From the NCBI GenBank assembly GCA_018660265.1, contig JABJKS010000076.1, forward strand, positions 67,942 to 129,234: a stretch of DNA of 61,293 nucleotides, read 5' to 3'. The stretch comes from Rhodospirillaceae bacterium. Lineage in GTDB: Bacteria; Pseudomonadota; Alphaproteobacteria; GCA-2731375. Made by a program: the position numbers and the translations under genes. The notes below the pieces were generated by a model. It saw only the letters and a program-made list of their open reading frames with translations, ran no database searches and was not told the DNA's origin. Position 1 is the first letter of the stretch; every line of letters begins with the position of its first letter. Shown here one piece after another: positions 1 to 61,293 of the stretch.

Positions 1-151
1 AATCACGCAAAGCGAGCTTGCGCTTCTTCATGCGCTGCAGCTGCAATTGGTCATGGACACCTTTGTCCACAAGCACATCAATCGCACCATCCAAGTCGCG
101 GTGTTCCTGCTGCAATTCAATAATACGCGCTTCAATCTCGGGCTTTTCCAA
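1..151 (-). CDS. DUF465 (YdcH-like) small protein, C-terminus beyond window edge
   Basis: The reverse strand encodes 50 visible residues with the DUF465 pattern: an EIEARIIELQQEHRDLD helix followed by a basic LQRMKKRKLALRD helix, so it should be a short helical hairpin or coiled coil. The gene runs off the left edge. The start is uncertain. I chose TTG at 151 because the family resemblance begins there. The same frame stays open upstream to a stop at 269-271 but offers no ATG. The role of the family is not established. A second DUF465 gene lies divergently at 306. Confidence 0.6.
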   Translation of the reverse strand, partial: MEKPEIEARIIELQQEHRDLDGAIDVLVDKGVHDQLQLQRMKKRKLALRD

Positions 152-305
152 GAATACACTATCCCCAATTACCGGCCCTATTGCAGGGTCCTGACACCGC
201 GTCAAAATACCACGGCGCAACCTAGCATATTTTGTCTCGATTTCCTTGCCGTGAATCCATTCTGGTGCTTATATATAGTACCTCAATTTGCCTAGGAGGC
301 TAGGA

Positions 306-467
306 ATGAGCGGACAGACTGATATCGATGACCTGCGGGATCGTCACCATTCGTTGGATGGGCAGATCGAAGTCGAAAACACCCAAACCATCCCCGACGA
401 ATTAAAGATCAGCGCACTCAAGAAAGAGAAGCTGAAAATAAAGGACCTCATACAGCAGTTGGAATGA
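306..467 (+). CDS. DUF465 (YdcH-like) small protein
   Basis: A 53-residue ORF starts at ATG 306 behind a strong ribosome site (TAGGAGG at 293-299). The protein reads IDDLRDRHHSLDGQIE, then LKKEKLKIKDLIQQLE, which is the DUF465 signature: an acidic first helix with an RHHSLD turn, then a Lys-rich second helix. Such proteins are cytoplasmic helical hairpins of unknown role, common in alphaproteobacteria. It is divergent from another DUF465 gene at the window edge, so the two may be paralogues sharing the 152-305 control region. It is shorter than the usual 60-75 residues. Confidence 0.75.
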   Translation: MSGQTDIDDLRDRHHSLDGQIEVENTQTIPDELKISALKKEKLKIKDLIQQLE

Positions 468-852
468 AACAGCTGATTTAGTTAGAGGTCGGTGACGGTT
501 AGTTTGGTGATCCGATTGGTGATCCAAATTCCTGGTGATCGATAGGACGGCACGAGACGAGATGGCACGATAAAGTCGGCCGCCCGGTATTCTTTTTTTG
601 CCGGGGGTCGCCGGGTGGCGTATTATTTGTCGTCCGGAAGATCGGGTCATAGTCAGGTCATAATGACGGCTTGGTTGCTGTTACCGATTGGCACTTGGTC
701 AGGCATTTGATCTGATCAGGCTCAATTCGCTTGCTTTTTCCCGATTTTGGGGCCATTCAACGTGCTGTAGATCTCAGTACAGGCAATTTGGTGTTCCTAA
801 ATTGGTACTCTCAAAATAGTACTGGCAATATTGTGCGATCAAAGGATAGCTG
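468..852. other. Intergenic stretch before infA
   Basis: No convincing gene is seen in these 385 bases; the reverse-strand ORF here has no family features. The motif GGTGATC occurs three times at about 13-base spacing (roughly 507-540). Near infA an imperfect direct repeat, GTACaGGCAATtTG and GTACtGGCAATaTTG, lies at about 779 and 825. These may be part of the infA promoter region, but nothing more can be claimed. Confidence 0.4.
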
Positions 853-1071
853 ATGGCGAAAGAGGAATTATTAGAATTTCCGGGCACGGTCATGGAACTG
901 TTGCCGAATGCGATGTTCCGTGTCGTGCTTGAGAACGAACACGAAGTTTTGGCCCATACCGCTGGCAAGATGCGCAAGCATCGGATCCGCGTCCTGGCCG
1001 GCGACAAAGTGCTGGTTGAAATGACGCCATATGATCTTTCCAAGGGCCGGATCACATACCGCTATAAATAG
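853..1071 (+). CDS. infA: Translation initiation factor IF-1
   Basis: The 72-residue product is the normal length of IF-1 and is a single S1-like OB fold from [13 protein letters not shown] to the GRITYRYK terminus. It contains the conserved [13 protein letters not shown] stretch that contacts 16S rRNA and the [13 protein letters not shown] segment. IF-1 occupies the ribosomal A site during initiation and helps IF-2 and IF-3. The ATG at 853 follows an AAAGGAT ribosome site. It heads the run infA-maf-rng-yacG typical of alphaproteobacteria, with 44 bases before maf. Confidence 0.97.
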
Positions 1072-1115
1072 ACGGGCCGTCATGGCGTGCCCGACTTCGC
1101 TGTGAAACCACAGTC

Positions 1116-1757
1116 ATGAATGATCCAAAACATTACGCGCACCGTTTGGTGCTGGCGTCGGCGTCCCCGCGCCGTCTGGAATTACTGGCGCAAATCGGTT
1201 TGCAGCCGGATTTGGTCATCGCCGCTGATATAGATGAGACCCCACAGCCCAACGAAACCGCGACAAAACTGGCCCAGCGTCTGGCAGCGGGCAAAACCGC
1301 CCATATTCATGCCAGCGCTGCCGCTGATCGCGATTATGTCTTGGGTGCTGATACCGTGGTCGCCGTTGGCCGCCGGATCCTGCCCAAGCCGGCGGATGAA
1401 GATCAGGCCCGTGCCTGTCTGAACCTTTTGTCGGGACGGCGTCATCATGTCTTTACCGCCATCGCGGCCTTGGGACCGCATAGCCCCAATGCCGTGCCAC
1501 GGGTGCGCGTTGTGGACACGGTGGTAACTTTTAAACGTCTGTCGCCGGCAGAGATTACCTGGTATCTGAACAGCGGCGAATGGCAGGGCAAAGCCGGTGC
1601 CTACGCCATTCAGGGCCGGGCCGGGCGTTTTGTCCGCTTCCTGCGCGGCTCCTATTCCAACGTCGTCGGACTGCCCCTGTTCGAGACCGCCAATATGTTG
1701 GAGGGCTTGGGTTATCCCATGTATGGCACCGGCCCGGATGTAGCGGCAGATGGTTGA
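1116..1757 (+). CDS. maf: Maf-family nucleoside triphosphate pyrophosphatase
   Basis: The 213-residue protein shows the Maf/HAM1-like fold: the N-terminal ASASPRR loop (14-20) that grips the triphosphate, DIDE at 38-41, GADTVV at 77-82 with the catalytic Asp, LPKP at 89-92 and SGRRHHVFTA at 106-115. Family members hydrolyse non-canonical or modified NTPs to NMPs and so clean the nucleotide pool; some have been linked to septum inhibition. Its last codons overlap rng by eight bases, which indicates translational coupling. Whether it is YhdE- or YceF-like in substrate choice cannot be told by eye. Confidence 0.93.
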   Translation: MNDPKHYAHRLVLASASPRRLELLAQIGLQPDLVIAADIDETPQPNETATKLAQRLAAGKTAHIHASAAADRDYVLGADTVVAVGRRILPKPADEDQARACLNLLSGRRHHVFTAIAALGPHSPNAVPRVRVVDTVVTFKRLSPAEITWYLNSGEWQGKAGAYAIQGRAGRFVRFLRGSYSNVVGLPLFETANMLEGLGYPMYGTGPDVAADG

Positions 1758-3201
1758 AGAGATCTTGATCAGCGCCGGGCTGCGCCGTCATCGCATCGCC
1801 TTGGTTCGGGATGGCCGGCTTCTGGAACTCTATCTCTGCGATGCGGATGCCCCCTGGCCGGAGCGCATAATCCTGGGCCGGGTGAAAACCGTGCAAAGCG
1901 ACCTGGATGCGGCATTCGTCGGCATCGGCGAAGCGCGAGATGCCCTGTTGCCCGCCCGTGACGCCGCGGTTAAACGGGGCACGGCAATCGCCCGGGCCGT
2001 ACAAGAGGGTCAAAGCCTGATGGTTCAGGTCAAGCGGGCGGCGGAAGATGAAAAAGGCGCGCGCGTCTCGGCCCGGCCCCGCCTGACCGGCCGCGCCCTG
2101 GTCCTGCTGCCCCTGGGTCAGGATATTGAGATGTCCCGCCATATCAAAGATGCCGCAAACCGCAAACGTTTGCAGGATCTGGCCCCCCACCTGCGCCGTA
2201 ACGACAGCGGCGGTTTGATCCTTCGCAGTGCGGCAGCAAAGACATCGGATGCTGACCTTCAGGCAGAAGCCGGCAACCTTTGGCAACAATGGCAGGACAT
2301 ACAAACGGCGGCGGAAACAGCCAAACCGCCTGCGGTGTTGGCCCTGGGTGATGATCCTATCGCGACTGTTCTGCGGGAACATAGCGATGCGACATTGGCG
2401 CGCATTTGTGTCGACGATGCTGCCCTGGCCGGGGAATTGCGCCTGGTCTGGGGCGACGGGCCGCCCACCATCGAGGTGCATGACCAGGCGGCACAGCTGT
2501 TTGACACCCATGACCTGGAAGGGCAGATCGAAACCGCACTATCCTCCCATGTCCCCCTCCCCTCCGGCGGGCGTATTATCATCGAACATACCCAGGCCCT
2601 GACCGCCATTGACGTGGACAGCGGTCAGGCGACTGGCCCAAGAAGTGGTGGTGGTAGCGGTGGCGATCAGGCCCATCTGGCCCAGGAAACCAATTTGGAG
2701 GCGGCGCGTGAAATCGCCCGTCAACTACGCCTGCGGGAAATCGGTGGACGCGTGGTGATCGACTTCATTGCCCAACAGAATAAGGGCAAGGGTCAGACTG
2801 CAGCCTTATTGGACAAATTTCGCGGCTGGCTATCAAAAGACCCGGGCCAGGTTCGCCTAGGCGCCATGTCGGAAATGGGCCTGGTGGAACTAACCCGCCG
2901 TCGCCGCCAGCCCGCCCTGGCCCTGCGTTTGGGGGAGGCTTGTCCCCATTGCCAGGGCAGCGGCCTGCGCCCGACCGCCCGCGCCGTGGCCGACAATCTG
3001 CTGCAACGCATTTTGCGCGAGGCCCAAAGCAATAAAGGCCGCGCCCTCACGGTGCGGGCCGCACCCGCCGTTGCCGCCGATCTGGGCGGACCCCAGGGTG
3101 CCATATTGACCGGGCTGGCCAGAGAGCGTGGCTGCCGGGTAGACTTAACCGCAGATGCCGCCCTGAACCTGGAAGAGTTTGAGGTTACGACCCAGCGATG
3201 A
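1750..3201 (+). CDS. rng: Ribonuclease G/E family endoribonuclease
   Basis: The 483 residues match the length of RNase G rather than the much longer RNase E. The order is an N-terminal half with an S1 insertion (about 35-110), then the RNase H-like/DNase I-like catalytic core. Metal-binding acidic residues are visible in AIDVDSG (Asp288, Asp290) and VVIDFI (Asp338). The zinc-link motif CPHC lies at 398-401, which in the family joins protomers. It cuts single-stranded AU-rich RNA and matures 16S rRNA. It overlaps maf upstream, and its TGA overlaps the yacG start, so the three genes are coupled. Confidence 0.93.
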   Translation: MVEEILISAGLRRHRIALVRDGRLLELYLCDADAPWPERIILGRVKTVQSDLDAAFVGIGEARDALLPARDAAVKRGTAIARAVQEGQSLMVQVKRAAEDEKGARVSARPRLTGRALVLLPLGQDIEMSRHIKDAANRKRLQDLAPHLRRNDSGGLILRSAAAKTSDADLQAEAGNLWQQWQDIQTAAETAKPPAVLALGDDPIATVLREHSDATLARICVDDAALAGELRLVWGDGPPTIEVHDQAAQLFDTHDLEGQIETALSSHVPLPSGGRIIIEHTQALTAIDVDSGQATGPRSGGGSGGDQAHLAQETNLEAAREIARQLRLREIGGRVVIDFIAQQNKGKGQTAALLDKFRGWLSKDPGQVRLGAMSEMGLVELTRRRRQPALALRLGEACPHCQGSGLRPTARAVADNLLQRILREAQSNKGRALTVRAAPAVAADLGGPQGAILTGLARERGCRVDLTADAALNLEEFEVTTQR

Positions 3202-3389
3202 TCATCAAGATGCCCCCACCGAAAAAGCCCCGCAAGCGCACCTGTGCCAATTGCAGCCAACCGGCCATGGAGGAATATACCCCCTTCTGCTCCCGCCGCT
3301 GCGCCGACATTGACCTGGGCCGCTGGCTCAACGAAAGCTACACAATCCCCGCCGTCGAACCGCCCGATGAGTGGTCGGAAGAAGAATAG
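3198..3389 (+). CDS. yacG: DNA gyrase inhibitor YacG (DUF329 zinc-binding protein)
   Basis: The 63-residue protein has four zinc-ligand cysteines, Cys16, Cys19, Cys31 and Cys35 (C-x2-C-x11-C-x3-C), followed by the family-typical [15 protein letters not shown] segment. YacG of E. coli binds GyrB and inhibits DNA gyrase; transfer of that role to this protein is inference. The start codon overlaps the rng stop (ATGA at 3198-3201), so it is translated as the last gene of the maf-rng-yacG unit. mutS begins 10 bases downstream. Confidence 0.93.
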
Positions 3390-3399
3390 AGCCGCTTTC

Positions 3400-6105
3400 A
3401 TGAACGACGCATCGGCAACAACAAAGGCGGCAGGCTTAGATAAGCCGACCCCCATGATGGAACAGTTTCTTTCCATCAAGGCGGGGCATGAAGATTGCCT
3501 GTTGTTCTACCGCATGGGTGATTTTTACGAGTTGTTTTTTGACGATGCGGTCAAGGCTTCGGAAGCTTTGGACATTACTCTGACCAAACGGGGCAAGCAC
3601 TTGGGCGAAGATATTCCCATGTGTGGGGTGCCGGTGCATGCCGCAGATACCTACCTATCCCGCCTGATCCGCAAAGGCTTTCGCGTTGCGGTCTGTGAGC
3701 AGACTGAGGACCCGGCGGAGGCTAAGAAACGCGGGGCCAAATCCGTGGTCCGCCGCGCCGTGGTCCGCCTGGTCACGCCGGGCACCTTGACCGAGGACGC
3801 GCATCTCGATGCCCGCACCAACAATTACCTTGCCGTTCTGGCCCAGGTGCGCGGGGCATATGCTTTGGCCTGGCTGGATCTGTCCACCGGGGAATTCCTG
3901 ACCGCCGCCGTGACCTATGCACACATCGGCACGGAATTGGCCCGGCTGTCACCGGGCGAGATCGTGGTTTCCGATGCCATGTTGGCGGACGCGGACGACA
4001 GTGAATGGCAAGAAGACTGGGCCGAACGGATCACGCCCTATGCTGCGGCCCGCTTTGATTCCGGCTCCGGCGCACGGCGGCTGACGGCCTTGTATAAAGT
4101 TGCCTCCCTGGATGCCTATGGCGATTTCAGCCGCGCCGAACTGGCAGCCTGTGGTGCCTTGGTGGAGTATCTGGAGATGACCCAGGTGGGCCGCCTGCCC
4201 CGCCTCTCCCCGCCGCGCCAGGTCACCACACAAGACAGCATGGCCATTGATCCCGCCACCCGGCGTAATCTGGAGCTGACCCGTACCCTGGGCGGTGATG
4301 TCCGGGGCAGTGTTTTGGCCACCTTGGACCGCACGGTCAGCGGGGCCGGTGCGCGGCTGCTGGCCCGGCATCTGTCCGCACCCCTGATGGCGCCTGGTGC
4401 TATCAACCGGCGTCTGGATATGGTGGACTATTTCATTGCCGGTGAGCGCCTGCGCCAGGACGTCCGCAGTACCTTGCGGCAAACCCCGGATATGGCGCGG
4501 GCCCTTTCGCGCCTGTGCCTCGATCGCGGCGGGCCGCGAGATCTGAGCGCCATTCGAGACGGCCTCGGCGCGGCCCATGATCTCGGTAACCTATTGTCGA
4601 CTGCGGAAATGCCCCTGCCCCCTGACGGCATCATGGCGGCGGCAGAGGATCTGGGTCGCCACGATAATCTGGTCGATGAACTGACATTGGCCCTGGCACC
4701 CGAACCCCCCATCAGCAATCGTGATGGCGGCTTTATCGCGCCCGGTTTTCGCCCGGATCTGGACGAGCTGCGCGGACTGCGCGATGCCTCGCGCAAATTG
4801 ATCATGGGATTGGAAGGTGATTACCGCCGGCAATCGGGCATCGATAATCTGAAAATCAAACACAACCGGGTCCTGGGTTATTTTATCGAGGTCGCGGCAC
4901 GGCGCGCCGATAGCTTGCTGGCGGCGCCCCTGAATGAAAGCTTCATTCATCGCCAGACTATGGCCAACGTGGTGCGGTTTTCCACTGTGGACCTGGGCGA
5001 TCTGGAACGCCGCATCGCCGAAAGCGCGGACAAGGCCCTGGCCTTGGAATTGGAATTGTTTGCCCAGCTGACAGCTTTGGTTGCGACCGCAGGCGATGCC
5101 ATCACCTGCGCCGCAGAGGCCATAGCGACCTTGGACGTTGCCGCCGCAAATGCGGAATTGGCGGTCAGCGAACGCCTGTGCCGACCGGTGGTCGACCTTA
5201 GCCCGACCTTTGATATTCAGGGTGGGCGGCACCCGGTGGTCGAGGCCGCCTTGCGGGAACGCAACGAGGGCGCCTTTATCGCCAATGATTGCGCCTTGGG
5301 AGAGGACAGCCGCATCTGGCTGGTGACCGGCCCCAACATGGCAGGCAAAAGCACCTTTTTGCGCCAGAACGCGTTGATCGCCATCCTCGCCCAGATCGGC
5401 GCTTATGTGCCCGCCACATCGGCCCATATTGGCGCGGTGGACCGTCTGTTCAGCCGCGTCGGGGCGGCGGATGATCTGGCACGGGGGCGGTCAACTTTTA
5501 TGGTTGAGATGGTGGAGGCCGCCGCGATCCTGAACCAGGCGACCGAGCGTTCCCTGGTTATTTTGGACGAGATCGGCCGGGGCACGGCGACCTATGATGG
5601 TCTATCCATTGCCTGGGCCGCAGTGGAGCATCTGCATGAAGTGAATAATTGCCGGGCCCTGTTCGCGACGCACTATCACGAACTGACCGCCCTGTCGGGC
5701 AAGCTTGATAGCCTGGCCAACGTCACCATGCGGGTCAAGGAATGGCAGGGGGATGTAGTCTTCCTGCACGAAGTGGGCCCTGGTGCGGCGGATCGCAGCT
5801 ATGGCATCCAGGTTGCCAAACTGGCTGGCCTGCCCGACGCGGTCATCGCCCGGGCCGAAGTGGTTCTGGCCGGTTTGGAAGAAAGTGAAGCCAATAGTGG
5901 TCCGGGCGGCAGTGGCGGTGCCGCGCGCCTGGCCGACGATCTTCCCTTGTTCGCCGCCATTAGGCCCACGGCAGGCGGCGGGCGCGGCGCGGGTGCACCA
6001 TCGGCAGTCGAAACAGCCCTGGCGGATATTCTGCCCGACAGCCTTAGCCCCCGTGAAGCGCTGGACCTGATCTATCAGCTAAAGGCCGCAGCCGAAGAAG
6101 ATTGA
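3400..6105 (+). CDS. mutS: DNA mismatch repair ATPase MutS
   Basis: The 901-residue protein starts at ATG 3400; an in-frame start 156 bases upstream would run through yacG in another frame and adds nothing conserved. The mismatch-wedging Phe-x-Glu is Phe42-Tyr43-Glu44 in MGDFYELFF. Connector, lever and clamp domains follow, then the ABC ATPase: Walker [10 protein letters not shown] at 644-652, signature STFMVEM, and Walker [11 protein letters not shown] with Asp723-Glu724. The C-terminus ends in the small helical [13 protein letters not shown] dimer or tetramer segment after a Gly-rich linker. It recognises base mismatches and recruits MutL. The next gene, gst, is 108 bases on. Confidence 0.97.
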
Positions 6106-6213
6106 AGCGGCATGCGAACAGGTGCAATGCGCTTGCTGGCTGCCCGCCCGAGATTTATGGTAGAGCCAGAAGCGACCAAGCCATCAAGACATCGAAATAT
6201 GAGGGACATCTCC

Positions 6214-6819
6214 ATGAAAATTTACTACGCGCCCAACACCCGTGCGGTTCGCATCGTCTGGCTCTGTGAGGAACTGGGCCTGGACTATGAATTGGAGATG
6301 TTCAAGCTGGGTGATGCCAGTATGCGCGATCCGGAATATCTGAAGGTACATCCCATGGGGCGGGTACCGTCGTTGGATGATGGCGATGTCTCGATCTTCG
6401 AATCCGGGGCGATCGTGGAATATATTCTGGCCAAGTACGGCAATGGCCGCATGCGGCCCGATACAGCATCACCGGAATTCCCCAATTATCTGCAATGGCT
6501 GCATTATGCCGAGGGGATGATCATGCCCCATGTCAATATCCTGGTGGTGGAAACCATTTTGCTGCCCGAAGACCGGCGCAATCCCGTCAACATCAAACGC
6601 TCCACCAAACAGCTGACACAAATGCTAGGCGCGGTGGATGCGGCCCTGGAAGGGCGCGACTTCCTGGCCGGTGAATTTTCCGGTGCCGATATCATGACCG
6701 GCCACGCCTGCACTGTCGCTGCCCGCCTTGGTGCCGATATTTCAGACAAGCCGAATGTGGCCGCCTACATCAAACGCCTGAACGAACGCCCCGGCCTGAT
6801 CAAGGCCTTCGCCACCTGA
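6214..6819 (+). CDS. Glutathione S-transferase family protein
   Basis: I placed the start at ATG 6214, seven bases after GAGGGA; upstream in-frame codons encode non-conserved sequence. The 201-residue protein has an N-terminal thioredoxin-like domain beginning MKIYYAPNTRAVRIVW, with the glutathione-binding GRVPSLDDGD and ESGAIVEYI motifs near residues 49-71. An all-helical C-terminal domain contains FLAGEFSGADIMTGHA. It probably conjugates or exchanges glutathione on small electrophiles in the cytoplasm. The specific substrate is unknown. Confidence 0.88.
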   Translation: MKIYYAPNTRAVRIVWLCEELGLDYELEMFKLGDASMRDPEYLKVHPMGRVPSLDDGDVSIFESGAIVEYILAKYGNGRMRPDTASPEFPNYLQWLHYAEGMIMPHVNILVVETILLPEDRRNPVNIKRSTKQLTQMLGAVDAALEGRDFLAGEFSGADIMTGHACTVAARLGADISDKPNVAAYIKRLNERPGLIKAFAT

Positions 6820-6870
6820 GCCCGCATAGATACCGGGATAGGGAACCAACCGCTCCATCTAAATCGCCGC

Positions 6871-7668
6871 TTAAATTGCGGTCAGGCCGCCATCTACGAC
6901 CAGTTCGGCACCGGTCACGTGGCGGGCCTCGTCCGAAGCCAGGAACAGCACGCAATTGGCGACATCCACCGCCTGGCCTTCTTCACCCATGGGCACGTTG
7001 CGGATGGAGGCAGCCCATTTGCGATCCGGATCACCACCGCCCAGATCCATCACCGCATTACCCATCTCGGTTCTGATGATACCCGGGTGGACGGAGTTAC
7101 AGCGAATGCCCAGGCCCTTTTTGGCGCAATCAATGGCGACGGATTTGGTCATCTGACGCACCGCACCTTTCGATGCGCCATAGGCGATGGCGCCGGGCGT
7201 GCCGACCAGGCCGGCAACGGATGACATATTAACGATGGCACCGCCACCCGCACCACCCTTGGCCCTGCCGCCGACGGACATGGCGGCGACACCATATTTA
7301 CAGCCCAGGAAAACGCCTTCCACATTAACCGCCTGAATGGCCCGCCATTGCGCCATATCCGTATCCGCCAGCCATTGTTGTGGGCTGGTGGAGAGGATAC
7401 CCGCATTGTTGTGCAGGATATCGGGTCGGCCATGACGGCGTGCCACATCGTCCATCAGGCGCTGCCAATCCGCCTCAACACGGACGTCCTGCTGGACAAA
7501 GGCAGCAGCACCGCCCAATTCGGTAGCCACAGCCTGACCTTTATCCACGTTCACATCCGTGATCGTGACGATGGCACCTTCTGCCGCCAAACGTTGGGCA
7601 GTGGCACGGCCGATGCCAGTGCCCCCACCCGTAACAATGGCAATTTTGCCTTCTACGCGGCCGGCCAT
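6871..7668 (-). CDS. SDR-family NAD(P)-dependent oxidoreductase (paralogue 1)
   Basis: This 265-residue classical short-chain dehydrogenase has the cofactor motif TGGGTGIG (13-20), NNAG (87-90), the catalytic Ser in NMSSVAG (about 149-150) and Tyr163-x3-Lys167 in YGASK. It is a close paralogue of the next upstream gene: long stretches such as [17 protein letters not shown] and the [11 protein letters not shown] terminus match almost exactly. The ATG at 7668 directly abuts the TAG of that gene, so the two are translationally coupled. Substrate unknown; the length and motifs fit a 3-oxoacyl or secondary alcohol dehydrogenase. An odd point is His before NNAG where the sister has Val. Confidence 0.9.
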
Positions 7669-8466
7669 CTATATAGCCGTCATGCCGCCATCGACCACCA
7701 GTTCCGCACCGGTGATGTGGCGTGCTTCGTCCGAGGCCAGGAACAGGATGCAGTTGGCCACATCGACCGCCTGGCCCGGCTCTCCCATAGGGACCAGGTT
7801 CAGGCGCGCTTCCCAATTGGCCTCTACATTGCCATTGCCCATCCCCATCACCTGATTGCCCATATTGGTGACGATGACGCCGGGATGAACGGAATTGCAG
7901 CGAATGCCCAGGCCCTTTTTGGCGCAATCAATGGCGACGGATTTTGTCATCTGCCGCACTGCACCTTTCGATGCCCCGTAAGCCACCAGGTGAGCCGTGG
8001 CGACGAGCCCCGCTATGGAGGACATATTTACGATGGCGCCGCCGCCGGCCCCACCCTTGGCCCGACCGCCGTTGGCGATCATGGCATCGACACCGTATTT
8101 GCAGCCCAGGAAGACGCCTTCGACGTTTACCTGCTGCACGGCGCGCCACTGTTCCAAATCGGTCACGGCCAGTTCCTGATTATTATTGGTCGCCAAAATA
8201 CCTGCGTTATTGACCAGGATATCCGGGCGGCCATGACGGTCCGCGACGGATTTCATCAGGTTCTGCCAGCTGGCTTCTTCACGCACGTCATGTTCGACAA
8301 AGGCCGCATCGCCGCCCAATTCCTCTGCTACGGCCTGGCCGTTTGCAGCGTCAAATTCAGCGATGGTGACGATGGCACCTTCTTCGGCCAACCGTGTCGC
8401 CGCCGCCCGACCAATACCCGTGCCGCCACCCGTTACAATGGCGATTTTTCCCGCTACCCGTCCCAT
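7669..8466 (-). CDS. SDR-family NAD(P)-dependent oxidoreductase (paralogue 2)
   Basis: A 265-residue classical SDR starts at ATG 8466 behind GGGAGG; a longer upstream frame would overlap the copD-like gene. Motifs are [20 protein letters not shown], and YGASK with Tyr163 and Lys167. It is roughly two-thirds identical by eye to the downstream paralogue, with no base between this stop and that start. The gene follows a CopD-like membrane protein by 31 bases, and all three probably share one transcript. The two SDRs may form a heteromer or act on related substrates; neither is shown by the sequence. Confidence 0.9.
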
Positions 8467-8497
8467 GATATTTCCTCCCACTTCCATTTCATTATTT

Positions 8498-8959
8498 TCA
8501 AAATTGCAAATAGCGCCCGGAGGCACCCAGCAACATGGTGATCAAACCCAGTGTCAGGTTGATACCGACAACTTTGCGAATCCTGGCCAATTGTATCGCT
8601 GCCGCTTCAAAGTCGCTTTCGTCCAGCGCATCCTTGAAACGGCGATAGGGGCCCAAATAGATATGCAAATACAACCCTATCATCACCCAACCCGTCGCCT
8701 GCATCAAATGGATATGCAGCCCCACTTCGGATAAGCCGCCAAGATGGGTGAAAACCATGATGTATCCGGAAATCAGGATCATCGCGATAACAATCCAGAT
8801 GCGGGAGAAAAAGCGTCGCAAAACCCCGCGCCACAGCACCAGGCGAAGCGGCGGCGGCAGATGCAATTCGGCGGCGGGCCGAAGACAACGATGGGCGAAA
8901 TACATCCCCCCCACCCAGATGGCCGCAGCCAACAGATGCACCCCAACCCAAATTCCCAT
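8498..8959 (-). CDS. CopD-domain integral membrane protein
   Basis: The 153-residue hydrophobic protein begins MGIWVGVHLLAAAIWVGGMYFAH, a membrane segment with the HLxAxxxWVGG pattern of CopD/DUF2269-type proteins. Three further membrane segments follow at about 48-68, 80-105 and 128-148. His residues in or near the membrane helices may bind haem or copper in relatives. I chose ATG 8959 (AGGGA seven bases upstream) over the TTG at 8965. It is first in a probable operon with two SDR genes. Function is unknown beyond a probable redox or metal-linked membrane role. Confidence 0.75.
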   Translation of the reverse strand: MGIWVGVHLLAAAIWVGGMYFAHRCLRPAAELHLPPPLRLVLWRGVLRRFFSRIWIVIAMILISGYIMVFTHLGGLSEVGLHIHLMQATGWVMIGLYLHIYLGPYRRFKDALDESDFEAAAIQLARIRKVVGINLTLGLITMLLGASGRYLQF

Positions 8960-9120
8960 AAACAATCCCTCAATGCCCGAACAACAACTGCATTAGCCCA
9001 ACCTTAAAGCATGGTGAGGGCCGAATGCAGTATTTTTCACGCGATTTGGGCGCGCGCGATGGCAATGGATCGGTTATGCTGCGGCAAAATCTATCGATGT
9101 AATTGAAAGGAAGCTTCTCC

Positions 9121-9897
9121 GTGGCCATGAACCTGTTTGATCTATCCGGCAAAGTTGCCGTTGTTACCGGCTCTACCAAAGGAATTGGCAGGGCGATGGC
9201 TGAAGCCATGGCCGAACATGGGGCCAAGGTTGTGATCACGTCCCGCAAGGCGGACCTGTGTGAAGAAGTCGCCAATGGCATTAAGGCTGCGGGTGGCGAG
9301 GCCATCGCGGTACCCTGCAATGTCTCGCACAAAGATCAAATGGAAAACCTGCTGGCCGTGACGCGGGAGACGTGGGGGCAGATCGATATTCTGATCCTGA
9401 ACGCCGCCGTCAATCCATTCTATGGTTCTGCCCTCGACATTCCCGACGATGCCTTTGATAAAACCATGGACGTGAACATCAAATGCAATTTGGCTTTCTG
9501 CCGGAACGTGATACCGGAAATGCAGGCTCGAAAGGATGGCGCGATCATGATCGTTTCATCCATTGGCGGCCTGCGCGGCAGTACTGTTCTGGGTGCCTAC
9601 TGCATCTCGAAAGCGGCCGATATGCAGATCGTGCGTAATCTGGCAGCTGAATTCGGCAAAGACAACATTCGGGTCAACTGCATTGCACCAGGCTTGGTGA
9701 AAACCAATTTCGCCCGCGCGCTGTACGAAGACCCCGAAATTGCCAAAATTCGCGCCGATGCCACGCCCATGCGCCGCCTGGGCGAGCCGGAGGATCTGGC
9801 CGGTATCGCTGTCTATCTTGCCTCAAAAGCCGGGTCATGGACCACCGGACAGGTCTTTTGCATCGATGGTGGCGTTACCACCACCGGCGAGGGCTAG
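9121..9897 (+). CDS. SDR-family oxidoreductase
   Basis: The product is about 258 residues from GTG 9121, which lies seven bases after AGGAAG; ATG 9127 and TTG 9103 are alternatives. It has TGSTKGIG (about 16-23), NAAVNP in place of NNAG, the catalytic Ser in IVSSIGG and YCISK as the Tyr-x3-Lys pair. The terminus SWTTGQVFCIDGGVTT resembles the DHRS4/gluconate 5-dehydrogenase type of SDR. It is divergent from the copD-SDR-SDR unit and ends 28 bases before glnD. It is not a close copy of the two SDRs at 6871-8466. The substrate is unknown. Confidence 0.88.
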   Translation: MAMNLFDLSGKVAVVTGSTKGIGRAMAEAMAEHGAKVVITSRKADLCEEVANGIKAAGGEAIAVPCNVSHKDQMENLLAVTRETWGQIDILILNAAVNPFYGSALDIPDDAFDKTMDVNIKCNLAFCRNVIPEMQARKDGAIMIVSSIGGLRGSTVLGAYCISKAADMQIVRNLAAEFGKDNIRVNCIAPGLVKTNFARALYEDPEIAKIRADATPMRRLGEPEDLAGIAVYLASKAGSWTTGQVFCIDGGVTTTGEG

Positions 9898-9925
9898 GAC
9901 CAGATCAAAGGGGCATGCTGGCAAA

Positions 9926-12718
9926 ATGACATCGGGGGACGCATTCACGGACCGGCGAAAGGTCATTGACCGGGCGGAATTGAGCCAGGCATTGAGCGAT
10001 CTTGGCGAAGACTATGCCCCCGACAGCCCCGCCATGCGTACAGCCGTATTACAGTTGTTAAAGGATGCCCTGTCGGCGGGCCATGACGAAGTGCAACGTC
10101 GTTTCGATGCCAGCGGCAGCGGCAATCTGGTCGTGACCGCCAATTGCTATCTGATGGATCAATTGATCCGGGCGCTGTACGACTTCACCACGGGCGTGGT
10201 GTTCAATGCAGCCAACCCAACAGATTCCGAACGCATCGGACTGGTCGCCATCGGCGGCTATGGCCGTGGCGAATTGGCCCCCCAGTCCGACATCGATCTG
10301 CTGTTCCTGCTGCCCTACAAACAGACCCCCTGGGGAGAGCAGGTAATCGAATACATGCTCTACATGCTGTGGGATTTACGCCTGAAAGTGGGGCATGCCA
10401 CGCGTACCGTAAATGAGTGTATCCGCCTCTCGCTCAGCGACCTGACCATCCGCACCACTTTGTTGGAAGGACGTTACCTGTGGGGCGACGAAGATCTGTT
10501 CAAGGAAATGAAGGTGCGCTTCAACGAAGAGGTGGTGGCCGATACCGGCCCCGATTTCGTAGAAGCGAAATTGGCGGAGCGTAACGAGCGCCACCAGCGC
10601 ATGGGCGACAGCCGCTATTTGTTGGAACCCAACGTCAAGGACGGCAAGGGCGGATTGCGTGATCTGCATACCCTGTTCTGGATCGCCAAGTACCTTTATC
10701 AGGTTGATGATGTGGCAGAACTGGTTGGGCGCGGTGTCCTCACGGAGGCAGAATATCGTCTGTTCACCAAGGCGGAGACATTTCTGCGTAAAGTACGCTG
10801 CCAGCTGCATTATCTGGCCAAACGCCCGGAAGAACGCCTGACCTTCGATGTTCAACCGGAATTGGCGGCCCGCCTGGGCTATACCGATCATACGGGCAGT
10901 TCCGGCGTTGAACGGTTCATGAAGCATTACTTCCTGGTGGCAAAGGATGTCGGTGATCTGACACGGATTTTCTGTGCCGCATTGGAAGAACAGCACAAAC
11001 GGCAGCCAAGGTTCCGGCTGCCACGGTTCGGTTTGCGCCGGCGGGAGATTGATGGCTTTCTGGTCGAAGGCGACCGGATAAATCTGCTGGACGATGATGA
11101 TTTCCGCCGGGACCCGTTGAAACTGATCCGGCTGTTCCACGTGGCGCACGAAAAAGAACTGGATATTCATCCCCAGGCCCTGCGCCTGATTACCCGCAAT
11201 CTACGTCTGATCGACAATGACCTGCGGGACAACGCAGAAGCCAATCGCCTGTTCCTGGAAATCATCAGTTCCACACGAAACCCCGAAACCACCCTGCGGC
11301 GCATGAACGAGGCAGGCGTGTTCGGACGCTTTGTGCCGGATTTCGGGCGCGTCGTGGCCCAGATGCAGCATGATATGTATCACGTCTATACGGTGGACGA
11401 GCACACCATCCGGGCCATGGGTATTCTGGCCCGCATTGAAGCGGGAGAGTTGGAAGACGATCACCCCCTTTCGAGCGAGGTTATCGGCAAAGTCAAATTA
11501 CGCCGGGTCTTGTATGTTGCTCTGTTGCTGCACGATATTGCCAAGGGGCGGGGTGGCGACCATTCGGTCCTGGGGGCGGAAGTCGCCGAAGCGCTTTGCC
11601 CCCGCCTTGGCATGGATGCGGCCGAAACGGAAACCGTCGCCTGGTTGGTACGCTGGCATCTGGGCATGGCGCACACGGCCTTCAAGCGCGATCTGGATGA
11701 TCCTAAAAGCATCAGTGATTTCGTGGAATTGGTACAAAGCCCCGAGCGCTTAAAGCTGTTGGTGGTGCTAACGGTTTGCGATATCCGGGCGGTTGGGCCG
11801 GGCATCTGGAACGGCTGGAAGGGGCAATTGCTGCGCCTTCTGTATAACCGGGCAGAGGAATATATGCTGGGCGGCCAACCCCTTGCCAATCGTGAAGAAC
11901 GCGCCGAGGGGGTCAGGGAAGCCCTGAGGGAGAAGCTACAGGATTGGCCGGAAGCGGCGGTGGAGCGGCATTTGGCCCGAGGCGTCGCAGCCTTCTGGTT
12001 ATCCGCGGAACTGTCCGATCATGAATATTGGGCCCGCATAATGCGTGCCGCCGATGAAGCCGATCAAGGCATCGCCATCGACGTGCGTGTGCATCCATTT
12101 GAATCCTTCACCGAACTGGCAGTCTATACCGCTGATCATCCCGGCCTGTTTTCCCGCCTGGCCGGTGCCATTTCGGTTTCCGGCGCGACCATCGCCGGGG
12201 CGCGAATATTCACCACGACGGACGGCATGGCCCTGGATGTATTCTCGATCCAGGATATGGACGGCAATCCCATAGAACGGCCCGAAAGCATTGCCCGTCT
12301 ACGCCGGGTGATCGGCAAGATCCTTTCGGGCGAACAGCACCTGTCGGTCGCACTTGGGGAACGCCGCAGCCACCTGCCGGGCCGGGCCAGCGTTTTCACG
12401 GTACAGCCCGCCGTGATCATCGACAACGAGGCCTCCCGCGCCCACACGGTGATTGAGGTCAACGGTCGCGACCGCCCCGCCCTGCTGCATGATCTGACAA
12501 AGGCGTTCTACAGCCTGTCCCTTACCATCGCCAATGCCCGCATTGCGACTTATGGGGAACGCGCCGTGGATGTCTTCTACGTCAAGGATCTGTTTGGCTT
12601 GAAAATCACCGCACCCACGCGTTTGGAAACCATTCGCCTCCGCCTGCTGGACGCCCTGGCGGACCCGGACCAACCGACGGAAGAAACCGAACAGCCGGAC
12701 AAGGCCGTCACAGCCTAA
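9926..12718 (+). CDS. glnD: [Protein-PII] uridylyltransferase/uridylyl-removing enzyme
   Basis: The 930-residue protein starts at ATG 9926; an in-frame start further up would overlap the preceding SDR. Domains in order: a nucleotidyltransferase with GGYGRGELAPQSDID at about 110-124, a GlnE-like helical domain, an HD phosphohydrolase with His536-Asp537 in LLLHDIAKGRGGDHS, and two ACT domains (about 728-800 and 838-910) that sense glutamine. GlnD uridylylates PII proteins under nitrogen limitation and deuridylylates them when glutamine is high. The C-terminus is acidic and low in complexity. A double-hairpin repeat and a terminator follow immediately. Confidence 0.97.
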   Translation: MTSGDAFTDRRKVIDRAELSQALSDLGEDYAPDSPAMRTAVLQLLKDALSAGHDEVQRRFDASGSGNLVVTANCYLMDQLIRALYDFTTGVVFNAANPTDSERIGLVAIGGYGRGELAPQSDIDLLFLLPYKQTPWGEQVIEYMLYMLWDLRLKVGHATRTVNECIRLSLSDLTIRTTLLEGRYLWGDEDLFKEMKVRFNEEVVADTGPDFVEAKLAERNERHQRMGDSRYLLEPNVKDGKGGLRDLHTLFWIAKYLYQVDDVAELVGRGVLTEAEYRLFTKAETFLRKVRCQLHYLAKRPEERLTFDVQPELAARLGYTDHTGSSGVERFMKHYFLVAKDVGDLTRIFCAALEEQHKRQPRFRLPRFGLRRREIDGFLVEGDRINLLDDDDFRRDPLKLIRLFHVAHEKELDIHPQALRLITRNLRLIDNDLRDNAEANRLFLEIISSTRNPETTLRRMNEAGVFGRFVPDFGRVVAQMQHDMYHVYTVDEHTIRAMGILARIEAGELEDDHPLSSEVIGKVKLRRVLYVALLLHDIAKGRGGDHSVLGAEVAEALCPRLGMDAAETETVAWLVRWHLGMAHTAFKRDLDDPKSISDFVELVQSPERLKLLVVLTVCDIRAVGPGIWNGWKGQLLRLLYNRAEEYMLGGQPLANREERAEGVREALREKLQDWPEAAVERHLARGVAAFWLSAELSDHEYWARIMRAADEADQGIAIDVRVHPFESFTELAVYTADHPGLFSRLAGAISVSGATIAGARIFTTTDGMALDVFSIQDMDGNPIERPESIARLRRVIGKILSGEQHLSVALGERRSHLPGRASVFTVQPAVIIDNEASRAHTVIEVNGRDRPALLHDLTKAFYSLSLTIANARIATYGERAVDVFYVKDLFGLKITAPTRLETIRLRLLDALADPDQPTEETEQPDKAVTA

Positions 12719-12720
12719 AG

Positions 12721-12828
12721 CTTTTCCGACTAGGAAATGCTCCGACTCTTAAGAATCGAGCAATTTTTCCAATCACTTAGAATCGCCCCAGTGCTTAGGG
12801 CGATTCTCTTTTGATCGGAATTGCTCTA
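12721..12828. repeat. Double-hairpin intergenic repeat, copy A (reverse orientation)
   Basis: Read on the reverse strand this is nearly identical to copy D at 43823. It starts AGAGCAATTCCGATC, carries an internal stem (AGAATCGCC/GGCGATTCT), closes with AATTGCTC, continues through the linker GATTCTTAAGAGTC and ends in a second arm (GAGCATTTCC...). It begins right after the glnD stop. Copies A-F together define the family. Confidence 0.8.
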
Positions 12829-12833
12829 AAACG

Positions 12834-12876
12834 ACAACCGCCGAACCCACGATGTGGACCCGGCGGTTGTTTCATT
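12834..12876. terminator. Rho-independent terminator between glnD and the chemoreceptor gene
   Basis: A 10-bp perfect stem, ACAACCGCCG (12834-12843) with CGGCGGTTGT (12861-12870), is followed by TTCATTT on the plus strand and preceded by a short A-run. It could terminate glnD and, read from the other side, the convergent chemoreceptor gene. Confidence 0.7.
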
Positions 12877-12893
12877 TATGGACTTCGGTGGTA

Positions 12894-13003
12894 AGAGCAA
12901 TTTTCAATTAATCAGAATCGCTAGCGCGATCTAAGTGATTGGTTCAATTGCTCGATTCTTAAGAGTCCCAGCGCCTTGGGCATGTTTAAATGAAACATGC
13001 TCT
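12894..13003. repeat. Double-hairpin intergenic repeat, copy B
   Basis: The first hairpin runs from AGAGCAATT (12894) to AATTGCTC with the inner arm AAGTGATTGG. The linker GATTCTTAAGAGTC follows, then a second hairpin of ATGTTT/AAACAT ends in GCTCTA. The terminal CTA is the reverse-strand stop codon (TAG) of the chemoreceptor gene. Confidence 0.8.
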
Positions 13004-16000
13004 ACGCAGCCCTGACATCCGTCAAGAAGGTTTCCACCGTACCTTTCAAAGCCTCGGCCTGTTTGGCCAATTCTTCTGAGGCAGACATGACCTGTGCAGC
13101 CGCGGAACCGGTTTCAGAGGTTGCCTCGGAAACAGAGGAGATATTCACCGTAACCTCCTGGGTGCCCTTGGCGGCCTGATCCACATTGCGGCCAATCTCC
13201 TGGGTTGCCGCCGATTGTTCCTCCACGGCGGATGCCACAGAGGATGATATCTCGTTGATCTTGCCGATGATATCTCCAATACCCTGCAGGGCATTGACGG
13301 CACCATCCGTCTCTTGCTGCATAGAGGTGATTTGGGCCGCAATTTCATCCGTGGCCTTGGCAGTTTGGGTGGCTAAGTTTTTCACTTCGGAGGCGACCAC
13401 GGCAAAGCCTTTACCGGCCTCGCCCGCCCTGGCCGCTTCAATCGTCGCGTTCAAGGCCAACAAGTTGGTTTGCGAAGCGATATCATTGATCAAACCAACC
13501 ACATCACCAATCTTCTGGGCCGCATCGTTCAGACTTAGAACCGATTGGTTGGTGTTATCAGTCTGCGTTACAGCTTCTGAGGTGATCCGCGCCGACTCGG
13601 AGACTTGCCGGGTGATCTCGTCAATCGATGAGGCCAGTTCCTCGGACGCAGCAGCAACAGTCTGCACATTGGCGCTGGCCTGTTCCGAGGCCGCCGCCAC
13701 TGCGGATGACTGCTGCATAGTCCGTTCCGCCGTGTTCGTCATGGTGCGCGCGGTGGCGTCCATTTCGGTCGTGGCGGAGGCGACGGTTTTCAGAATACCG
13801 GCAACAGCACCATCAAATTCCTTGGTGATGTTTTCAATCTTCTGCGCCCGCTCCTCGCGACCGGCCCGTTCCCGCTCCTGTTCGGCAACCAGTTCGTCAT
13901 TGCGGATCATATTATCCTTAAAGACCTGAACCGCAGCGGCCATGGCACCAACTTCATCCACCCGATCCTGAGCTGGGATTTCAATGGTCGTATCGCCATC
14001 CGCCAGCGTCGTCATCGAAGATGTCATGTCGACAATTGGCTTTGATACGGAACGGGCCAGGAAATAGCCGGCGACGGCAATAGCCGCTGCCCCGATCAGG
14101 CCAATGACAATCATCAACCATTTCAAGTGGCTAATCACGGCAAAGGCTTCCGCCTCGTCGATCTCGGCCAGCAGACCCCAGGTTATACCACCATCCAATT
14201 CCAGCGGCGTATAGGCGGATAGAACCGGATTTCCATTGTAGTCGATGACGATATCCTTGCCCGTGTTACCTGCCAAAGCAGCCTTGGCCGCATCGGAGGT
14301 TACGCTGCCTTTGGCGGGATCAGCGAACGAGGCGACGACGGAATGGTTCGTTGCATCCAGGAAGGAGTCCGAACGCATCAGGTTATCGCTGCCGATAAGG
14401 TAACTTTCACCGGTTTCGCCCATGCCCTCACGCTGTTGCATGATGGCATTTATGGCACCTAATGACAGTTGCAGGGCAACGATAAGTTCGGTTTCACCAT
14501 TTTGAATAACGGGTTGCGCGATAAAGGCCGCAGGCTCGTTATTGGAAGGTGCATAGGGAGCGAAATCAGCCAAACCGTATTTGCCGGTTTTCAACGTGCT
14601 TCGGATCAATTTTCCCAAACCGGAGGCGGCGTATTTGCCATCCACCATGTTCGTCTGATAGTCGGATTCACGGGCCGCCGAATAGAAGACAAAGCCCTTG
14701 GGGTCGACCAGAAACAGATCATAATAACCATATTGTTCGATGTACTTGGCATAGAATTCCTTGCCGGCAGCATCCACCGGAGAGACGAATTCCGCAATGT
14801 CCATCTTGGCGTTTAATGACCAGGTGACGCCTTTGGCAATTTCAACAGGCGTATAGCTAATCATTGTTGGTTTCTTACGATAGTCGACGATGTATTTGAC
14901 GCCGGTCTCACCCTTTTCAAACACGGCGCGGGTCGCAGCCGTATCCACCTTACCTTTTTTCGGATGACGGAATGAAGCGACGACGGAGCGGTTTTTGGTG
15001 TCCAGACGACTGTCGGAACGCATTTTATAATCGGAGCCGACCAGAATAGTTTCCCCGGTTTTACCCAGGCCCGACGTCTCACTCATAATTTCAGTAATAC
15101 GATCCAGGGGCATCTGGAAAATCAAAACGCCCAGCTTCTGGTTACCGTCATAGATGGGTGAGGCGATAAAGCCCGCCGGTGCGTCGTAGGATGGAGTATA
15201 TAGATCGTAATCCATCAAAGATGACGTTTGGGGACCATCCTGTGCCATGGCCGCGTGATATGCCTTGGCCAGACCGGATTTGGCCCAAGGTCCATGCTTT
15301 AGCGAGGTACCATAATCAAGTTCCTTGAAAACGGAATATTGCACGGTGCCAGTGTCGGCATCGACCAGGAAAATATCGTAATAACCGAATTTTTCCAGAT
15401 AGTTGCGGATAATCGGATGAACCTGGCCGTGTAACCGGCCATAGCCGGAACCATCGCCCAGACTATCGAGCAGATGCTTGCTGCCCAAGGGGTTCTTGTT
15501 TGCACGGATGAATTTGTACTGGAATACAACCGCGTTGTCCGACAGCTTGGCAACTGTACCCGAGGCGTCAAATTTGGCGCTATCGTTCTGGGCGGCATAT
15601 TCAGTCGAGAACTCGTCGGTATAATATGTCGCCAACGCCGTGCGCATCTTCGCCATTTGGGCGGGCGTCACATTCGTCTCGGCGGCATAGCTTTTAAAGG
15701 CACTGTCAAAGCCGAGCATCGCATCCACAATCATGCGGTCTTCCGACAATGTCAGAACCTGATCCCGAATGCCGGCGAAGTATCTGACCACGGCAGCCTT
15801 CTTTATTTCGCGGATGGCCTTGAGTTTGCCGATCGCTTCCGTACGCAGGGTATCGACGGTTTCCATCAATACGCCCATGTCGCCTTTACGTTCGGCAAAA
15901 AAGCTCTCGATCTGTGCTTTCTTGATACCTCGAACACCTTCCAGCTGATTAAAGGCTTGGTTTGAGAGGGCACCTGACGCACGATCAAGGGCAACAAGGC

Positions 16001-16091
16001 CAATGACGGCAAACGGTATGATACCGATGATTAAAAATGCCGCGATAAGTTTTGGGCCGATCTTCAAGTTTTTGAGACTAACTCCGGACAA
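13002..16091 (-). CDS. Methyl-accepting chemotaxis protein with tandem Cache-type sensor
   Basis: The 1029-residue membrane receptor starts at TTG 16091, nine bases after GGAGG. TM1 spans about 14-34, TM2 about 655-677, then HAMP (about 678-730) and a long coiled-coil signalling domain with the conserved [19 protein letters not shown] hairpin tip near 885. The periplasmic part is unusually long, about 620 residues, and holds two similar sensor units, each with a GYYDxFLVD motif ([16 protein letters not shown] and [15 protein letters not shown]) and MRSDS repeats, suggesting duplicated dCache modules. It should signal to CheA through CheW. No che genes are nearby, so it is an orphan receptor. 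Its TAG stop is part of repeat copy B. Confidence 0.92.
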
Positions 16092-16565
16092 TGTATTTTC
16101 CCTCCGATATTTGACTTTTTATGTCAATTGCACCTGACGTCAGGCCTAATTATGGTCAAAACAAGGCTTCTACAGATGGTGCAACTAACTGTTTCAGGCT
16201 CAGAAATAAGCCACCTCTAATTGCATTTTTGCCCGGATACATGAAAAATATGTTAAGCCTGAATATTATTTAGTTCTGATATGCATATTTTTTGCGCACT
16301 AATTGGTACATTATACAGATGCGGAATTGTTAGATTTCTGCCAATATTTGATACTTTTAACATAACCTGTCGCATGAATGCAGACCACCAATTTAAAATA
16401 TCAATTTTGGCCATAATGCCAAAAGATATACCTATTAATCTGTATCATAGGACCGATCACCAGCATTGATTTGTACCTCTAATTTACATTTTGCCCTTGG
16501 CGTTAGATCCATTGGCCGCAACGAACAGCCTTTGTTTGGCCCTATAAATCCGCTATGCAGTCACT
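16092..16565. other. AT-rich intergenic region, no gene seen
   Basis: These 474 bases separate the divergent chemoreceptor and murJ genes. They are clearly richer in A and T than the neighbouring genes and should hold both promoters. The only ORF of note (16281-16469) has no family features and no good ribosome site, so I do not call it. No repeat or hairpin stood out. Confidence 0.5.
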
Positions 16566-18113
16566 ATGAATTTGTTCCGCGCTTTTGCCACGGTTGGTGG
16601 TTACACCATGTTGAGCCGAATTCTTGGCTTCGTGCGGGACATCCTGATCGCCGGGACCCTGGGTGCCGGTCCTGTGGCGGATGCGTTTTTTGTCGCCTTC
16701 AAGCTGCCGAATTTTTTTCGCCGCCTATTCGCGGAAGGTGCCTTTAACGCCGGTTTTGTACCGCTGTTTTCTGATTTATTGGCAAACAAGGGCCCCGTTC
16801 AGGCCCGCGCCTTCGCCGAACAGGCGCTAAGCGTCCTGTTGTTGACCCTGTTCATCTTTGTCACTTTGGCGCAGATCACCATGCCGTGGCTGATGCAGGT
16901 CTTGGCACCGGGCTTTGTTAACGATCCTGAGCGGTTTAATTTGGCCGTGACTTTTACCCGTATTACATTTCCTTATCTTTTGTTGATCTCCCTCGTCTCT
17001 CTGATGGGGGGGATCCTAAATTCCCTGCAACGCTTTGCCGCCGTTGCGGCAACACCTGTACTGTTAAACCTATGCCTGATCGCGGCTATTACGCTGCTGG
17101 CCCCTGAAATGCCCAGTCCGGGCCACGCCCTGGCCTGGGGCGTCGCCGTTGCGGGTGTTGTACAATTGCTATGGTTATCGGTGGCCTGCAAAAAGGCGGG
17201 CATGAACCTCCGCCTGCCGCGCCCGCGCCTGACCCCGAAAGTGAAGGAACTGCTGACCCTGATGCTGCCCGCAGCCCTGGGTGCCGGTGTGGTCCAGGTC
17301 AATCTGGTGATTGATATTATTCTCGCCTCGCTGTTGCCCGAGGGCTCGGTCTCGTTCCTGTTTTACGCGGATCGCTTGAACCAATTACCCATCGGTGTGG
17401 TTGGCGTCGCCGTCGGCACCGCGATCCTGCCCCTACTCTCCCGCCTGGTGGCGCAAAACGATCAGCCGGGCGCTTTGGCTGCCCTGAACCGGGCTATCGA
17501 ATTGACCCTGCTATTGGCACTGCCTGCCATGTTCGCCTTTCTTTTGACAGCGGACGAGTTGATCCTGACCCTGTTCCAGCGCGGCCAGTTCGATGTCCCG
17601 GCCGCCAGGGCAACAGCCTATGCCCTGACAGCTTACGCGGTTGGTTTGCCGGCCTATGTTCTGATCAAGGTTCTGGGGCCTGCCTATTTCGCCCGCCGGG
17701 ATACCCGCACCCCGGTCCTGGTGGGTATTACAGCCATGCTGGTCAATCTAATCCTGAACTTGATCCTGATGCAATATATGGCCCATGCGGGCCTGGCATT
17801 GGCGACCGCCATTGCGGCCTGGCTGAATACGGGTTTGTTGGCATGGATACTTCACCGCCGGGGGGATTTGGTAACCGATAACCGTTTGCTACAACGAATT
17901 GGCGGCGCGATTGCGGCAGTCTTTGTCATGGCCGCCGTACTATGGTGGCTGAAAGGCTTTTTAGCGGCGCAGTTTCTGGGCGATGAAATTCAACGCATCC
18001 TGGCTTTGTTGGCCCTGGTCGCCGCCGGGCTGTTCAGCTATGCCGCCGCCGCGATGGTTTTCCGCGCCCTGCGACCGCGCGAACTTCGAAGCCTGTTGTC
18101 CCGCCGCACCTAG
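16566..18113 (+). CDS. murJ: Lipid II flippase MurJ (MviN)
   Basis: The 515-residue polytopic membrane protein of the MOP superfamily has about 14 hydrophobic segments. The N-terminus has the MurJ signature TMLSRILGFVRDILIA followed by GPVADAFFVAFKLPNFFRRLFAEGAF, including the Arg residues known to line the substrate cavity. It flips lipid-linked peptidoglycan precursors across the inner membrane. A glnD-murJ-trpS order is common in alphaproteobacteria; here the chemoreceptor and CoA-transferase genes are interposed. The TAG stop is formed with the first bases of repeat copy C. Confidence 0.95.
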   Translation: MNLFRAFATVGGYTMLSRILGFVRDILIAGTLGAGPVADAFFVAFKLPNFFRRLFAEGAFNAGFVPLFSDLLANKGPVQARAFAEQALSVLLLTLFIFVTLAQITMPWLMQVLAPGFVNDPERFNLAVTFTRITFPYLLLISLVSLMGGILNSLQRFAAVAATPVLLNLCLIAAITLLAPEMPSPGHALAWGVAVAGVVQLLWLSVACKKAGMNLRLPRPRLTPKVKELLTLMLPAALGAGVVQVNLVIDIILASLLPEGSVSFLFYADRLNQLPIGVVGVAVGTAILPLLSRLVAQNDQPGALAALNRAIELTLLLALPAMFAFLLTADELILTLFQRGQFDVPAARATAYALTAYAVGLPAYVLIKVLGPAYFARRDTRTPVLVGITAMLVNLILNLILMQYMAHAGLALATAIAAWLNTGLLAWILHRRGDLVTDNRLLQRIGGAIAAVFVMAAVLWWLKGFLAAQFLGDEIQRILALLALVAAGLFSYAAAAMVFRALRPRELRSLLSRRT

Positions 18114-18172
18114 AGCAATTCCTTGTCGGAAATGCTCCAGGGCGTTATGCATGGTTCAAATTTTGAAACATG
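18112..18172. repeat. Double-hairpin intergenic repeat, copy C (short or degenerate)
   Basis: It begins AGAGCAATTCC at the murJ stop codon, contains CGGAAATGCTCC as in copies A and D, and ends in a small inverted repeat around GTTCAAA/TTTGAAAC. The central arm of the first hairpin is missing, so this looks like a deleted copy. Confidence 0.6.
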
Positions 18173-18187
18173 AAAGACGGGTGAACT

Positions 18188-19402
18188 ATGAGCGAGCGCA
18201 AAGCCACCGAGCGTAAAGCCACCGAGCGCAAAGCCCTGGCCGGCATCAAGGTATTCGATATGACCCAGGGTGTCGCCGGCCCACATTCCACCATGTTGCT
18301 GGCCCAGCACGGTGCCAATGTCATAAAGGTGGAGCCTTTGGACGGTGATTGGGGGCGCGCGCTGGGTAAAACCTATGGTGATCTGTGTGCCCATGCTGTG
18401 ACCTTTAATCGGGGCAAACGTTCCATCGCACTGGATCTGAAAACGGAAGAAGGCCGCGCGGTCGCCAAGAAACTGGCGGCGGATGCCGACATCGTCGTGG
18501 AAAGCTTCCGCCCCGGCGTCATGGGCCGTTTCGGCCTTGGTTACGAAGATATCAAGGCGGTGAACAGGGATGTGATTTATCTTTCCGTCACCGGCTTTGG
18601 CCAGGAAGGGCCATATAATGGTCTGCCCGTAACGGATTCCGTGATCCAGGCTTTTTCCGGTCTGATGTCCATCAATCGGGATGGCGAAGGCGCACCGCAG
18701 CGGATTGGCATGATCGCCATTGATGTCATGACCGGCCTGTATGCCTATCAGGCTATCTCGTCCGCCCTGATCGCCCGTATGCGGTTTGGCGAAGGTGCCT
18801 ACATCGATTGTTCCCTGATGCAGTCAGCCGCCGCCTTCCAAAGCGCCAAGATCATGGAACATCATATGGAAGACGGTGCGCCACAGGTTCTCTACGTTCC
18901 CGTCGGCACCATGAAGACGGCGGACAGCTATATCAACATCACTGCTATGCGGGATCGTCATTACGTCTCCCTATGTCAGGTTCTGGGGCGCGAGGACCTG
19001 ATCGACGACCCGCGCTTCAACACACGTGACAAGCGGATTGAGCGTGAAATGGAACTGATGCCCATGATCCGGGCCGAGTTCCTGAAGAAAACCACGGTCG
19101 AATGGTGCGAGCTGTTGACGGCGGCGGAGGTAATGAATTCCGCCATCTCTGACTACGGCGATTATCTTGCCAACGAACAGGTCAGGGCAGTTAACAGCGT
19201 CGCCTGGGTGGAGCATACGGGCCTGGGCGAATTGCCCATGGTCAACATTCCCGGCCTGCCCGCCATTGAGGGGGCAGATCAATTGACCGAGTGCGCCCAT
19301 ATTGGTCAGCACACGGCCGAGATTTTGGGCGAGGCCGGTTTTGCCGGCGATGAGATCTCAGCCTTGTTGACTGCGAATGCAGCCGGTCAGTACGCCGCCT
19401 AG
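18188..19402 (+). CDS. Family III CoA-transferase (CaiB/BaiF type)
   Basis: The 404-residue protein has the family III pattern: LAGIKVFDMTQGVAGP near the N-terminus, an AQHGANVIKVEP nucleotide-fold segment, FNRGKRSIALDLKTEEG, and the catalytic Asp179 in AIDVMTGLYAYQ, which forms the acyl-aspartyl anhydride in this family. It should move CoA between a dicarboxylic or branched acyl-CoA and an acceptor acid. The substrate is not evident. The first 17 residues are three tandem ERKAT/ERKAL repeats that relatives do not have. Its TAG stop opens repeat copy E. It stands alone, without an obvious acyl-CoA dehydrogenase partner. Confidence 0.9.
   Translation: MSERKATERKATERKALAGIKVFDMTQGVAGPHSTMLLAQHGANVIKVEPLDGDWGRALGKTYGDLCAHAVTFNRGKRSIALDLKTEEGRAVAKKLAADADIVVESFRPGVMGRFGLGYEDIKAVNRDVIYLSVTGFGQEGPYNGLPVTDSVIQAFSGLMSINRDGEGAPQRIGMIAIDVMTGLYAYQAISSALIARMRFGEGAYIDCSLMQSAAAFQSAKIMEHHMEDGAPQVLYVPVGTMKTADSYINITAMRDRHYVSLCQVLGREDLIDDPRFNTRDKRIEREMELMPMIRAEFLKKTTVEWCELLTAAEVMNSAISDYGDYLANEQVRAVNSVAWVEHTGLGELPMVNIPGLPAIEGADQLTECAHIGQHTAEILGEAGFAGDEISALLTANAAGQYAA
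18194..18238 (+). repeat. Three tandem 15-bp repeats inside the CoA-transferase start
   Basis: The unit GAGCGCAAAGCCACC occurs three times in a row with one or two changes, encoding ERKAT-ERKAT-ERKAL. It lengthens the N-terminus in frame and could vary in copy number between strains through slippage. Confidence 0.85.
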
Positions 19403-19467
19403 AGCAATTTTCAATCACTTGGATTCACTCTCGTGATCCAAGTGATTGGTTCAATTGCTCTTTTTTT
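19401..19467 (+). terminator. Rho-independent terminator formed by repeat copy E
   Basis: The first hairpin of copy E, with two paired blocks of 9 and 12 bp, is followed at once by seven T residues (19461-19467). This is a textbook intrinsic terminator for the CoA-transferase transcript. Copies A, B and D lack the T-run. Confidence 0.75.
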
Positions 19468-19501
19468 AGGAGTCCGAGCATGTCTAAAATAGACATGCTC
19501 T
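19401..19501. repeat. Double-hairpin intergenic repeat, copy E (best preserved)
   Basis: Hairpin 1 pairs AGAGCAATT (19401-19409) with AATTGCTCT (19453-19461) and AATCACTTGGAT with ATCCAAGTGATT. Hairpin 2 is a perfect 11-bp stem, GAGCATGTCTA/TAGACATGCTC (19476-19500). Both outer edges read CTAG. The left edge supplies the stop codon of the CoA-transferase gene. Confidence 0.88.
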
Positions 19502-19511
19502 AGGGAAAAGC

Positions 19512-20516
19512 ATGGATCCACAAGATTTAGAGGGTCTGCCGCGCCTGGTCTTTGACGTCGTCCTGGTAATGGTCAAACCACTGTTTGCCTTTAATCAGCA
19601 CGACTCCTTTTTGTATTGGCCGTTCCTGACCGTGGCATTCATTCTGGCCATCCTGGTCTTCGCGTTTCACAGGCGTGACGGCGACCGCAATTTCTTCAAG
19701 CGCTATTTCAGCAGAAAAATTTGGGGCCACCCTTCGGCAAAGGCGGACTACAAATTCTATTACATTAACGGCGTGTTGTTTCCCATCATCTTTGCCCCGC
19801 TGATCCTGTCCGGTGCCTGGATCGGCAGTTGGGCAGAAGCGGGTCTACAAATGGCTTTCAGTCCCGGGCTGGAACAGACGCCGGGGACGCAGAGCGGGAC
19901 GGGCATCTGGATAACGGTTCTCTACACGATCATTTTCTTTCTGCTCTATGACTTCGGACGCTATCTGGCCCACTTCGTACTGCATCGTTTTGATATCCTG
20001 TGGCAGTTCCACAAGGTGCATCATTCAGCAGAGGTGTTGACGCCATTCACGGCCTTTCGCGCCCATCCGGTGGACTTGATCGTCATGGCGAGTTTCCCGG
20101 CCCTGACCACGGGCCTGGTCAATGGGGCATTCAATTTCTGGTCGGGGGGGACGGCGGGATACTATTTGTTCTTTGGCCTGCACGCACTGGTTTTTGTTTA
20201 CAACCTGGTTGGAAACCTGCGCCATAGTCCGGTCTGGTTAAGTTATGGTCCTGTGTTGAGTAAGATCATCATCTCGCCGGCGCAACATCAGATCCACCAT
20301 TCTGTCGAGGAACGCCATTGGGGTTGCAACATGGGCTTTGCCTTGGCGATCTGGGACCGCATGTTCGGTAGCTTGTATATCCCGAAGGATCACGAAACAT
20401 TTGCCATGGGCCTGGGCGATGGCACTGAGGCGCACTATCACGGCGTGGTAGGCATGTACTGGCAGCCGTTCCGTAATCTGTTTTCCAATTCGGTGAAGCG
20501 TGACGGGGACAGTTGA
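19512..20516 (+). CDS. Sterol desaturase/fatty acid hydroxylase family membrane protein
   Basis: The 334-residue membrane protein has hydrophobic segments at about 30-50, 85-105 and 135-155, plus another pair near 195-235. The di-iron His clusters of the superfamily are visible: HFVLHR, then FHKVHHSAE (about 157-175), and QHQIHHSVEERHWGCN (about 258-273). Such enzymes use O2 and a di-iron centre to hydroxylate or desaturate lipids. The actual substrate (fatty acid, hopanoid, ornithine lipid or carotenoid) cannot be told. It follows the terminator of repeat copy E by about ten bases and lies 81 bases before trpS. Confidence 0.88.
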   Translation: MDPQDLEGLPRLVFDVVLVMVKPLFAFNQHDSFLYWPFLTVAFILAILVFAFHRRDGDRNFFKRYFSRKIWGHPSAKADYKFYYINGVLFPIIFAPLILSGAWIGSWAEAGLQMAFSPGLEQTPGTQSGTGIWITVLYTIIFFLLYDFGRYLAHFVLHRFDILWQFHKVHHSAEVLTPFTAFRAHPVDLIVMASFPALTTGLVNGAFNFWSGGTAGYYLFFGLHALVFVYNLVGNLRHSPVWLSYGPVLSKIIISPAQHQIHHSVEERHWGCNMGFALAIWDRMFGSLYIPKDHETFAMGLGDGTEAHYHGVVGMYWQPFRNLFSNSVKRDGDS

Positions 20517-20597
20517 CCCGGCCCCTTGGCTGGGCAATAACCCCAGAGCAATGATCCAGCGTTTCCTATCCGCACCTGTTCTTTAGGACCAATTTTT

Positions 20598-21599
20598 ATG
20601 AAGAGAATATTTTCCGGGGTACAGCCCACGGGCAACCTGCATCTGGGTAACTATCTGGGCGCCATTCGCAATTTCGCGCGCCTGCAGGATGACTATGAGT
20701 GCATCTATTGCGTCGTCGATATGCACGCCATCACCGTCTGGCAGGACCCTGCGGTGTTAAAAGCCAATACCCGCGAAGTCACCGCGACCTTCCTGGCCGC
20801 CGGTATCGACCCAGGCCGCCATATTATTTTCAATCAAAGTCAGGTACCGGCCCATGCGGAGCTGGCCTGGGTCTTCAATTGTATTGCCCGCCTGGGTTGG
20901 TTGAACCGCATGACCCAATTCAAGGAAAAGGCCGGCAAGCATCGCGAGAACGCATCTGCCGGATTGTACGTCTATCCCGTTCTTATGGCCGCCGATATTC
21001 TATTGTACAAGGCCACCCACGTGCCGGTGGGCGAGGATCAAAAGCAGCATCTGGAACTGGCCCGCGACATTGGGCAGAAATTCAACAATGATTTCGGCCA
21101 GGAACTTTTTCCCATCGTCGAACCCTTGATCTTTGGTGAGGCGACCCGGGTGATGAGCCTTCGGGACGGCTCGAAAAAGATGTCGAAGTCAGACCCATCG
21201 GATTATTCCCGCATTACCATGACCGACGGCCCGGACGAAATCGCGCAGAAAATCCGCAAGGCCAAGACCGATCCCCTACCTCTGCCCGAAACCGTCGAAG
21301 GGTTTGAGGGGCGTCCGGAAGCCGCCAACCTGATCACTATTTACGCCTCCCTGGCGGATATGGAGACAGAAGCCGTGTTACGCGAATTCGGGGGTCAGCA
21401 GTTTTCCGACTTCAAAAAAGCCCTGACAGAGATGGCCGTGGACAAATTGGGCCCGGTGGGTTCCGAGATGCAACGCCTGATGGCTGATCCGGGCCATGTG
21501 GACGGCATTCTGAAGGACGGTGCTGAACGCGCCGATGCCAGGGCCCGGCCCATTTTAAAGGAAATATACGAGGCGGTCGGCTTCCTGAACGTCCGCTAG
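20598..21599 (+). CDS. trpS: Tryptophanyl-tRNA synthetase
   Basis: The 333-residue class I synthetase has the length of bacterial TrpRS. The HIGH-type motif is [10 protein letters not shown] at about 14-23 and the KMSKS motif is at 194-198. [15 protein letters not shown] at the N-terminus and the [14 protein letters not shown] segment are diagnostic for TrpRS against TyrRS. It charges tRNA-Trp in the cytoplasm. No attenuator or T-box-like leader is visible in the short upstream gap. Confidence 0.97.
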
Positions 21600-21626
21600 A
21601 CCAAGATTACCAAGGGAACGATTGTT

Positions 21627-22589
21627 ATGGACTTAAGCGACATCACCATCCACTTCGCCCATCCCGCCTATCAGCTGTCGGCGTTGTTCGAACAACGCGA
21701 AACAGGCATCAAGCATTTCCAATCCTGGAACCCGGAGGATCTACGCGCCCGCATGGGGGATGGCGACGTCCTTGTACTGTCGGGCTATTGGAAGAACGAC
21801 ATGCTGGCCACCGCCGACAAGCTGCGCTTTATCCAGGTCTGCGCCGCCGGCTTTGATCAGTTCGACCAGGATGCCATTCGGGCCCAAGGCGTGCGGCTGG
21901 CGAACGCATCAGGCGTCAACGTCAACGCCGTCAGCGATCATGCCATGGCCTTGCTGTTGTCTTTGACCCGACAATTGCATACGGGCCGGGACAATCAGCG
22001 CCAGGCATATTGGCGGCCGATGATCTCCGATCTGGCCCAGCGCGAGGATGAGCTGCCGGGCAAAACCATTTTAATCTTCGGTTTGGGAAAAATTGGCGCG
22101 CGTCTGGCGAAACTGGCCAAGGCGTTCGATATGACCGTGATCGGCCTGAAACGGGATACTTCGCAATCGGTCGAACATGTGGATGAGCTGTATCCGTCCG
22201 AGGCCCTGATGGATCTGTTGCCCCGCGCCGATTGCACCGCATTGACCTGCCCTTTGACGCCGCAGACCCAAAATATCATCGATGGCCCTGCCCTGACTGC
22301 CATGAAGCCATCGTCGTTCCTAATCAACGTTGCCCGTGGCGGCTGTGTCGATGAACCTAGCCTGATTGAGGCTTTGCGCAACAACGTCATTGCCGGTGCC
22401 GGCATTGATGTCACGGTGGAGGAACCCTTGGCGGATGACTCGCCTTTATGGTCCCTGGAGAACGCCATGGTGACGCCGCATACGGGCGGTGAGACCCGAA
22501 AGTACGAAGACAATGTCATCGATATCCTGATGACCAATCTAGATCGCCTTTCGAAGGGCGAAGGACCGCTGCATAATCAGATCATCTGA
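21627..22589 (+). CDS. D-2-hydroxyacid dehydrogenase family protein
   Basis: The 320-residue NAD(P)-dependent enzyme has the Rossmann motif GLGKIG (152-157) and the catalytic triad Arg237 (NVARGG), Glu265 or Glu266 (TVEEPL) and His285 (TPHTGGET). These reduce 2-oxo acids to D-2-hydroxy acids or run in reverse. Typical substrates would be glyoxylate, hydroxypyruvate or phosphoglycerate; the length (320) fits glyoxylate/hydroxypyruvate reductase more than SerA. The start has an AAGGGA ribosome site. It is 27 bases after trpS and probably co-transcribed, without an evident functional link. Confidence 0.9.
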   Translation: MDLSDITIHFAHPAYQLSALFEQRETGIKHFQSWNPEDLRARMGDGDVLVLSGYWKNDMLATADKLRFIQVCAAGFDQFDQDAIRAQGVRLANASGVNVNAVSDHAMALLLSLTRQLHTGRDNQRQAYWRPMISDLAQREDELPGKTILIFGLGKIGARLAKLAKAFDMTVIGLKRDTSQSVEHVDELYPSEALMDLLPRADCTALTCPLTPQTQNIIDGPALTAMKPSSFLINVARGGCVDEPSLIEALRNNVIAGAGIDVTVEEPLADDSPLWSLENAMVTPHTGGETRKYEDNVIDILMTNLDRLSKGEGPLHNQII

Positions 22590-22797
22590 TTGAAGCCATT
22601 GATGGCGAGGGCCGTATGAGCAAATCCTCTGTCGGGTCTATCGGCTTGAGCGCAGTGGGCAGTCCATGGCCCAGGCCATGTTTGAACGGATCGTCAGCGG
22701 CAGCCAGGATAGATAGATTTTGTTAACCACGAATTCACAATTGCCCTGCTAAATATCTTTGTTTCAGGCCTTTTTCAGGCCCTAAAGGCGATTGAGA

Positions 22798-23589
22798 ATG
22801 GACAGCGGCATAGCCACCCAATCCAACAGGGACGATTTGCGGAACGAGCGTGACCGCTTTGTCGCATTTGCCTTTTCCGTAGCAGATGCGTTTGTCGAAT
22901 TGGATGCGTCAAACAAGGTTGTTTATGCCGCAGGGGCTGCCAAAGCTCTGGCCGGGCATGAGAGCGATGACCTGATCGGACGCAATTTTCAGGATCTGAT
23001 TTCGCCTGATGATCATGAATTGCTGCAATCTGCCCATGCGACGGCACAGCAGCAAGGGCGTTGCGGGCCCCTGCACCTGCGCATGATACAAGGCAACGGC
23101 AAGACATTGCGATTGGAAGTTCGCGGTGCCAATCTACCCGAACACAGCGACGGCCTGTTTCTATCATTCATCCAAGACGATGGCCCTGCCGCTGCCAAAC
23201 CGATCAACGAAAAATCGGGCATCAAGCCGGTAACGTTTGCAGCGAACGAAATCGTCTTTGACGAAAACAGCCCGGCGGACACTGCCTACATCCTGCGCAA
23301 AGGGGCTGTCGATATCCGCATCGGCACCCGAACCTCCAATCCCAACACGCTAATCACGATCGAGACCGGAGAGGTCTTTGGCGAACTGGCGCTATTGGAA
23401 AACCGCGCCCACACGGCAGCGGCCATTGCCACGACAAAGTGTGAGGCCCTGGCAATCCCAAGGGCGGAGTTTATCAAGCGTTTGAACGCCACTGACTTGG
23501 TCATGAAAACCCTGATCCAACATTTGATCCGCGGCGTGCGTGAGACGACCGCGAAGTACGATGATCTTCGCAAAGTCAACTGGAGCTGA
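22798..23589 (+). CDS. PAS domain plus cyclic-nucleotide-binding domain protein
   Basis: The 263-residue protein has an N-terminal PAS domain (about 18-130, ADAFVELDASNKVVYAAGAA ... GRNFQDLISPDDHELL). A cNMP-binding (CAP_ED) domain lies at about 145-245, with the phosphate-binding-cassette-like GEVFGELALLENRAHTAAAIA; the Arg equivalent that contacts the cyclic phosphate is present in ENRAHTA. There is no DNA-binding, cyclase or kinase domain, so any output must be through protein contact. It is soluble, with no signal peptide. Start at ATG 22798; the TTG six bases earlier is less likely. It stands alone between two unrelated genes. Confidence 0.85.
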   Translation: MDSGIATQSNRDDLRNERDRFVAFAFSVADAFVELDASNKVVYAAGAAKALAGHESDDLIGRNFQDLISPDDHELLQSAHATAQQQGRCGPLHLRMIQGNGKTLRLEVRGANLPEHSDGLFLSFIQDDGPAAAKPINEKSGIKPVTFAANEIVFDENSPADTAYILRKGAVDIRIGTRTSNPNTLITIETGEVFGELALLENRAHTAAAIATTKCEALAIPRAEFIKRLNATDLVMKTLIQHLIRGVRETTAKYDDLRKVNWS

Positions 23590-23652
23590 TAAACACCACC
23601 TCCTCTTAGCCAACCTTGTGCTATCGTCTGTGAAAACAGGTCCGGCGATAGA

Positions 23653-24912
23653 ATGAGTGTATCCCTCCCCCATATCAGTAATCAGCAAGCCCGACGCATT
23701 TTCATGGCGCGGCAAGGCCTATGTTTGCCGCCCCACAAGCTGCAAAGCAAAGAGGATTTGCGGGATCTGATCCGGCAATTGGGCTTCGTGCAGATCGATA
23801 GTATCCGCACCGTGGAACGGGCCCACCATATGATCCTGTTCACGCGCAATCAGACCTACCGGCCAGAATACCTGCGTCAATTGCTGGAGGTTGACCGCCA
23901 TCTGTTTGAACATTGGACCCATGACGCCGCCCTGATCCCCACTGACTTTTATCCGCACTGGCAACAGCGGTTCACGCGGGCAGAAGCCGGCCTACGGGAA
24001 CGCTGGCGCAAAATCCGACCCAAGGGACAAAGCGCTGTGGGGGAGATCAGCTTTGAAGATATGATGGAGCAGGTGAAGACCCACGTTCATCACAACGGCC
24101 CCACCATGTCCCGTGATCTAAAGCGGAAGTCAGAGACAAAAGTTGCAAAAAAGAACGGCTGGTGGGAATGGCATCCTTCCAAAACCGCGTTGGAGTTTCT
24201 TTGGCGTACGGGTGATCTGTCCATCACCCGGCGGGACGGCTTTCAAAAGGTCTATGATTTATCGGACCGCGTAATCCCCACCCATGCCCGTGGCAATGCC
24301 CGTGGCGAAAATGGGCAAACCGACAGCGCCTATATCGATTGGGCCTGTAGCGCAGCCCTTGATCGATTGGGATTTGCCACTTCGGGCGAACTGGCAGCTT
24401 TTTGGGGTTCCATCAAGGCGGCGGATGCCCGTGCCTGGTGCGAAGCGAACGCGCGCGGGAATTTGCGGGAGGTCATGGTGGAAAGTGCCGATGGCAGCCC
24501 ACCAAAATTGAGTTATGCCCGCACCGAATTGCTGGAGGAACTCCCATCCCTCTCCCCGCCACCCGATCGCTTGCGGCTGTTAAGCCCGTTTGACCCTCTG
24601 ATCCGGGACCGCAAACGCCTCCAACGCCTGTTCGATTTCGACTACCGCATCGAAATTTTCGTCCCCGAAGCCCAACGTAAATACGGCTACTATGTATTTC
24701 CGCTGTTGGAGGGGGATAGAATGATCGGGCGCATTGATATGAAAGCCCAACGCAAGGACAGCGCCTTGCATGTTACGGGATTGTGGCTGGAACCCAAGAT
24801 CAAACTGACCGCTGGCCGAAAGCAGAAGATCAATGCCGAATTGAACCGCCAGGCAAAATTTATCGGCATGAACCGGATCACATTCGCCCCCCAGCTACAG
24901 GCCATGGCGTAG
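23653..24912 (+). CDS. YcaQ/AlkX-family DNA glycosylase (winged-helix, DUF1006)
   Basis: The 419-residue protein is of the HTH_42 family that includes E. coli YcaQ, an interstrand crosslink repair glycosylase. The Q-x-D motif of that family is Gln47-Ile48-Asp49 in GFVQIDSIRTVERAHH. Other family features are FEHWTHDAALIP and the C-terminal RDRKRLQRLFDFDYRIEIFVPEAQRKYGYYVFPLL. It should excise bulky or crosslinked N7-alkylated bases. The 3' end overlaps the convergent tauE-like gene by 18 bases. Whether it is crosslink-active like YcaQ or alkyl-base-specific cannot be judged. Confidence 0.87.
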   Translation: MSVSLPHISNQQARRIFMARQGLCLPPHKLQSKEDLRDLIRQLGFVQIDSIRTVERAHHMILFTRNQTYRPEYLRQLLEVDRHLFEHWTHDAALIPTDFYPHWQQRFTRAEAGLRERWRKIRPKGQSAVGEISFEDMMEQVKTHVHHNGPTMSRDLKRKSETKVAKKNGWWEWHPSKTALEFLWRTGDLSITRRDGFQKVYDLSDRVIPTHARGNARGENGQTDSAYIDWACSAALDRLGFATSGELAAFWGSIKAADARAWCEANARGNLREVMVESADGSPPKLSYARTELLEELPSLSPPPDRLRLLSPFDPLIRDRKRLQRLFDFDYRIEIFVPEAQRKYGYYVFPLLEGDRMIGRIDMKAQRKDSALHVTGLWLEPKIKLTAGRKQKINAELNRQAKFIGMNRITFAPQLQAMA

Positions 24913-25647
24913 AATAATATAGCCGCCCAGGACCAACAGGGCGATGAAGAAGACCCGGCGGAATAATTGTTCAGGCAGCTTTTGTCTGATCCGTTGGCCA
25001 AAGGCCATGCCGATAAGGGCAGGCGGTAATGCAGCCAAGGATGTCAGACCGAGTTCCTTGCTCAACAAATCATTGCCCCCAAGCGCGATGCCAAGGGCGA
25101 CAGTCGAGGCCGTAAATAAGATCCCCATGGCCTGGATCAGACCATCCCGCGGCAGGCCAATGGATTGCAGGAACATGACGCCTGGCACAACGAATGATCC
25201 GGTCAACCCGGTCAACAACCCATTTGCCAAACCCAGAACAGGCCCTAACCATACTTCCTGCCGTTTGGAAATTTCGAACCGCAGGCCCAGCAGACTGACG
25301 CCTGCATAAATCGCCAACAGGACGCCAAGCAGCATGGAGAGCAAAGACAGATCGAACCAGGCAAGGCCTTTGGCCCCAAGCCAGACGGTCAGGGTTGCGA
25401 CCGCCAAAAACGGCCACAGGCGGCGCACAATGGCACCAAAACCGGGGCCTTGGCCGCCAACCATGGCCTGCCAGACGTTGGTTACGAACGAGGGCACCAA
25501 CAGCAGGGCCATGGCTGTGGGCAGATCAATTATCACTGTCAGTATGGCTAGGCTGACGGATGGCAGGCCAAGCCCGATCACGCCCTTGACTGTACCGGCA
25601 AGGAAAAACGTCGCAATGACGGGAAGCAGGACGGCGATATCGAACAT
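24895..25647 (-). CDS. TauE/SafE-family sulfite/anion exporter
   Basis: The 250-residue inner-membrane protein has about eight hydrophobic segments and the family motif GTVKGVIGLGLPSVSLAI near the N-terminus and its weaker echo GLLTGLTGSFVVPGVMFLQ at about 140-158, as expected from the internal duplication. Relatives export sulfite, sulfoacetate or other organic anions. It is nine bases downstream of an FAD-dependent oxidase gene and probably in the same transcript, so it could remove that enzyme's product; this is inference. It is convergent with and overlaps the ycaQ-like gene. Confidence 0.88.
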   Translation of the reverse strand: MFDIAVLLPVIATFFLAGTVKGVIGLGLPSVSLAILTVIIDLPTAMALLLVPSFVTNVWQAMVGGQGPGFGAIVRRLWPFLAVATLTVWLGAKGLAWFDLSLLSMLLGVLLAIYAGVSLLGLRFEISKRQEVWLGPVLGLANGLLTGLTGSFVVPGVMFLQSIGLPRDGLIQAMGILFTASTVALGIALGGNDLLSKELGLTSLAALPPALIGMAFGQRIRQKLPEQLFRRVFFIALLVLGGYIILRHGL

Positions 25648-25656
25648 TCAGCTACG

Positions 25657-26982
25657 CTAGGCTGCCCGACTGCGATCCATCCGGTCCCGCAATGCGTAAT
25701 AACTGGAGACGATGGGCAGAAACCATGGATGACCCGTATAAAATGGCCGGCTGGGAAATGGCAACTCGTCGAAGGCGCAGGGTCTGTTCGCCTTGTCCAG
25801 GATCTTCAATGCGGTCTGGGTGCCCAGATAGGTCATCATGGCGACACCGGCACCGTTGCAGCCTGCCATGTAATGCACGCCGTTCTGCCGCCCCATGTGA
25901 GGCAAATAATCAAAACTGAAGGCAATGCCCCCGGTCCAGGCGTGGCTGATGCGTATTCCATTCAATTGCGGGAAAACGTCCAGCATCTGATTATACAGGA
26001 TATTGGCGCAGTCGCGGGGATCACCCATGGCCAGGCGGGCCCGCCCGCCAAATAGCACCCGGCGGCCGCCCGGTGCCAGACGATAGTAGTTCAGCACACG
26101 TTTGGAATCGGCCATGGTGCGATTGTTCGGGATCAGGGCCTTGATCTCGTCTTCCGGACGTTCCTCTGTTGCGATGATGTAGCTGGCAGCCGGGATCAAC
26201 CGCCGCCGTAGCCATGGCGTCCCCTTGCCCGTGTAGCCATTGGTGCCGACGACAACTTCGCGGGCCTTTATGATGCCGGTCGCGGTCGCCACCAAAAAAC
26301 CATCACCCTCCCGACTGATCGCCTGCATGGGGGTATGGGCACACAGGGTCACGCCCTGTTCCTGACAGCGGGCCAACAGACCCATTTGCAGCATGGCCGG
26401 ATGAACACTGCCCGAACGTTCCACAGTCATGCCGCCATAATAGAAATCCGTCGCGATCTCTCGCCGAACCTCTTCGCGGGGCAGCAATGCCGCGCCGTTG
26501 TCACCGGCAGCATTCAAATGCGCGACTTTCGAGGCCATGCCGGCAAAATGGGCCGGCGTATAGGCCCCGACGAAACGACCGCATCGGACATAGTGGCAAT
26601 CCAGATTTTCCCGCTCAATCAAATTTTCCAAATTGTTCATGGACTCGGTACCACCGACAAGAAGCTGTCGCATCCGCTCGGGCCCCAGCGCCTTTTCAAC
26701 CGGCGACGTTACCCCCGCCGATGGCCCCTTGCCCACATTGGTACCGCTAACCCCGCCGCCGTTGCGTGAGGATGCGCCATGACCGAAATCCTCTGCCTCC
26801 AAGACAACAACATCCGTGCCATTACGGGCTAGCTCCAACGCCGTTGAAAGACCGGCATAACCACCACCAATGACGACAACATCCGCTGCCTCGGGCACGG
26901 AATCGTTGATCCGACGCGGCGGGGCAGCTTCCCACCAATAGGGATCAATTTTGAGGTCATCCGTAAACAACGCTTCTGCCAT
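25657..26982 (-). CDS. FAD-dependent amine/amino-acid oxidase (DAO, PuuB-like)
   Basis: The 441-residue flavoprotein starts at ATG 26982, seven bases after GGAG; the GTG at 26988 is too close to that site. The ADP-binding fold is VVVIGGGYAGLSTALELA (about 35-53) and ends with the ribose-binding Glu in VVVLEAEDFGHGASSRNGG. The GASSRNGG segment is typical of PuuB-type gamma-glutamylputrescine oxidases and OrdL relatives. The C-terminal half has the DAO substrate domain and the ISHAWTGGIAFSFDYLPHMG motif. It probably oxidises a secondary amine or amino acid and makes H2O2. It is coupled to the TauE-type exporter downstream. Confidence 0.88.
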   Translation of the reverse strand: MAEALFTDDLKIDPYWWEAAPPRRINDSVPEAADVVVIGGGYAGLSTALELARNGTDVVVLEAEDFGHGASSRNGGGVSGTNVGKGPSAGVTSPVEKALGPERMRQLLVGGTESMNNLENLIERENLDCHYVRCGRFVGAYTPAHFAGMASKVAHLNAAGDNGAALLPREEVRREIATDFYYGGMTVERSGSVHPAMLQMGLLARCQEQGVTLCAHTPMQAISREGDGFLVATATGIIKAREVVVGTNGYTGKGTPWLRRRLIPAASYIIATEERPEDEIKALIPNNRTMADSKRVLNYYRLAPGGRRVLFGGRARLAMGDPRDCANILYNQMLDVFPQLNGIRISHAWTGGIAFSFDYLPHMGRQNGVHYMAGCNGAGVAMMTYLGTQTALKILDKANRPCAFDELPFPSRPFYTGHPWFLPIVSSYYALRDRMDRSRAA

Positions 26983-27085
26983 GCTCACACTCCGTAAAGC
27001 CGCCCGCTTCGTGCAAAATCATAACACAGTGCCATCACGACAAGTTGCAAGCAATTTGACGATATTTGCCCCTATATGGTGAATT

Positions 27086-27550
27086 ATGCGCAAAATCTGT
27101 CTTATTGTACTGTTGTTCGGGCTCAATTCCATGCCTGCCCGTGGGGATATTGCCACCGGTTTGGCAGCCTATGACGGCGGCGACTATGTCCAGGCCCTGG
27201 CGGAATGGCATCCTCTGGCCAAAGCAGGAGATCCGGATGCGCAGACCGCCTTGGCGGGATTGTATTTTCAAGGTCTGGGCGTCCAGAGGAACCCAACCGC
27301 TGCAGCAGATTGGTATCACAAGGCCGCCTGCCAAGGTGCTGCAATTGCGCAACTAAATCTGGGCGATCAATACGCCCGTGGCGAAGGTGTACGCCAGAAC
27401 TTTACGGTAGCGCTTGCCTGGCTGAATTTAGCGGCACAAAGCGGCCATACCTGGGCTGCCAGGCGGCGGGACGAAATTGCCCAAGGCCTGTCAAATCGGC
27501 GAAGAAATTATGGCCCGTCGTCGATCATGACCCTTTGCAATGAAAATTAG
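27086..27550 (+). CDS. Secreted Sel1-repeat protein
   Basis: The 154-residue protein begins with a signal peptide, MRKICLIVLLFGLNSMPARG, probably cut after ARG. About three Sel1-like (TPR) repeats follow, for example AQTALAGLYFQGLGVQRNPTAAADWY and AQLNLGDQYARGEGVRQNFTVALAWL, each about 36 residues. Sel1 repeats form helical solenoids that bind proteins, so it is probably a periplasmic adaptor. It has no enzymatic motif and no operon partner. An AT-rich region follows. Confidence 0.82.
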   Translation: MRKICLIVLLFGLNSMPARGDIATGLAAYDGGDYVQALAEWHPLAKAGDPDAQTALAGLYFQGLGVQRNPTAAADWYHKAACQGAAIAQLNLGDQYARGEGVRQNFTVALAWLNLAAQSGHTWAARRRDEIAQGLSNRRRNYGPSSIMTLCNEN

Positions 27551-27966
27551 CAAGAATGGCAATTGCGTTAATATTATATTAGATTCTCACATCAGAAATT
27601 CATTTATCTGATTGGATATATTTAAAATACTCCTATTTAACATAATTTATTAAGTATAATATACCTATAAAGGAGTATAAATTATATATTGGCGGAACTG
27701 AAAAACCGCCGACGGGACAATCGCGGCCTATCTGAAGTTAAACCCCTGTTTGTTTTCCATTTGCATATTCAGTAGAATTTGTAGATATTTAGGCTGCTGA
27801 ATTCGATTCGTTGAGTATGCTTGACGTTGCCTAATATTTAGTCATTTTCTGGGTCCTATCTGAGTTCTGATAGTTTTTTCGCACCAGACGAGTTGGTGGC
27901 GCTTCATTTTTTGGATAGTAGTTTAAATAGTAGAGGGAACGTGAACCGTTTCCAGGAAAGCCATTC
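27551..27966. other. AT-rich intergenic region upstream of the NarL-type regulator
   Basis: No gene is seen in these 416 bases. An 8-bp inverted repeat, ATACTCCT (27627-27634) and AGGAGTAT (27671-27678), flanks a very AT-rich 36-base core, which could be an operator or a weak hairpin. Just after it a short hairpin GGCGG/CCGCC lies at about 27691-27709. The ribosome site for the regulator is at about 27953-27960. Confidence 0.4.
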
Positions 27967-28581
27967 ATGAGCAATTTGAGAGTTCTTTCCGTCGACGATC
28001 ATGCGATTTTTCGGGCCGGGCTTCGGCATATATTGCGCCAACTTGACGAAAACGTCGAGATTGTGGAAGCGAACAGCCTTGAACAGGCACTGCAACATAG
28101 TCGCCAACAGGGTGAGGAACGTTTTGATCTTGTCCTGACCGATTTGATGTTTGACGGCCTAAGTGGCCCCATTGATTTGGAAGTTTTGTGCGCCGCCTAC
28201 CATGACACCACGGTTGTGGTTATGTCGGTCCAGGACCGGGCCAGCGATGTGCGCAGCGCCATGAAGCTCGGTGCTTCGGGCTATATTCCAAAATCCGCGT
28301 CCGTCGATGTTATGACCTCTGCCTTGCGGTTGATCCTGGCCGGCGGTGTCTATTTACCACCGACCCTTCTCGACACGCCACCCGCAAGTTCCTATCAACC
28401 GACGCGCCACAATAAATCCGACGTGTTGACACCACGGCAAAAGGAAGTATTAGCACTATTGGCAGAAGGCAGGTCAAACAAAGCCATTGCAACGGAACTG
28501 GGCCTGTCACCGGGCACGGTCAAAGTGCATATGACGCGAATTGCATATGACGCGAATTTTCAAAAGCCTAAATGTCAGTAA
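27967..28581 (+). CDS. NarL/LuxR-type response regulator, frameshifted at its C-terminus
   Basis: The 204-residue ORF has an intact receiver domain: Asp10-Asp11, phospho-acceptor Asp59 in LTDLM, and Lys near 109 in PKSAS. A LuxR-type HTH begins LTPRQKEVLALLAEGRSNKAIATELGLSPGTVKVHM (about 155-190). After that the sequence turns abnormal (RIAYDANFQKPKCQ) because a 16-bp unit is duplicated at 28527-28558. Removing one copy restores IFKSLNVSNRTEAVIAS, the usual last helix, and extends the frame to a TAG at 28664-28666 (227 residues). As read, the last HTH helix is lost and DNA binding or dimerisation is doubtful. It lies convergent to a hybrid kinase, its likely partner. Confidence 0.85.
   Translation: MSNLRVLSVDDHAIFRAGLRHILRQLDENVEIVEANSLEQALQHSRQQGEERFDLVLTDLMFDGLSGPIDLEVLCAAYHDTTVVVMSVQDRASDVRSAMKLGASGYIPKSASVDVMTSALRLILAGGVYLPPTLLDTPPASSYQPTRHNKSDVLTPRQKEVLALLAEGRSNKAIATELGLSPGTVKVHMTRIAYDANFQKPKCQ
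28527..28558 (+). repeat. Exact 16-bp tandem duplication causing a frameshift
   Basis: GCATATGACGCGAATT is present twice without any intervening base (28527-28542 and 28543-28558). Sixteen is not a multiple of three, so the second copy shifts the regulator reading frame by one base. The copies are identical, which suggests a recent event or an assembly artefact. Confidence 0.95.
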
Positions 28582-28666
28582 TCGGACAGAAGCTGTCATT
28601 GCGAGCGCGACCCTTCTCGGATCAATCAAGACCGACGGCGACGACATATCAGACCCGGTATCATAG
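28559..28666 (+). pseudogene. Displaced C-terminal coding segment of the NarL-type regulator
   Basis: In the frame that would follow directly from the first 16-bp copy, this stretch encodes FKSLNVSNRTEAVIAS and about 20 more residues to TAG 28664-28666. NRTEAV is the conserved motif of the last LuxR-type HTH helix. It is no longer joined in frame to the upstream ORF, so it is a remnant unless a slip in translation or a sequence error restores it. Confidence 0.8.
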
Positions 28667-28783
28667 AACCGTTTAGGCTGCTATTCATTTACTTTGAATT
28701 GCGTGCCGGGTTTGGCGCAAATACAAATCTGGAAAAATCGTTTCACATCCAATTAATTCAAAATTTCTCTAAGTGACCTGCTG

Positions 28784-31528
28784 TCAGTGCGGGTGGGCCT
28801 GTATGGATTGCGATATCGCGGAACGCAACGCTGCCGGCCGAAACGGTTTTTGCAAAAGCGGAAATTCGTTTTCGGCCGCGTGTTCCAGACTTTCATTGGA
28901 AATATCGGCAGTCACAATGATCGCCGACACTTCATATTTCAGCATATCCTTCATTTGAACCACAGTATCAACGCCGTTATCGCCATCTTCCAAATGATAG
29001 TCGGCAATAATAAGATCGAATTTCGACGTCTCTCGATCGATGACATCCATGGCTTCAGCGCGGCTTGCCGCGGTTGCGACCTCACAGCCCCAGCGCTCCA
29101 ACAACATCTTGGTCGCGCGGCGAATAGCAAAATTATCCTCTAGAATAAGCATCCTCAGCCCCGTCAAAGCCTCTGGTGCGGCCATGTCGCCAATCATTTC
29201 CGGTGCGGTGGCCGCCACCCTGGCGCACAGGGGAACCTCTATTGTAAAACATGAGCCGCGCCCCGGTTGCGAACTTACCCGGACTTCGTGGCCCAACAGG
29301 GCCGCTTGTGCGTTGACGATGGCAAGGCCAAGGCCAAGACCCTTATCCCGATCCCGCCCGAACGTCTCAATCTGCTGAAACTCTTCGAATATGACATTTA
29401 GATGCCTTGCCTCTATACCCGCCCCTGTATCCCAGATCTCTATGCGCAGGACCTCTTGCTGGCGACGACAACCGATCAGAACACGTCCCGTTTCAGTATA
29501 GCGAATGGCATTGGACAAAAGATTGGAGACAATGCGGGATAGCAAGACCCGGTCACTTCTTATGGTGGCGCTGCATGGTACCAGCGTCAAATTCAGTCCG
29601 GCTTCTTCAGCCTGAGGCCGAAAGCCGACTTCCATATCGCTAAGCAGGGCGGCGACGGGAAATTCAACGAACTCAGGCTCGACCATACCTGCTTCAAGAC
29701 GGGAAAAATCAAGCAACGGGTTCAGCAGCCCGCCAGCTATATTGGCAGCCTGGGCGATGTCGGAAACCAACTCCTGCTGTCCCGGATCTAATGATTGCCG
29801 GGCCAGAATTTCCAACATCAATTCCATGGAATGCAGGGGCTGTCGCAGATCATGGCTGGCAGCAGCAAGGAAGCGGGTCTTGGCATCACTGGATTCTTCC
29901 GCCCGCGCCATCTGCTGCTGTAAAATTTCCTCGCTCCTTTTGCGTTCTGTAATGTCAGAGATAATGGAGCCAACGCCCGTCGTCCGGCCATCGTAGCTCA
30001 GGATCGGAAATTTTGTCGCCCAAAACGTTCGCGTATCATCCCCAACGCGATCAAATTCGTAACTGACTGGGTGGCCTTCGTTCAGAACCTCCAGATCATA
30101 TTTGCGTTCGCGCGCACCAGATTCTTCTGGATGAATATCAGCGGGGAGTTTTCCGGCAATATCCTCGAATGATTTGCCCAGCCATTTCTCGGCCTCACGA
30201 TTCACAAGGACATAGCGCCCGTCGATATCCTTCAGCAAAATCGAAAACGGGGCGTTGTCGATAATGCCGTTCAGTCGGGCATCCACCTCTGCCTTCGCTA
30301 CGGTCGCCGTACGTCGTTCGGTCACATCCAACATGGTGCTCTGCACCATGGGCTGACCATCCCATTCAACCAGTCTGGCCATGGCATGCACCCAAGTTAG
30401 GGTTCCATCCTTACGGCATGCTTGGTATTCCTGTTCTATATTCGTCTCTTCACCAGACAATATCCGCCGTCGCCATTCCCTAATGCGGGGGAGCTCATGG
30501 GGGGCAATAATTCTTTCAATACTGTCTATTGCCATCATATCTTCAACGCTATCGTAACCGAAGATTTGCGCTGCTTTTGCGTTCACAAAAATCGCCTGCT
30601 TGTTGCTATCAGCGACCAAGATTCCCTCTAAAGACCCTTCAATGAGATTGCGGAAGCGTGACTCGCTTTCATGGCGCGCCCGTTCGGCGTTCTTGCGACG
30701 ATGAATATCCCGCATCAATGCCTTTAGTCGCGTTCCCGCAGGTGTACGATCTACGGTAGCGACAACAGAAACCTCCCGCTGGACACCGTCACGATTAACC
30801 AACACGCTTTCATATTTATCAACGACCCCGTTGCGCAGAAGTTTCGACACAGACATCGAATTTTTGGAGAGGGCGTCGCGATGTATCCATTGCTCCATGT
30901 TGCTACCGACAACATCGGCGCTGCTTTCAAAGCCTGCCCAATTGGCATAGGTATCATTGGCCAGCAAAATCAAGCCCGACGTATCTGTCACAACCAGTGC
31001 CGTTCCCGTATCATCTATTAGTGAATCCATCCAAGTGGCGTCGGCAAAACCATCCCGCAGCGTGAATTCCGCGCCGACCCTTTCGGCAACCAGCTTCAGG
31101 AAGTCCCAAACTTGCGGCTCCCAGGCAATTGGTGCTGCTTCAACAACAAAGAAGTGCCCCGCAGGATTCCCGTCAGAACCATGGAACAGCGCCGCAGTAA
31201 AGCTGTAGCTACCGCCGCCCAATTTTTCACTATAGTCGGGAAAGCGTTCGGCAAGGTCGTCTGAAATTTGAATGGTTTCCAGGGACGGATTGGCATAAAG
31301 CATCTTTATCGGCGTACCCTCTAGTGGAACACGGTTCGTTCCAAAAGGCGCTTCCTTTCCGGCCAAAGCTATATTTCTAACGGATGTGCCGTCATCGGTT
31401 AGGTAAGCAATTCCGGCCCAGAGACAACCGGTGCCTTCCAGCAAAGCAGCTGTCGCAGCTGTAAAAAAACCATCACCAACAGCGTGCTTACCGGCCAGTA
31501 TAGATAAGGCTTTTGCGATATTCGCCAT
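28784..31528 (-). CDS. Soluble hybrid sensor histidine kinase (GAF-PAS-PAS-PAS-HisKA-HATPase-REC)
   Basis: The 914-residue protein lacks membrane segments. Domains: an N-terminal GAF-like domain (1-165), three PAS units (about 170-285, 295-415, 420-540), each followed by a DITERK-type linker, and a HisKA dimerisation domain with His559 in AASHDLRQPLHSMELM. HATPase_c follows, with N-box LLSNAIRYTE, G1 DTGAGI and G2 GLGLGLAIV, then a C-terminal receiver with Asp845 in IIADYHLEDGDNG and Lys in QKPFRP. The HDLRQPLH kinase class usually works with a stand-alone NarL-type regulator; one lies convergent at 27967 but is frameshifted. The signal is cytoplasmic and unknown. Confidence 0.9.
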   Translation of the reverse strand: MANIAKALSILAGKHAVGDGFFTAATAALLEGTGCLWAGIAYLTDDGTSVRNIALAGKEAPFGTNRVPLEGTPIKMLYANPSLETIQISDDLAERFPDYSEKLGGGSYSFTAALFHGSDGNPAGHFFVVEAAPIAWEPQVWDFLKLVAERVGAEFTLRDGFADATWMDSLIDDTGTALVVTDTSGLILLANDTYANWAGFESSADVVGSNMEQWIHRDALSKNSMSVSKLLRNGVVDKYESVLVNRDGVQREVSVVATVDRTPAGTRLKALMRDIHRRKNAERARHESESRFRNLIEGSLEGILVADSNKQAIFVNAKAAQIFGYDSVEDMMAIDSIERIIAPHELPRIREWRRRILSGEETNIEQEYQACRKDGTLTWVHAMARLVEWDGQPMVQSTMLDVTERRTATVAKAEVDARLNGIIDNAPFSILLKDIDGRYVLVNREAEKWLGKSFEDIAGKLPADIHPEESGARERKYDLEVLNEGHPVSYEFDRVGDDTRTFWATKFPILSYDGRTTGVGSIISDITERKRSEEILQQQMARAEESSDAKTRFLAAASHDLRQPLHSMELMLEILARQSLDPGQQELVSDIAQAANIAGGLLNPLLDFSRLEAGMVEPEFVEFPVAALLSDMEVGFRPQAEEAGLNLTLVPCSATIRSDRVLLSRIVSNLLSNAIRYTETGRVLIGCRRQQEVLRIEIWDTGAGIEARHLNVIFEEFQQIETFGRDRDKGLGLGLAIVNAQAALLGHEVRVSSQPGRGSCFTIEVPLCARVAATAPEMIGDMAAPEALTGLRMLILEDNFAIRRATKMLLERWGCEVATAASRAEAMDVIDRETSKFDLIIADYHLEDGDNGVDTVVQMKDMLKYEVSAIIVTADISNESLEHAAENEFPLLQKPFRPAALRSAISQSIQAHPH

Positions 31529-31591
31529 TGCGCGCCCTTATTTGTCAGCAGATATTTCTAAATCGCGAAAATTTACGCACTAATTGTTAGA

Positions 31592-32569
31592 TTATTGATA
31601 ACAACCCGAAATACGGCCCTTTTGCTGAACCAAAGCCAAAACACCATCAATATTTGGTGTTGATACTTCGCACAATCGTCCCAATTCGGCGACCGCACCA
31701 ACCAAGGCGTCGATCTCCATGGCGCGACCCCGCTCCAGGTCCTGCAGCATAGATGTCTTGTGGGCACCTACCGCTGCCGCGCCTGCGATACGGCGATCAA
31801 CGTCGACGCCGAATTTAACGCCTAACCTTTCGCCAATATTCTGCGCTTCTACCATCATGGCCCGGGCCAACGCACGGGTATCAGGGTCGCCGCAAATTTG
31901 TTCCAGCGTCGCCCCGGTCAAAGCCGATATGGGATTGAAGCTTAAATTACCCCAAAGCTTAACCCAGATCTCATCACGAATGCGGGGTCGCACGGGCGCC
32001 TTGAAGCCAGCCTTTCGGAACGCTTCCGCCAGATCCGTCAGACGCGCGGTTTTCTCTCCGTTAGGTTCACCAATACTGAAACGGTTACCTTCGATATGCT
32101 CAATCACTCCCGGCTCGGCCACTTCGCAGGCGGGATAGACGACACAACCAATAGCCCGGCGTCCTTCGATCACGTCCCATTGCCGCCCGCCGGGATCAAC
32201 GCTTTCCAAACGGCGCTCTCCATAGGGGCCATCAAGGCCATAAAAATACCACCACGGCACCCCGTTAACAGCCATCACCACCGCAGTATCTGCATGAAAC
32301 AAGGCCGGCAATTGATCCACCACCGCCGGCACCGAATGGGCCTTTAGGGTAACAATTACATAGTCCTGTGGACCCAGTTCATCCGGATTGTCCGTGCAGG
32401 GGATGTTCTGGGTGAAACTTTCCCCTGCCATCCGCAGGGTCAGTCCATTGCGCCGAATTGCTTCCCCGTGGGGGCCGCGTGCAACGAGGGAGATATCATA
32501 GCCGGCCCGCGCCAGGCAGGCCCCCATATATCCACCAATGGCGCCTGCGCCATAAATACAAATTTTCAT
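31592..32569 (-). CDS. Ketopantoate reductase-family (ApbA/PanE) 2-oxoacid reductase
   Basis: The 325-residue protein starts with the NADPH motif GAGAIGGYMG (7-16), and the catalytic and substrate residues of the family are visible: Lys in TLKAHS, Asn in MAVNGVP and in LWGNLSFNPISALTG, and KTSMLQDLERGRAMEIDALVGAV near 260-285. PanE reduces ketopantoate to pantoate, but many paralogues reduce other branched 2-oxo acids, so the panE symbol is not assigned. It is 103 bases downstream of the CoA-ligase gene on the same strand and may belong with the mutase cluster. Confidence 0.88.
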   Translation of the reverse strand: MKICIYGAGAIGGYMGACLARAGYDISLVARGPHGEAIRRNGLTLRMAGESFTQNIPCTDNPDELGPQDYVIVTLKAHSVPAVVDQLPALFHADTAVVMAVNGVPWWYFYGLDGPYGERRLESVDPGGRQWDVIEGRRAIGCVVYPACEVAEPGVIEHIEGNRFSIGEPNGEKTARLTDLAEAFRKAGFKAPVRPRIRDEIWVKLWGNLSFNPISALTGATLEQICGDPDTRALARAMMVEAQNIGERLGVKFGVDVDRRIAGAAAVGAHKTSMLQDLERGRAMEIDALVGAVAELGRLCEVSTPNIDGVLALVQQKGRISGCYQ

Positions 32570-32672
32570 ATCAATTCATACCATCGCCACGGGCCGCTGA
32601 CCATCACCCCAACCGGGCAGGCCCGGCATGCACTACAGGCCCCTGGGCGCGTAGATCTTTGGCGCGTAGACC

Positions 32673-34121
32673 TTAGATGCGTGCGTCCCGCAGGCTGCGG
32701 CGACGCACCTTACCCGCATCATCGCGCAGCGGTTCAGAAACGAATTCCAATGTTCTGGGAATTTTATAGCGCACCAGATGCTCACCCAGGTGGGCCAGCA
32801 AACCCTCCGCCGTGACATCACCTTCCGGCGCATCGACAACCCCGTGGACCGCATTACCAAGATCTTCATGCGGCAGACCGATCACGGCAGACGACCGCAC
32901 ACCTGGGTACAGATCGATTGCCGCCTCCACCTCCGCCGGGTAGATATTGGCCCCGCCAGAGAGGATCATGTCGCTGCGCCGGTCCGTCAGATAGAGGTAG
33001 CCATCGTCATCCACATAGCCCATATCGCCAAGGGATTCCCAACCCCCGACATCTGCCGTCGCCTCAGCACCAATATAAAAATAACTGACACCCTGCCCTT
33101 CATCAGGCAGCAAATACACCTCCCCCACCTCGCCTCGGGGCACAGGCCGGCCTTCGCTGTCCACAATCTTCAGGCTGTACCCTTCCACAATCTTGCCGAC
33201 AGAGCCACGATGCGCCAACCACTCGGTGCCCGAAATGGTGGTGAAACCCTGGGCCTCGGTACCGCCATACAACTCCATCAAAACATCGCCCCCAAACCAT
33301 TCGATGAAGGCCTCCTTTAACCAAGCCGGACAGGGTGCCGCCATGTGCCAGGCCAGTCGCAGGGAGCTGATGTCATAAGCATCCCGTTCACTGCTGGGCA
33401 GACGCCACATGCGTTGCATCATGGTCGGGACCATATAGATCAATTGCACCCCATGTTGTTCGATCAAGGCCAACGTTTCCGACGCGTCGAAACGGGAGGT
33501 AATGACCAAATGGTAGCCATACTGCAGGGCGATCATGCCCATGCTGAAGGGGCCGTTGTGATACAATGGCCCAGGCATCAAGGCCACCTGCTCGGGGACC
33601 AAGCCCAATTTCTCCCCCAACGGCTCAACGGTGGCGGGGTCTTTCGAGACGATCAGCTTTGGCCGCCCGGTCGAGCCGCCCGAGGTCATCGCCTTCCAAT
33701 ATTTTGCCGTCGCCTCATCCAAGGGCGCATCGGAAAGTGCCGGGTCGGGGACATAGTCTACCGGCAGGGAGGCGGTGTCCGGGCAAACGCCTTCGGCAAC
33801 ACCAACAACCAGAACCGGCTGGCCCAACGCAATAATCTGGAGCAATTCATGCTCCGGCAGGCGATAGGATATAGGTTGTGGCGTCGCACCCAACTTCCAG
33901 GTGGCGAAGACCGCTTCGACAAAGGCGATGGAATTCGGCAGGGCGATGGTCACAAAATCATCCACCCCGACGCCCAGTTCCTGATAGGCCCGGGCCAGGC
34001 GATTTGTCCGAGCCTCCAACTGGGCCCTGCTTAGGGTTTCCCCGTCGTGGGTCAGCATTGGCTTGTCAGGATCCGCCCCAGCCCAAAAGGCCAAAATCCG
34101 GGACAGGGACATTTCACTCAT
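32673..34121 (-). CDS. AMP-dependent acyl-CoA synthetase
   Basis: The 482-residue adenylate-forming ligase has the P-loop MTSGGSTGRPK (about 165-175), the ELYGGTEAQ motif (A5), the hinge/A7-A8 region LGDMGYVDDDGYLYLTDRRSDMILSGGANIYPAEVE and the near-terminal GKVRRRSLRD, where the catalytic Lys of the family lies. It makes an acyl-CoA from an acid, ATP and CoA. It is shorter than acetyl- or long-chain ligases and similar in length to small-acid or bile-acid ligases. It is divergent, with 126 bases between starts, from a split B12-dependent mutase, so it may prepare the mutase substrate; this is inference. Confidence 0.9.
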   Translation of the reverse strand: MSEMSLSRILAFWAGADPDKPMLTHDGETLSRAQLEARTNRLARAYQELGVGVDDFVTIALPNSIAFVEAVFATWKLGATPQPISYRLPEHELLQIIALGQPVLVVGVAEGVCPDTASLPVDYVPDPALSDAPLDEATAKYWKAMTSGGSTGRPKLIVSKDPATVEPLGEKLGLVPEQVALMPGPLYHNGPFSMGMIALQYGYHLVITSRFDASETLALIEQHGVQLIYMVPTMMQRMWRLPSSERDAYDISSLRLAWHMAAPCPAWLKEAFIEWFGGDVLMELYGGTEAQGFTTISGTEWLAHRGSVGKIVEGYSLKIVDSEGRPVPRGEVGEVYLLPDEGQGVSYFYIGAEATADVGGWESLGDMGYVDDDGYLYLTDRRSDMILSGGANIYPAEVEAAIDLYPGVRSSAVIGLPHEDLGNAVHGVVDAPEGDVTAEGLLAHLGEHLVRYKIPRTLEFVSEPLRDDAGKVRRRSLRDARI

Positions 34122-34167
34122 TTACAGCCTCCAAATTTGCACCTTTTGGGTGCGACGACCGGCCACA

Positions 34168-34198
34168 TTGCCGATCAACCTGTTGCACGACGTATAAT
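34168..34198 (+). promoter_or_regulatory. Candidate promoter for the mutase genes
   Basis: TATAAT at 34193-34198 is preceded 19 bases earlier by TTGCCG (34168-34173). The spacing is a little long. It lies 50 bases before the mutase start in the 126-base divergent gap. No cobalamin riboswitch elements were seen. Confidence 0.35.
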
Positions 34199-34247
34199 GT
34201 ATCAAACATCATTGAGCCTCAATGGCACTGCAGTTGGAGTTCTAAGT

Positions 34248-35843
34248 ATGGCGCACGAAGCCAAAAGCCGTTCCGGCATACCCCTCAAGGCATTCTATGA
34301 AAGCCCCGGCGGGGACGCGGATACGCTCGGCGCACCAGGCACCTTTCCTTATACTCGCGGCCGCTTTTCACAAACCCGTTCGGAAGGCAGTTGGATACAA
34401 CGGGAATTGTCCGGTGAAGGCAGCCCCGCAGAATCGAATGCGCTCATGCGTTATCTGTTGGAGTTGGGTCAGACCGGTGTCGACATTATCGGTGATGCCC
34501 CAACCATGAGCATGATGGACCCGGACCATCCCCTCGCGGCTCCCACCGCAGGCACCCAAGGCGTCTCGGCCTGTTGCAGGCAGGATTATCTGGAACTGCT
34601 TGACGGCATTCCCATTTCCGAGACGTCCGTATCCAGTTCCATTCCAGCGGTGTTTTCCATTGCCGGCCTTATTCATGCGGCCAGACAGGGCAATGTTGGG
34701 CCGGAGAAACTGCGCGGCTCCACCATCCAGGTGCCGCTGTATCAGGAAGATTGCAGTTATCGCATCCATATGCCGGTTAATTTCCGCAGCCGTCTATCTG
34801 CCGATTGCGTCGCCTATTGCGCCGAAACCCTGCCACGGTTTCATGTCTTTTTGGAAGACACCTACTATTTTAGCGAATCCGGCCTGACCGCCATTGAGGA
34901 GATGGCCCTGGGCTTTGTGGAGATCCGGCACTTGATCCGGCAACTGCTGGGCCGGGGCATTGATGTCGACAGCTTCGCCCCGCGCATCGCCATATTGCTC
35001 AACTGTTCCATGGATTTTTTTGAGGAGATCGCCAAGATCAGGGCCACCCGGCGATTGTTCGCCCGCATGATGCGCGATGAATTCGGTGCCAAGGATCCCC
35101 GCTCCCACTCCGTTGTGATCACCTCCCATACCTCCGGCTTGGCGATGACCGCGCAACAGCCGGTGAACAATATCATGCGCGGCACCTTGCAATCCCTGTC
35201 CCTGGTCCTGGCCGGTGTTCAGGCCATCGAAATCTCGGCCTTTGATGAGGCCCTGCGCACGCCCAGCCGGGAATCCCATCTGGTCAGTCTGCGCACCCAA
35301 CAGATCATTGATCTGGAAAGCGGGGCGGCCCAGGTCGCCGACCCCCTGGGCGGTTCGTACTATGTGGAGGCACTGACCGACGATATCGAGGCGCGGATTT
35401 GGGACATGGTCTTGGAAATCGAGGCCAAGGGTGATGTGGAAACCTTGGTGGATCAGGGTTATTTCAAAGAGATCTTTCACACTGCCATGGAACGGCAAAG
35501 CCAGAATGTCGCCTCCGGGGCTGAGAACGTCGTCGGTGTCAACGTGCACCAAATGGCGGAAACGGACGACACCATGCTGCGCGATCTGACAGACAGCAAG
35601 TTTCCCCCCTGTAAGGACCATATTGATCGCATCAAGGCCTTTAAGGCCGCGCGGGATCCCATAGGTCTGCAACGTGGTCTTGCCCCGATCCTTGAAGCCA
35701 GCAAGACCGACAGCGGCAATCTGCTTGCCCTGACCATCGATGCTTTCGAAGCGGGGGCCACGGCGGGCGAAATCGCCGGCGGCTTCCGCCTGGGCTGCGG
35801 CGCGGCCTACGATCCATTCGGGCAGATGGAACCCCCGATCTAA
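34248..35843 (+). CDS. Divergent methylmalonyl-CoA-mutase-family large subunit
   Basis: The 531-residue protein starts at ATG 34248 (GGAG nine bases before); earlier in-frame codons overlap the divergent ligase. It aligns by eye without gaps over long stretches to the substrate barrel of B12-dependent acyl-CoA mutases: PYTRG (34-38), ESNALMRYLL (62-71), STIQ (158-161), FAPRI, TSHTSGLAMTAQ and SAFDEALRTPSRES. Against P. shermanii methylmalonyl-CoA mutase numbering, several functional residues differ: Tyr89 is Leu54, His244 is Tyr207, Arg207 is about Tyr171, Thr77 and Arg82 are Gln and Gly, and His328/Gln330 are Thr/His. It lacks a C-terminal B12 domain, which is the next gene. The substrate is therefore not methylmalonyl-CoA in any obvious way. 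Fold sure; reaction unknown. Confidence 0.88.
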   Translation: MAHEAKSRSGIPLKAFYESPGGDADTLGAPGTFPYTRGRFSQTRSEGSWIQRELSGEGSPAESNALMRYLLELGQTGVDIIGDAPTMSMMDPDHPLAAPTAGTQGVSACCRQDYLELLDGIPISETSVSSSIPAVFSIAGLIHAARQGNVGPEKLRGSTIQVPLYQEDCSYRIHMPVNFRSRLSADCVAYCAETLPRFHVFLEDTYYFSESGLTAIEEMALGFVEIRHLIRQLLGRGIDVDSFAPRIAILLNCSMDFFEEIAKIRATRRLFARMMRDEFGAKDPRSHSVVITSHTSGLAMTAQQPVNNIMRGTLQSLSLVLAGVQAIEISAFDEALRTPSRESHLVSLRTQQIIDLESGAAQVADPLGGSYYVEALTDDIEARIWDMVLEIEAKGDVETLVDQGYFKEIFHTAMERQSQNVASGAENVVGVNVHQMAETDDTMLRDLTDSKFPPCKDHIDRIKAFKAARDPIGLQRGLAPILEASKTDSGNLLALTIDAFEAGATAGEIAGGFRLGCGAAYDPFGQMEPPI

Positions 35844-35879
35844 AAGAGTGGTTTAAGAAGAGTGATCTAAGAGGAAGCC

Positions 35880-36308
35880 ATGCAACAGGCAAAAATCATC
35901 ATCGGCGTCATGGGCGTCGATCAACATGAAAACGGTGCGGTCGCAGTCATGCGGTTTTTGCGTGAGGCACAGATGGAGGTTTCCTATGCTGGCCTTTTCA
36001 ACACCAGCGAAACCTTGATCGAAAAAGCCCTGGCTGCGGACGTGGATGTGATCGGCATATCCTGCCATTCCTGGGAATATATCCACTATTTGCCTGATCT
36101 GATGCAGCGGCTGGCAGCCGGCGGACGCGAGGTGCCCGTGGTTGTGGGCGGCTCTGTCCTAACCGCCCGGGACCGTATGGAACTGACCGAACTGGGCGTG
36201 GCCGGAGTGTTCCCCGCTGGCTCCCAACCCGATGAGATGATCGATGCGATCCGCGATCTGGCCGCCGTCCGGGTGCAGGCGCGATCAGAAGCCGCACAAC
36301 CGGCCTGA
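35880..36308 (+). CDS. Cobalamin-binding small subunit of the split mutase
   Basis: The 142-residue protein has the flavodoxin-like B12-binding fold. DxHxxG is present as Asp14-Gln15-His16-Glu17-Asn18-Gly19, where the His replaces the dimethylbenzimidazole ligand of cobalt. The second element is GISCHSW (Ser-x-His instead of the common Ser-x-Leu) and the third is VVVGGSV (about 85-91). The Lys four residues before the motif Asp in methylmalonyl-CoA mutase is Val10 here. It lies 36 bases after the large subunit, so a two-protein mutase, as in isobutyryl- or 2-hydroxyisobutyryl-CoA mutases, is expected. No MeaB-type GTPase chaperone is seen nearby. Confidence 0.9.
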   Translation: MQQAKIIIGVMGVDQHENGAVAVMRFLREAQMEVSYAGLFNTSETLIEKALAADVDVIGISCHSWEYIHYLPDLMQRLAAGGREVPVVVGGSVLTARDRMELTELGVAGVFPAGSQPDEMIDAIRDLAAVRVQARSEAAQPA

Positions 36309-36413
36309 CAACAGTCGCCACCTTATGTCCCCGCCAAATTTCACGGGGGTGCAAATTTCCGCCATCGCCTTATGATGCCCGTTCAGACAGCACATAGTCA
36401 TAAAGGGGCCATC

Positions 36414-37592
36414 ATGGTCGGCAACCAACCCTATCAGGCAGGACGCCATTTTCTGCAAATACCCGGGCCCACCAATGTGCCCGACCGCATTCTGCGCGCC
36501 ATGGATGGCGCCACCATAGATCATCGCGGCCCGGCCTTTGAGGAGTTGGCGCGGCGGGTTCTGGACGGCATCAAGCCGATTTTTCAGACCCAGGATCCGG
36601 TCGTGATCTACCCCGCCTCGGGCACCGGCGCGTGGGAGGCGGCATTGGTCAACACGCTTTCGCCGGGCGACCGGGTGCTGATGGTGGAGACCGGACAATT
36701 TGCCACCCTGTGGCAAAGCCTGGCAACCCGTCTGGGTTTGGATGTGGTTTTCATTGCCGGCGATTGGCGTCACGGGGTCCAGGCGGGTCAAATTACCGCT
36801 GCCCTGGCCGATGACAAAAATAACCAGATCAAAGCTGTCTGCTGCGTGCACAACGAAACCTCCACCGGCGTGACCTCTGATATCGCCGCCGTGCGCCGGG
36901 CCATGGATGAGGCCGGACATGGCGCATTATTGATGGTCGATACCATATCCTCCCTCGCCTCAATCGATTACCGGCACGACGAATGGGGCGTTGATGTCAG
37001 CATCGGCGGCTCGCAAAAGGGCTTGATGCTGCCGCCGGGATTAAGTTTCAATGCCATCAGCGACAAGGCATTGGCGGCGCATGCGGGCGCGGGGTTGATG
37101 CGGTCCTACTGGGATTGGGTGCCAATGCTATCGGCAAATAAAAGCGGTGCCTTTCCTTTTACCCCCGCGACAAATCTGCTGTACGGCCTGAATGAAGCCA
37201 TCATCATGTTGCGAGAAGAAGGCTTGGAGAATGTTTTCCTGCGCCACGCCCGGCTGGCAGAGGCGACCCGGCGGGCCGTTGCCGCCTGGGGCCTTGAAAC
37301 TGTAGCGCAGATGGATGCTGAAAAATCCAACAGTCTGACAGCCGTCATGCTGCCCGAAGGTCACGACGCAGATGCCTTTCGTGCCCAGACCCTGCGGCGT
37401 TTCAATATGTCCCTGGGCAATGGCTTGGGACGCTTGGCAGGGCGGGTCTTCCGCATCGGGCATTTGGGAGATTTCAATGACCTGATGTTGGCGGGGACGC
37501 TTTGTGGCGTGGAAATGGGCCTGGCCGCGTCAGGTGTGCCCCATAACAAGGGCGGCGTTCAGGCCGCTTTGGATTTCCTGGGCGAAGGGTAG
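36414..37592 (+). CDS. Class V PLP aminotransferase (serine/alanine-glyoxylate type)
   Basis: The 392-residue protein starts at ATG 36414 behind AAGGGG. It opens with the family motif GRHFLQIPGPTNVPDRILRAM, has HNETSTGV, the aspartate that supports the pyridine ring in MVDTISSLAS and Lys202 in GGSQKGLMLPPG as the PLP Schiff-base lysine. FRIGHLGDF at the C-terminus is typical of serine-glyoxylate aminotransferase (SgaA). It transfers an amino group to glyoxylate to give glycine. It lies 105 bases after the mutase small subunit on the same strand; a metabolic link, for example through a C2 or hydroxypyruvate product, is possible but unproven. Confidence 0.88.
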   Translation: MVGNQPYQAGRHFLQIPGPTNVPDRILRAMDGATIDHRGPAFEELARRVLDGIKPIFQTQDPVVIYPASGTGAWEAALVNTLSPGDRVLMVETGQFATLWQSLATRLGLDVVFIAGDWRHGVQAGQITAALADDKNNQIKAVCCVHNETSTGVTSDIAAVRRAMDEAGHGALLMVDTISSLASIDYRHDEWGVDVSIGGSQKGLMLPPGLSFNAISDKALAAHAGAGLMRSYWDWVPMLSANKSGAFPFTPATNLLYGLNEAIIMLREEGLENVFLRHARLAEATRRAVAAWGLETVAQMDAEKSNSLTAVMLPEGHDADAFRAQTLRRFNMSLGNGLGRLAGRVFRIGHLGDFNDLMLAGTLCGVEMGLAASGVPHNKGGVQAALDFLGEG

Positions 37593-37674
37593 GCTGTAGT
37601 ACCGATACCATTGTCTGCTAATGTGAACTGACGAGCGACTGGGAAGCGGTTGGTGAGATGTATTGGTCGAAAAA

Positions 37675-40600
37675 ATGAACGCACCAAACGGCAACGCATA
37701 TGATGCGGCACTGAGCTTGCTGGAACGCCCGACGGAGTCGGGTGAAGAGTTTGTTGAGTTAGCCGTCAAAGCCCTAACTCATGGCCTCGGATGCACCGGG
37801 GCTTTGGTGGTCGGTCTGTCGGAGGCAGATGGATCACCGGTGCTATTGGCATCCCATTGGCGGGGGCGCGAACCTGGCGGCGCTTTCTCACCCTTTATGT
37901 CTCTCCCCCACACCCCGCCCTTTCAGATAGAGCCCGGACAGAAATATTGGTATCGGGCCTCATTAAGTTCAGACGACACGGCCACTTTGGCTGATCAGGT
38001 CGCCTCCTGCCATGGCCATTTATTGGCAGATGCAGCAGGCCGGACCTGGGGTTATTTGTTAGCTGTGGATCAGGGTGCCATCGCCAACGATATGGCTGCG
38101 GCCATGTTTATACGTTTGGTCGCTGAACGCATTTCCAGCCGGCATTTACAAAGTACAGATGCACTCAAACCGTTGCTGCTTGATCGTAGCGCCGATTATG
38201 ATCTGGCCCTTTTTGACAGCAGCCCCGTCGCGGTATCCATCACCGATGCGAACGATGGAAGCATTCGCTATGTGAATAATTGGTGGTGCGAAACATATGG
38301 CAAATCCAAAAGCGAGATAATCGGCACGGATATCTACGACTTTTACCCTGACCGGAATGTACGGCAAAAATTAGCCGCACGAATGCGTGCAGAGGGCCGC
38401 GTATATAACGAAGAAATTGAAGTCCTAAGCCTGAAAAGTAAAACGCCTTTCTGGATCCTATTGTCATTGTATCCAATTACCTTCGAAGGTGCGGATGCCA
38501 TTCTTGCCTGGACCTATGACATCAACGAAAGGCGTCAGACGGAAACGGAACTCCGAACCAGCGAACTGCGCTTTCGCAACCTTGCGGAAGGGTCGATCCA
38601 AGGCATTGTTGTTGTCGATCAGAATTTTGCCCCACTGTATGCAAACCAAGCGATAGCTGACATTTATGGCTACCCCTCGCCCGATATCATTCTTTCCTGG
38701 GATAGCCTGGCACCTTTTTATGGCCAGGCCGAATTGGATCGCGTACACGGGATCGTCCGGGCGCGCTTCAATAACGATCCCGCCCCATTGATGTATGAAG
38801 CGGAAGGTCGGCGCAAAAACGGCGAGGCGATTTGGGTACAGATAATGGCGCGGGTCGTCGAATGGGATAGTCGGCCTGCCATCCAGGCGACCGTCATTGA
38901 TATCACCGAACAGAAAGCGGCCGAGAACGCGGTTCGATACAGCGAACAACGTTTTCACGATTTCGCCGAGGCAAGCGCTGATTGGTTTTGGGAAACCGAC
39001 GAGGCGCACATCGTTACCTATGTCTCGGGCAATTTTGTTGAGGTCGCGCCAATCTCGGCAGACAATATGACCGGCAAGGACTTCTATCGGATTATTTCAA
39101 GTGCCGCTGCAAGCACGGACGATTATGCCGTTTTGCGGCTAATTCATGCACGGGAGCCGTTTCGCGACTATGTAAGCTTGTTCCATTTGCCCACACGGGA
39201 TCCGATCTGTATTAGATCCAGCGCCATTCCCATTCACGATCAGGCCGGAAACTTTATCGGCTATCGCGGGACGACCACGGATATTACTCAGGAAGTAGAA
39301 TCAAGAAGACGCCTGCAAAGCAATGCAGATAGATATCTCAACGCCATCGACAATATGTCAGAAGGGGTCGCCCTTTGGGATGCCGAAGACAAATTGGTAA
39401 TCTCGAATCAACGCTTTCGCGAATTCAGCAACTTGACCGAACGCGATTTTAAACCTGGCGTCACGTTCGAAAAATATATTCAAGCTGCCATCGGATCCGG
39501 CAATTTCCTGGATGATGAGGGGGGCAGGATTGCAGATCTTCAGGACCGGCTAGCCAGTCACCATAACCCACCGAGCGAAATTGAAGTCCGGCGCAAAAAC
39601 GGCATCTTTAGTATTCGGGAACAACGCACGCCAGATGGCGGCACGATCACTCTGGCTTTTGATGTCAGCAAGCAACGCCAGTTTGAAGAACAACTGCGTC
39701 AGGCACAAAAGATGGAGGCAGTGGGGCAATTGACTGGTGGGATCGCCCATGACTTCAATAATCTGCTGGCCGTCATTTCGGGCAACCTTGAACTACTGGA
39801 AAATCGTGTCCAGGGCGATGCCAATCTATCGCGCTTCATCGACCGGGGCTTGGCGGCGGCAGAACGGGGTGCACAGCTCACTACTCGCTTGTTGGCGTTC
39901 TCTCGCAGCCAATCACTATTGTCCGAAACGACCACTTTGAACAACTTGGTCAAAGGTATGCAGGATTTATTGGGCCGAACGATAGGCGAGACCATCCAAA
40001 TTAGGACCATCGTTGATGATGATCCGTGGCCTTGCTCCGTCGATACGGGACAGCTGGAAAATGCCATCCTCAATCTGGCAATCAACGCCAGAGATGCCAT
40101 GCCAAATGGCGGCACCTTGACGATCGAGGCGACTAATTCTGACCAGACGGACGGAACCGCCGCGGCGAAAGTGAACCTTGTCCCAGATCATTACGTTGCC
40201 CTGTCGGTCAAGGACACGGGCAGCGGCATGCCGGCAGACGTTATCGAACGTGCCTTCGATCCGTTTTTCACGACCAAGGAACCGGATCAGGGCACGGGCC
40301 TTGGCCTCAGCATGGTTTATGGCCTTGTCCAACAGTCCGGCGGTCAGGTGCATATTGAAAGCACCGTGGGGGTTGGCACAACGGTCACTTTGTTTTTGCC
40401 AATAGATCGGGACGGGGCCGCTGACAATACCCTCGACGTTGCCATGCCGCACATAGAAACCGGGCAAAACGAAATGATATTGGTGGTTGAGGACGACCAT
40501 GAAGTTCGCGAGATCGCCGTAACTATGTTGCAACAGCTCGGCTATCAGGTTTTGCAGTCGGACATGGGTAGCGACGCCATGGACCTTATCGCCGAGGTGG

Positions 40601-40833
40601 ATCAAATTGGTTTACTGCTGTCGGACGTGATGCTGCCCGGCGGGATGAGTGGTAGAGCCTTGGCAGAAGCTGCCCGCGCCTTACGACCTGACCTAAAAAT
40701 CCTGTTCATGTCCGGTTATGCCCGCGATGCCTTTGACATCGATGGCCTGCCGGACCCAGGCGACGATCTGTTGCCAAAACCTTTTCGCAAGTCCGAATTG
40801 GCGACAGCGGTCAGGCATACCTTGGATAGCTAA
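37675..40833 (+). CDS. Soluble multi-PAS hybrid histidine kinase with receiver domain
   Basis: The protein has 1052 residues from ATG 37675; TTG at 37663, seven bases from GGTGAG, is the other candidate. There is an N-terminal GAF-like domain (about 1-160), then PAS domains at about 175-290, 300-415, 420-535 and 545-660, each ending in a DINERRQ/DITEQK type linker. HisKA has His692 in GGIAHDFNNLLAVISGNLEL and HATPase_c has LNLAINARDAMPNGG, DTGSGM and GTGLGLSMV. The receiver has Asp984 in LLLSDVMLPGGMSG and LPKPFRK. No membrane segment is present. The kinase class (HDFNN) differs from that of the kinase at 28784, so they are not recent duplicates. Partner and signal are unknown. Confidence 0.9.
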   Translation: MNAPNGNAYDAALSLLERPTESGEEFVELAVKALTHGLGCTGALVVGLSEADGSPVLLASHWRGREPGGAFSPFMSLPHTPPFQIEPGQKYWYRASLSSDDTATLADQVASCHGHLLADAAGRTWGYLLAVDQGAIANDMAAAMFIRLVAERISSRHLQSTDALKPLLLDRSADYDLALFDSSPVAVSITDANDGSIRYVNNWWCETYGKSKSEIIGTDIYDFYPDRNVRQKLAARMRAEGRVYNEEIEVLSLKSKTPFWILLSLYPITFEGADAILAWTYDINERRQTETELRTSELRFRNLAEGSIQGIVVVDQNFAPLYANQAIADIYGYPSPDIILSWDSLAPFYGQAELDRVHGIVRARFNNDPAPLMYEAEGRRKNGEAIWVQIMARVVEWDSRPAIQATVIDITEQKAAENAVRYSEQRFHDFAEASADWFWETDEAHIVTYVSGNFVEVAPISADNMTGKDFYRIISSAAASTDDYAVLRLIHAREPFRDYVSLFHLPTRDPICIRSSAIPIHDQAGNFIGYRGTTTDITQEVESRRRLQSNADRYLNAIDNMSEGVALWDAEDKLVISNQRFREFSNLTERDFKPGVTFEKYIQAAIGSGNFLDDEGGRIADLQDRLASHHNPPSEIEVRRKNGIFSIREQRTPDGGTITLAFDVSKQRQFEEQLRQAQKMEAVGQLTGGIAHDFNNLLAVISGNLELLENRVQGDANLSRFIDRGLAAAERGAQLTTRLLAFSRSQSLLSETTTLNNLVKGMQDLLGRTIGETIQIRTIVDDDPWPCSVDTGQLENAILNLAINARDAMPNGGTLTIEATNSDQTDGTAAAKVNLVPDHYVALSVKDTGSGMPADVIERAFDPFFTTKEPDQGTGLGLSMVYGLVQQSGGQVHIESTVGVGTTVTLFLPIDRDGAADNTLDVAMPHIETGQNEMILVVEDDHEVREIAVTMLQQLGYQVLQSDMGSDAMDLIAEVDQIGLLLSDVMLPGGMSGRALAEAARALRPDLKILFMSGYARDAFDIDGLPDPGDDLLPKPFRKSELATAVRHTLDS

Positions 40834-41131
40834 TTCCGGAACACATTTATAGATATTGACAAAAGAACAAAACGTGAATATACATAATGGCAACAAACCC
40901 GGCATACGGTCGGCGTTGCGGCAAGTGGCCCCGTCCCTGCCCCGGCAGCCAGATCCTATGGCCGGGTTTCGTGTTTTCGCAGATAAAATTGATGGCAGAT
41001 ATATTACGCCTTGAGGCGACACATTAATTGGTAATCAAGGCCTGACTATATATCCTAATATTTGATTCGGTTTTGCCGCAAATGCGATCAAGGCGGACCC
41101 CGGTAAATTTTAAGGCAGTAGATTAAGCACA
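40834..41131. other. Intergenic region with a long-armed inverted repeat before parE
   Basis: No gene is seen in these 298 bases. AAACCCGGC (40895-40903) is complementary to GCCGGGTTT (40961-40969), followed by CGTGTTTTCGC, with a GC-rich inner part. This may be the terminator of the kinase gene or a small structured RNA. The remainder is AT-rich and should include the parE promoter. Confidence 0.4.
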
Positions 41132-43150
41132 ATGAACGATCTGTTCACACAGTCTGGAAATAAAGTATCGGGCAAAAAAAGCCCCGGCAGCAAATCCTCG
41201 TCGACGGGCGGTGCCAAAGACAGCAGCTACACCGCCAAGGATATTGAAGTCCTTGAAGGGTTGGAGCCGGTGCGCCGGCGTCCGGGTATGTATATTGGCG
41301 GCACGGACGAACGGGCCCTGCATCATCTGGCGGCCGAAGTTCTCGACAATGCCATGGACGAGGCCGTGGCCGGCTTTGCCGATCGCATTGAAGTTTCGTT
41401 GGGCGCTGACAACAGCTTGACGGTAAGCGACAACGGACGCGGCGTCCCCATCGATCCGCACCCAAAGTACAAAGCAAAATCCGCCTTGGAAGTTATCCTG
41501 ACCACGTTGCATTCCGGCGGCAAATTTTCCGACAAAGTCTACCAAACCGCAGGCGGCCTGCATGGCGTGGGGATCTCGGTCGTTAACGCACTGTCGGCAA
41601 ATTTGAGCATTGAAGTGGCCCGTGACCGGCAATTGTGGCGACAGGAATACAGCCGTGGTGCCCCGACGACCAAGTTGCTGGACATGGGCAAGGTCGCCAA
41701 TCGGCGCGGCACCACCATCAATTTCCATCCGGACGCTGAGATTTTTGGTGCCGGTGCCCATTTCCTACCCGCCCGTCTGTACCGCATGGTCCGCTCCAAG
41801 GCCTATCTGTTTCGTGGCGTAAAGATCTATTGGTCCTGCGCCCCGGATCTGATCAAAGGCAAGGATCAAACGCCAGAAGACGCAGTTTTGCATTTCCCCA
41901 ACGGCTTGATCGATTTTTTGGCGGCCTCTTTGCAGGATGGCCCGACGGTCACGCCGCAGCCTTTCAACGGACGCGCCGCACTGACAGAGACCAAGGGTGA
42001 AGTGGAATGGGCCATGCACTGGCCCGTTGAAAGTGAAGGCTTCCTGCACTCCTATTGCAATACGGTCCCGACCACGGAAGGTGGCAGCCACGAGGCCGGC
42101 CTGCGCGCCGCCCTGACCAAAGGCCTGAAAGCCTATGGCGAGATGGTTGGCGTACGAAAAGCCGGGCAATTGAGCGGAGATGATATTCTGGGGCCGGCAG
42201 CGACCATGTTGTCGGTTTTTATTCCGGAGCCGCAATTTAGCGGGCAGACAAAGGAAAAATTGTCCTCGCCCGAGGCAACCCGGTGGGTCGAAGCAATCGT
42301 CCGCGACCATTTCGACCATTGGCTGTCCGGCGATCCGGAAAATGCAAATCGTCTGTTGGCCTGGGCCATTGAACGGGCGGATGAGCGCCGCCGTCGTCGG
42401 GATGAAAGGGATATCAAGCGCAAATCAGCATCGCGCCGGGTCAGGCTGCCGGGCAAATTGTCCGATTGCTCGCAAAATTCCTCGCTGGGCAGTGAAATTT
42501 TTATTGTTGAGGGGGATAGTGCCGGCGGCTCTGCCAAGCAGGCCCGAAACCGGAAAAATCAGGCAATCCTGCCCCTGCGCGGCAAAATCCTGAATGTCGC
42601 CTCCGCCAGCGCGGATAAACTCAAGGCCAATCAAGAACTTAGCGATCTTTTACAAGCCCTGGGCTGTGGCACCCAGGTGCGCTACCGGGAAGATGATCTG
42701 CGCTATGACAAGGTTATCATCATGACCGACGCGGATGTCGATGGGGCCCATATCGCCGCGCTGTTGATGACGTATTTTTTCCGCGAATTGCCCGAATTGG
42801 TACGCCAGGGGCACCTTTATCTGGCTCTGCCGCCCCTATATCGCATCAGCCAGGGCGGCAAGACCTTATACGCACGGGATGAGGACCACCGGATCGAACT
42901 GCTGGAAACTGAGTTCCAGGGCCGCGGCAAGGTGGAAATCTCGCGCTTTAAAGGGCTCGGCGAAATGCCCCCTGCACAATTGAAGCAAACCACCATGGAT
43001 CCGAGCAAACGGACGCTGTTGCGGGTCGTTTTGCCCGATGATAGTGGCGAAACGGGGGAATTGGTGGAGCAATTGATGGGCCGTAAGGCCGACTCACGAT
43101 ATCGTTACATCCAGGACAACGCCCGCTTTGTCACAGACCTGGATGTTTAG
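41132..43150 (+). CDS. parE: DNA topoisomerase IV subunit B
   Basis: The 672-residue type IIA topoisomerase subunit has the GHKL ATPase start EVLEGLEPVRRRPGMYIGG, LDNAMDEAVAG, DNGRGVPIDPHP and TAGGLHGVGISVVNALS. The transducer follows, then the TOPRIM domain with EGDSAGGSAKQARNRKNQAILPLRGKILNV and the acidic DADVDGAH metal triad. The length and the lack of the long GyrB insertion point to ParE rather than GyrB, though this is judged by eye. With ParC it decatenates chromosomes. The first 33 residues are a Ser/Lys-rich extension of no known role. Confidence 0.92.
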   Translation: MNDLFTQSGNKVSGKKSPGSKSSSTGGAKDSSYTAKDIEVLEGLEPVRRRPGMYIGGTDERALHHLAAEVLDNAMDEAVAGFADRIEVSLGADNSLTVSDNGRGVPIDPHPKYKAKSALEVILTTLHSGGKFSDKVYQTAGGLHGVGISVVNALSANLSIEVARDRQLWRQEYSRGAPTTKLLDMGKVANRRGTTINFHPDAEIFGAGAHFLPARLYRMVRSKAYLFRGVKIYWSCAPDLIKGKDQTPEDAVLHFPNGLIDFLAASLQDGPTVTPQPFNGRAALTETKGEVEWAMHWPVESEGFLHSYCNTVPTTEGGSHEAGLRAALTKGLKAYGEMVGVRKAGQLSGDDILGPAATMLSVFIPEPQFSGQTKEKLSSPEATRWVEAIVRDHFDHWLSGDPENANRLLAWAIERADERRRRRDERDIKRKSASRRVRLPGKLSDCSQNSSLGSEIFIVEGDSAGGSAKQARNRKNQAILPLRGKILNVASASADKLKANQELSDLLQALGCGTQVRYREDDLRYDKVIIMTDADVDGAHIAALLMTYFFRELPELVRQGHLYLALPPLYRISQGGKTLYARDEDHRIELLETEFQGRGKVEISRFKGLGEMPPAQLKQTTMDPSKRTLLRVVLPDDSGETGELVEQLMGRKADSRYRYIQDNARFVTDLDV

Positions 43151-43202
43151 ACCTCTCGTCCCTATCTTATGACAGAGCTTATTGAGAGATAGGAGCTTCA
43201 TG

Positions 43203-43808
43203 ATGACAATGCCCGAACAGACAGGAATACGCATCGGTATCTTGCAGCTTATGTTGGGTTTGGTGTATCTGGCCGTCGCCTCATGTGCGCAAGCCGCGAC
43301 CATCAGCAAAGACGATCAATACCCTTTCTATAACCCAAGCCTGGTGAATTACGTTGCCTCGAAAGGCACCTTCCCTGTCGTTGTGGTTGCCAACCCATTC
43401 GGGACAGCAAAGGACGATGCCTTTCTGGCAAATTTGTCCCTACCGGGCTACTACCCCCCCACACCCTTTACAGCCACCACGGCCCGAACCCGTGATGATG
43501 GCCATTTGGTCTTGATATTCGCGCCGATCACGGCAGCCAATGGTCACGACGCCTGCCGCAGCCCTATCAGCCAGACAAATGCCGGCCCTGGAAAACATGG
43601 GCAGGCCAATAACGGACAAACATTGCGTTTGCAGGCAGCCTTTTGTTACGACAGGGATGTGGTCAGCGAGGCGTTCATGGAAATGCCCGAACCTCGCAAT
43701 ATGGACGATCAGGCCTTCGCAATGGCCATGGATCAATTGCTCGATGTCTTATTGCCGAACCAGAGCCCCCACATTGGTGCCTGCGGCGTCAATGGCACGC
43801 AGTGCTAA
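43203..43808 (+). CDS. Secreted or lipoprotein of unknown function
   Basis: About 201 residues; ATG 43203 is seven bases after AGGAG, with ATG 43200 just before it. The N-terminus has a hydrophobic stretch IGILQLMLGLVYLAVASCAQA. It could be cut by signal peptidase I after AQA, or modified at the Cys of VASC as a lipoprotein. The mature part has no domain I recognise. It holds four Cys residues spread as if for disulfides (HDACRSP, AAFCYDRD, GACGVNGTQC), Pro-rich YYPPTPFTATTAR and a DDGHLVLIFAP strand. It follows parE by 52 bases. A periplasmic location is probable. Confidence 0.65.
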   Translation: MTMPEQTGIRIGILQLMLGLVYLAVASCAQAATISKDDQYPFYNPSLVNYVASKGTFPVVVVANPFGTAKDDAFLANLSLPGYYPPTPFTATTARTRDDGHLVLIFAPITAANGHDACRSPISQTNAGPGKHGQANNGQTLRLQAAFCYDRDVVSEAFMEMPEPRNMDDQAFAMAMDQLLDVLLPNQSPHIGACGVNGTQC

Positions 43809-43820
43809 TCCGACAGACTG
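43805..43820 (-). mobile_element. Relic of an IS1182-like terminal inverted repeat
   Basis: CTAATCCGACAGACTG here is the reverse complement, with one T missing, of CAGTCTGTCGGATTTAG, the transposon end at 61113-61129. No transposase gene lies next to it. It directly precedes repeat copy D, so an element may once have sat at this copy and left only its tip. Confidence 0.5.
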
Positions 43821-43822
43821 CG

Positions 43823-43924
43823 AGAGCAATTCCGATCAAAAGAGAACCACTTTGCGATTCTAAGTGATTGGAAAAATTGCTCGATTCTTAAGAGTCGGAG
43901 CATTTCCTGGTCGGAAATTCTCTA
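43823..43924. repeat. Double-hairpin intergenic repeat, copy D
   Basis: It runs AGAGCAATTCCGATCAAAAG, an arm GCGATTCTAAGTGATTGG, AATTGCTC, the linker GATTCTTAAGAGTC and GAGCATTTCC...GGAAATTCTCTA. It is almost the same as the reverse complement of copy A. Its right edge CTA is the reverse-strand TAG stop of the hydrolase gene. Confidence 0.82.
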
Positions 43925-44629
43925 GGCCGTCAGCCAATCTCGCATGGCTTGATTGACCGCTTCCGGTCGTTCCATAGTGCTTAAATGGCCGCATTCCTCG
44001 ATCACGCGAAGTTCGGAATTGGGGATGGCGGCCTGCATTTCCACATGCCGCTCCAACGGCGTCAAAACATCCTGACGTCCGACCAGAACCAGGGTTGGGC
44101 AATCGATGTCAGCCAGATCACGGCGGCTGTCGGGACGTCCGATCACGGCTGTTTGTTGACGGACAAAACCATCCCGCCCGACATCCAGGGCCATAGCCTT
44201 AACCTTGTCCACCAACGCCGTGTCGCCGACCCGGTCAGGATGGATAAAATTCGGCAACAAGCGGTCCGTGACGCCGAGAAACCTGCCCGCCTGTGCCTGC
44301 TTGATATAATTGCGGCGCAGAACACGCCGCGCATCCGTATCCTCGTTCGCCGTAGTGTCCAATAAAGCCAGACGATCAACCCTGTGCGGGGCCCGGCGCA
44401 TGATCTCGAACGCTATGTAGCCACCGAAAGACAGTCCCGCCAGGGCGAATTTTTCAGGCGCCCCTGCCAATACGGCGCCCGCAATGGCACCAATATCGGT
44501 ATGACGTGTATGCTCCTCTGTCACCGTTGGATGGGCCACATCGCCCAAGTCATCAACCTGAGCCTGCCAAAGAACGCCATTGCACAGCACACCGGGGATC
44601 AAAACCAAGGGTAACGCTGACCTGCTCAT
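43922..44629 (-). CDS. Alpha/beta hydrolase
   Basis: A 235-residue protein from ATG 44629; ATG 44644 would add five residues. It has the alpha/beta-hydrolase fold with oxyanion LIPGVLCNG near the start, nucleophile elbow GLSFGGY (Ser at about 70), acid GRQDVLTP (Asp at about 182) and His in ECGHLSTMERP (about 211). The sequence resembles the esterase/lactonase-like group that includes 3-oxoadipate enol-lactonase and BioH-like enzymes. There is no signal peptide. The substrate is unknown. The stop codon lies in repeat copy D. Confidence 0.87.
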   Translation of the reverse strand: MSRSALPLVLIPGVLCNGVLWQAQVDDLGDVAHPTVTEEHTRHTDIGAIAGAVLAGAPEKFALAGLSFGGYIAFEIMRRAPHRVDRLALLDTTANEDTDARRVLRRNYIKQAQAGRFLGVTDRLLPNFIHPDRVGDTALVDKVKAMALDVGRDGFVRQQTAVIGRPDSRRDLADIDCPTLVLVGRQDVLTPLERHVEMQAAIPNSELRVIEECGHLSTMERPEAVNQAMRDWLTA

Positions 44630-44792
44630 AGATGCCCCGTCCATCGACCATCAGCACGGGGGCCGGCGCGGCACGGATTTTGATTTTTCATGTTCCCACC
44701 GTTTGAATATACGGGCAAAAGTTTGCGGACAGGCCGCCGATAGCCCATCATAGGGGCCGAACAATGAATACGCGCAGGTGGGATTTCAGACA

Positions 44793-45704
44793 ATGAGAAT
44801 TGTTATCAACGGACAACAGGCCTTCGGCAAGGACGTACTTGAGGCATTGATAGAGCGGGGCGACGACGTCATCGCGGTTTACTGCGAACCGGACAGCGAG
44901 GGCGGGCGGCCTGACCCAATCAAGCAGGCGGCCCTCGACCGGGGCCTTCCCATCTATCAGCCGGCTTCGTTTAAAAAACAGGAAGTCTGGGCCGAATTCG
45001 CCGCCCTGAAACCGGATCTATGTGTCATGGCGTATGTGACCAAAATTGTGCCGGAGGAATTCCTTTACACGCCCACCCATGGCACCATTCAATATCATCC
45101 ATCCCTGTTGCCCCGGCATCGGGGCCCAAGCTCCATCAACTGGCCCATTATTCAAGGCGCCACTAAGACCGGCTTAAGCATTTTCTGGCCGGATAACGGC
45201 CTCGATACCGGACCAATTTTGTTGCAGAAGGAGGTCGAAATCGGGCCAGAGGACACTCTTGGCAGTATCTATTTCGGCAAGTTGTTCCCATTAGGTGTTG
45301 CCGCAATGCTGGAGGGCGTGGATCTGGTCAAGGCCGGTGATCCGCCAAAAATTGTTCAGAACGATGCCGATGCCACCTATGAAAGCTGGTGTACGGACGA
45401 TGACGTCGCCATTGATTGGTCGCAAGCGGCAACGGGTGTGCACAATCTGATCCGTGGTGCGGACCCGCAGCCCGGGGCCTGGTGCAGCCATAATGGCGAT
45501 CGCGTCCGACTTTATGATTGTACATTGTCGGAAACGACCGGCGGCGCGCCGGGTGAAGTCATGGCGATTGACGAGGCCGGCATGACGATCGCGACAGGTG
45601 ACGGCCAAATCTCGATCAAACGCATGCGCGGGGCCGGGAAAAAAGTCACTTCAGCTGAATATGCGGCAGAGGCAGCCCTGGCTGTCGGCATGCATTTGCG
45701 GTAG
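44793..45704 (+). CDS. Stand-alone 10-formyl-THF hydrolase/formyltransferase-like protein
   Basis: The 303-residue protein, ATG 44793, has a formyltransferase N-domain and Fmt_C-like C-domain. It resembles the N-terminal hydrolase domain of 10-formyltetrahydrofolate dehydrogenase (ALDH1L1) more than typical Fmt: HPSLLPRHRGPSSINWPI, SIFWPDNGLDTGPILLQKEVEIGPEDT and HNLIRGADPQPGAW. The catalytic pair is His102 and Asp138, with the same 36-residue spacing as His106 and Asp142 of ALDH1L1. It could release formate from 10-formyl-THF or transfer formyl to another acceptor. The C-terminal aldehyde dehydrogenase part is absent. It is divergent from the hydrolase gene. Confidence 0.85.
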   Translation: MRIVINGQQAFGKDVLEALIERGDDVIAVYCEPDSEGGRPDPIKQAALDRGLPIYQPASFKKQEVWAEFAALKPDLCVMAYVTKIVPEEFLYTPTHGTIQYHPSLLPRHRGPSSINWPIIQGATKTGLSIFWPDNGLDTGPILLQKEVEIGPEDTLGSIYFGKLFPLGVAAMLEGVDLVKAGDPPKIVQNDADATYESWCTDDDVAIDWSQAATGVHNLIRGADPQPGAWCSHNGDRVRLYDCTLSETTGGAPGEVMAIDEAGMTIATGDGQISIKRMRGAGKKVTSAEYAAEAALAVGMHLR

Positions 45705-45827
45705 TGCATCGGAGACCGCCGTAGCGGCCTTATGCCGCAGTTTTCCCGCGATAAACCAATGTAATCTTGACAGGTTGTTGGGGAACGACTATGTCGCATT
45801 GCAGCAATCTTTGATTTGCCAAACTAA

Positions 45828-45847
45828 GGCCAGACGTCTGGCCGTTT
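45828..45847 (+). terminator. Palindromic hairpin in front of the DEAD-box gene
   Basis: GGCCAGACGTCTGGCC (45828-45843) is a perfect 16-bp palindrome followed by GTTTTC. It may terminate the upstream formyltransferase-like gene or act as an attenuator or structured leader for the helicase. Confidence 0.5.
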
Positions 45848-45916
45848 TCTATTGAGTTTATGATGAATTCGATAGGGAACTTTTGCGCCCCTGACGATTT
45901 ATATTCACGGATTTAC

Positions 45917-47722
45917 ATGCCCTTCGAAGAGCTTGGCCTTAGCACCTCAATTTTAAAAGCAGTCGGTGAAGCTGGTTACAGCGAACCGACGCCGATCCAA
46001 CGCCGTGCGATCCCCTATGTCCTGCAAGGGCGGGATGTTTTGGGTTGTGCCCAGACAGGCACCGGCAAAACGGCATCCTTCACCTTACCGATGATTGACA
46101 TTCTGTCCCAGGGCCGGGCCCGGGCCCGTATGCCCCGATCATTGATCCTGGAACCAACCCGGGAACTCGCCGCGCAAGTGGCCGAGAATTTTGAGGTCTA
46201 TGGCAAACACCATAAACTGAACATGGCCCTGTTGATCGGCGGTGTCTCGTTCGTGGATCAAAGCCGGATTATTGACCGTGGTGCCGATGTCCTGATCGCA
46301 ACGCCGGGCCGGCTGTTGGATCATTTTGAACGTGGCGGCCTGTTGCTGCGCGGCGTCGATGTATTGGTAATCGATGAAGCCGACCGCATGTTGGACATGG
46401 GCTTCATCCCCGATGTGGAACGCATCGTGCAATTGTGCAATCCAAAACGGCAGACGCTATTTTTCTCGGCCACCATGCCGCGCGAAATTCGCCGTCTGGC
46501 GGATGTCTTCCTGAACGACCCAACGGAAATTTCCGTCGCACCTCCCGCCTCGCCGGCCGAGACCGTGGACCAGACTTTGACCATGGTATCCTCACGCGAA
46601 AAAGACCGGGTATTGCAATCCCTTCTAAAGTCACAGCCAGTTAAGAACGCCCTGATTTTCTGCAACCGGAAACGGGATGTGGATGCCGTTGCCAAAAGCC
46701 TGAAAAGCAAAGGCTTTGATGCCCTGGCCCTGCATGGCGATATGCAGCAAACCTATCGCATGCAGACCCTGGAAAAATTCAAGAAGAATGAAGTCAAGAT
46801 CCTGGTGTGCAGTGATGTTGCCGCCCGTGGTCTGGATATCCAGGGGCTAAGCCATGTCATTCTATACGATTTGCCGATCCATGCGGATGACTATGTCCAT
46901 CGTATTGGCCGCACCGGACGGGCCGGTATGCCGGGCCGGGCGTTGACCCTGGCGACAAAGGAAGACGGCAAATATCTGGCAGCCATTGAAAAACTGATTG
47001 GCAAACCGATCCCCCGTTTTGAGGTCGGCGATCAGGAAAGTGATCGCAACCAAGGCGCGGATGCCGCCGCCGAAATGACGCCGGAAGAATCGGTCGAAGA
47101 GACGGTAGCGGAAATTCCAGAAATCGCAAAAACACCGGAAACACCGGAAACACCGGAAATAGTCGTCGAAGCAAACATAGAAACAAAACCAGCCGAGGTT
47201 GTCGCCGAAGCTACGCCGGAAGTGGCGATTGCAGAGGAAGAGGCTGCCGTAACGGAGCAGACCGAGGCCACCGCCACCGCCACCGCCACCGCCACTGGGG
47301 ACGAAGAGCCTAAACAGGAAAGCCGCCCCGCTCGGAGTAGGAGCCGTGGCCGAGGCAGAGGCAGAGGCCGGGGCGGACGCAGCCGCAATGACAGCGGCGG
47401 CGAAGGCGATACAGCAACCGGCGGCTCGGAAGCATCCCCAAGCAACCCCTCTAATGAAAATGCCGGCGAGCCTAAGCGCGATGGCGGCCGGGGACGCGGA
47501 CAGCGCCCCGCCCGGGGTCGCAGTGGCGGTCAATCTGAAGGTGGGCGATCTGACAGTGGTCGGGGGCGTGGGCGCGGCGGACGTAGCGCCAATAGCGCCG
47601 GCGGCCGTGGTTCTAATCGCGACAACGGCAACGATGGCAGCACACCGGTTGTAGGGCTGGGTGATCATATGCCGGCCTTTCTGACCCGGGGCACTGGACG
47701 CAAAAAGAAGACGGATAAATAA
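45917..47722 (+). CDS. DEAD-box RNA helicase with acidic and RG-rich C-terminal tail
   Basis: A 601-residue protein from ATG 45917, where the DEAD-box start MPFEELGLS begins; ATG 45860 would add 19 non-conserved residues. The core has Q motif EPTPIQ, motif I AQTGTGKT, PTRELAAQ, TPGRLLDH, motif II DEADRML, SAT and HRIGRTGRAG. After about residue 375 comes a low-complexity tail: acidic, with TPE x3 (ETPETPEI) and ATATATAT runs, then Arg/Gly-rich blocks (RSRGRGRGRGRGG and others) that bind RNA non-specifically. It belongs to the RhlE/CsdA-like group and probably unwinds rRNA or mRNA. A hairpin at 45828 may regulate it. Confidence 0.93.
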   Translation: MPFEELGLSTSILKAVGEAGYSEPTPIQRRAIPYVLQGRDVLGCAQTGTGKTASFTLPMIDILSQGRARARMPRSLILEPTRELAAQVAENFEVYGKHHKLNMALLIGGVSFVDQSRIIDRGADVLIATPGRLLDHFERGGLLLRGVDVLVIDEADRMLDMGFIPDVERIVQLCNPKRQTLFFSATMPREIRRLADVFLNDPTEISVAPPASPAETVDQTLTMVSSREKDRVLQSLLKSQPVKNALIFCNRKRDVDAVAKSLKSKGFDALALHGDMQQTYRMQTLEKFKKNEVKILVCSDVAARGLDIQGLSHVILYDLPIHADDYVHRIGRTGRAGMPGRALTLATKEDGKYLAAIEKLIGKPIPRFEVGDQESDRNQGADAAAEMTPEESVEETVAEIPEIAKTPETPETPEIVVEANIETKPAEVVAEATPEVAIAEEEAAVTEQTEATATATATATGDEEPKQESRPARSRSRGRGRGRGRGGRSRNDSGGEGDTATGGSEASPSNPSNENAGEPKRDGGRGRGQRPARGRSGGQSEGGRSDSGRGRGRGGRSANSAGGRGSNRDNGNDGSTPVVGLGDHMPAFLTRGTGRKKKTDK

Positions 47723-47764
47723 CGCCAGCCGAATGCAGCGCATTCGTTCGAGGGAGATGAGGCC

Positions 47765-48007
47765 ATGCAGACCATTTTCGTAATGGCCAAGTGCGAATTG
47801 GGTGAAACCTACAATGTTGCCGCCGCCGCCGTTGAAGGCACAGACCTGATATCCGAAGTGCACTCCATTTCCGGTCAATATGATCTGATGATGAAATGTT
47901 ATTTGGAAGATGGTGCCGACATCGGACATTTCGTGACCGAGACCATTCAGACATTGCCCGGCGTCAAAGATACCTTCACACTAATCACCTTTAAGACCTT
48001 CGCCTGA
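47765..48007 (+). CDS. Stand-alone Lrp/AsnC ligand-binding (RAM) domain protein
   Basis: The 80-residue protein is a single alpha-beta RAM/ACT-like domain: MQTIFVMAKCELGETYNVAAAAVE, EVHSISGQYDLMMKCYLEDG and VKDTFTLITFKTF. It lacks the HTH of Lrp. Such domains form dimers or decamers that bind amino acids at the interface. It could modulate a partner Lrp protein or an enzyme; the HemL-like aminotransferase gene is 21 bases downstream. It begins 42 bases after the helicase stop, with GGGAGATGAGGCC as the ribosome site. Confidence 0.88.
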   Translation: MQTIFVMAKCELGETYNVAAAAVEGTDLISEVHSISGQYDLMMKCYLEDGADIGHFVTETIQTLPGVKDTFTLITFKTFA

Positions 48008-48037
48008 ATTTTAGTCCATTAGCATAGGATGGCCCCC

Positions 48038-49357
48038 ATGAGTGCGCCCGCCACCGCCAATACCGACATTGCATCGGCCATCGCGGAGGCGCAGGCGCGC
48101 TTTACCGCTGCCAATCCCAACAGCCAGGCACAATTGGAAAAAGCCGCCAAGGTTCTGCCCGGCGGCAATACCCGCACTGTACTATTTTACCCCCCCTTCC
48201 CCCTGACCATGACCCGTGGTGAAGGCTGTCATCTTTGGGATCTGGACGACCATCAATATGTCGACTTTCTGGGCGAATACACGGCCGGGCTGTATGGCCA
48301 TTCAAACCCGATTATCCGCGCCGCCATTGACCGGGCCCTGAACAACGGCATCGTCATGGGCGGACAGAACAGGGCCGAGGCCGACTTGGCCGCCGCCATC
48401 GTCGACCGCTTTCCCGCCATTGATCGCATCCGCTTCACCAATTCCGGGACCGAAGCCAATTTGATGGCGGTTTCCGCCGCCAGGGCCTTTACCCAACGCG
48501 ACAAGGTCATGGTGATGTCAGGAGGTTATCACGGCGGGGTGTTTTATTTTGCCCCCGGTGGCTCCCCCCTGAACGCGCCCTTCCCCTATGTCATGGGCAC
48601 CTACAACGATGTTGAGGTCTGCCGTGGCCTGATCCGCGAACAGGGAAGCGAATTGGCCTGTGTTATCGTCGAACCCATGCAGGGGGGTGGTGGTTGTATT
48701 CAGGGCACGCCGGAATTCCTCTCCATGTTGCGGGAGGAAACAAAGAACGCCGGTGCGCTGTTGATCTTTGATGAAGTCATGACATCGCGCCTGGGCCCGG
48801 GCGGCCTGCAGGGGCTGACGGGGATCATGCCGGACTTAACCTCGTTGGGAAAGTATGTTGGCGGCGGCATGTCGTTCGGCGCTTTTGGCGGCCGGGTCGA
48901 TATCATCGACCGCTTCGATCCGCGCCGGGATGATGCCTGGCCCCATGCCGGTACTTTCAACAACAATGTCCTGACCATGAACGCGGGTCTGGCCGGAATG
49001 ACCAAGATCTATACCGCGGATGTTGCGGAAAGCTTCAACGCCCGTGGCGATGCCCTGCGAAACAGCCTGAATGCCATGGCGCAGAAAAACGGCGCTGCCA
49101 TGCAGTTCACCGGGCGGGGCAGTATGATGGCGGTACATTTCCGCCATGGCGATATCCGCAATGTCGAAGACGCCACTGCCGGTCGGAACGAATTGCGCCC
49201 GCTGTTGCACATGGACCTGGTGGCCCAGGGCATCTATCCTGCCGCCCGTGGCATGTTCACCATGTCGCTCGCCCATACGGAAAAATCCTTTGCGGCCCTG
49301 GAAGCGGCAATGGAAGAATTCATGGTCAGCCGCGCCAGCCTGCTGGGTGCAGCCTGA
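48038..49357 (+). CDS. Class III PLP aminotransferase, HemL-like
   Basis: A 439-residue protein from ATG 48038; AGGA lies eight bases before, while ATG 48029 lacks a spaced ribosome site. It belongs to fold type I class III with LPGGNTRTVLFYPPFPL, FTNSGTEANLMAVSAAR, IVEPMQGGGG, FDEVMTSRLGPGG and Lys272 in LTSLGKYVGGGMSFGAFGG as the PLP lysine. It resembles glutamate-1-semialdehyde aminomutase but the FYPPFPL opening is that of uncharacterised relatives that act on other amines. Therefore hemL is not assigned. It is followed after 30 bases by an alpha/beta hydrolase gene, likely co-transcribed. Confidence 0.88.
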   Translation: MSAPATANTDIASAIAEAQARFTAANPNSQAQLEKAAKVLPGGNTRTVLFYPPFPLTMTRGEGCHLWDLDDHQYVDFLGEYTAGLYGHSNPIIRAAIDRALNNGIVMGGQNRAEADLAAAIVDRFPAIDRIRFTNSGTEANLMAVSAARAFTQRDKVMVMSGGYHGGVFYFAPGGSPLNAPFPYVMGTYNDVEVCRGLIREQGSELACVIVEPMQGGGGCIQGTPEFLSMLREETKNAGALLIFDEVMTSRLGPGGLQGLTGIMPDLTSLGKYVGGGMSFGAFGGRVDIIDRFDPRRDDAWPHAGTFNNNVLTMNAGLAGMTKIYTADVAESFNARGDALRNSLNAMAQKNGAAMQFTGRGSMMAVHFRHGDIRNVEDATAGRNELRPLLHMDLVAQGIYPAARGMFTMSLAHTEKSFAALEAAMEEFMVSRASLLGAA

Positions 49358-49387
49358 AAAACAAACTTTGAATTGGGAGTGTAAATA

Positions 49388-50332
49388 ATGGCCGTCGACA
49401 GCGATCTGCAAAAAATTCTGGACCTTATTGCAGAGGCGGCACGCCCGCCCCATCGCGAACTTCCCCTGACCGAAATACGCGCCGCCTATCATGGCATGGT
49501 CGCGTTGTTTGATCCCGATGATGTTGCCATCCACCGGACTGAAGATCGGACCATTCCCGGCCCCGGTGACGACATTCCCGTACGAATTTATTGGCCCCGC
49601 GAACAGGCTACAGACGAAAGCCTGGGCGTCTTCGTCTACCTGCACGGCGGCGGCTTCGTGATCGGCGATCTGGATACCCATGATAAATTATGCCGGCGTC
49701 TGTCCACGTTGGGTGATTGCATCGTAATTTCCGTGGATTACCGCATGGCGCCTGAACACCGTTTCCCCGCCAGTTTTGATGATTGCCTCGCGGCCATGAA
49801 CTGGTCTGCTGCCAACGCCGCCGAACTGGGTGGCGATCCCAGCCGCCTGGCGGTCGGTGGTGACAGCGCGGGCGGCAACCTGTCCGCCGTCTGTGCCATG
49901 GCAGCCCGTGACAACGATGGCCCCGCCCTTGCCCTGCAGCTATTGATCTATCCCTGCATCTCGAACGCCATGGACACGGGCAGCCACACTGCCTTTGGCG
50001 AAGGCCATCTATTGACGCGGGACAGTATGGATTGGTTTTACGAACAGTATTTTGACGGCGCGGATGCCGCCGGCGATCCCCGCTTTGCGCCCATGGCGGC
50101 CGGTTCCCTGGCCGGACTGGCCCCGGCAGAAATTATTGTTGCCGGTTACGACCCCCTGCGCGATGAAGGCATCGCCTATGGTGAAGCCCTGGCCAATGCG
50201 GGCGTGCCGGTCAATTTGGTGAATTATGAAGGTGCTATCCATGCCTTCATGCAATTCCACGGTACATCTGCCGCCTGTCGGGAGGGCGTGGCCCATTGCG
50301 GCCAGGTTCTCAAGGATGCGCTGGCTAGATAG
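49388..50332 (+). CDS. Alpha/beta hydrolase of the hormone-sensitive lipase family
   Basis: The 314-residue esterase has the HSL-family oxyanion motif YLHGGGFVIGDLDTHD, nucleophile Ser160 in GGDSAGGN, an Asp in AGYDPLRDEG (about 255) and His in EGAIHAFMQF (about 284). The VISVDYRMAPEHRFPA segment is typical. These enzymes cleave short-chain esters. It has no signal peptide. It ends 15 bases before the convergent aldehyde dehydrogenase stop. The substrate is unknown. Position after the HemL-like gene suggests co-transcription. Confidence 0.9.
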   Translation: MAVDSDLQKILDLIAEAARPPHRELPLTEIRAAYHGMVALFDPDDVAIHRTEDRTIPGPGDDIPVRIYWPREQATDESLGVFVYLHGGGFVIGDLDTHDKLCRRLSTLGDCIVISVDYRMAPEHRFPASFDDCLAAMNWSAANAAELGGDPSRLAVGGDSAGGNLSAVCAMAARDNDGPALALQLLIYPCISNAMDTGSHTAFGEGHLLTRDSMDWFYEQYFDGADAAGDPRFAPMAAGSLAGLAPAEIIVAGYDPLRDEGIAYGEALANAGVPVNLVNYEGAIHAFMQFHGTSAACREGVAHCGQVLKDALAR

Positions 50333-50347
50333 ATCTGGCGATAAGAC

Positions 50348-51769
50348 CTACCGCCTTAACAACAAATTGATCAGCCCCTTGGCCTTCGCACCATAGGGCG
50401 GGTTCAGGATCCACATGGCATTCAGGCGGCTTTGATACATCACAGGTTTCAACTTGGAGAACGTATCGAAGCCATCCTGGCCATGATACTGCCCCATCCC
50501 GGATGCGCCGACACCGCCAAAGGGCAATGCCTCAACGCCGGCATGCAACAGACAATCGTTGACCAGAACGCCCCCCGAAATAGTCTCCGCCAGCACCCGG
50601 TCGATCACGCCACGATCCTTGGCATAAATGTACAACGCCAGGGGCCGCTCACCGGCGTTCACATGGGCAATGGCCTGGCCCAGATCAGCATAGGGAATGA
50701 CCGGCAGCAACGGCCCAAAAATCTCCTCCCGCCGCACGGCCATCGCCTCTGTGGTATCCAACAGCAAGGCCAGGGGCATCTTACGTTCTGCCCGGTCCTC
50801 AACCTTGATTACTTTTGCACCCTGGGCCTGTGCATCCGATAACAGGTTTTGCAGACGATCAAACTGGCCCTGGTTCACGATAGAGCTGTAGTCCGGATTA
50901 TCAGCCAAATTGGGATAGAATTTCGCCGCGACGGCCAAGGCTTTCTCAACAAAGGTATCCACCTGACTTTCCGGCACCAGCACGTAATCAGGTGCGATGC
51001 AGGTCTGCCCCGCATTGAACAACTTCCCCTTGACGATGGAACTGACGGCGGCATCCATGGCTGCATCCGGGCCGATGATCGTCGGCGATTTACCCCCCAA
51101 CTCCAACGTCACAGGCGTTAGGTTTTGCGCCGCCGCCGCCATCACCTTGCGCCCCACATTGGTAGAGCCAGTGTAGAGCAGATGATCGAACGGCAGGGCC
51201 GAGAATGCCGCACCGATTTCGGGTCCACCCTGAACCACAGTGATTTCATCTGCGGTGAATTTTTCGGCAAACATTTCAGCCATCAGCGCGGTTGTCCGGG
51301 GGGTGTATTCCGATGGTTTGATCATGGCCCGGTTGCCCGCCGCTATGGCACCGACCAGGGGCGATAACACCATCAACAGAGGATAATTCCATGGCGCGAT
51401 AATACCGGCCACGCCAAGTGGTTGCGGCAGCAATCGGGCCTTGGCAGGCCGAAACGTCAAATCCATGCTGCGGCGACGCGGACGCATCCATTTTGCCAGG
51501 TTGCCCTTGGCATGGCGCACGGCGGAGAGGGAGGTGAAGATTTCCCCCAACAGCGTCTCCTCTCTGGCGCGGCCGGCAAAATCCGCATCGATGGCTGCAA
51601 TGATCCGAGCCTGGTTCTCCCGCACCATGCGCCCGATCCGGCTTAACCGGTCCAGGCGCAGGGCGCGATCCGGGATGCCGTCGGCCACATGAGCGGCCCG
51701 CATGGCCTCGAGCTGGGATCTTAAGATCGCCTGGTGATCCTGGCTGGCGGTGATTTCTGCAATGCTCAT
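50348..51769 (-). CDS. Coniferyl-aldehyde-dehydrogenase-type ALDH
   Basis: The 473-residue aldehyde dehydrogenase belongs to the shorter class 3/coniferyl aldehyde group (CalB). It has IAPWNYPLLMVLSPLVGAIAAGN, general base Glu223 in LELGGKSP, and nucleophile Cys257 in NAGQTCIAPDYVLV. The C-terminal LPFGGVGASGMGQYHGQDGFDTFSKLK is characteristic. It oxidises aromatic or fatty aldehydes to acids with NAD(P)+. It is divergent from the SDR-marR-OYE-ligase operon, and a perfect palindrome lies in the 108-123-base gap, so both may answer to the same MarR protein. An aromatic aldehyde is the natural guess. Confidence 0.88.
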   Translation of the reverse strand: MSIAEITASQDHQAILRSQLEAMRAAHVADGIPDRALRLDRLSRIGRMVRENQARIIAAIDADFAGRAREETLLGEIFTSLSAVRHAKGNLAKWMRPRRRSMDLTFRPAKARLLPQPLGVAGIIAPWNYPLLMVLSPLVGAIAAGNRAMIKPSEYTPRTTALMAEMFAEKFTADEITVVQGGPEIGAAFSALPFDHLLYTGSTNVGRKVMAAAAQNLTPVTLELGGKSPTIIGPDAAMDAAVSSIVKGKLFNAGQTCIAPDYVLVPESQVDTFVEKALAVAAKFYPNLADNPDYSSIVNQGQFDRLQNLLSDAQAQGAKVIKVEDRAERKMPLALLLDTTEAMAVRREEIFGPLLPVIPYADLGQAIAHVNAGERPLALYIYAKDRGVIDRVLAETISGGVLVNDCLLHAGVEALPFGGVGASGMGQYHGQDGFDTFSKLKPVMYQSRLNAMWILNPPYGAKAKGLINLLLRR

Positions 51770-51855
51770 AGCAATATCCCCTTACTGGTGGGGAGGTTCA
51801 TAGCACAAATGATCGTTCCATTGCGCCACGTCCATGACCCTTGTAGGGATTTCGG

Positions 51856-51879
51856 ATTTATTTTAAGCTTAAAATAAAT
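51856..51879. promoter_or_regulatory. Perfect 24-bp palindrome, probable MarR operator
   Basis: The half-site ATTTATTTTAAG is followed directly by its exact reverse complement, giving a 24-bp perfect palindrome centred on AAGCTT. It sits between the divergent aldehyde dehydrogenase and SDR starts and overlaps the first ATG candidate (51878) of the SDR. The operon encodes a MarR repressor, whose family binds palindromes of about this size. Confidence 0.65.
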
Positions 51880-51892
51880 GGATGGACCAAAC

Positions 51893-52726
51893 ATGCAAAC
51901 AGCGACTGCGGAAACAACAAATGATGCCAAGGACGACGGCGGGCCACTCCAGCAACCTCTGGCTGGACGCCACGCCCTGATCACCGGCGGCAATCGGGGC
52001 ATTGGTGCTGCAATTGCGGAGCATCTGGCAGACCTTGGTGCCAACATTACACTGGCAGCGCGGGACGAAAATGCCCTGGAAGGGCAGCGACAAAAGCTGT
52101 CCGCGCGGGGTGATATCGCCGTCTCTGCGCAGACCATGGATTTGCGGGATCCTGCCTCTATCGCCGATGGCGTTGCGGCGGCCCGGGACAGCCATGGTCC
52201 CATTGCCGTCCTGGTCAACAACGCCGGCATAGCGCCGGCTGCACCTTTGGCGAAATTGGACCTGAAAACCTGGCAGGAGACGTTTGATATTAACGTCCAG
52301 GCTGCTTTTCTATTATGCCAGGCGGTACAGAGCGACATGCAGGATCTGGGTTATGGCCGGATCATCAATGTTGCATCCACGGCTGGGCTGCGGGGCTATC
52401 CCTTTGTCGCCGCCTACGTCGCCTCGAAACATGCAGTAATCGGTTTGACCCGCGCCCTGGCGTTGGAGTTGGCGAAGGGTCCCATCACCGTCAACGCCGT
52501 CTGTCCTGGCTATACCGAGACGGAGATGGCGGCCAACGCCATCGCCAATATTCAGGAATCCGGTAAGTCGGAGGCCGAAGCACGCGCTATCCTGACCCGT
52601 GGAAACCCCCAGGGCCGCCTGATCCAACCGGACGAAGTGGCGGCCACCGTGGCCTGGCTGTGCCAGCCGTCATCGGGGGCCATAACCGGACAAGCCATCG
52701 CCGTGGCCGGCGGGGAAGTGATGTAG
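51893..52726 (+). CDS. SDR-family oxidoreductase
   Basis: The SDR is 277 residues from ATG 51893; ATG 51878 lies inside the palindrome without a ribosome site. Motifs: TGGNRGIG, VNNAGIAP, VASTAGLRG and YVASKHA as the Tyr-x3-Lys pair. FabG-like CPGYTETEM and the terminal GQAIAVAGGEVM follow. A 15-20-residue extension with no known motif precedes the fold. It heads an operon: marR begins two bases after its stop. A 3-hydroxyacyl-CoA dehydrogenase or aromatic alcohol dehydrogenase role would suit the adjacent CoA ligase; the sequence alone does not decide. Confidence 0.88.
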   Translation: MQTATAETTNDAKDDGGPLQQPLAGRHALITGGNRGIGAAIAEHLADLGANITLAARDENALEGQRQKLSARGDIAVSAQTMDLRDPASIADGVAAARDSHGPIAVLVNNAGIAPAAPLAKLDLKTWQETFDINVQAAFLLCQAVQSDMQDLGYGRIINVASTAGLRGYPFVAAYVASKHAVIGLTRALALELAKGPITVNAVCPGYTETEMAANAIANIQESGKSEAEARAILTRGNPQGRLIQPDEVAATVAWLCQPSSGAITGQAIAVAGGEVM

Positions 52727-52728
52727 GC

Positions 52729-53196
52729 ATGTCACAAGCCAGCCATAGCGGTCCCCACAAGCCAGAACTTCGTCTGTGGCTGCGCCTGTTAACTTGCACC
52801 AATGTGGTGGAGGGGGAGATCCGCCGCCGTCTGCGCCGGGACTTTGCCACCACCCTGCCACGGTTCGATCTATTGGCCCAACTTGATCGCAGTTCATCCG
52901 GCCTGACCATGACCGAGCTGTCCAATCGCATGATGGTTTCCAACGGCAACCTAACCGGGCTGGCGGATCGTCTTGTAGCAGACGGCCTGGTCAAGCGCCA
53001 TCCTGATCCAAAGGACGGACGCAGCACCCGCCTGAAGCTGACCGCGCAGGGAAAATTGCGATTTGATGCCATGACACCAGCGCACGAAGGCTGGGTAAAC
53101 CATATGCTTGACGGCCTGGATGAAGAGGAAATTCAACATCTGCACGATCTGCTGGGCAAACTAAAATCCTCGGCCCTGGACAGCCCCGCGTTATGA
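52729..53196 (+). CDS. MarR-family transcriptional regulator
   Basis: The 155-residue winged-helix protein begins at ATG 52729, two bases after the SDR stop. The recognition region is LTMTELSNRMMVSNGNLTGLADRLVADGLVKRHPDPKDGRSTRLKLT, with the wing Asp-x-Arg (DGRSTR). MarR proteins bind palindromes as dimers and usually release DNA on binding an aromatic acid or its CoA thioester. The likely site is the 24-bp palindrome at 51856. Its TGA overlaps the start of the OYE gene (ATGA at 53193), giving tight coupling. Confidence 0.92.
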   Translation: MSQASHSGPHKPELRLWLRLLTCTNVVEGEIRRRLRRDFATTLPRFDLLAQLDRSSSGLTMTELSNRMMVSNGNLTGLADRLVADGLVKRHPDPKDGRSTRLKLTAQGKLRFDAMTPAHEGWVNHMLDGLDEEEIQHLHDLLGKLKSSALDSPAL

Positions 53197-54656
53197 GCCC
53201 GCCCCTTAAACTTTTGGCGCCATTGGATATCAACGGCATGGTCCTGCCCAACCGGGTCGTGGTACCTGCTATGGTAACCCGCCTATCGGGCGAGGACGGC
53301 GTGATCAACGACCATATTATTGATCGCTATGTGCGCTATGCTGCCGGACAAGTCGGCCTGATCGTGGTTGAAGCGACAGCCGTGCATGGTGCCAAATCGG
53401 GGCCGCTGTTGCGCCTGTCGGATGACAGCTTCATCCCCGGCCACCGGGATCTGGCCCAGCGCATCCATGACACCTCCCCTTCCAAAGTGGTGCCCCAGAT
53501 CATTCATTTTATGAAGGTCGCCCGTTCCGGCTGGCGGCAGACCATTGAGGATCTGGACCCACCCGATATTGCGCGCATTATCGAAGAATTCGGTTTGGCG
53601 GCCCTGAGGGTGCGTGAGGCCGGCTATGACGGGGTGGAGCTGCATTCGGCCCACGCCTATACGCTGTCATCTTTCCTGTCGCGCCGAAACAGGCGTAAAG
53701 ATCGCTATGGCGGGCACACCCTGGAAGGTCGCCTGGCGCTGTTTGGTGACGTCTTGGCGGCGGTGCGCCGCCGGGTCGGGGCTGATTTCCCAATCGGCGT
53801 TAGGTTCCTTGCGGAAGAGGCCATCAAGGGCGGCTATGCACTGCCAGAGGCGCAACAGATTGCCCTGCGCATGGCGCAACTGGGCGTCGATTATATCTCC
53901 CTCTCCGTTGGTGGGAAATTCGAGGATGCGGAGCAACGCCCCGGACAGCCCCTTTATCCCTATACGGGTTATTCAGGTGACCGCTGTATGCCGGGTGACT
54001 GGTACCCCGACCTGCCCCATGTCCATTTGGCCGCCGGAATCAAAACCTATCTCAACCAGCGGGGCCATGACACGCCGGTTATTTCGGCCGGAAAGATCGC
54101 CCAACCGGACCAGGCGGAAGGCTTATTGCAGAGCGGTCAGGCGGACCTGATCGGCATGGCCCGGCAGTTGCTGGCCGACCCGGACTGGACCTTGAAGGTG
54201 ATGCAGGGCCGTGAGGATGAAATCACCCGCTGTGTCTATTGCAACGTGTGCAAAGACCTGGATGAACGGTTCAGGGAGGTCACGTGCTTTCTGTGGCCGA
54301 AGGGACAGCTTCAGGCACCCGATGATCAAGCCATTGGCAGCGCACCTTATTGGGCAGACGCGGGCGCGGAATTGTCGGTATCGGGCCAAAATGGCCGTAT
54401 TAAACTGGCCTGGTCAGCGGCGGAAATTGAAACGGGGGGCAGCGACATTGCCGGCTATGATATTTATCGCGCGGATGCCCACGGTACGGTGAAATGTATC
54501 GAGGCTGTGAAAGGGCGGCGCTATGTGGACCGGCTGGCCATGGCGGGGCAGGAATATCGCTATTTTGTCCGCGCCTTTGATCGCAACGGCCGGGCCAGCC
54601 CGCCATCGGAAACAATTGCCATAACAATGACAATGCCGGAAGATATAATGAACTAG
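53193..54656 (+). CDS. Old Yellow Enzyme-family oxidoreductase fused to a fibronectin-III-like domain
   Basis: The 487-residue protein starts at the ATGA overlap. Residues 1-370 form an OYE TIM barrel: VLPNRVVVPAM, GYDGVELHSAHAYTLSSFLSRRNRRKDRYGG and SAGKIAQPDQAEGLLQSGQADLIGMARQLLADPDW. Cysteines 347, 350, 353 and 365 make a C-x2-C-x2-C-x11-C set like the [4Fe-4S] site of dienoyl-CoA reductases, though the third spacing is one residue short. The flavodoxin and FAD domains of those reductases are missing. Instead, residues about 390-480 read as a fibronectin type III domain (RIKLAWSA, GYDIYRAD, YRYFVRAFDRNGRASPPS). It would reduce an activated double bond or an aromatic-derived CoA thioester. 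The fusion is unusual. Confidence 0.85.
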   Translation: MSPPLKLLAPLDINGMVLPNRVVVPAMVTRLSGEDGVINDHIIDRYVRYAAGQVGLIVVEATAVHGAKSGPLLRLSDDSFIPGHRDLAQRIHDTSPSKVVPQIIHFMKVARSGWRQTIEDLDPPDIARIIEEFGLAALRVREAGYDGVELHSAHAYTLSSFLSRRNRRKDRYGGHTLEGRLALFGDVLAAVRRRVGADFPIGVRFLAEEAIKGGYALPEAQQIALRMAQLGVDYISLSVGGKFEDAEQRPGQPLYPYTGYSGDRCMPGDWYPDLPHVHLAAGIKTYLNQRGHDTPVISAGKIAQPDQAEGLLQSGQADLIGMARQLLADPDWTLKVMQGREDEITRCVYCNVCKDLDERFREVTCFLWPKGQLQAPDDQAIGSAPYWADAGAELSVSGQNGRIKLAWSAAEIETGGSDIAGYDIYRADAHGTVKCIEAVKGRRYVDRLAMAGQEYRYFVRAFDRNGRASPPSETIAITMTMPEDIMN

Positions 54657-54675
54657 TGTCCTGGCGGGAGAGACA

Positions 54676-56340
54676 ATGTCTGAGACGATGTCCAAATCAT
54701 CGGCACCGGGCGGGCCAACCGCCCATGAGGATCATTTCGCGGCCGACAACCTGCCGCCCATATCCAGTTGGCCGGACATTGACTATTCCGCATTACCCGC
54801 ATTGGCCGCCCTTGAAGACCGTATCAACTGTGCCACGGCGTTGCTGGACAAGGGTGGTGCGACCTATCCCGACCGGGTCGCCGTTTTTGATGATCAGGTG
54901 CGCTGGAGCTATAGGGATCTGCTGGGCAAAGCCAATCAAATCGCGCATGTTTTGGTGGATGAACTGGGTGTCCGCCCTGGCAATCGCGTGCTGTTGCGAT
55001 CCGCCAACAACCCCATGTATGCGGCCTGTTGGTTTGCGGTCATGAAAGCCGGCGCCATTGCGGTTGCCACCATGCCCCTGCTCCGCGCCCGCGAACTGTC
55101 CTATATGGCGGATTTCGCGCAGGTCAGGGTTGCCTTGTGTGATGGTAAATTGCTTGATGAACTAAACTTGGCGCAAGAAGACGCGACACACTTAAAGGAC
55201 ATCGTCAGCTTCAATGATGATCGCGGCGATAGTCTGAACGCGCGCATGATGTCTAAGCCGGATACCTTTACGAATGTCGATACGGCGGCCGACGATGTCT
55301 GCATCATCGCCTTCACCTCCGGCACCACGGGCCCGCCCAAGGCCTGCATGCATTTTCACCGGGACGTCATGGCAGTTTGCCTGACGTCATCCGGGCAGAT
55401 TATAAAGCCTTCGGCAGATGACATATTCACGGGTACACCGCCCCTGGCCTTCACCTATGGTCTGGGGGGGCTGTTGCTGTTCCCCCTCGCGGTCGGTGCC
55501 TCGGTGCTGTTGGTGGAGGGATACATGCCCGACAGCCTGATTGCGGCGGTCAATAAACACAAAGTCTCGATCCTGTTCACAGCCCCCACCATGTACCGAT
55601 CCATGACGCCGCTGATGGCGGAGAACCCCATGCCCAGCCTTCGGATTTGTAATTCCGCCGGCGAGGCCCTGCCAAAACCAACCTGGGATGATTGGTATAA
55701 GGCGACGGGATTGCGCATTCATGACGGCATCGGGGCGACGGAAATGCTGCACACTTTTATTGCAGGAACCGGCGAGGACATTCGCCCAGGCGCTACGGGG
55801 CGGACCATACCCGGGTTTCAGGCCCAGGTGCTAAACGATCAGGGGGAGCGGGCCAATGTGGGAGAAGTTGGCCGCCTCGCCGTGCGCGGGCCCACCGGGT
55901 GCCGGTATATGGCCAACCCGGAACGTCAGGCAGGCTATGTAAAAGCTGGCTGGAACCTGACCGGCGATAGTTATCTTCAGGACGAGGAGGGCTATTTCTG
56001 GTATCAGGCGCGGACAGACGATCTGATAATTTCAGCCGGCTATAATATCTCCGGTGCCGAGATTGAGGCAGTTTTGCTGGAACATGAGGATGTTGCCGAC
56101 TGCGCGGTGATCGCCAGTCCCGACCCCCGGCGCGGCCATGTGGTCAAAGCCTATGTGGTATTGCAGGACGCAAATCTTGCCGGGCCTGATTTGGTAAAAA
56201 CCCTGCAAGACCATGTGAAGGCAACAATTGCGCCCTACAAATACCCCCGCGCCATGGAATTTATCGATGCTTTACCCCGCACCGCCACGGGCAAGGTGCA
56301 ACGGTTCGCCCTGCGCGAGCTGGATACGGCAAATAATTAG
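54676..56340 (+). CDS. Benzoate/2-aminobenzoate-CoA ligase-family AMP-forming ligase
   Basis: The 554-residue adenylate-forming enzyme has P-loop FTSGTTGPPKACMHFH (about 214-229), PPLAFTYGLGGLLLFPLAVG, the A5 GIGATEMLHTFI and A7/A8 TGDSYLQDEEGYFWYQARTDDLIISAGYNISGAEIE, with the C-terminal Lys in PRTATGKVQR. The GIGATEMLH and TGCRYMANPERQ motifs are those of benzoate-CoA and 2-aminobenzoate-CoA ligases. The first 35 residues are an extension. It is the last gene of the SDR-marR-OYE-ligase operon, 19 bases after OYE. It probably activates an aromatic acid; the exact one is unknown. Confidence 0.9.
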   Translation: MSETMSKSSAPGGPTAHEDHFAADNLPPISSWPDIDYSALPALAALEDRINCATALLDKGGATYPDRVAVFDDQVRWSYRDLLGKANQIAHVLVDELGVRPGNRVLLRSANNPMYAACWFAVMKAGAIAVATMPLLRARELSYMADFAQVRVALCDGKLLDELNLAQEDATHLKDIVSFNDDRGDSLNARMMSKPDTFTNVDTAADDVCIIAFTSGTTGPPKACMHFHRDVMAVCLTSSGQIIKPSADDIFTGTPPLAFTYGLGGLLLFPLAVGASVLLVEGYMPDSLIAAVNKHKVSILFTAPTMYRSMTPLMAENPMPSLRICNSAGEALPKPTWDDWYKATGLRIHDGIGATEMLHTFIAGTGEDIRPGATGRTIPGFQAQVLNDQGERANVGEVGRLAVRGPTGCRYMANPERQAGYVKAGWNLTGDSYLQDEEGYFWYQARTDDLIISAGYNISGAEIEAVLLEHEDVADCAVIASPDPRRGHVVKAYVVLQDANLAGPDLVKTLQDHVKATIAPYKYPRAMEFIDALPRTATGKVQRFALRELDTANN

Positions 56341-56344
56341 GACA

Positions 56345-57301
56345 CTAACCGACGACGGATTTAACCAGGTCTTCGGTGCTTTTTGCGGTACCCGCAACAG
56401 CGTTTGAAATTTCAGATGCCGCGACCGCGCTGTCACCGCCAAGTTGGGCTGCAACACGGAGGGCAAGGGCGCTTTGCTCCAGCAATTCAAGGTCCTTCAA
56501 GGCGGGGCGTTGACCCTGGATGCGGCGGGCAACTTTTATGACACTGTCGCAAAGGCTGCCCAGCTGGACCAACTCCCGCGGTGAAATAGCCTCGTGAAAG
56601 GCGCGCCCGGATTTGACAACTTGCTCCAACTCCTGATCAATCCAATCTGCCAGGGAGGGATCATCATAGGCTTTGTACAACACATCCGTGATGGCCCAAA
56701 TACGCCGGGCGATATTGCGCACCTTAACCTTACGCAACTTACCTAGAGTGGCGGCAATCGTATCGGCGTTGGGACCCGAATCGGGTAATCCCTCGGCCCG
56801 GGCAAGCAAGGCATTGGGCACCATGACAGTTCCCGCATCATTAGCCCTGGCTTCCAGGGTCCGTCTGTCTGGACCGAAATAATCTTCGGTCACCACAAAT
56901 GGCTTACGGTTTCGTACAAGGGCGTTGATACGATCACCCAGGTTGGTTGCGGAATAGGGATGCGCAAGGAAATCGTCGGCACCAGATTCAACGATAGATC
57001 GCACCAGCCGCAATCGGACATCCCAACTGGTCAATATAATGGGCAAAAACGGGTCATCGCCGCAACGGAACCGGCGCACGTCATTTACCAACTCGGAAAC
57101 ACCATCTTTTTTGCTCACGACAGAAAAAATGGCCAGGTCAAAACGGCGGCTACCAAGCGCTATGCGGGCATCCTCGTGTGTCTCGGATTCCTCTATTTTC
57201 CAGAAACCCAAAATATTCAGAATAGACCGGGTCTGCTTGCGGGCATGCAATTTGCCGTCGAAAATCAAGACGGTCGCATTTACGTAAGGTTTGGTTTCCA
57301 T
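56345..57301 (-). CDS. Pseudo-receiver domain protein, paralogue 1
   Basis: The 318-residue protein has an N-terminal receiver-like domain (1-130), but the phosphorylated Asp position reads DLAIFSVV (Ser instead of Asp), and the N-terminal acidic pair is replaced by LIFDGK. The Lys region is DFLAHPYSA, so the usual LysPro is HisPro. The linker RKPFVVTEDYFGPDRRTL is the conserved marker of a group of alphaproteobacterial receiver proteins. The C-terminal 160 residues are helical with no known output domain. It probably acts as a phosphorylation-independent scaffold. It is paralogous to the gene at 57617. It is convergent with the CoA-ligase gene. Confidence 0.78.
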   Translation of the reverse strand: METKPYVNATVLIFDGKLHARKQTRSILNILGFWKIEESETHEDARIALGSRRFDLAIFSVVSKKDGVSELVNDVRRFRCGDDPFLPIILTSWDVRLRLVRSIVESGADDFLAHPYSATNLGDRINALVRNRKPFVVTEDYFGPDRRTLEARANDAGTVMVPNALLARAEGLPDSGPNADTIAATLGKLRKVKVRNIARRIWAITDVLYKAYDDPSLADWIDQELEQVVKSGRAFHEAISPRELVQLGSLCDSVIKVARRIQGQRPALKDLELLEQSALALRVAAQLGGDSAVAASEISNAVAGTAKSTEDLVKSVVG

Positions 57302-57616
57302 TACTTAATACCCAACACTGCAATCACGGGCGCAAAATCCGTATACAGATATTCCAATCCATGGCCCTCGCGCCCCGTCCTCAAAATATGTGGGCATCGT
57401 TTACCCCGGCGCATAAAATGCTGTGCCACCGGTAATCCGATCTAATATACGAAAGCGCCCGAAACAGCCAATTCTCAACTCATCGCTCACCATGACACGC
57501 ATCGTCACGTGCACAATGAGAATGCGCCAAAATAATTAAGGATAAGTTTATCATGTGCACCTGTCGGCCAGGATTTTCTCCTGTTCTCTGGACGGCAGGC
57601 AATAGGTACTAAATAG
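57302..57616. other. Intergenic region between the two pseudo-receiver genes
   Basis: The 315 bases hold no gene I can support. The hexamer GTGCAC occurs twice, near 57512 and 57556. The downstream gene on the reverse strand starts at 57301, so its promoter should be here. Confidence 0.4.
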
Positions 57617-58546
57617 CTAGCGCGCTCTTGCAACTTCTCCCGACAGGCGCAGCGCAGCGTTCGCGGTATCTTCATCCAAATCCATGGCGATCCGCAAGGC
57701 AATCGCGGTTTGCTCCAACAATGCCAAACCCTTGCCATCCAATTCCGGTGCGTCCAGGAGCAATTGCGATACCACCTGTTCAACTGATGTACAAAAGGGA
57801 TGCATATGGTGCAATTCAGTAATATCCAAAGCCTCCCTGACCCCCCCCAATGACGTCAGCACTGCCGCCAACTCTCTGCTCGCCCTGGCCTGCATGAATT
57901 TTTGATCGTCGCAACGTTGCCGCAGAACCTTCGCGATGGTGCTGATACGCCGGGCAACATTGGCGATCTTAATACGCTCCAGGCTGTCGCGGGCTGCCTC
58001 CAATGCTTCCCGACTGGGTGCCAGATCCGGCTGTTGGCGGACTTTCGCGCGTAAAGCATTTGGGACTTCGACCGAATTCTGTTTGCCCCCGCGCTTTTCC
58101 AGATTACGTCGATCCGGACCCATATAGTCTTCCGTCTCGATAAATGGTTTGCGGTCATTAACCAGGGCATCAACTCGAGCGCCCAATTGGGTTGTCGAGA
58201 ACGGCCACATCAACAATTGATCCGTACCCGTGTTCAAAGCCTCACGGATATTATCAGAGCCACCGTTCCAGCTAACCAGGATCATCGGTGTATAGGGGTC
58301 GGAAGATTTGTCATATTGCCGCGCCGAACGGACCAGTTCCGTGGCCCGTGTGTCGTCGGGGTCAGCTGCGAATACCACCAGTTCAAACTGGCGGGCCTTT
58401 ACGAGGATCTCCAAATCCTTGCTATTATCTATATTGGCTATACGCCTGAAGCCCAATTCGCGCAGCGACGCGCACGTTCGCTTGCGAACTTTGGGCCGTG
58501 GATCGTAGTGTAAAATTGACGCTTCCGCATACTCTAGATTATTCAT
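57617..58546 (-). CDS. Pseudo-receiver domain protein, paralogue 2
   Basis: The 309-residue protein matches its neighbour in design: a receiver-like domain in which the phospho-acceptor position is Ala (ELVVFAADPDD), the acidic pair is replaced by LHYDPR, and the Lys position reads LLMWPFS. The linker RKPFIETEDYMGPDRRNL matches the marker in the sister protein, and the C-terminal helical region shares NVARRI and LLEQTAIALRIA with ARRI and LLEQSALALRVA there. Both proteins lack every catalytic residue of a working receiver, so they are likely protein-interaction modules. The partner is unknown. Confidence 0.78.
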   Translation of the reverse strand: MNNLEYAEASILHYDPRPKVRKRTCASLRELGFRRIANIDNSKDLEILVKARQFELVVFAADPDDTRATELVRSARQYDKSSDPYTPMILVSWNGGSDNIREALNTGTDQLLMWPFSTTQLGARVDALVNDRKPFIETEDYMGPDRRNLEKRGGKQNSVEVPNALRAKVRQQPDLAPSREALEAARDSLERIKIANVARRISTIAKVLRQRCDDQKFMQARASRELAAVLTSLGGVREALDITELHHMHPFCTSVEQVVSQLLLDAPELDGKGLALLEQTAIALRIAMDLDEDTANAALRLSGEVARAR

Positions 58547-58890
58547 TACTCACCTTCAGTGTGGCTTTATCCGCGTTTCCCGACCCGGAGCACCGCATTG
58601 AATGTGAACTGACGATAGAATGGATTTTGGGCATTAACAAACGCCTACGAAAATGCCTTACCAATGTGTTAGCTATGTTATTTCCAGAGATGTTCAGAAT
58701 AAAATTTTTAAAAATATTAATTTATTACAGTTAGTTATTGATTTTTATTAATGCGACAGATTGATATATTTTAATTATCCGAATGGATAAAATAAAGTGT
58801 GTTAGCCCCAATCCAGACCCGGATATAGGTGCAAATTCTGACAATTTGAGCAGCAATTGAAACAAACCGCAACGATCGGATGGCTTGGGG
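58547..58890. other. AT-rich intergenic region
   Basis: These 344 bases include a strongly AT-rich core at about 58700-58800 (for example AAATTTTTAAAAATATTAA). The ORFs here lack family features or ribosome sites. It should contain the promoter of the pseudo-receiver gene ending at 58546 and the end of the small gene at 58891. Confidence 0.4.
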
Positions 58891-59070
58891 TTAAAGCCTT
58901 TCGACGTCCGCTTCGGAGAAAGCCCATTCCTTGGCGTCTTCGAGATGGCGGGCAAATATTTCTTCTGCGACCGCCATGGCGGCATCTTCATTGTCGGCCT
59001 CTACGTCCGATACCCAATACAGGTCCCCATCTATGAGGTCTGCTTTTAGGGTCACATGATATTTTGCCAT
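58891..59070 (-). CDS. Small acidic protein of 59 residues
   Basis: ATG 59070 to TAA 58891 encodes MAKYHVTLKADLIDGDLYWV, then SDVEADNEDAAMAVAEEIFA and a helical WAFSEADVERL end. The beta-strand start, acidic middle and amphipathic helices resemble small alpha/beta proteins of unknown function found in alphaproteobacteria. Codon use is ordinary for this region, and all 59 codons look coding. The ribosome site is weak (GGACC). It lies between the pseudo-receiver genes and the recA terminator and seems to have its own transcript. Function is not known. Confidence 0.6.
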   Translation of the reverse strand: MAKYHVTLKADLIDGDLYWVSDVEADNEDAAMAVAEEIFARHLEDAKEWAFSEADVERL

Positions 59071-59182
59071 TGGTCCGGGTCCGCCGTCTGCTGTGATTTG
59101 ATAGGCTGAGAATATTAGTGCGGAAATACATTGTCAGCCGTTTGCAGGCAAGCCCGGCATGATGCTAATGCATAAAAGAAGA

Positions 59183-59208
59183 GGGGCGTGCCACAATGAA
59201 CACGCCCC
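59183..59208. terminator. Terminator downstream of recA
   Basis: An 8-bp stem, GGGGCGTG (59183-59190) with CACGCCCC (59201-59208), is followed on the plus strand by CCTTTTT and on the minus strand by CTCTTCTTTTAT. It can terminate recA and block read-through from the other side. A second tight hairpin TGGGTTCA/TGAACCCA lies at 59239-59256, just after the recA stop. Confidence 0.75.
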
Positions 59209-59262
59209 CCTTTTTCTGCTTTAGCCCTTAAGCCCTGTTGGGTTCATCTGAACCCATATGGA

Positions 59263-60414
59263 TCAGGAGCCCGTCAGGGCCGTGTCGGGACCATCCGGCC
59301 CACCAGACCCGCCATCAACGCCACCGGCACCATCGGTGGTATCAGCAGCGGCATCAGCAGACGGGATTGGCTCCCCCAAAATCGCCTCGGCGATCAGGCC
59401 CGCATTGGCGCGGACGGAATGTTCGATCTCGTCCGCCATATCCATATTCTCGGACAGAAACTGCTTGGCGTTCTCACGGCCCTGACCAATACGCTGATCA
59501 CCATAGGAGAACCAGGAGCCGGATTTCTCCACCACCCCGGCTTTAACGCCCAAATCAAGCAATTCCCCCATTTTTGAAATACCCTGGCCGTACATGATAT
59601 CGAATTCCACCACCTTGAACGGCGGGGCGACCTTGTTCTTGACCACCTTGACCCGGGTCTGGTTGCCAACAATTTCCTCCTTGTCCTTCAAGGCACCAAT
59701 GCGGCGAATATCCAGACGCACAGAAGAATAGAATTTCAGGGCGTTGCCACCCGATGTGGTCTCGGGGCTGCCAAACATAACGCCGATCTTCATACGGATC
59801 TGGTTGATAAAGATCACCATACAACCCGATTTTGAAATCGAACCGGTCAACTTACGCAAAGCCTGGCTCATCAAACGGGCCTGCAGGCCGACATGGACAT
59901 CCCCCATCTCGCCCTCCAGCTCCGCCCGTGGGGTGAGGGCGGCCACGGAATCGATGACCAAAACATCAATAGCGCCGGAGCGCACCAGCGTATCGGCAAT
60001 TTCCAGGGCCTGTTCCCCCGTATCCGGCTGGGAGATCAGTAATTCATCCACATCCACCCCCAGCTTACGCGCATAAGCTGGATCAAGAGCATGTTCGGCA
60101 TCGACAAAGGCGCAGATACCGCCCTTCTTTTGTGCCTCGGCAATCACATGCAGGGTCAGCGTGGTCTTACCGGAGCTTTCCGGACCATAAACTTCGACGA
60201 CCCGGCCCTTTGGCAGACCGCCAATACCCAAGGCAATATCGAGACCAAGCGAGCCTGTCGAAATTGCCTCAATCTGTACCGCGTTGGTATTCTGGCCCAA
60301 CTTCATCACCGAGCCTTTGCCAAAGGCACGATCAATATGCGCCAAAGCCTGCTCCAGCGCCTTTTCCTTATCCATCCGGTCTTGCTCCACCAAGCGTAAA
60401 TTTCCTGCCGACAT
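59263..60414 (-). CDS. recA: Recombinase RecA
   Basis: The 383-residue protein starts at ATG 60414, seven bases after GGGAG; an in-frame ATG at 60474 adds 20 non-conserved residues. Walker A is [10 protein letters not shown] (about 68-77), Walker B is [14 protein letters not shown]-type [29 protein letters not shown] carries DNA-binding loop L2. The C-terminus is a Gly/Asp-rich tail ([14 protein letters not shown]) that is longer and less charged than in E. coli. It catalyses strand exchange and LexA self-cleavage. A LexA box 146 bases upstream and a terminator downstream frame it as a single-gene unit. Confidence 0.97.
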
Positions 60415-60559
60415 TTTCCGCTCCCTTATCCCATAACCGCCCCGTTGGTTCAATTCAGGGGCATCAATTGACATCTGATTGTGAACACAATGTACCGTCT
60501 TTGTTCTCGTCTGGCAACCCCATGCTAACCTGCCGTAAATAAACGAAAATTTTATTTAT

Positions 60560-60574
60560 GTTCGAATTATGTTC
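60560..60574. promoter_or_regulatory. Alphaproteobacterial LexA (SOS) box
   Basis: GTTC-GAATTAT-GTTC matches the GTTC-N7-GTTC operator of alphaproteobacterial LexA. It lies 146 bases upstream of the recA start and 83 bases upstream of the divergent zinc-ribbon gene, so it may control both. Confidence 0.8.
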
Positions 60575-60657
60575 GCACGGTGTCGCCCTGGCAATGAAAT
60601 GACTGTATTTGACCTGACATCGCCTATGGCCATATGTAGTGCTGGGGAGAATCGGTG

Positions 60658-61035
60658 ATGTCCACTGACCGGGGACCAAATGAGCACTACCAGATAGAGG
60701 CCCATGGCAATCTTGATTGCGCCCATTGGTCCGACGGACCCTTTTGCCCCCATTGTGGTGAACGTGAGGCGATCCGTGTCGTGCATGAGCAAACCTCCCG
60801 GCCCGGCATCTACCATTGCCTTCGATGCCGTAAACGATTTGCCGGGGTGCTGGATATTCTTTTCCAGGCCGACATAGACCCGCGCAACGGGACCTCTCCG
60901 TTCGACTGGATTTGGGCCCGGAACTATGCCGGACCGAAACACGGCTTCCCAGGCTTCGTTGCCTACGGCCTTTGGTATGCGGCCCATGTCCTGCGGCAGA
61001 TAATCATCGGCAGTGATCCGACCCGGCGCAAATAA
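60658..61035 (+). CDS. Lone IS1595-type zinc-ribbon protein
   Basis: A 125-residue protein from ATG 60658; GTG 60655 is the alternative. It has a zinc ribbon of the transposase type, CPHCGEREAIRVV ... RPGIYHCLRCRKRFAGV (Cys at about 30, 33, 53 and 56), as found at the N-terminus of IS1595-family transposases. The catalytic DDE or DDN domain is absent, and the rest (FDWIWARNYAGPKHGFPGFVAYG) ends naturally at TAA. It may be a domesticated fragment that binds DNA, or a decayed transposase. It shares its upstream region and the LexA box with recA, so SOS control is possible. Confidence 0.72.
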   Translation: MSTDRGPNEHYQIEAHGNLDCAHWSDGPFCPHCGEREAIRVVHEQTSRPGIYHCLRCRKRFAGVLDILFQADIDPRNGTSPFDWIWARNYAGPKHGFPGFVAYGLWYAAHVLRQIIIGSDPTRRK

Positions 61036-61048
61036 GTACGAGCGCGCC

Positions 61049-61112
61049 AGAGCACATTTAACCTAAATGTGCTCAGATTCTTTAAGATAGAGCAATTGAA
61101 CCAATAACTTAG
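61049..61112. repeat. Double-hairpin intergenic repeat, copy F (interrupted by the IS)
   Basis: Read in reverse orientation relative to copy B: the second hairpin is a perfect 11-bp stem, GAGCACATTTA/TAAATGTGCTC (61050-61074). The linker AGATTCTTTAAGATAG follows, then AGAGCAATTGAACCAATAACTTAG. The rest of hairpin 1 is missing because the IS end begins at 61113. Confidence 0.75.
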
Positions 61113-61293
61113 CAGTCTGTCGGATTTAGGTTTCGGTGTTTCATTGTAAGCCTGTTGTTTTGTCCTATGCGGCTTTGAGATTGCAGAGGCGCTTGCAATT
61201 GTATGCCAGGGTGACGAGGAGCCATTCTGCTTTGCCCTTTTCGATGCCGCTGAGCAGGAAGCGGCTGAAGCCGAGGACATTCTTGATAATACC
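61113..61293 (-). mobile_element. IS1182-like insertion sequence, end only
   Basis: The element begins CAGTCTGTCGGATTTAG at 61113, which fits a transposon end, and the transposase C-terminus lies inward on the reverse strand. It runs off the window. It sits exactly inside repeat copy F, after CTTAG. Confidence 0.7.
61165..61293 (-). CDS. IS1182-like transposase, C-terminal fragment at the window edge
   Basis: The reverse strand reads IIKNVLGFSRFLLSGIEKGK followed by EWLLVTLAYNCKRLCNLKAA and TAG at 61165-61167. This matches the end of IS1182-type DDE transposases (GFRRFLLRGLE..W.LV..AYNLKRL). The N-terminal and catalytic parts are outside the window, so activity cannot be judged. Confidence 0.75.
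   Translation of the reverse strand, partial: GIIKNVLGFSRFLLSGIEKGKAEWLLVTLAYNCKRLCNLKAA

Follow-up and report, generated by a model that had tools for sequence, protein, structure and literature searches.

The window, a stretch of 61,293 nucleotides from a Rhodospirillaceae bacterium (contig JABJKS010000076.1), carries two plus-strand genes at 34248..36308, with GGAG at 34236-34239 ahead of the ATG of the first. Both products scored above the cut-offs of the methylmalonyl-CoA mutase (MCM) superfamily profiles. The gene pair and its neighbours in the window are as follows:

31592..32569, minus strand: ApbA/PanE-type NAD(P)-dependent reductase (NF005089, 511 bits; cut-off 223)
32673..34121, minus strand: divergent AMP-forming acyl-CoA ligase (PF00501)
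34248..35843, plus strand: large (barrel) subunit of a split mutase, 531 aa (PF01642, 416 bits; cut-off 22.1)
35880..36308, plus strand: small (B12-binding) subunit, 142 aa (PF02310, 71.5 bits; cut-off 32.1)
36372..37592, plus strand: class V aminotransferase, BhcA-like (NF045640, 470 bits, below the cut-off of 650)

The mutase barrel that a preliminary description had recognised in the large subunit is borne out by the PF01642 match and by a predicted MCM-like fold. AF2 modelling gave pLDDT 83.7 and pTM 0.87 for the large subunit and pLDDT 94.3 for the small one, and the large subunit superimposed on MCM 2xiq with a Z of 41.2 (rmsd 2.4, 486 residues). Z scores were 35-41 against acyl-CoA mutases and 20 against glutamate mutase. 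Searching the whole window with Rfam at gathering thresholds gave no matches.

Substitutions in the two subunits

Residue correspondences were taken from phmmer alignments to MCM and 2-hydroxyisobutyryl-CoA mutase (HCM) and from an hhalign profile-profile alignment to 36 outside mutases, a set that excluded eight deviant and five fused-type sequences. Counts refer to 72 large subunits of the clade described below (the window protein and 71 relatives), two of which have a gap at position 54. The positions concerned, all on the plus strand, are as follows:

34407..34409: codon of Leu54 (MCM Tyr89); Leu in 70/70 readable clade rows
34758..34760: codon of Tyr171 (MCM Arg207, by hhalign); Tyr in 72/72
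34842..34844: codon of His199 (MCM Asn236); His in 72/72
34854..34868: E203-D204-T205-Y206-Y207, motif EDTY[FY] (MCM ISGYH; His244 = Tyr207); E203, D204 and Y206 in 72/72
35127..35129: codon of His294 (MCM Gln330); His in 72/72
35229..35237: Glu328 (MCM His364) and Ser330 (MCM Asn366); 72/72 each
35907..35909: codon of small-subunit Val10 (MCM Lys604)
35919..35936: DQHENG, the DxHxxG cobalt-ligand motif; DQHE in 65/65 readable rows
36066..36080: HSWEY motif replacing the SxL...G segment; SxHSWE[YF] in 66/66 rows

The preliminary description had equated Tyr89 with Leu54, Arg207 with about Tyr171 and His244 with Tyr207. The alignments agree on the first, place the second at Tyr171, and the third is true of the window protein, although clade-wide the position is aromatic (Phe 49, Tyr 23, His 0 of 72 rows) and not strictly Tyr. 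Nor is His244 conserved at a shifted position, there being no His at positions 201-213 in any of the 72 clade rows. The substitutions at 89, 207 and 244 are clade traits and no chance event. The loss of Thr77 and Arg82, also proposed, stands for the window protein at Arg82 (Gly47) but is no clade rule, because the Arg82 position is variable (Arg in 12/69 readable rows).

Other parts of the pocket were retained. Arg246 (MCM Arg283) and the hydroxyls at 129, 131 and 158 were conserved in 72/72 rows and are compatible with CoA binding, and the equivalents of MCM Tyr243 and Glu370 were present. A CoA substrate is nevertheless uncertain, because MCM Ser239 and Ser241, which we take to line the CoA tunnel, are both replaced, the former by Leu, Ile or Met (nine rows) and the latter by the invariant Asp204. 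In the AF2 model, His294 lies at the C-terminal end of barrel strand 290-294.

The small subunit has a signature of its own to match. Its DxHxxG motif is intact, as had been described (D14-Q15-H16-E17-N18-G19), and the reading of Lys604 as Val10 is upheld by the alignment, with no Lys at this position in 62 readable clade rows (Ile 21, Val 15, Thr 10, Met 10, Leu 6). The SxL motif of base-off/His-on B12 enzymes was absent, SxH standing in its place in 66/66 clade rows, so that clade small subunits combine DQHE with SxHSWE[YF] where others carry DGHDRG and SxL. The SxL...G segment, here HSWEY, presumably forms the lower-ligand pocket. Large and small subunits are rewritten in step.

The absence of several MCM catalytic residues might suggest a mutase homologue that has decayed or turned regulatory and no longer catalyses a reaction. 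We consider this very improbable, however, since the replacement residues are invariant clade-wide, the Asp-His cobalt motif and the Glu370 equivalent are retained, a MeaB gene lies at most four genes away in 13 loci, and dN/dS against two relatives was about 0.14 and 0.18, as under purifying selection (NG86, dN 0.20/dS 1.44 and dN 0.24/dS 1.35, with dS near saturation).

A clade without His244 and its gene neighbourhood

In a tree of 70 sequences (iqtree), the 22 clade members were monophyletic (UFBoot 100), and HCM 4r3u, MCM and the IcmF-like sequences fell outside. Likewise, Methylibium PM1 HCM, Xanthobacter Xaut_5021 and the presumed pivalyl-CoA mutase (PCM) Xaut_5043 were outside the clade in a tree of 78 sequences (FastTree); RcmAB, IaaGH and named ECM sequences were in neither tree. 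The separate clade with Leu/Tyr/Tyr envisaged earlier is thus recovered with Leu/Tyr/aromatic invariant in readable rows, and it is not placed inside the HCM, MCM, presumed PCM or IcmF-like groups. None of the 56 non-clade sequences in the larger tree exceeded 35.9% identity to the window protein, and the 21 other clade rows all reached 47.1% or more. Clade proteins as called were no longer than 567 aa (mostly 527-553), and fused sequences of 712-725 aa (L135/L138), which we guess to be ECM, lay outside.

His occupied the His244 position in 47 of the 56 non-clade sequences but not in the other 9. The thioester-contacting His244 was present in every known enzyme compared (MCM, HCM, presumed PCM and IcmF-like), and the earlier statement that isobutyryl-CoA mutase and HCM retain it holds for HCM and IcmF-like sequences and extends to presumed PCM. 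The nearest tree relatives, Paraburkholderia sp. PGU19 (L176), a second copy in L047, L126/L129/L131 and Sphingobium WTD-1 (L177), all lack His244, like the clade, and are 31-34% identical to the window protein. Unlike the clade, they have no EDTY[FY], and their three fully visible small subunits have no HSWEY. The PGU19 protein has the His294 and Glu328 equivalents as in the clade, and Met at Lys604. A sister-clade search with this protein found none in 398 genomes at E <= 1e-110, a search run with no positive control. In a plasmid search (query P0001), all 381 records were below 60% identity, and among the 40 matches listed identity did not exceed 36.8%. We recognised no description of the clade among titles and opening parts of abstracts in open-licence PMC; one may be in print.

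Genes within four positions of the mutase (n = 489) were compared with those further out in the same loci (n = 462), loci that are phylogenetically non-independent. SDR (35/489 versus 12/462, P = 0.0008), crotonase (28/489 versus 9/462, P = 0.002) and MeaB (13/489 versus 0/462, P = 0.0002) genes were enriched near the mutase; no significant enrichment was observed for AMP-ligase (P = 0.14) or ACAD (P = 0.76). Neighbours seen at single loci indicated no common substrate (hydrogenase, L083; PGM, L032; GH3, L059; Mo-hydroxylase, L052; IOR-like, L089; NDP-ligase-like, L063).

The ligase, ApbA and aminotransferase genes of the window differ from the usual clade neighbours; with the clustering threshold applied, L023 and L024 alone share them, and L075 has a 35%-identical ligase. 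By sequence, the closest solved structure to the ligase is bile acid-CoA ligase 4lgc (253 bits); the aminotransferase matched 6pk1 with 375 bits. The latter gene is directly downstream of the mutase in the window and past one opposite-strand gene in L023/L024.

The invariant Glu203, Asp204 and Glu328 might indicate a cationic or amino compound as substrate in place of an acyl-CoA. A small non-CoA or amine-bearing substrate might be bound in a barrel that is partly closed, like that of glutamate mutase, with carboxylates (including the Ser-to-Asp change at 204) binding ammonium and the nearby aminotransferase cooperating. This seems quite improbable to us: the fold is far nearer to acyl-CoA mutases than to glutamate mutase, the Arg283 equivalent and tunnel hydroxyls are retained, the enriched SDR and crotonase genes suit CoA-ester chemistry, and the aminotransferase association is limited to close relatives.

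Predicted function and comparison with known mutases

Our main reading, to which we assign a probability of about 0.68, is that the two genes encode a predicted functional AdoCbl-dependent acyl-CoA mutase, split into two subunits, from a separate subfamily that is as yet uncharacterised, as judged from trees with MCM, HCM, presumed PCM and IcmF-like sequences. The small subunit would bind a base-off cobamide with His16 on cobalt, and the conserved Asp333/Glu334, together with the barrel, would hold the deoxyadenosyl group. Homolysis would yield the 5'-deoxyadenosyl radical, which would abstract hydrogen from the acyl-CoA, and the thioester group would shift to the adjacent carbon. With both Arg207, which binds the carboxylate, and the Tyr89 wedge lost, the substrate would not be a methylmalonyl/succinyl-type diacid; the best reading is a non-dicarboxylic acyl-CoA within a route resembling beta-oxidation, probably bulkier, branched, hydroxylated or ring-bearing and supplied by a CoA ligase. 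The product may then be passed to a hydratase (crotonase) and a hydroxyacyl dehydrogenase (SDR). In MCM, His244 polarises the thioester; here another residue would need to do so, and invariant His199 or His294 could assume this role, His294 being the first candidate.

Since dozens of bacteria, spread over many phyla, share a pocket rewritten along the same lines, the enzyme probably rearranges a compound handled by no known mutase. Its radical reaction may be of a truly different kind. More tentatively, and on balance doubtfully, the clade may form a functionally distinct mutase class, without the His244 role or with His294 having taken it over. A pocket lined by carboxylates and an altered pocket for the cobamide tail (HSWEY) would then allow a radical rearrangement or elimination on a substrate class new to B12 mutases, and of the deep family branch that lacks His244 this clade would be the part sampled best.

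To our knowledge, only a small number of acyl-CoA rearrangements by carbon-skeleton B12 mutases have been described. That a broad, conserved clade does without His244, and has a B12 subunit altered to match, suggests that largely uncultured bacteria perform a metabolic step as yet unassigned. The clade also provides a natural experiment on the function that His244 serves. Acyl-CoA mutases are in demand as catalysts, and PMC11599936 describes recent engineering of an HCM for carbon assimilation.

HcmAB (4r3u; Methylibium PM1, Xanthobacter Xaut_5021) has split subunits and DxHxxG, as here, and its barrel matches the window model with a Z of 39.9. A divergent 2-hydroxyacyl-CoA/3-hydroxyacyl-CoA mutase with HCM-type chemistry, acting on a 2-hydroxyisobutyryl-like substrate and feeding the SDR dehydrogenase, would fit the aliphatic residue at Tyr89 (Leu in the clade, Ile in HCM). 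It would also fit the gene context, HCM clusters having a ligase, a MeaB-type protein (both in PM1 and Xanthobacter) and/or a hydroxybutyryl-CoA dehydrogenase, and the clade SDR and MeaB. We nevertheless regard it as unlikely, and rejected HcmAB membership: HCM sequences (31-33% identical to the window protein) form their own clade outside this one with strong support, and HCM retains His244, Asp117, small-subunit Lys604 and SxL, which the window pair lacks. At the position of Asp117, which we take to be the HCM hallmark residue, Ile was found in 70/70 readable rows; RcmA, too, has a hydrophobic residue there. The acetone-pathway HCM of sulfate reducers was set aside indirectly, by size and identity levels: the large subunit of the D. 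cetonica acetone-degradation mutase is reported at 64.7 kDa, which weighs weakly against HCM-type chemistry given the clade's shorter proteins, and D. arcticum and D. biacutus enzymes are 46.8% identical to each other.

MCM (human 2xij/2xiq, P. shermanii 1req/5req; Z 38-41 for 2xiq, 1req and 5req) has the Tyr243 and Glu370 equivalents and the cobalt His in common with the window pair, in which MCM Tyr89, Arg207, His244, Asn366 and Lys604 are all replaced. MCM identity was rejected on Leu, Tyr and Tyr/Phe at 89/207/244 and on an NF006944 score of 320.6 bits (cut-off 876). Xaut_5043/5044, annotated as methylmalonyl-CoA mutase only and presumed by us to be PCM, resembles the window pair in its split subunits and Leu at 89, and a MeaB-type ATPase and a TetR regulator adjoin it. 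Xaut_5043 is 28.5% identical to the window protein, retains His244 and groups outside the clade with L125/L128/L130/L140 (SH-like 1.0), so that membership was rejected. Phenylsuccinyl/benzylmalonyl-CoA mutase IaaGH, whose iaa genes are described in PMC8360864, is considered a less likely match on residue grounds, a pocket that lacks Arg207 speaking against a diacid substrate. IcmF shares the barrel (Z about 35) but was rejected as an identity, being a fused GTPase protein, whereas the genes here are split and scored 134.7 bits against a cut-off of 1500; IcmF-like sequences, so named by length, retain His244, unlike the clade.

The split mutase pair and its active-site residues

The split B12-dependent acyl-CoA mutase of the window is encoded by two genes separated by 36 bases, each with a plausible Shine-Dalgarno stretch ahead of it as judged by eye:

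34248-35843, + strand, large subunit, 531 aa, PF01642 match above the curated cut-off
35880-36308, + strand, small subunit, 142 aa, PF02310 match above the curated cut-off

Matches to the NCBIfam equivalogs for methylmalonyl-CoA mutase (MCM) and fused isobutyryl-CoA mutase (IcmF) were far under their cut-offs. Among solved structures, the top phmmer match was 2-hydroxyisobutyryl-CoA mutase (HCM; 4r3u) with 288 bits, and human MCM came second with 250 bits. Both the phmmer alignments and a profile-profile alignment of 44 members of the clade (the window's mutase and its relatives) against 36 other mutases paired MCM Tyr89 with Leu54, Arg207 with Tyr171, Asn236 with His199, His244 with Tyr207, Gln330 with His294, His364 with Glu328 and Asn366 with Ser330, while Glu370 and Arg283 were retained as Glu334 and Arg246. 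The roles that Tyr89, Arg207, His244, Gln330, Asn366 and the barrel serines have in MCM are presumed here. A one-residue shift is possible in the strand before Tyr171, making Ser170 the partner of Arg207; Arg was found at position 170 or 171 in none of the 72 clade rows.

For the large subunit, an AlphaFold2 prediction (pLDDT 83.7, pTM 0.87) could be superposed on MCM 2xiq (Z 41.2, rmsd 2.4, 486 residues), on HCM 4r3u (Z 39.9, rmsd 2.5, 493 residues) and on glutamate mutase (Z 20.3, rmsd 3.2, 336 residues). In this predicted model, strand 198-204 is followed by the Tyr206-Tyr207 pair, and His294 ends strand 290-294. Values of dN/dS (NG86) against two relatives were about 0.14 and 0.18, rough figures because dS was above 1.

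Sampling and conservation of the clade

Nine of 385 same-class genomes, the window's own counted, were positive at E <= 1e-90, and the matches in the remaining eight were 52-85% identical. A species-representative genome collection was scanned with the nine-member alignment, using two of its peptides as patterns (ED[TS]Y[FY]FSE and [VI]EEMAL[GA]F), and 71 loci, some from the same genomes as in the 385-genome search, were obtained among 125 pattern-matching stretches, giving 72 clade loci with the window. By record titles, hosts included Alpha-, Beta- and Gammaproteobacteria, Desulfobacterota, Rokubacteria, Acidobacteria, Chloroflexi, Actinobacteria, Bacillota and others, and all scan loci except two (L028 and L036) were titled metagenome-assembled or uncultured. 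The mutase genes L033 5406-7040 and L047 12583-14271, which belong elsewhere, were excluded from the 72 rows; two rows were cut at the N terminus, and the rows are non-independent, 41 being left after dropping those shorter than 450 aa or more than 78% identical to a kept row. In 398 genomes of the phylum (up to three candidates scored per genome), the window gene reached 893 bits with a clade profile and no other gene exceeded 429 bits; with this clean score gap, no second clade member was found in those genomes.

Leu54 and Ile81 (the position of HCM Asp117) were present in 70/70 readable rows, and Tyr171, His199, Glu203, Asp204, Tyr206, Arg246, His294, Glu328, Ser330, Asp333 and Glu334 in all 72. 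Members found through ED[TS]Y[FY]FSE are biased to EDTY, and this motif is therefore no independent discovery; the scan patterns do not cover Leu54, Tyr171, His294, Glu328 or the small-subunit signature. The substitutions listed in the preliminary description, which had proposed a rewritten active site and perhaps a different rearrangement, proved right in the alignments except in two details: loss of Arg82 is not a rule in the clade, and at position 244 His is indeed replaced, but Tyr, the residue first given, is outnumbered by Phe (23 and 49 rows at position 207). No row had His anywhere at positions 201-213, and the observation is confirmed in a stronger form than first stated.

The small subunit lay in the same gene run as the mutase in 64/72 loci, some loci ending at or near the mutase. 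Lys was absent from the Lys604 position in all 62 readable small subunits (66 rows), DQHE was present in 65/65 readable rows and SxHSWE[YF] in 66/66; the five control sequences in this alignment had the Lys and lacked HSWE. The predicted small-subunit model has a pLDDT of 94.3. The SxL segment is presumably at the lower-ligand pocket, and because the altered segment would sit there, an unusual cobamide preference of the clade is possible.

Phylogenetic position and loss of His244

The clade was monophyletic both by FastTree (94 sequences) and by IQ-TREE (70 sequences, 22 of them clade members; LG+F+R4, UFBoot 100). IQ-TREE joins had support of 99 for the second mutase copy of L047, 99 for L126/L129/L131 and 94 for L120/L123. 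Five PF01642 matches occur in the window's genome, of which the window gene alone belongs to the clade; three of the others were placed in trees, one with MCM, one with the presumed pivalyl-CoA mutase (PCM; L140) and one on another branch (L134), and the fourth, which its residues and an open frame of 1121 aa mark as IcmF-like, was left out of the trees.

In a second FastTree tree of 78 sequences including named ones, HCM of Methylibium PM1 and Xanthobacter (Xaut_5021), Xaut_5043, which we take to be PCM, and MCM fell outside the clade. Nearest to it were Paraburkholderia PGU19 and the L047 copy (SH-like 0.995 for these two with the clade, and 0.217 for the order of PGU19 and L047), and next outward Sphingobium WTD-1 with L126/L129/L131 (0.972). 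In each of these, Asp, Asn or Gly stands in place of His244. Of the 56 non-clade sequences, 47 retain this His; the clade is the best-sampled section of a deeper branch without His244. L120/L123 (Asn at 244) were placed elsewhere, with the PCM group (0.74), and L113 (also Asn) was likewise outside the clade. Given these separate placements, His244 was probably lost more than once.

The alphaproteobacterial loci L126 (about 3882-5660), L129 (3544-5271) and L131 (about 3951-5756) form a second His244-less clade with Gly at 244 and Val at 89, and the two small subunits seen (L126 and L129) retain Lys604. The closest named relative of the window's clade, on a Paraburkholderia sp. PGU19 plasmid (L176 1584-8880), lies in a single-strand run of two ACADs, crotonase, mutase, small subunit (Met at Lys604), MeaB and SDR. 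On a Sphingobium sp. WTD-1 plasmid, a mutase with Asn for His244 (L177 4836-6512) adjoins annotated AtuA family, biotin carboxylase, enoyl-CoA hydratase-related, MeaB and glucose 1-dehydrogenase (SDR) genes, a setting suggestive of a role in degrading isoprenoid or branched acyl-CoAs. L047 (9995-14271) has two facing mutase pairs, one belonging to the clade and the other deviant, with Asp where His244 would be, and in L033 (5406-11994) about 3 kb separates a clade mutase from a split mutase of another type that has a MeaB of its own.

Gene neighbourhood and proposed reaction

Genes within four of the mutase (n=489) were compared with those further off in the same loci (n=462), relatedness being ignored. 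SDR (35/489 versus 12/462, p 0.0008), crotonase (28 versus 9, p 0.002) and MeaB (13 versus 0, p 0.0002) were more frequent near the mutase; AMP ligase (16 versus 9, p 0.14) and ACAD (5 versus 6, p 0.76) were not significantly enriched there. The window's neighbours are an ApbA reductase, an AMP ligase whose closest solved structure by sequence is bile acid-CoA ligase, and an aminotransferase that resembles BhcA but scores under its cut-off (470 bits against 650); at the clustering threshold used, all three recurred in L023 and L024, which are close relatives, and the mutase of L075 has a ligase of 35% identity nearby. Around other clade members, with AMP ligases, an NDP-forming ligase-like protein (L063) or an IOR-like oxidoreductase (L089), CoA esters may be supplied by differing routes. 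In L026, a PhyH-type dioxygenase and a SorA-like sulfite dehydrogenase (under its cut-off) flank the mutase pair (8659-9819 and 12448-13782). A TauE-type exporter is encoded in the window itself (24895-25647). Three distant loci share a protein family of about 208 aa close to their mutases (L066 13015-13641, L048 2648-3274 and L081 12106-12729); at the thresholds used, neither Pfam nor NCBIfam matched the L066 protein. A methylmalonyl-CoA-epimerase-like glyoxalase protein immediately precedes the mutase in L071 (9495-9941; 73.6 bits against a cut-off of 115), as do members of its cluster in L078 and L087.

The clade represents a separate and so far uncharacterised subfamily within a known kind of enzyme. 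AdoCbl radical chemistry would act on an acyl-CoA and shift the thioester group between adjacent carbons, presumably within a beta-oxidation-like route. A carboxylate-bearing substrate is disfavoured because Arg207 is lost, the loss of Tyr89 leaves more room, and His294 or an invariant acid may stabilise the radical instead of His244. A categorically different reaction is possible. No description of the clade was recognised among the open-licence PMC papers searched; the literature drawn on comprises PMC7888143, PMC8084838, PMC7176365, PMC8360864, PMC11599936, PMC6759758 and PMC13188929. On a Sinorhizobium meliloti plasmid (L174 3006-9904), the gene run that contains an HCM-like mutase also encodes an aminotransferase, MeaB, a crotonase and an AMP-binding protein, an arrangement that parallels the aminotransferase and ligase of the window.
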